A stretch of DNA of 14,630 nt from Hyphomicrobiales bacterium (lineage in GTDB: Bacteria > Pseudomonadota > Alphaproteobacteria > Rhizobiales > Xanthobacteraceae): the NCBI GenBank assembly GCA_003133345.1, contig PKXB01000059.1:1-14630 (forward strand). Direction: 5' to 3'. The notes beneath the pieces were generated by a model, which worked only from the letters and a program-made list of their open reading frames with translations, was not told where the DNA came from and ran no database searches. The position numbers were made by a program, and so were the translations under genes. Within the stretch, counting starts at the first letter, position 1. Every line of letters starts with the position of its first letter. This document shows, piece after piece, positions 1 to 14,630 of this stretch.

Positions 1-511
1 GCGCCAGGCCTTCGGTCGCCTCGTCGAGAATCAGCAAATCGGGATTGGTCATCAGAGCGCGCCCGATGGTGAGCATCTGCTGCTCGCCGCCGGAGAGCTG
101 CGCGCCGCCGTGAACCAGGCGCTCGGCTAGCCGCGGAAACGTCTGCATCACGCGCTCGAAAGTCCAGTCGCGACGGCCATCTGCGCCGGCGCGCGCCGCC
201 ATGACCAGGTTCTCGCGCACCGACAGGTTGGGAAAAATGCCGCGCCCTTCCGGCACGTAGGCAATGCCTTTGCGCGCGATGGAATGCGGCGCCGCCTGTG
301 TCATCGGCGTGCCAACGATGCGCACCTCGCCCGCGCGCGGCCGCACCAGCCCGAGCACGCTCCTGAGCAGCGTGGTCTTGCCCATGCCGTTCCTGCCCAT
401 CAAACCGACGGTTTCCCCGCGGCGCACCACGAAATCGACGCCGTGCAGGATATGGCTCACGCCATAGTAGGTGTGGATGCCGCGGACATCTATCAGCGCA
501 GCCTCGCTCAT
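1..511 (-). CDS. livF: LivF-type ABC transporter ATPase, second copy (partial)
   Basis: ATPase of a branched-chain amino acid / organic acid importer; it would bind the cytoplasmic face of the LivH/LivM permease and hydrolyse ATP. The ATG is at 511-509, and the 170 readable codons run off the left edge. The protein begins MSEAALIDVRGIHTYYG. Visible motifs are Walker A GRNGMGKTT (residues 39-47), the LivF-typical stretch YVPEGRGIFPNLSVREN, a canonical ABC signature LSGGEQQ (139-145) and Walker B LLILDEATEG. A good SD (GGAGG, complement of 519-523) lies seven bases before the start. The start overlaps the stop of the 85-codon frame in the upstream repeat (ATGA). It is the third ATPase gene in this operon. 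It could instead belong to a second transporter cluster lying to the left, which the window does not show. Confidence 0.9.
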   Translation of the reverse strand, partial: MSEAALIDVRGIHTYYGVSHILHGVDFVVRRGETVGLMGRNGMGKTTLLRSVLGLVRPRAGEVRIVGTPMTQAAPHSIARKGIAYVPEGRGIFPNLSVRENLVMAARAGADGRRDWTFERVMQTFPRLAERLVHGGAQLSGGEQQMLTIGRALMTNPDLLILDEATEGLA

Positions 512-777
512 TGCGCCGCCTCCGCACCGGTGTCGCCGTGCGATCTCAAGCTCTGTCGGCGTCCGGCGGCAATCGCGGCCGGTCGCATCCCCATTGCATG
601 GGGCGGCCGATGAGGCAGAGCAGGGGCCCCATCTGCAAGATGGGGATGCGACCCGAATTCGGACGCATGGGGCCGCCGGCCGCCCATGGCCGCCTCCGGG
701 GTCAGATCCCCGGCTCGCGCCGGGGCCCCTCTTCCGCCCTTCGGCGGCCCCTGCTCCCTGCTCATGCCGCCCCCTCC
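506..777. repeat. Palindrome-rich mosaic bounded by an 18-bp imperfect direct repeat
   Basis: This stretch separates two ATPase genes of one operon and is dense in inverted repeats. There is a 14-bp perfect inverted repeat, GGTCGCATCCCCAT at 581-594 against 640-653. Shorter stems lie inside and beside it: CCCCAT/ATGGGG (589-594/598-603, 3-base loop), CCCCATCT/AGATGGGG (627-634/638-645, 3-base loop), CCGGGG/CCCCGG (696-701/708-713), CCCCGGC/GCCGGGG (708-714/719-725) and CCGCC/GGCGG (734-738/743-747). Several share arms, so they exclude one another. The block is bracketed by direct repeats at 506-523 and 760-777 (15 of 18 identical), each holding an SD, a start codon and ATGAGC on the minus strand. 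I infer a dispersed intergenic repeat element, but copy number cannot be judged from one window. Confidence 0.75.
508..765 (-). CDS. 85-codon frame through the repeat, coupled to both ATPase genes
   Basis: No recognised domain. The frame starts at ATG 765-763 inside the stop of the upstream ATPase (ATGA) and ends in a TGA that overlaps the ATG of the next ATPase (again ATGA). An SD (GGAGG, complement of 773-777) precedes it. The peptide is rich in Gly, Pro, Arg, His and Ala and looks like translated palindromic DNA rather than a folded protein. Its likely role, if any, is to carry ribosomes across the repeat so that the downstream ATPase stays translationally coupled. It could equally be a chance frame, since GC-rich DNA has few stops. 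What favours translation is the exact ATGA coupling at both ends. Confidence 0.3.
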   Translation of the reverse strand: MSREQGPPKGGRGAPARAGDLTPEAAMGGRRPHASEFGSHPHLADGAPALPHRPPHAMGMRPAAIAAGRRQSLRSHGDTGAEAAQ

Positions 778-1469
778 GTGCCGAAGTACGCTTCCTGCAC
801 CGCGGCGCTGGCGCGAATCGCGTCCGGCGCGCCCGACTCCAGCACGCGGCCGTCGACCATCACTGTCAGCCGGTCAGCGAGCGCGAACACCGCGTCCATG
901 TCGTGCTCGACCAGCATCATGGCGTGCGCTTGTTTCAGCTTTTGCAGCAGTTCCACCATGCGCGCCGAGTCCTCGCTGCCCATGCCTGCCAGCGGCTCGT
1001 CGAGCAGCAGGATGCGGGTGCCCGCCATCAGCGCGCGCGCCAAGGCCACCATCTTCTGCTGGCCGCCGGACAATTCGAGTGCGCGGCGCTGCGTGAAGCG
1101 CGCCACCTCCGGCATGATGGTAAAGATCCATTCCAACCGCTGGTCGACGCCGTCGACGCGCGTCGACCAGGTCGGCAGGCGGATGTTCTCCTCCACCGTA
1201 AACTCCGGCACCAGCCGGCGGTCTTCCGGCATGTAGCCGACGCCGTGGCCGGCGCGGCGGTGCGCCGGCAGCGCCAGCAGATCGATGTGCCCGAGGTCGA
1301 CCTTGCCGGTCGCTGGGATTGCGCCCATCAGCGCGCGCAGCAACGTGGTCTTGCCGGCGCCGTTGCGGCCGATGAGCCCGCACATCTCGCCTTCGTTCAC
1401 GGCGAGCGAGGCGTCGCGGATGATCGGGATCGGCCCAATCGAGACATTGAGGTTCGACACTTTAAGCAT
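762..1469 (-). CDS. livF: LivF-type ABC transporter ATPase, first copy
   Basis: A 235-residue ATP-hydrolysing subunit of the Liv-type importer. It has Walker A GRNGAGKTT (34-42), the LivF-like stretch GYMPEDRRLVPEFTVEEN (78-95), a canonical signature LSGGQQK (133-139), Walker B ILLLDEP (153-159) and the switch histidine in VEHDMD (H189). It ends in EAYFGTE, a tail common in this family. The ATG at 1469 overlaps the end of the LivG gene by eight bases, which indicates coupled translation. It would pair with the LivG-type subunit, whose own signature loop is unusual, so this canonical site may matter for ATP hydrolysis in the heterodimer. Length is normal for LivF (about 235). Sharing the operon with a second LivF is unusual. 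Confidence 0.93.
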   Translation of the reverse strand: MLKVSNLNVSIGPIPIIRDASLAVNEGEMCGLIGRNGAGKTTLLRALMGAIPATGKVDLGHIDLLALPAHRRAGHGVGYMPEDRRLVPEFTVEENIRLPTWSTRVDGVDQRLEWIFTIMPEVARFTQRRALELSGGQQKMVALARALMAGTRILLLDEPLAGMGSEDSARMVELLQKLKQAHAMMLVEHDMDAVFALADRLTVMVDGRVLESGAPDAIRASAAVQEAYFGTEGAA

Positions 1470-2250
1470 GGCCAGGCCTCGCCGCGGTGGGTTTCAGCCG
1501 CACGCCGCTGATCAGCTCCTGCACGCGGGGATCATCCAGCGTCTCGGTCGGTGTTCCGTCCGCGATGATGGTGCCGTCATAGAACGCCAACACCCGTTCG
1601 GCGAAACGCGCGACGATCTCCATGTCGTGCTCGACGAAAAGTACGGTGATCTTGCGGGCCTTGAGCGCCGACATCACCACATTCATCAGGTCGAATTTCT
1701 CTTCGATCGAGATGCCGCTGGTCGGCTCGTCCAGCAGCAGCAGGCGCGGCCAGCCGACCACCGCCATGCCGATATCGAGCAGCTTGCGCACGCCCTGCGG
1801 CAGTGTATTGGCGGCCGTGTCGCGATAGCGGCCGATCTGGAACAACTCGATAGTCGCCTCCGCCTCAGCGGTGGCGGCGCCCGAGTGCACCGGCGAGGCA
1901 ATGTTGCCCCAGACACCGCCGGCGCGCCGCGCAATCGCCGCCGCCATGCAAATGTTCTCGAACACGGTGAGCGACGGAAAAATCTGCGCTACCTGGAACG
2001 AGCGCGAAATGCCGAGCCGCGTGATCTCGCGCGACGGCTTGCCGGTGATCTCCCGGTCCTCGAACCAAATGCTGCCTTTGCTGGGCTTGAGATGGCCGGT
2101 GATCATGTTGATGAAGGTGGTTTTGCCGGCGCCGTTGGCACCGATCACGCCCACCGTCTGCTCGGCCGGCACACTGATGGTGATGTCGCGGGCGGCGACC
2201 AGCGAGCCGAAGGTCTTTTCCAGATCGCGCACGACTAAAATCGCGCTCAC
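1462..2250 (-). CDS. livG: LivG-type ABC transporter ATPase with atypical signature loop
   Basis: A 262-residue nucleotide-binding subunit of the importer. I place the start at GTG 2250-2248, where it forms a GTGA overlap with the livM stop. The open frame extends upstream to 2484, but that extra sequence is livM read in another frame. Motifs: Walker A GANGAGKTT (37-45), Q-loop SFQVAQIF (Q86), the LivG-type insertion around 98-135, Walker B LLLLDEP (170-176) and H-switch VEHDME (H208). The ABC signature, normally LSGGQ or LSYGQ, reads LPQGVRKLLDIG (150-161), so only the glycine is conserved. From memory, a LivG subgroup has LPxG at this point, so this may be a family trait rather than decay. 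It suggests one degenerate ATP site in the heterodimer. Confidence 0.93.
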   Translation of the reverse strand: MSAILVVRDLEKTFGSLVAARDITISVPAEQTVGVIGANGAGKTTFINMITGHLKPSKGSIWFEDREITGKPSREITRLGISRSFQVAQIFPSLTVFENICMAAAIARRAGGVWGNIASPVHSGAATAEAEATIELFQIGRYRDTAANTLPQGVRKLLDIGMAVVGWPRLLLLDEPTSGISIEEKFDLMNVVMSALKARKITVLFVEHDMEIVARFAERVLAFYDGTIIADGTPTETLDDPRVQELISGVRLKPTAARPGHA

Positions 2251-3194
2251 GATTTCGCCTCCCGGCGCCGCTTGAGCCGCGCCACCAGCGAGCCGAGGCC
2301 ATCCGGCAGGAACAGGATCGTGAGCAGCAGCACCGAACCGAGCGTCATCTGCCAAAGTTGAGGCATGACATCGAAGGCGAACGAACGCACCGCCTCGAAC
2401 ACCAGCGAGCCGACAAAAGCCGCCGCCACCGAGCCGGCGCCCGCCAGAATGGTGACGAAGACGAAGCCGCCGGAGGTCGTCCAATAGGCCATGTTAGGAT
2501 CGACATGGCCGATTGCCAGCGCCGCCAGCGCCCCGCCCAGCCCGCCGAGAATGCCGGCGACCACCACTTTAATATGGATGATGCTGGTCACTGACACGCC
2601 GAGAAACTCGACGCGGATTTCATTGTCGCGGATCGGCGCCGCCAGCGCGCCGGCGACCGAGCGGAAATAGACGCCGACCAGCACGGCGCCGATGGCGTCG
2701 ACGCCGAGCGTGAGCCAATACAGCGCCAGGCCAAGCGCATCGCGATGCGGCGCGTAGCCGAGGAAGGTCGGCGTCGCCACGCTGAAACCGTCGGTCGAGC
2801 CGAGCGACTCGGATTTCACCAGCACGCCGTACAGGATCATCGACAGCGCCAGACTGAGCATGGCGAAGAAGATTTCGCGGTAGCGCGCCAGCAGGAAGCC
2901 GATCAAGACCGCCATCAGCCCGGCCGCCACGCCGCCGATCAGCACCAGCGCAAACGCATCAGTGAAGCCGGTCCAGCGCGCGGTGAGCGAGACCGCATAG
3001 GCGCCGATGCAGTAATAGAGCGCCTGTCCGAACGACACCAGGCCGGCGCGCCACAGCACGACCAGGCCGAGCACCACCAGCGCATTGGCAAACGCGATGG
3101 TGACGAGCGACACCACCCAATCCGGCAGCAGCGGCGCCGCCGCCGCGGCAAACAGGAACATGAGGCCGCCGGCCAACTGCCCACGCCCGCCCAT
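2247..3194 (-). CDS. livM: LivM-type ABC transporter permease
   Basis: A 315-residue inner-membrane permease of the Liv-type importer. Hydrophobic segments begin near residue 9 and recur to the C-terminus, as expected for about 8-10 membrane helices. Family features include VLWRAGLVSFGQALYYCIGAY near residues 47-67 and the glycine-rich stretch around TILAGAGSVAAAFVGSLVFE, which holds the cytoplasmic loop that contacts the ATPase. It ends with LFLPDGLGSLVARLKRRREAKS, the usual basic cytoplasmic tail. The ATG is at 3194, one base after the livH stop, and its own stop overlaps the livG GTG start. It would form the transmembrane channel as a heterodimer with LivH. Confidence 0.93.
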   Translation of the reverse strand: MGGRGQLAGGLMFLFAAAAAPLLPDWVVSLVTIAFANALVVLGLVVLWRAGLVSFGQALYYCIGAYAVSLTARWTGFTDAFALVLIGGVAAGLMAVLIGFLLARYREIFFAMLSLALSMILYGVLVKSESLGSTDGFSVATPTFLGYAPHRDALGLALYWLTLGVDAIGAVLVGVYFRSVAGALAAPIRDNEIRVEFLGVSVTSIIHIKVVVAGILGGLGGALAALAIGHVDPNMAYWTTSGGFVFVTILAGAGSVAAAFVGSLVFEAVRSFAFDVMPQLWQMTLGSVLLLTILFLPDGLGSLVARLKRRREAKS

Positions 3195-3195
3195 G

Positions 3196-4092
3196 TCAGA
3201 TCTTTCTCGGCTGCGCGCGCACGAACAGTCCGTAGGGCCGCACCACCAGCACCAGCGCCATCACGCCGTAGATGACGAACAGCTCGATCTGCGGCACCAG
3301 ATGCACGGCGGCGGCGCGGCAGATGCCGACGATCAGCGCGCCGACCAGCGCGCCTTCGATCGAGCCCATGCCGCCGATGGCGACCACCGCGAAAGCGAGC
3401 ACAATCACCTCGACGCCGATGCCAAGCGTGACCGCGATCTTCGGCGCCATCACCGCGCCGCCGAGCGCTCCCAGCATGGCGCCGATGACGAAGGTGACCG
3501 TGTAGACCAGCGTGACATTGACGCCGAAGGCCGCCGCGGTTTCGCGATCGAAGATCACGGTCGTGAGCAGCCGGCCATAGCGGGTGAATTTCAGCGCCCA
3601 ATAGGCGAGGCCCGCAAGCAAGGCCGCAATCGCCACCAGCACGATGTCGTAGTTGGACAGCACCAGCTCGCCGATCTCGATGTTGCCGGCCGACACCATC
3701 GGCTGATAGGCCGCATAGGACTGCGGACCCCAGATCAGCACGATGACGTCCTCGAGGATGAGGAAGGTCGCGTAGGTGACCAGAACAATGATCACCTCGT
3801 CCTTGCCGTAGACCAGCCTTAAGATTCCGCGTTCGAGGATGATGCCGAGCACCAACCCGATCGCCATTCCCATGGCGAGCATGAGCAGGAAGCCGATGGC
3901 CGCCGGCCAATCGGCATTGGTATAGATGCCGACCGCGGTGGCGGCGCCATAGGCGCCGAACGCATAGAACGAGCCGTGCGCGACGTTCAAAATCTTCATC
4001 ACGCCGAAAATCAACGTCAGGCCGATGGCTACGATGAACAGATAGGCCGCGTAGACGAGGCCGTCGGTCAGAATGGCGGAGGCGGTCAGCAC
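3196..4092 (-). CDS. livH: LivH-type ABC transporter permease
   Basis: A 298-residue inner-membrane permease, partner of LivM. The start is GTG at 4092-4090; the protein opens with a helix and the family hallmark LTLIFGVMKILNVAHGSFYAFGAY (around residues 25-48). The C-terminal half has the glycine-rich GGMGSIEGALVGALIVGI loop seen in LivH proteins and ends LVVRPYGLFVRAQPRKI. No clear SD precedes the GTG; ribosomes may reinitiate after livK, or the true start may differ slightly. The gene is separated from livK by 98 bases and from livM by a single base. Confidence 0.93.
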   Translation of the reverse strand: MLTASAILTDGLVYAAYLFIVAIGLTLIFGVMKILNVAHGSFYAFGAYGAATAVGIYTNADWPAAIGFLLMLAMGMAIGLVLGIILERGILRLVYGKDEVIIVLVTYATFLILEDVIVLIWGPQSYAAYQPMVSAGNIEIGELVLSNYDIVLVAIAALLAGLAYWALKFTRYGRLLTTVIFDRETAAAFGVNVTLVYTVTFVIGAMLGALGGAVMAPKIAVTLGIGVEVIVLAFAVVAIGGMGSIEGALVGALIVGICRAAAVHLVPQIELFVIYGVMALVLVVRPYGLFVRAQPRKI

Positions 4093-4190
4093 GGCGAAAC
4101 CGCTCGAATTCGAGGGCGGGACGGCGGAGGAAGGCCGATGCCCTCCCCCGCCGCAATGTCTTTCAGCGCAAACGCATCAGTTGCACTTGA
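4093..4190 (-). other. livK-livH intercistronic spacer with possible hairpin
   Basis: A 98-base spacer in an otherwise gap-free operon. On the transcript an imperfect stem can form between 4123-4130 and 4145-4152 (GGCGGAGG against CCCCCGCC, one mismatch), and CTCGAATTCGAG (4103-4114) is a perfect 12-base palindrome. No U-run follows, so it is not a convincing intrinsic terminator. Such hairpins after a binding-protein gene often protect its mRNA or partly stop transcription, raising binding protein above permease. That role is inference. Confidence 0.35.
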
Positions 4191-4203
4191 TCAGTTGCAC
4201 TTG
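4176..4203. repeat. Perfect 14-bp tandem duplication over the livK stop
   Basis: ATCAGTTGCACTTG occurs twice in tandem, at 4176-4189 and 4190-4203. Copy 4190-4203 encodes the last residues and the stop of the binding protein. The other lies just downstream of the stop on the minus strand. Because 14 is not a multiple of three, the extra copy is out of frame but harmless, as it lies after the stop. Confidence 0.9.
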
Positions 4204-5501
4204 GCGCCCTTCATGCCCTCGGCGATCCACTTGTCGGCATCGATGCCGGCCGGCGGGTTCACGCATTCGGCCGGGTAGCGGACGATGTCGACGATCTCCG
4301 GCTCTTTCTTCTGCTTGTTGAAGCGATAGGTGCCGTAGGCCGTTTCGGTGATGCCCTGATGGCCGTCGCCGAGCACCATTTTCACCTGGCCAGCCGGACC
4401 CTCATACTCGATGCCCTTGAACGCGGCGGCGATGGCGTCGGCGTTCGGCTTGCCCCCGGCCTTGGCGGCCTTCTCATAGGCGAGCTTGAGGCCGAGCAGC
4501 GACTGCGCCATCTGGTAGGCTGTATAGGTCGGCGGGACGTTGTAGCGGTCGGTATAGACCTTCTGGAACCACTTGTTGATCTCGGTGTCGCGCGCGAGCG
4601 GGCCGTTGGCGCCGCGGGCGCCGATGATAGTGCCGTCCGGCAGCTTGTCGCGCAGACGCCAGATCGCCGCTTCGCCGGCGGTCATGATGATGGTCATGCG
4701 CTTGTCGAGACCGCGCGCCTGTTCCTGGTAGATGAAGCCTTCGAGGTCGCCATCGTAGAAACTGGTGTGCAGCGCCTGCGATTTCGAGGTCAGCAGGGTC
4801 GAGACTTCGGCGCCGTATTCACCGGCGAAAAGCTTCGGGAACAACACCTTGTCGACCGTGACCTTGGGCGCCAGAACTTTCATGGCGCCAACGAAGTCGC
4901 GCCAGGAATCCTGGCCCCAGGCGTAGTTCTGGTTGATGCCGGAATAGCTGGTGACGTTTTTCTTCTTGGCGAGCAGGTAGCGCGCGGCGGCGACGTTATC
5001 CATGGTCGCGTGCGGGCTGACGCGGAACACGTAATTGCGCGCCTTCTCCTCGAAGATGCGCGGCGTGCCGCAATCGTAAAAGACGGTGAGCGCTTTGAGT
5101 TCTTCCGCCACCGGCGTCACCGCCAGGCAGCTGCCCGACGACACGTAGCCGATCACGGCGTCGACCTGGTCGCGCTGCACGAGGTTGCGGAATTCGGTCA
5201 CGACGTTGGCGGCCGAGCCGGCCTCGTCGACATATTTCGCTTCGACCTTGCTGCCGGCGAAGCCGACCGTGTTGAACGGCGCCGGCGCCTTGCCGGCATT
5301 GAGCGCTTCGATGACGATCTCGGCGCCGTTGCGGCCCGGAATGCCGAAGGGCGAGGCGGCCGGGCCGGTGAGAAACGAAACGATTCCGAGTTTGACCGGA
5401 GTGGCCGCAGGCGCGGTCGGTTGTGCCTGAGCCGCGACCGCAGCGGTCGCCACGGCAAGACCGGCCAGCCCCCATCGAATTACAATTGCACGATGCGACA
5501 T
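4191..5501 (-). CDS. livK: Periplasmic substrate-binding protein of Liv-type ABC importer
   Basis: A 436-residue exported binding protein of the Peripla_BP_6 / LivK type that captures the solute and delivers it to LivH/LivM. The N-terminus is a classical signal peptide: basic residues, a hydrophobic run GLAGLAVATAAVAA, then AQA with probable cleavage after residue 26. The mature part opens with VKLGIVSFLTGPAASPFGIPGRNGAEI, the family's first lobe and ligand-loop region. Four cysteines are visible, in SGSCLAV, FYDCGTP, AECVNP and the C-terminal KCN; disulfides are possible. The ATG at 5501 is backed by a strong SD (AGGGGAGGAA, complement of 5508-5517). Proteins of this type bind branched-chain amino acids but also aromatic and alicyclic acids, amides and urea, so the ligand cannot be read directly. 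The divergent acyl-CoA operon points to an organic acid. Confidence 0.93.
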   Translation of the reverse strand: MSHRAIVIRWGLAGLAVATAAVAAQAQPTAPAATPVKLGIVSFLTGPAASPFGIPGRNGAEIVIEALNAGKAPAPFNTVGFAGSKVEAKYVDEAGSAANVVTEFRNLVQRDQVDAVIGYVSSGSCLAVTPVAEELKALTVFYDCGTPRIFEEKARNYVFRVSPHATMDNVAAARYLLAKKKNVTSYSGINQNYAWGQDSWRDFVGAMKVLAPKVTVDKVLFPKLFAGEYGAEVSTLLTSKSQALHTSFYDGDLEGFIYQEQARGLDKRMTIIMTAGEAAIWRLRDKLPDGTIIGARGANGPLARDTEINKWFQKVYTDRYNVPPTYTAYQMAQSLLGLKLAYEKAAKAGGKPNADAIAAAFKGIEYEGPAGQVKMVLGDGHQGITETAYGTYRFNKQKKEPEIVDIVRYPAECVNPPAGIDADKWIAEGMKGAKCN

Positions 5502-5523
5502 TGCAACTTCCTCCCCTAAACGT

Positions 5524-5536
5524 GCCCGTTACGGGC
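5524..5536 (-). promoter_or_regulatory. Inverted repeat in the livK leader
   Basis: GCCCGT and ACGGGC flank a single T, about 25 bases before the livK start. It may be a small operator, perhaps for a repressor acting on livK. As RNA the one-base loop is too tight for a hairpin without opening the inner pairs. Function is unknown. Confidence 0.3.
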
Positions 5537-5736
5537 TTCGATCTGTCCCTTAAGCAAACGCGATCCTGGAACAAGTTTCAATCGCTATTTCCATATTGAT
5601 GCATGCATGCTCACATGGCCGTAGTCGTGACCGTGGATTGTGCGCCCGGCCTCGTCCCGCGCTGCCGGCGATGCTAGGCTCTGCTAAACGGCTAAAAGGC
5701 CGACATTGCATATTTTGCCGCCGCGTTTTGACCAAA

Positions 5737-5751
5737 TGGCACATACTTTGC
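5737..5751 (+). promoter_or_regulatory. Predicted sigma-54 (RpoN) -24/-12 promoter
   Basis: TGGCACATACTTTGC matches the RpoN consensus TGGCACG-N4-TTGC at every core position except the G after TGGCAC. The invariant GG (5738-5739) and GC (5750-5751) have the required spacing. The GC would place transcription start near 5763, leaving a short leader that still contains the GGAG ribosome site (5767-5770) before the ATG at 5777. If real, the operon needs an enhancer-binding activator, which is not encoded in the window. Confidence 0.7.
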
Positions 5752-5776
5752 GGAGTCTGCGCCATTGGAGACCCTG

Positions 5777-7033
5777 ATGTCAGACATGCACCCCCCGACC
5801 GACCCGCTCCCCATGGAACGCTTGCCCCGGCTTCGACCGGGGGCGGGGTTCGCAATGTTAGACGGCGTGCGCATTGTGGACCTGACGACCTCGATCGCGG
5901 GACCTTTTGCCACGCAGCTTCTGGCCGACTTCGGTGCGCAGATCGTCAAGATCGAGCGACGGGGCAATGGCGACGATGCAAGAGCGTGGGGGCCGCCATT
6001 TCTGGATGGCGAAGCGCTTTGGTTCATTTCAGTCAATCGCAACAAGCGCAGTCTTGCGCTAGACTACGGAAAGCCGGACGGAGCGGCAGTGCTGCGCGAA
6101 CTCATCGCGAAAGCCGACGTAGTCGTTCTGAATCAGCCGCCGCGCGTTTCCAGCAAGTTTGGCCTCGACGTCGAAAGCGTGCGCAAGTTGCGCCCCGATA
6201 TCATCTACGTCTCGATCACTGGCTTCGGGCTCGACGGCGAACGTTCCGATTGGCCATGCTACGATCTCATCGCCGAGGGCTATTCGGGCGTCATGGATTT
6301 GACCGGCGAGCCGGGAGGCGAACCGCAAAAGATCGGAGCGCCGGCGGCCGACATGCTGGCGGGACAGGATGCGGCGCTCGGTGCGCTGGCCGCGCTGTAC
6401 GGTCGAACGCGTAGCGGGCTTGGCCATGTCATTGATATCGCTCTTGTGGATTCGATGACGCGGTTTCTGGCCTGCCGGATCGTTCCATATCTCGGTTCCG
6501 GTGAAATTCCGCGCCGTTCCGGCGGGAAGGACAGCGTGATTGCCATTTATCAGGCGTTCGATACCGCCGATGATCCAATCACGCTCGGCCTTGGCAATGA
6601 CAGCAGTTGGAAGCGCTTCTGGGTCGCCGTGGGCCAGCCGGAACGAGCAGAGGACAAATCGACGGCTTCCAACAAGGATCGCCGGATGCAGCGTGCTAAG
6701 ATCGTCGCCGATATCGCAGCATTGCTCAAGACGCGACCGCGCGCGCATTGGTTATCGGTGCTTCGTGCCGCCCGTATTGCGTCCGGGCCGATCAACCGCT
6801 TGGACGAGGTCAGTGCGGATCCGCTTCTGCTCCAGCGCGGACTATTTTATTGTCTTGAAGACGGTGAGCGGCGGGTTCCCCAAGTGGGGCTCGGAATTCG
6901 TATCGACGGAGTCTCGTCAAAGCCCCGCCGCAGACCGCCGTTGTTGGGTGAACATAGCGAGGAAGTTCTGCGCGAGATCTTAGGCTATGATGATGCCAAG
7001 ATCGACGAATTGCGGCGGCAAGATATCATCTGA
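5777..7033 (+). CDS. CaiB/BaiF family III acyl-CoA transferase
   Basis: Transfers CoA from one thioester to a free carboxylic acid, a ligase-independent way to activate a substrate or recycle CoA from a product. From ATG 5777 it has 418 residues. The family core starts at about residue 27 (MLDGVRIVDLTTSIAGPFATQ), followed by GAQIVKIER and the formyl-CoA-transferase-like YDLIAEGYSGVMDLTGEP (162-179). The predicted catalytic aspartate is D192 in GAPAADMLAG. I prefer 5777 because GGAG lies six bases upstream. The frame can be read from TTG 5765, and ATG 5855 would give a protein without the 26-residue N-terminal extension. It is the first gene of the operon, just behind the sigma-54 site; the next gene begins 12 bases after its stop codon. 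Base composition here looks less GC-rich than in the liv genes. Confidence 0.88.
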   Translation: MSDMHPPTDPLPMERLPRLRPGAGFAMLDGVRIVDLTTSIAGPFATQLLADFGAQIVKIERRGNGDDARAWGPPFLDGEALWFISVNRNKRSLALDYGKPDGAAVLRELIAKADVVVLNQPPRVSSKFGLDVESVRKLRPDIIYVSITGFGLDGERSDWPCYDLIAEGYSGVMDLTGEPGGEPQKIGAPAADMLAGQDAALGALAALYGRTRSGLGHVIDIALVDSMTRFLACRIVPYLGSGEIPRRSGGKDSVIAIYQAFDTADDPITLGLGNDSSWKRFWVAVGQPERAEDKSTASNKDRRMQRAKIVADIAALLKTRPRAHWLSVLRAARIASGPINRLDEVSADPLLLQRGLFYCLEDGERRVPQVGLGIRIDGVSSKPRRRPPLLGEHSEEVLREILGYDDAKIDELRRQDII

Positions 7034-7044
7034 AGGGGGTCAGG

Positions 7045-7824
7045 TTGGCGTTCGAGACCATTGTTTACGAAGAAGAAGGGCCGATCGGGACGATCACGAT
7101 TAATCGGCCCGACGACGGCAACATGTTCACGCCGGTGATGTGTCACGAAATCCGTGACTGTATCGAAGGCGTCCGGCGTGAGACGCGCACCCGGGTGCTG
7201 GTGCTCACCGGCGCCGGCGACCGTTTTTTCTGCATCGGCGGTCGCAAGGACGGCATGGAAAAAACGATCCTGTATGCCGGAACCTTGCCGACGTTGGAAA
7301 TGTACGAAGCGATCGACAAACTGCAGAAGCCAGTCATTGCCAGCGTCAATGGCTACGCTGTCGGCGGCGGCAATGTGCTGCAGATGGTTTGCGACATAAC
7401 AATCGCAAAGGAAAGCGCGATCTTCCGCCAGGTCGGCCCGATGATGGGCTCATTCGATGCCGGCTATGGCACCTGGTATTTGGAAGATCTTGTGGGCAAG
7501 AAGAAAGCCAAGGAGATATGGTTTCTCAATCCTAAGATTACAGCACGCGAAGCTTTGGCACTCGGCCTGATCAACACGGTGGTCCCCGACGACAAGCTCA
7601 AGGAAGAGACACGACGTCTGGCATTGGAAATCTGCGAGCGCGGACCGTTTGCGCTGGCGTCGGTGAAGGCCGCTTTCAATGCTAGGCACGGCGGCGTCAG
7701 CGGCCTCGCCCGGCTATCGCATGACTTGCTGTTGCGCTCGTATCTCGAGAGCGACGAAAGCCATGAACTGAGCGCATCGTTTGCCGAGCGCCGCAAGCCT
7801 GATCCGTCGAAGTTCGGGAGCTAA
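7045..7824 (+). CDS. MenB/BadI-like crotonase, probable ring-opening beta-ketoacyl-CoA hydrolase
   Basis: A 259-residue crotonase-fold enzyme. The start is TTG at 7045 with SD AAGGGGG at 7034-7039. It matches the MenB/BadI branch rather than classical hydratases: VNGYAVGGGNVL (101-112), then QVGPMMGSFDAGYG (129-142) and KKKAKEIWF (152-160). From memory, R. palustris BadI (2-ketocyclohexanecarboxyl-CoA hydrolase) reads closely alike through this stretch and through the tail ESDESHE...RRKPD, and has nearly the same length. D138 in GSFDAGYG corresponds to the MenB/BadI active-site aspartate. Classical hydratase glutamates are missing. The likely reaction is hydrolytic C-C cleavage of a cyclic beta-keto-CoA ester. 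An oddity is that the GGDQ that follows the oxyanion loop in BadI/MenB is GGRKDG here (65-70), suggesting a different ring substrate. A DHNA-CoA synthase role is unlikely, as no menaquinone genes are near. Confidence 0.82.
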   Translation: MAFETIVYEEEGPIGTITINRPDDGNMFTPVMCHEIRDCIEGVRRETRTRVLVLTGAGDRFFCIGGRKDGMEKTILYAGTLPTLEMYEAIDKLQKPVIASVNGYAVGGGNVLQMVCDITIAKESAIFRQVGPMMGSFDAGYGTWYLEDLVGKKKAKEIWFLNPKITAREALALGLINTVVPDDKLKEETRRLALEICERGPFALASVKAAFNARHGGVSGLARLSHDLLLRSYLESDESHELSASFAERRKPDPSKFGS

Positions 7825-7827
7825 TGG

Positions 7828-9447
7828 GTGCGGCCGTTCCTGACACTTCACCATCCTGCGCGCGCGCGCCGCTATTACGCCGAGGGAACGTGGCGGAACG
7901 ATACGTTTTATAGCCTGCTTGCGGGCCACGCGAAGGCGCGCCCGGATGCCGCCGCGCTGCGCGACGGCGGGCGGCGACTGGCGTGGCGTGAAGTCTTGGC
8001 CTGGGTCGATGGCATGGCGGCCGATCTGCGCCGGCACGGGCTCGTGGGCGGCGATCGCGTCTCGATCTGGATGTCCAACAAGCTTGAGACGATCATTACA
8101 TTTCTGGCCTGCGCGCGTGAGGGCTTTGCCTGCAATCCGTCGCTCCACCGCACCTATACTTGCGCGGAGATCGTGCAGCTGATCGATCGTCTGCAGGCCA
8201 AGGCGTTCGTCACCGAACCGGGCTGGGGCGCCGACCGCGCCAACGTCGATTTCGACGCCATGCTCGGGCAGGTCAGCTCGCTTCGCAATGTGTACAGCCG
8301 CGACACATTTCCGCAGGCGGGGCCGGCAATTTCAAAACCCGTCGAAGACCCCGACAAAGTCAGCTATCTCGCCTTCACGTCGGGCACGACGGGAACGCCG
8401 AAATGCGTGATGCATTCCGACAATACGTTGTTGGCGAATGCACGCGATCTGGTGCGCGATTGGGGGCATGGTCCACAAACCGTTCTGCTCAGCCTGTCGC
8501 CACTGTCGCACCACATTGCCTGGGTCGCGGTGGCGCAGTGGCTGCTGGCGGGATGTGAACTGGTGACCGACGACCCGCCGGCCGGAATGAGCCGCCTGGA
8601 TTGGATCATCGAGACAGGCGCGACCTATGTCATGGGCGTACCGACCCATGCGATTGACATGCTTTCGGAGCAACGCAAGCGCAACATCGCGCAAATGGGT
8701 GAGGTCAAATTGTTCTATATGGCAGGCTCGCCGATTCCACCCTCGGTGTGCGAGGCCTTCGTCCGGCAGGACATCAAGCCTCAGAACATATACGGCATGA
8801 CAGAAAGTTCGTCGCACCAATACACGCATCCCGATGATGATGAGGCAACGATCGTCAAGACTTGCGGTCGCGGGGGCCCGGCTTACGAGGTGCGTTTGTT
8901 CGATCCGCTCGATTCCGATCGTGAGGTTCCGCCAGGAACGGTCGGACAAATTGCCGGGCGCGGCGCGGCGTTGATGCTCGGCTATCTCGATAATCAGACG
9001 GCGACTGAACAAAGCTTCAACAGCGACGGTTGGTTTCTGTCGGGCGATCTCGGTGTGCTCGACGCTCGCGGCAATCTAAAGATCGAAGGCCGTCTCAAGG
9101 ATTTGATCATCCGCGGCGGCCACAACATCTATCCCTCCACGATCGAAGCGCTGGCGTTGCGGCATCCGGATGTTACGAAAGCGGCAGCCTTTCCAGTCCC
9201 CGACGAACGCCTCGGCGAACGTGTCTGCTTGGCGATTATCGGGACGACCGGCGGCGAGGCACTATTGCAGCACCTGCATGGCGAAGGACTGTCGAAATAC
9301 GATATGCCTGAATTCTTTATTCGCGTGGACGCCTTCCCGCTGACCGCCAGCGGCAAGATTCTCAAGCGTGAACTGGTGCGAATGGTCAAGCGCGGCGAGC
9401 TCTCGCCGCAGCCGGTCCGCTTCGGCCGTTCGAAGGAGGTCGCCTGA
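7828..9447 (+). CDS. Acyl-CoA synthetase (AMP-forming), AliA-like carboxylate-CoA ligase
   Basis: A 539-residue ANL-family ligase that adenylates a carboxylic acid and transfers it to CoA in the cytoplasm. Core motifs: P-loop TSGTTGTPK (184-192), IYGMTES (321-327), GWFLSGDLG (401-409), hinge GRLKDLIIRGGHNIYPSTIE (421-440) and the C-terminal catalytic lysine K510 in PLTASGK. The start is GTG 7828, three bases after the previous stop; the ATG at 7824 is out of frame. Its C-terminus overlaps the next start (TGATG). Length and overall layout resemble AliA, the cyclohexanecarboxylate-CoA ligase of R. palustris, and medium-chain or aromatic acid ligases. Substrate cannot be fixed from motifs. The gene order argues for an alicyclic or branched carboxylic acid. 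Confidence 0.9.
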   Translation: MRPFLTLHHPARARRYYAEGTWRNDTFYSLLAGHAKARPDAAALRDGGRRLAWREVLAWVDGMAADLRRHGLVGGDRVSIWMSNKLETIITFLACAREGFACNPSLHRTYTCAEIVQLIDRLQAKAFVTEPGWGADRANVDFDAMLGQVSSLRNVYSRDTFPQAGPAISKPVEDPDKVSYLAFTSGTTGTPKCVMHSDNTLLANARDLVRDWGHGPQTVLLSLSPLSHHIAWVAVAQWLLAGCELVTDDPPAGMSRLDWIIETGATYVMGVPTHAIDMLSEQRKRNIAQMGEVKLFYMAGSPIPPSVCEAFVRQDIKPQNIYGMTESSSHQYTHPDDDEATIVKTCGRGGPAYEVRLFDPLDSDREVPPGTVGQIAGRGAALMLGYLDNQTATEQSFNSDGWFLSGDLGVLDARGNLKIEGRLKDLIIRGGHNIYPSTIEALALRHPDVTKAAAFPVPDERLGERVCLAIIGTTGGEALLQHLHGEGLSKYDMPEFFIRVDAFPLTASGKILKRELVRMVKRGELSPQPVRFGRSKEVA

Positions 9448-10214
9448 TGACCGTCCATCTTACCCGCCGGGAAGCGGTGGCCATCCTGACGCTCGATCGC
9501 CAGGAGGGACTCAATGCGCTCTCGTTCGCGATGTTGCGGGAGATCGGCGACGCCATCGATCAGGTCGCGCAATCGGACGCGCGGGCGCTGATCGTGACCG
9601 GAGCGGGCCCCAAGGCGTTCTGTGCCGGCGCCGACATCAAGGAGCTGCGCGGGCGCAGTCTGCTGGAGCAGAAGCGCGGCGCCGAGCTCGGCCAAGGCGT
9701 TTTCGCCAAGCTAGACGCTCTCGCGGTGCCGTCGATCGCGGTCATTAACGGTCATGCCTTCGGCGGCGGGCTCGAATTGGCAATGGCGTGTACGTTCCGC
9801 CTGGCCGCGTGCTACGCCAAGATGGGCTTGCCCGAGATCAAGCTCGGCTTGATCCCCGGTTATGGCGGTACGCAGCGCCTGCCGCGGCTAGTCGGCGAGG
9901 CGCGTGCCTTCGAAATCATCGCGACTGGCCGCACGGTGGATGCCGAAGAGGCGCTTCGCATCGGGCTGGTGCATCGGTTGATCGACGGCGATCCGCTCGA
10001 GGCCGGCATGGACTTTGCGCGTGAGATCACGGGATTCAGTCTGTCGACACTCGGATTTGCCCGCGCCGCGGTTCAGCGCGCGGCGCAGCTTTCGCTCAGC
10101 GAGGGCCTCAAGGCGGAAGCGGAGCTTTCGACGCTGGCCTACCGGACGGCGGATGCCGAAGAAGGCATGGCGGCCTTCGTCGAAAAAAGGAAACCGGATT
10201 TCCGCGATGCGTGA
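9447..10214 (+). CDS. Enoyl-CoA hydratase (classical crotonase, BadK-like role)
   Basis: A 255-residue hydratase that adds water across an alpha,beta-unsaturated acyl-CoA. Both catalytic glutamates are present: E110 in FGGGLELAMAC and E130 in GLPEIKLGLIPGYGGTQRL. The oxyanion-hole segment is FCAGADIKEL (58-67), and the tail is EKRKPDF. Unlike the crotonase at 7045, this one keeps the complete hydratase active site, so the two paralogues probably catalyse different steps: hydration here, ring hydrolysis there. The start ATG overlaps the ligase stop by one base, and the 3' end overlaps the SDR start by eight bases. In the proposed pathway it hydrates the cycloalkene carboxyl-CoA made by the acyl-CoA dehydrogenase. 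Confidence 0.93.
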   Translation: MTVHLTRREAVAILTLDRQEGLNALSFAMLREIGDAIDQVAQSDARALIVTGAGPKAFCAGADIKELRGRSLLEQKRGAELGQGVFAKLDALAVPSIAVINGHAFGGGLELAMACTFRLAACYAKMGLPEIKLGLIPGYGGTQRLPRLVGEARAFEIIATGRTVDAEEALRIGLVHRLIDGDPLEAGMDFAREITGFSLSTLGFARAAVQRAAQLSLSEGLKAEAELSTLAYRTADAEEGMAAFVEKRKPDFRDA

Positions 10215-10917
10215 TGGCTGGATCATAGTGACCGGCGCCAGTCGCGGCATTGGCGCGGCGATTGCCAGCGATCTGGCGCGCCGCGGTGCCAAGGTGACGG
10301 CGTTATCGCGGTCCGGAAATGTGTCCGCAGGTCTGCGTGGTATTGCCTGCGACGTGTCCGATGAGGCTGCGCTTGCCGCGGCATTCGAGACTCTGAGCAA
10401 GGACGGCCCCATCGTCGGCATCGTGAATAACGCGGGTCAGCATCGTGGTGGGCCCAGCGCTACGCTCACGGCCGGGGACTTCGAGAGCCTGATGCGACTC
10501 AACGCGACCTCGGTCTTCGTCGCAAGTCGCTTGGCCTATCCCTATCTCGTGAAAGCCGGCGGCGGGACGATCGTCAATATTGGCTCGTTCTTCGACAAGC
10601 TCGGCGTCGCCGAAAATCTCGCTTATTGTGCGTCGAAAGCCGCGGCCGGTGCGATCGCCCGCTGTCTGGCGGTTGAATGGGCGCGCGACAAAATCCGCGT
10701 GTTCAATGTCGCGCCGGGCTATATCGAGACCGATCTCAATCGCGAATGGCTGACAAGCGAGCGCGTTCAATCCTGGATCAAGCGCCGAGTGCCTGTCGGC
10801 CGGCCCGGCCAGCCGGACGAGGTCGCGCGGCTGGTGGGATGCCTGATGGCGGAAGACATTGGCTTTCTCACCGGCGAGACGATCTATATCGACGGCGCCC
10901 ACGGAATAAATCACTGA
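10207..10917 (+). CDS. Short-chain dehydrogenase/reductase (BadH-like role)
   Basis: A 236-residue classical SDR. The start ATG 10207 lies inside the hydratase gene; the longer frame back to 10015 is rejected because the fold begins at MRDGWIIVTGASRGIG. Motifs: nucleotide-binding TGASRGIG (9-16), acidic CDV (48-50), NNAG (74-77), and the catalytic tetrad N99, S127 in NIGSF, Y140 and K144 in YCASK. PGYIETDL follows as usual. It would oxidise the 2-hydroxyacyl ring CoA ester to the 2-keto ester with NAD(P)+, producing the substrate for the BadI-like hydrolase. It is slightly shorter than the usual 245-255 residues. A FabG-like reductase in the reverse direction cannot be excluded, but the gene set is catabolic. 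Confidence 0.9.
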   Translation: MRDGWIIVTGASRGIGAAIASDLARRGAKVTALSRSGNVSAGLRGIACDVSDEAALAAAFETLSKDGPIVGIVNNAGQHRGGPSATLTAGDFESLMRLNATSVFVASRLAYPYLVKAGGGTIVNIGSFFDKLGVAENLAYCASKAAAGAIARCLAVEWARDKIRVFNVAPGYIETDLNREWLTSERVQSWIKRRVPVGRPGQPDEVARLVGCLMAEDIGFLTGETIYIDGAHGINH

Positions 10918-12083
10918 TGAAAATCTTAAAGCAGCTTGAGCAGCGCCGTAAGTGGGCCGAGGACGAGCGGATCCTGCTCGATCAGGTGCGCCGCATTGCC
11001 GACACCGTCATTGCGCCGAACGCGGCGCGTTACGACCGCGAGGAGGCGTTTCCGCAAGCCAGTGTCGATGCTGTCAAGTCGCTCGGGCTCAATGCGATTT
11101 TCGTGCCGGAAGCCTATGGCGGCGCGCCGATGTCCTACCGGCTTTATCTCGCGGTCGTGCAAACGATCGCGGAAGCCTGTGCATCGACCGGTGTCATCTA
11201 TGCCACTAATTTCCATGGCATGAAGCCGCTGATTGATTTCGGCACCGAGGAGCAAAAGAAGCGCTTGCTGCCGCGCGTGGCCGCGGGAGCGCTCGCTTCG
11301 CTCGCCATCACGGAAGCGGCTGGCGGTTCCGACGCCACCGCCATGACGATGCGCTTCACGCCCGATGGTGACGACATTGTCGTCGACGGGAACAAGCTGT
11401 TCATAACCAGCGGCGACGTCGCCGATCTGTTGCTCGTGTTCGGGAAATGGAGCGAGATCGAGGATCCGAAGCAGGCCATTTCCTCACTCATTTTTGAGAA
11501 GGACACGCCGGGTTTCGAAGTGGTGCGCGTCGAGGAAAAGCTCGGCCACCGCGCCTCGTCGACGGCGACGCTCGCCTTTAACCAGTGCCGGGTGCCGCGC
11601 GCCAATCTTCTCGGCAAGCCCGGCGAGGGGCTTGCCCTGCTGCTGGCGTCTCTCAACAAGTCGCGACCGAGCATTGCGGCGCACGCGCTCGGAATTGCGA
11701 CCGCCGCCTTCAAGGACATGGTGGCCTATATGAATACGCGCGCCGTGGGCGGCCACCACGTCATCGATTTCCAGGCCAACCAGTTCCTTATCGCGGACCT
11801 CGCGGCCGAGCTGGCTATGACTGAGGCGTGGCTCGATTATGTCGCCAGTCTCATCGACGACGGCGCGACTGATTTTGGTTTAGAGGCATCGATCGCCAAG
11901 CTGCGGGCCAGCGATCTGGCCATGCGCATGACGACCGAGGCAGTGCAAATGCACGGTGGCTACGGCTATATCCGCGATTACCGTGTGGAGCGTTTGATGC
12001 GCGATGCAAAAATCACCCAAATCTGGGAAGGAACCAATCAGGTGCATCGGCAGCTGATCGGGCGGAGTTTTATCGAAAGATGA
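10917..12083 (+). CDS. Acyl-CoA dehydrogenase (FAD), AliB-like role
   Basis: A 388-residue flavoenzyme that puts a double bond alpha,beta to the thioester and passes electrons to ETF. Motifs: the FAD/substrate signature ITEAAGGSD (131-139), FITSGDVADLLLVFGK (equivalent of the usual WITN...V), QMHGGYGYIRDYRVERLMRDAKITQIWEGT, and the catalytic base E371 in WEGT at the position used by short/medium-chain and cyclohexyl dehydrogenases. The start ATG 10917 forms TGATG with the SDR stop; the frame open from 10677 is rejected since that part is SDR DNA in another frame. Its stop overlaps the next 47-codon frame (ATGA). In the suggested pathway it oxidises the saturated ring-carboxyl-CoA. Confidence 0.93.
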   Translation: MKILKQLEQRRKWAEDERILLDQVRRIADTVIAPNAARYDREEAFPQASVDAVKSLGLNAIFVPEAYGGAPMSYRLYLAVVQTIAEACASTGVIYATNFHGMKPLIDFGTEEQKKRLLPRVAAGALASLAITEAAGGSDATAMTMRFTPDGDDIVVDGNKLFITSGDVADLLLVFGKWSEIEDPKQAISSLIFEKDTPGFEVVRVEEKLGHRASSTATLAFNQCRVPRANLLGKPGEGLALLLASLNKSRPSIAAHALGIATAAFKDMVAYMNTRAVGGHHVIDFQANQFLIADLAAELAMTEAWLDYVASLIDDGATDFGLEASIAKLRASDLAMRMTTEAVQMHGGYGYIRDYRVERLMRDAKITQIWEGTNQVHRQLIGRSFIER

Positions 12084-12223
12084 CGTCGATCATTCGTACC
12101 GTTGGAGTTTGCGGAGCTGCGGGCACTATGGGTGCCGGCATTGCGATCATTGCCGCCGACACGTCGGCTTACGCGCCGGCGTGGCGCGCAGTCATTGCGA
12201 AAATGCGAGAGAAAACCTCGTGA
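12080..12223 (+). pseudogene. 47-codon remnant resembling the N-terminus of 3-hydroxyacyl-CoA dehydrogenase
   Basis: This small frame fills the gap between the acyl-CoA dehydrogenase and the racemase-like gene, overlapping both by four bases (ATGA at 12080, GTGA at 12220). It reads MTSIIRTVGVCGAAGTMGAGIAIIAA and then 21 residues ending AVIAKMREKTS. The first part matches the NAD-binding start of 3-hydroxyacyl-CoA dehydrogenase (GAGTMGAGIA), but with GAAGTMG in place of GAGTMG, so the glycine motif is disturbed. No catalytic part follows. The simplest reading is an internal, in-frame deletion of a full gene that kept both ends and therefore the coupling. A translated microprotein is possible. 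Over 27 bases around TMGAGIA it is 23/27 identical to the second, truncated dehydrogenase at 14327. Confidence 0.6.
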
Positions 12224-13335
12224 GACCGCTCCAAGGCGTGCTCGTTCTGGACTTTTCCACGCTACTGCCGGGGCCGATGGCGACATTGCTCCTGGCTGAA
12301 GCCGGCGCGGAAGTCGTCAAGATCGAGCGCCCGGGCAGCGGCGAGGAAATGCGCGGTTATGTCCCGCGTTGGGGCGCCGACAGCGTCAATTTCGCAATGC
12401 TCAATCGCGGCAAGAAAAGCGTCGCCCTCGACCTGAAGAATCCGAAACAACGCACCAAGCTGGACCCTTTGGTCGCACGTGCGGACATCATCGTCGAGCA
12501 GTTCCGGCCGGGTGTTATGCAACGGCTCGGGCTCGATTATGAAAGCGTCGTCAAGGTCAATCCGCGCATCATCTATTGTTCGATTACCGGCTACGGACAA
12601 ACCGGGCCGAAGCGCGATACCGCGGGGCACGACCTGAATTACATCGGCGATGCCGGTCTTCTTGCGTTGTCGATGGGGAACGGAGATCCGCCTGTGGTTC
12701 CGCCCGCGCTGATCGCCGATATTGCGGGTGGCGCTTACCCCGCAGTGATGAACATTCTGCTGGCCGTGACCGAGCGCGCTCAGACGGGCAAGGGCCGCTA
12801 TCTCGATATCGCCATGACCGACAACCTCTTCCCCTTCATGTATTGGGCGCTGGGCGAAGGGATCGCAACCGGTCAATGGCCGGGCAACAGCGGCAGCCTC
12901 GTGACGGGCGGGACCGCCCGGTATCGGCTCTATCCGACGCGCGACGGCCAAATCGTGGCTGCCGCGCCGATCGAGCAAAGGTTCTGGCAGAATTTCTGCG
13001 CCATCATCGGGCTTGAGCCGCAATATGCTGACGATAAGGATTCCGCCGCCACCGCGGCGCGGGTCGCCGAGATTATCCGCGGCAAAGATGCCGCGCATTG
13101 GGAAAAATTCTTTCAGGAGCAGGATTGCTGCTGCAGCGTAGTCAAGAGTGCGCGCGCGGCGATGACCGATCCGCAGTTCGTCGCCCGCGGTCTGTTCGCG
13201 CACAAGCTGAGTAACGCTCAAGGCCGAGTCATGCCGGCCCTTCCCGTTCCGGTGAGCGATGGTTTCCGCGGCTCGCCCGATACGCCCGTCCCGGCGCCGG
13301 GGCTGGGGGCCCACAACGCGGATTACATCAAATGA
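12220..13335 (+). CDS. CaiB/BaiF superfamily protein, alpha-methylacyl-CoA racemase-like
   Basis: A 371-residue member of the CoA-transferase III fold that probably acts as a racemase, epimerising the alpha-carbon of 2-methyl (or ring) acyl-CoA esters. The active-site residues fit AMACR rather than formyl-CoA transferase: H137-D138 in AGHDLNYIG, D167 in LIADIAGG and E252 in APIEQRF, matching the His-Asp, Asp and Glu of mycobacterial MCR. The start is GTG 12220, giving MRPLQGVLVLDFSTLLPGPMA; the frame opens at 12109, but that stretch has no homology to the family. It is coupled to the remnant upstream (GTGA) and to the next gene (ATGA). Racemases make both enantiomers usable by a stereospecific acyl-CoA dehydrogenase. 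True CoA-transferase activity remains an alternative. It differs clearly from the family III protein at 5777. Confidence 0.85.
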   Translation: MRPLQGVLVLDFSTLLPGPMATLLLAEAGAEVVKIERPGSGEEMRGYVPRWGADSVNFAMLNRGKKSVALDLKNPKQRTKLDPLVARADIIVEQFRPGVMQRLGLDYESVVKVNPRIIYCSITGYGQTGPKRDTAGHDLNYIGDAGLLALSMGNGDPPVVPPALIADIAGGAYPAVMNILLAVTERAQTGKGRYLDIAMTDNLFPFMYWALGEGIATGQWPGNSGSLVTGGTARYRLYPTRDGQIVAAAPIEQRFWQNFCAIIGLEPQYADDKDSAATAARVAEIIRGKDAAHWEKFFQEQDCCCSVVKSARAAMTDPQFVARGLFAHKLSNAQGRVMPALPVPVSDGFRGSPDTPVPAPGLGAHNADYIK

Positions 13336-14330
13336 GAGCGGTCTACGTTCATGCCTTTGCGCCATTTGAGACTGTTGGCGTTGAGGAGGTCCCCGATCCC
13401 CAGCCGGGTCCGGGCGAGATCGTGGTCGACGTGGTCGCCGCCGAAGTCAATTATCCAGATATGCTTGTCATTGCCGGGCAATACCAGTTCAAGCCGCCGC
13501 AGCCGTTCTCGCCGGGCAAGGCAGCGGCCGGGCGGGTTTCCGCGCTCGGCGCGGGCGTGCGCGACTTCGCGGTCGGCGACCACGTCGCCGTCCAGGTCGA
13601 ATATGGCGCTTATGCCGAGCGGCTGAAGGCGCGCGCGGTGAATTGCTTCAGGATGCCGGCGGGCATGCCGTTCCATATGGCGGCGGCGCTGGGACTCGCC
13701 TATCAGACCGCCTGGTTTGCGTTGAAGGATCGCGCCGCATTCAAGTCGGGCGAAATCGTCCTCGTGCTGGGCGCGGCCGGCGGCATCGGTATCGCGAGCA
13801 TTCAGCTCGCCAAAGCGTTCGGCGCCAAGATGGTCATCGCCGGCGTGCGCGGAGTGAGCAACGCGAAGGTGGCGAGCCAAGCTAGCGCCGATCACGTGAT
13901 CGATCTCGACGTTCCCGATGTGCAAGATCGGTTGCGCGAGAAGGTTCATGCGCTGACCGGCAAACATGGCGCCGACGTGGTCATCGATCCCGTGGGCGGC
14001 GACGCCAACGCCGCGGCCTTGCGGGCGCTGGCTTGGTGCGGCCGTATGGTCATTGTGGGCTTCGCCAGCAATCAGATTCCGGCCATCAAGGCCAACTATC
14101 TCCTGCTCAAGAATATTGCGGTCATCGGCCTCCAATGGTCGGATTATCGCGAGCGTACACCGGAGCGGGTGTGCGAAGCTCAGCGCGAGATTTTTACGCT
14201 CTATGAGCAAGGACGTCTCGACCCGCCGATTCGCGGGCGATTGCCGCTCGAGAAATTCGCCGATGGCTTGCGCGCACTGCGTGACGGCAAAGCGCAGGGC
14301 AAGATCATTCTTCAGGTGCGGCCGGAATGA
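13332..14330 (+). CDS. Zinc-independent MDR oxidoreductase, NADPH:quinone reductase-like
   Basis: A 332-residue medium-chain dehydrogenase/reductase. The N-terminal GroES-like domain runs to about residue 125, followed by a Rossmann domain with VLGAAGGIGIASIQLAKAFGA (145-165) and GADVVIDPVGGD. There is no structural zinc cysteine cluster, as in quinone reductases and enoyl-thioester reductases. The usual PGxExAG motif reads SPGKAAAG (60-67), so its glutamate is missing. The protein resembles the QOR-like proteins often found beside acyl-CoA racemases and dehydrogenases; it may reduce an enoyl-CoA or enone intermediate, but the substrate is not evident. The ATG at 13332 overlaps the racemase stop (ATGA), and its stop overlaps the next gene (ATGA). 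Confidence 0.88.
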   Translation: MRAVYVHAFAPFETVGVEEVPDPQPGPGEIVVDVVAAEVNYPDMLVIAGQYQFKPPQPFSPGKAAAGRVSALGAGVRDFAVGDHVAVQVEYGAYAERLKARAVNCFRMPAGMPFHMAAALGLAYQTAWFALKDRAAFKSGEIVLVLGAAGGIGIASIQLAKAFGAKMVIAGVRGVSNAKVASQASADHVIDLDVPDVQDRLREKVHALTGKHGADVVIDPVGGDANAAALRALAWCGRMVIVGFASNQIPAIKANYLLLKNIAVIGLQWSDYRERTPERVCEAQREIFTLYEQGRLDPPIRGRLPLEKFADGLRALRDGKAQGKIILQVRPE

Positions 14331-14518
14331 CGGCACATCCTCAGAGCGTTGTCGCCGTTCTCGGCGCTGGCACCATGGGTGCCGGTATCGCGCAGGCCGC
14401 GGCAAACGCCGGCGTGCGAGTTCTTCTCCATGACGCGAGCGCGAGCGCCGGCTGTCGGTTCCGAAAACTCCATCCATTTGATTCGCGATCGCCGGCGAAT
14501 CAGAACATGATTGCCTGA
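14327..14518 (+). pseudogene. 3-hydroxyacyl-CoA dehydrogenase, truncated by an insertion
   Basis: The N-terminal start of an NAD-dependent 3-hydroxyacyl-CoA dehydrogenase. It carries an intact dinucleotide-binding motif LGAGTMGAGIAQAAA (12-26) and VLLHDAS (32-38). Family similarity stops near residue 42. The remaining residues (CRFRKLHPFDSRSPANQNMIA) look unrelated, and the frame ends at 14518, where full-length proteins have 280 or more residues. A transposase frame begins at the same place, so an insertion sequence has probably split the gene; the rest would lie past the right edge. The ATG at 14327 is coupled to the previous gene (ATGA), placing it as the last known member of the operon. 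Confidence 0.75.
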
Positions 14519-14630
14519 TGTTCGCTATTGCCTTCCTTTTCGTCCGCGCGCTGTGCGACTGTTTCAAGTCGCGACGACGGCTTGAAGCCGAAGTCCTGGT
14601 GCTGCGGCATCAACTCAACGTCCTGCAGCA
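14453..14630 (+). mobile_element. Left part of an insertion sequence (continues beyond the window)
   Basis: Dehydrogenase homology ends at about 14452. The following bases, TGTCGGTTCCGAAAACTCC, look like the leader of an integrase-type IS, and TG is a common IS end. An inverted repeat ATTCGC/GCGAAT (14481-14486/14495-14500) precedes the transposase start. The exact boundary, terminal repeats and target duplication cannot be established without the other end. Confidence 0.5.
14518..14630 (+). CDS. Integrase-core transposase, N-terminal part
   Basis: Thirty-seven codons are visible before the right edge: MFAIAFLFVRALCDCFKSRR followed by RLEAEVLVLRHQLNVLQ. The LEAEVLVLRHQLNVLQ stretch is characteristic of a DDE integrase-type transposase common in Bradyrhizobium and its relatives, from memory of the family. 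The catalytic DDE domain lies outside the window. The ATG at 14518 overlaps the stop of the truncated dehydrogenase frame, which is coincidental if the insertion created that stop. Confidence 0.7.
   Translation, partial: MFAIAFLFVRALCDCFKSRRRLEAEVLVLRHQLNVLQ

Follow-up and report, generated by a model that had tools for sequence, protein, structure and literature searches.

Results and Discussion

Gene content of the locus

Between positions 5777 and 14330 of the window (that is, of the entire 14,630-nucleotide stretch of DNA analyzed here) lie eight intact genes, all on the + strand and tightly packed, some of them overlapping, as determined by open reading frame (ORF) analysis and Pfam. The eight-gene operon noticed in an earlier, sequence-only reading of this DNA is thus borne out: all of the reading frames are present with the Pfam families then named. 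The features of the locus, with the letters used below to designate the genes, are as follows:

2..2484, - strand: three ABC ATPase genes, the last of which is truncated by the contig end (Pfam)
2247..4092, - strand: two permeases of a divergent branched-chain-type ABC importer (Pfam BPD_transp_2, twice)
4191..5501, - strand: substrate-binding protein of the divergent branched-chain-type ABC importer (Pfam Peripla_BP_6)
5737..5751, + strand: sigma54-type -24/-12 promoter, TGGCAC-N5-TTGC, 25 bases ahead of the first gene (motif scan)
5777..7033, + strand: A, family III CoA-transferase, succinate-hydroxymethylglutarate CoA-transferase-like (Pfam; catalytic Asp kept)
7045..7824, + strand: B, BadI/MenB-class crotonase of a separate lineage, proposed 2-ketocycloalkyl-CoA hydrolase (NCBIfam scores, trees, residues)
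7828..9447, + strand: C, AMP-forming acyl-CoA ligase (Pfam, NCBIfam; 28% identity to AliA)
9447..10214, + strand: D, enoyl-CoA hydratase (Pfam, NCBIfam)
10207..10917, + strand: E, SDR dehydrogenase (Pfam; 26% identity to BadH)
10917..12083, + strand: F, acyl-CoA dehydrogenase, AcrC / cyclohexane-1-carbonyl-CoA dehydrogenase-like, with an EGTNQ motif (NCBIfam scores)
12080..12223, + strand: 47-codon in-frame remnant in which the start of X is fused to the end of Y (comparison with relatives' loci)
12220..13335, + strand: G, AMACR-like family III protein (equivalents of His126, Asp156 and Glu241 kept)
13332..14330, + strand: H, QOR / PIG3-type medium-chain reductase (Pfam, NCBIfam)
14327..~14450 (end approximate), + strand: I, broken 5' end left over from another 3-hydroxyacyl-CoA dehydrogenase gene (comparison with relatives)

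The start of G is most likely the GTG at 12220, rather than the ORF start at 12109. Among the models listed, no NCBIfam cut-off is reached by the operon's proteins. The Glu of the EGTNQ motif of F is presumably catalytic, and both of the Glu residues of D that we take to be catalytic seem, as judged by eye, to be kept. F scores 335 bits with the model for acryloyl-CoA reductase and 291 with that for cyclohexane-1-carbonyl-CoA dehydrogenase, as against 149 with AliB, none of these scores being at cut-off. G keeps the catalytic His, Asp and Glu (His126, Asp156 and Glu241 in AMACR numbering) in 49/49, 49/49 and 48/49 sequences, respectively. Equivalents of the same three residues occur in its best solved-structure match, the alpha-methylacyl-CoA racemase MCR (PDB 1x74); G is a predicted racemase, AMACR-like, within a family (III) that also spans CoA-transferases. 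The catalytic Asp of A is present in all 52 distinct sequences aligned, the window protein being aligned to SUGCT (9br7). Hence both the additional family III CoA-transferase and the AMACR-like protein pointed out earlier are indeed there.

Distribution and gene order in relatives

The operon recurs across three proteobacterial classes (alpha, beta and gamma), often with the same gene order, and some copies are plasmid-borne (12 plasmid records contain B at an identity of at least 60%, and 8 of these were examined). Presence was counted, at thresholds of the author's own, in those 48 of 80 loci that have a full flank (10 kb on both sides), the remaining 32 being left out. Among these 48, A was found in 37, C, D and F in 42 each, E in 40, X and Y in 41 each, and G in 35; genes B-C-D-E-F lie on one strand in 38, of which 31 are collinear. 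The search for the same gene order in other genomes that had been proposed from the sequence thus succeeded, and the clustering is not due to chance, inasmuch as the same genes surround B in most of these loci. At the same thresholds 13/48 loci showed no G, and 19/48 no H, in the neighborhood of B, so that these two may not be core components; in 5/48, B is almost alone. Ancylobacter has X, Y, A, B, E and F together, without a neighboring operon ligase or hydratase, and two actinobacterial homologues (about 52% identity) are flanked by a CoA-transferase, a hydratase and two 3-hydroxyacyl-CoA dehydrogenases.

Within a phylum-wide sample the operon was found in 1 of 398 genomes, its own, and B turns up in just 7 of the 60 relatives sampled, its own genome again among them. 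In a 149-genome family sample, 6 of the 15 B-bearing genomes also match the BadI model at 360 bits or more (2.1 expected, with kinship uncontrolled), and Salipiger abyssi (strain JLT2014) carries, on plasmids, both the B operon and bad-ali, the known cluster for cyclohexanecarboxylate; this co-occurrence suggests that the two systems are not simple substitutes for each other.

Pfam scans of the flanks covered 103 upstream and 77 downstream ORFs, hand-picked from 195 and 111, respectively, and possibly including some antisense shadows (one downstream ORF of locus L060 was read on its other strand). These ORFs correspond to regulators, binding proteins and general CoA enzymes. No oxygenase is among the 25 commonest families per flank scan (of 106 upstream and 112 downstream), and thus the neighbors give no substrate. 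A CoxGSM-like set occurs in 2/93 loci and a type II dehydroquinase-like gene in 4/93. Reading the substrate from neighboring genes was therefore abandoned, and the CoxGSM-like and dehydroquinase-like genes, present in so few loci, were not used.

A stripped copy within the window

The interval 12084-12219 is not a plain spacer: the 47-codon frame there, which is too short for a Pfam match, fuses the beginning of X to the end of Y, these being two 3-hydroxyacyl-CoA dehydrogenase genes that are present in most relatives' loci and lost in the window. I begins with an ATG at 14327, overlapping the stop codon of H, and breaks off at about 14450, and the divergent sigma54 activator gene that adjoins the operon in relatives is absent next to it here. 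This incompleteness--dehydrogenase genes reduced to remnants and an activator gone--was overlooked in the sequence-only reading. The locus of the closest relative, L011, likewise lacks X, Y and I, with X/Y breakpoints that differ from those of the window. With the local 3-hydroxyacyl-CoA dehydrogenases and the adjacent activator gone, later beta-oxidation and control would need to be supplied from elsewhere in the genome, and the window copy, lacking these components, may not be a working pathway. Genes A-H nevertheless look selected, as judged from their dN/dS values of 0.095-0.180 between the window and L011.

The sigma54-type promoter is a single match where 0.03 were expected, and its core is conserved between the window and L011. 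Of 61 loci examined, 32 have the same motif (with C or T at base 6) close to where the operon begins, the expectation being 0.010 per 500 bp. An upstream palindrome of relatives, TGTGTC-n9-GACACA, is unrecognizable in the window; its count is partly circular, having been made over largely the same sites from which the palindrome was derived, and was controlled against the background of those loci, from which the sites had not been removed. An importer similar to that of the window adjoins B in L011, L016, L039 and L172, and importers of kinds that serve organic acids adjoin the operon in several records.

The B lineage

The earlier description of the 7045 protein as a BadI-like ring hydrolase is not supported in that form. 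B scores 234 bits against the BadI model TIGR03210, below the cut-off of 467.6, and in an unrooted tree its lineage is separate at 100/100, with 32 BadI-type rows on one side of a branch at 85/90; given its position apart, B is no ordinary BadI. Scores against three NCBIfam MenB models are likewise below cut-off (250/380, 224/342.7 and 155/378 bits/cut-off), the first of these being the highest NCBIfam score of B. In the phylogeny that had been set beforehand as a check, rooted with two hydratases, B joins MenB (1,4-dihydroxy-2-naphthoyl-CoA synthase) as its nearest lineage at 97/90, with an unreliable root, placed among the BadI rows by a branch whose length is 10, such that B and MenB together could descend from within those rows. 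Grouping B with BadI is not rejected (p-AU 0.34), the BadI rows themselves not forming one group in that tree because the very long outgroup branch roots among them. Judged by the refuting condition set in the sequence-only reading, a grouping with non-hydrolytic crotonases, the outcome is therefore ambiguous: B is linked to MenB, and a tie to BadI is compatible with the data.

The trees contain 17 of the 80 loci (18 were hand-picked and L089 was dropped as short), three of the eight B-type plasmid records and matches from other searches. All of them leave out L117 (the window itself) and L110 (short), and both omit six long-branch rows (L116, L118, L115, L111, L108 and L132); the unrooted tree also omits all five outgroup rows and the outgroup tree three of the five. 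Rows L112-L114, first found by the BadI model, were placed with MenB and counted as such, and ten rows (L133-L142), first found by the MenB model at 294-320 bits, were placed with BadI and counted as BadI.

Equivalents of E. coli MenB Q154, G156, S161 and D163 (Q129, G131, S136 and D138 in B) are invariant in 71/71 rows compared. Within the lineage, 28 of the 29 proteobacterial rows keep Tyr233 of B; whether it lines up with MenB Tyr258 hinges on gap placement. At three positions B differs from nearly all BadI and MenB rows: it has M133 in place of K, R214 in place of D, and W144 in place of A or S. A MenB function for B was rejected on account of its catabolic-looking operon and because no MenD above cut-off was found in the organism's genome (83% complete); MenB may still be its closest kin. 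Source annotations call B-type proteins 'naphthoate synthase' or 'enoyl-CoA hydratase-related', automatic names that are misleading. No reported activity or substrate was found for any member of the B lineage.

Comparison with known ring-opening systems

Ligase, acyl-CoA dehydrogenase, hydratase, SDR and BadI/MenB-class enzyme do occur together in one operon, as had been claimed from the sequence, and the same five classes are clustered in the bad-ali (AliA-AliB-BadK-BadH-BadI) systems of Rhodopseudomonas palustris and Aromatoleum sp. CIB (PMC9795900). What does not carry over is close relatedness: identity to the annotated Salipiger abyssi proteins is 28% for C-AliA, 26% for F-AliB, 26% for E-BadH and 43% for B-BadI, as against 58-76% between the bad-ali proteins of Salipiger and Paraburkholderia. 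B and BadI have family and active-site residues in common; the B operon, however, has additional genes for a CoA-transferase, an AMACR-like protein, a QOR-like reductase and 3-hydroxyacyl-CoA dehydrogenases. Control differs too. Gram-negative bad-ali clusters carry the MarR-type regulator BadR, according to PMC9795900, whereas the B operon has a sigma54-type promoter and, in relatives, an activator; no BadR lies beside the window operon, where the six genes to the left are all importer genes and the contig ends just to the right.

In the mrc cluster of Castellaniella defragrans a hydratase, a dehydrogenase and a hydrolase are proposed (PMC4109377) to open a substituted ring acyl-CoA, perillyl-CoA. 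That cluster has a different gene set, its MrcE shares 88% identity with an annotated BadI, and the text of the paper nowhere mentions a CoA-transferase. No publication on the present operon was recognized in the open-licence literature, which does not imply its absence from print.

A proposed pathway and its rivals

Gene content, protein families, active-site residues, cross-genus gene order, a sigma54-type promoter and a separate B lineage together suggest, with a probability of roughly 0.6, that the operon activates an imported alicyclic carboxylic acid, probably a substituted one, and cleaves its ring hydrolytically after a single turn of beta-oxidation. Counting against this proposal are the lean of B toward the ring-closing MenB, its M133, R214 and W144, the loci in which G or H was not found, the rarity of the operon and the stripped state of the window copy. 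What follows is our inference as to the reactions, their order, the hydrolytic role of B and a substrate whose ring is substituted or branched. The CoA ester of the ring would be formed either by ligase C or by CoA-transferase A using an acyl-CoA donor; G would set the alpha-carbon; F would introduce the 1-ene, which D would hydrate; E would convert the 2-hydroxyl to a 2-ketone; and B would cut the ring by reverse-Dieckmann hydrolysis, as BadI does, to yield a dicarboxyl mono-CoA. A might also pass CoA back and forth between the product diacid and other acids, while a double bond might be removed by H. The earlier argument from a racemase to a substituted ring is chemically sound, though such a gene was not found nearby in the 13 loci mentioned above, and a substituted ring is taken here as the probable substrate.

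BadI and MenB, the latter a ring-closing enzyme, both act on an intramolecular Dieckmann-type bond, and AMACR and CoA-transferases are typically associated with the degradation of branched-chain acids. The second of these facts fits an operon that degrades a non-cyclic branched or aromatic-derived acid, with B recruited to act on a beta-keto thioester in some other way (either by hydrolyzing an acyclic beta-keto-CoA or by a ringless retro-Claisen cut), as do the generic beta-oxidation character of the remaining genes, the position of B apart from BadI and leaning to MenB, and the Ancylobacter gene set. This reading is unlikely, however, since the nearest lineages both work on the intramolecular bond (the BadI reaction is also described in PMC9795900), B keeps the active-site residues that they share, and for an acyclic beta-keto thioester ordinary thiolysis would be enough.

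Somewhat less probable still is that the operon is, in this organism, a decaying, functionless relic, whatever its role in relatives: the remnants of X, Y and I, the missing activator, the unrecognizable palindrome, the loss of X, Y and I in L011 as well (with other X/Y breakpoints) and the rarity of B among sampled relatives would agree with decay, whereas the eight uninterrupted genes, their low dN/dS, the conserved promoter core and the retained divergent importer argue against it. Least probable is a merely diverged bad-ali operon for unsubstituted cyclohexanecarboxylate, its extra genes incidental; the five identical enzyme classes would allow this, as would the wide spread and variable gene order of bad-ali clusters (reported in PMC9795900), but the low identities, the sigma54-type control in place of BadR, the coexistence with BadI-type genes and the presence of G in 35/48 loci all count against it.

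Ring opening of an alicyclic acid is thus the preferred reading. At about even odds, this separate lineage of MenB/BadI crotonases defines a sigma54-controlled, partly plasmid-borne ring-opening pathway of its own, with which proteobacteria would attack substituted alicyclic acids of complex stereochemistry; actinobacteria would have a related gene set, and the pathway would exist beside bad-ali in some cells and be reduced to a ring-opening core in some lineages. The gene set, seemingly unstudied and widely scattered, probably breaks open saturated carbon rings in acids of plant or oil type. If so, scattered soil and marine bacteria would carry, in addition to the well-studied bad-ali route, an unrecognized second means of opening saturated rings, and it would become possible to test which enzymes degrade substituted naphthenic or terpenoid ring acids.

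The operon and its setting

The window is one whole contig of a 3.43-Mb genome (83% complete, 238 contigs). Open reading frames and family matches confirm the eight-gene operon proposed by the sequence-only reading; its genes, termed here A to H, are closely packed, several with overlaps of a few bases, and face away from an importer:

5777-14330, + strand: family III CoA-transferase (A), BadI/MenB-class crotonase (B), acyl-CoA ligase (C), enoyl-CoA hydratase (D), SDR (E), acyl-CoA dehydrogenase (F), second family III protein (G) and QOR/PIG3-type reductase (H)
Opposite strand, divergent: branched-chain-type ABC importer (one binding protein, two permeases and three ATPases, of which the last is truncated at the contig end)

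Classification of the operon's enzymes

B is a distinct lineage of BadI/MenB-class crotonases. It scores 250 and 224 bits with two MenB models and 234 bits with the BadI model, each score lying under the model's cut-off. An unrooted tree of 71 rows sets B, together with its relatives and two actinobacterial rows, on one side of a branch supported at 100/100; the MenB branch is supported at 100/99 and the BadI-type rows at 85/90. Adding two hydratases as an outgroup (73 rows) groups B with MenB at 97/90; a B-BadI grouping is not rejected (p-AU 0.34), and a BadI-MenB grouping has a p-AU of 0.08. This root is unreliable: the outgroup branch, 10 in length, attaches among the BadI rows, at forks of 77-82% bootstrap, and the BadI rows form a single group in 0 of 200 bootstrap trees. 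B and MenB could even derive from within BadI. In a quick tree with five outgroup rows, the BadI rows stay united with a support of 90 and B pairs with MenB at 86. Hence, of the BadI-like assignment given earlier to the protein at 7045, what stands is a lineage separate from BadI (100/100), with neither BadI nor MenB fixed as its sister. In the quick tree three further deep-branching proteins (L116, L118 and L115; 228-278 bits with the BadI model) sit on long branches that belong neither to BadI or MenB nor to the B lineage; they may be additional unnamed branches.

Positions equal to the active-site residues Q154, G156, S161 and D163 of E. coli MenB do not vary in any of the 71 rows. Among the lineage's 29 proteobacterial rows, 28 have Y233; a HMMER alignment puts this residue level with MenB Tyr258, but MAFFT opens a gap ahead of it. 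Specific to the lineage are M133 in place of K, R214 in place of D and W144 in place of A or S; what is presumably the first hydratase glutamate of D aligns, by eye, with G131 of B. A MenB role for B is unlikely, because no MenD over the cut-off was found in this 83%-complete genome.

Several operon proteins were compared with those of the known cyclohexanecarboxylate (bad-ali) route. Against the Salipiger abyssi bad-ali proteins, C is 28% identical to AliA, F 26% to AliB, E 26% to BadH and B 43% to BadI, whereas AliA, AliB, BadH and BadI of Paraburkholderia aromaticivorans are 58, 65, 64 and 76% identical to them; D shares 42% identity with a hydratase encoded close to bad-ali in Salipiger. 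None of the best 25 NCBIfam models per operon protein reached its cut-off. The best solved-structure match of G is the mycobacterial racemase MCR, whose three catalytic residues are kept (in 49, 49 and 48 of 49 sequences), and the best match of A is succinate-hydroxymethylglutarate CoA-transferase, with the catalytic Asp in 52 of 52 distinct aligned sequences.

Distribution and gene order

A genome scan, of which the best 80 of 85 B loci were retained (70-91% identical), places B in alpha-, beta- and gammaproteobacteria. The gene order recurs: among 48 loci in which B is flanked by 10 kb on either side, B-C-D-E-F lie on one strand in 38 and are collinear in 31 of these. A was found in 37 of the 48, C, D and F in 42 each, E in 40, G in 35 and H in 29; B is nearly alone in five. 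A second order, C-G-H-(A)-B-D-E-F, occurs in Afipia and Bradyrhizobium, among others. Twelve plasmid records carry B at 60% or more; in seven of the eight opened, B is followed by ligase and dehydrogenase genes (the plasmid gene table being incomplete), and an Ancylobacter record reads X-Y-A-B-E-F, where X and Y are 3-hydroxyacyl-CoA dehydrogenase genes. Two actinobacterial homologues (~52%) lie amid CoA-transferase, hydratase and two 3-hydroxyacyl-CoA dehydrogenase genes.

Counting the window's own genome, B occurs in 7 of 60 mostly congeneric relatives and in 15 of 149 sampled genomes of the family. In a phylum-wide sample of 398, with six candidates scored per genome, that genome is the sole match; the operon is therefore patchy. 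BadI-model matches of at least 360 bits occur in 21 of the 149 family genomes (11 over the cut-off), and six hold both such a match and B, versus 2.1 expected by chance with kinship uncontrolled. In Salipiger abyssi the B operon and bad-ali reside on separate plasmids.

Other neighbors were also seen. A type II dehydroquinase-like protein adjoins the operon in 4 of 93 loci (L144:8539-8982, L050, L064, L082), its N-terminal motif altered; in L144 it adjoins a DUF4286 protein, and DUF4286-like proteins occur in 11 to 13 loci, depending on the query. On two roseobacter plasmids (L143:9711-11496 and L146:5077-6853), CoxG, 2Fe-2S and FAD-subunit genes with sigma54-like sites upstream adjoin the operon; the incomplete plasmid gene table lists no large subunit with them.

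Promoter and control

A sigma54 core, TGGCAC-N5-TTGC, occupies 5737-5751, 25 bases 5' of A (one match versus 0.03 expected); a stricter pattern ending in W matches the window only with one mismatch, at which 1.0 match is expected by chance. Once C or T is allowed at its sixth base, the motif occurs no more than 250 bp from the first ORF stretch of the operon in 32 of 61 examined loci, some of them near-duplicates, against a background of 0.010 per 500 bp derived from 23 other matches in 1.14 Mb. Sigma54 activator domains are the commonest upstream match (19 of 103 scanned ORFs), and an activator like that of the relative L013 occurs in 28 of the 48 fully flanked loci, divergent in 26 of them. 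An upstream palindrome, TGTGTC-n9-GACACA, matches at 10 or more of 12 positions at 15 of 40 sites, versus a background of 0.013 per 260 bp; it scores 8 in the window (equaled by 43.5% of shuffles) and 6 in L011, the nearest relative. In both the window and L011 the activator is missing beside the importer, and the best matches to it in the window's genome are partial (38-44% identical). The window has kept the promoter core and has lost both the adjacent activator and its likely site. Gram-negative bad-ali clusters differ in having, according to PMC9795900, a MarR-type BadR regulator.

Lost genes and possible present function

X and Y, which lie between F and G, were each found in 41 of the 48 loci. 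Their place in the window is taken by a frame of 47 codons, not remarked on in the sequence-only reading: its first ~26 residues align with the beginning of X in relatives, and its final part with the end of Y. A third such dehydrogenase gene, I (27 of 48 loci), begins at 14327 after H, keeps ~40 residues of its NAD-binding domain and then breaks off; ~20 bases past this point look, by eye, like the stretch that follows shortly after H in L011. Farther on, 14450-14630 reads like the start of a transposase or integrase frame running into the contig end. L011 (B 91% identical) likewise lacks intact X, Y and I, with X/Y breakpoints differing from the window's. A more distant genome of the family, L172, has the importer, a sigma54 activator, A, B, C, E, F, X, Y and G in a row; D was sought between its C and E and not found.

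Between the window and L011 the eight genes are intact, with dN/dS of 0.095 to 0.180. This favors present function of A-H, short of proof because the ratio is an average that includes time before the gene losses. Over 762-7033, dS against L011 is uneven--0.025 for one permease (100% identical as protein), 0.09 for A and 0.15-0.58 for the other genes computed--which hints at recombination.

Proposed pathway

The chemistry of these enzyme families provides the basis for a proposed reaction order. C or A would activate a ring acid, F would dehydrogenate it, D would hydrate the product, E would oxidize it and B would cleave the ring; G would correct stereochemistry and A would move CoA. The BadI reaction steps are described in PMC9795900. 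Importers neighboring the operon point to uptake of the acid itself. The earlier argument that a racemase points to a substituted ring holds in part: unsubstituted cyclohexanecarboxyl-CoA offers an alpha-carbon racemase no evident task, which favors a substituted substrate, but the search found no G near B in 13 of the 48 loci. The odds of this pathway are unaffected by the rooting of B, because they are based on B being a separate lineage rather than on its sister.

No published description of the B operon was found in searches of open-licence papers. Though its enzyme classes are singly ordinary, the operon is real and conserved, and represents a variant of a pathway type already known; what is new is the separate crotonase lineage, the sigma54-type control, the coexistence with bad-ali and the stripped form of the operon in the window's lineage.
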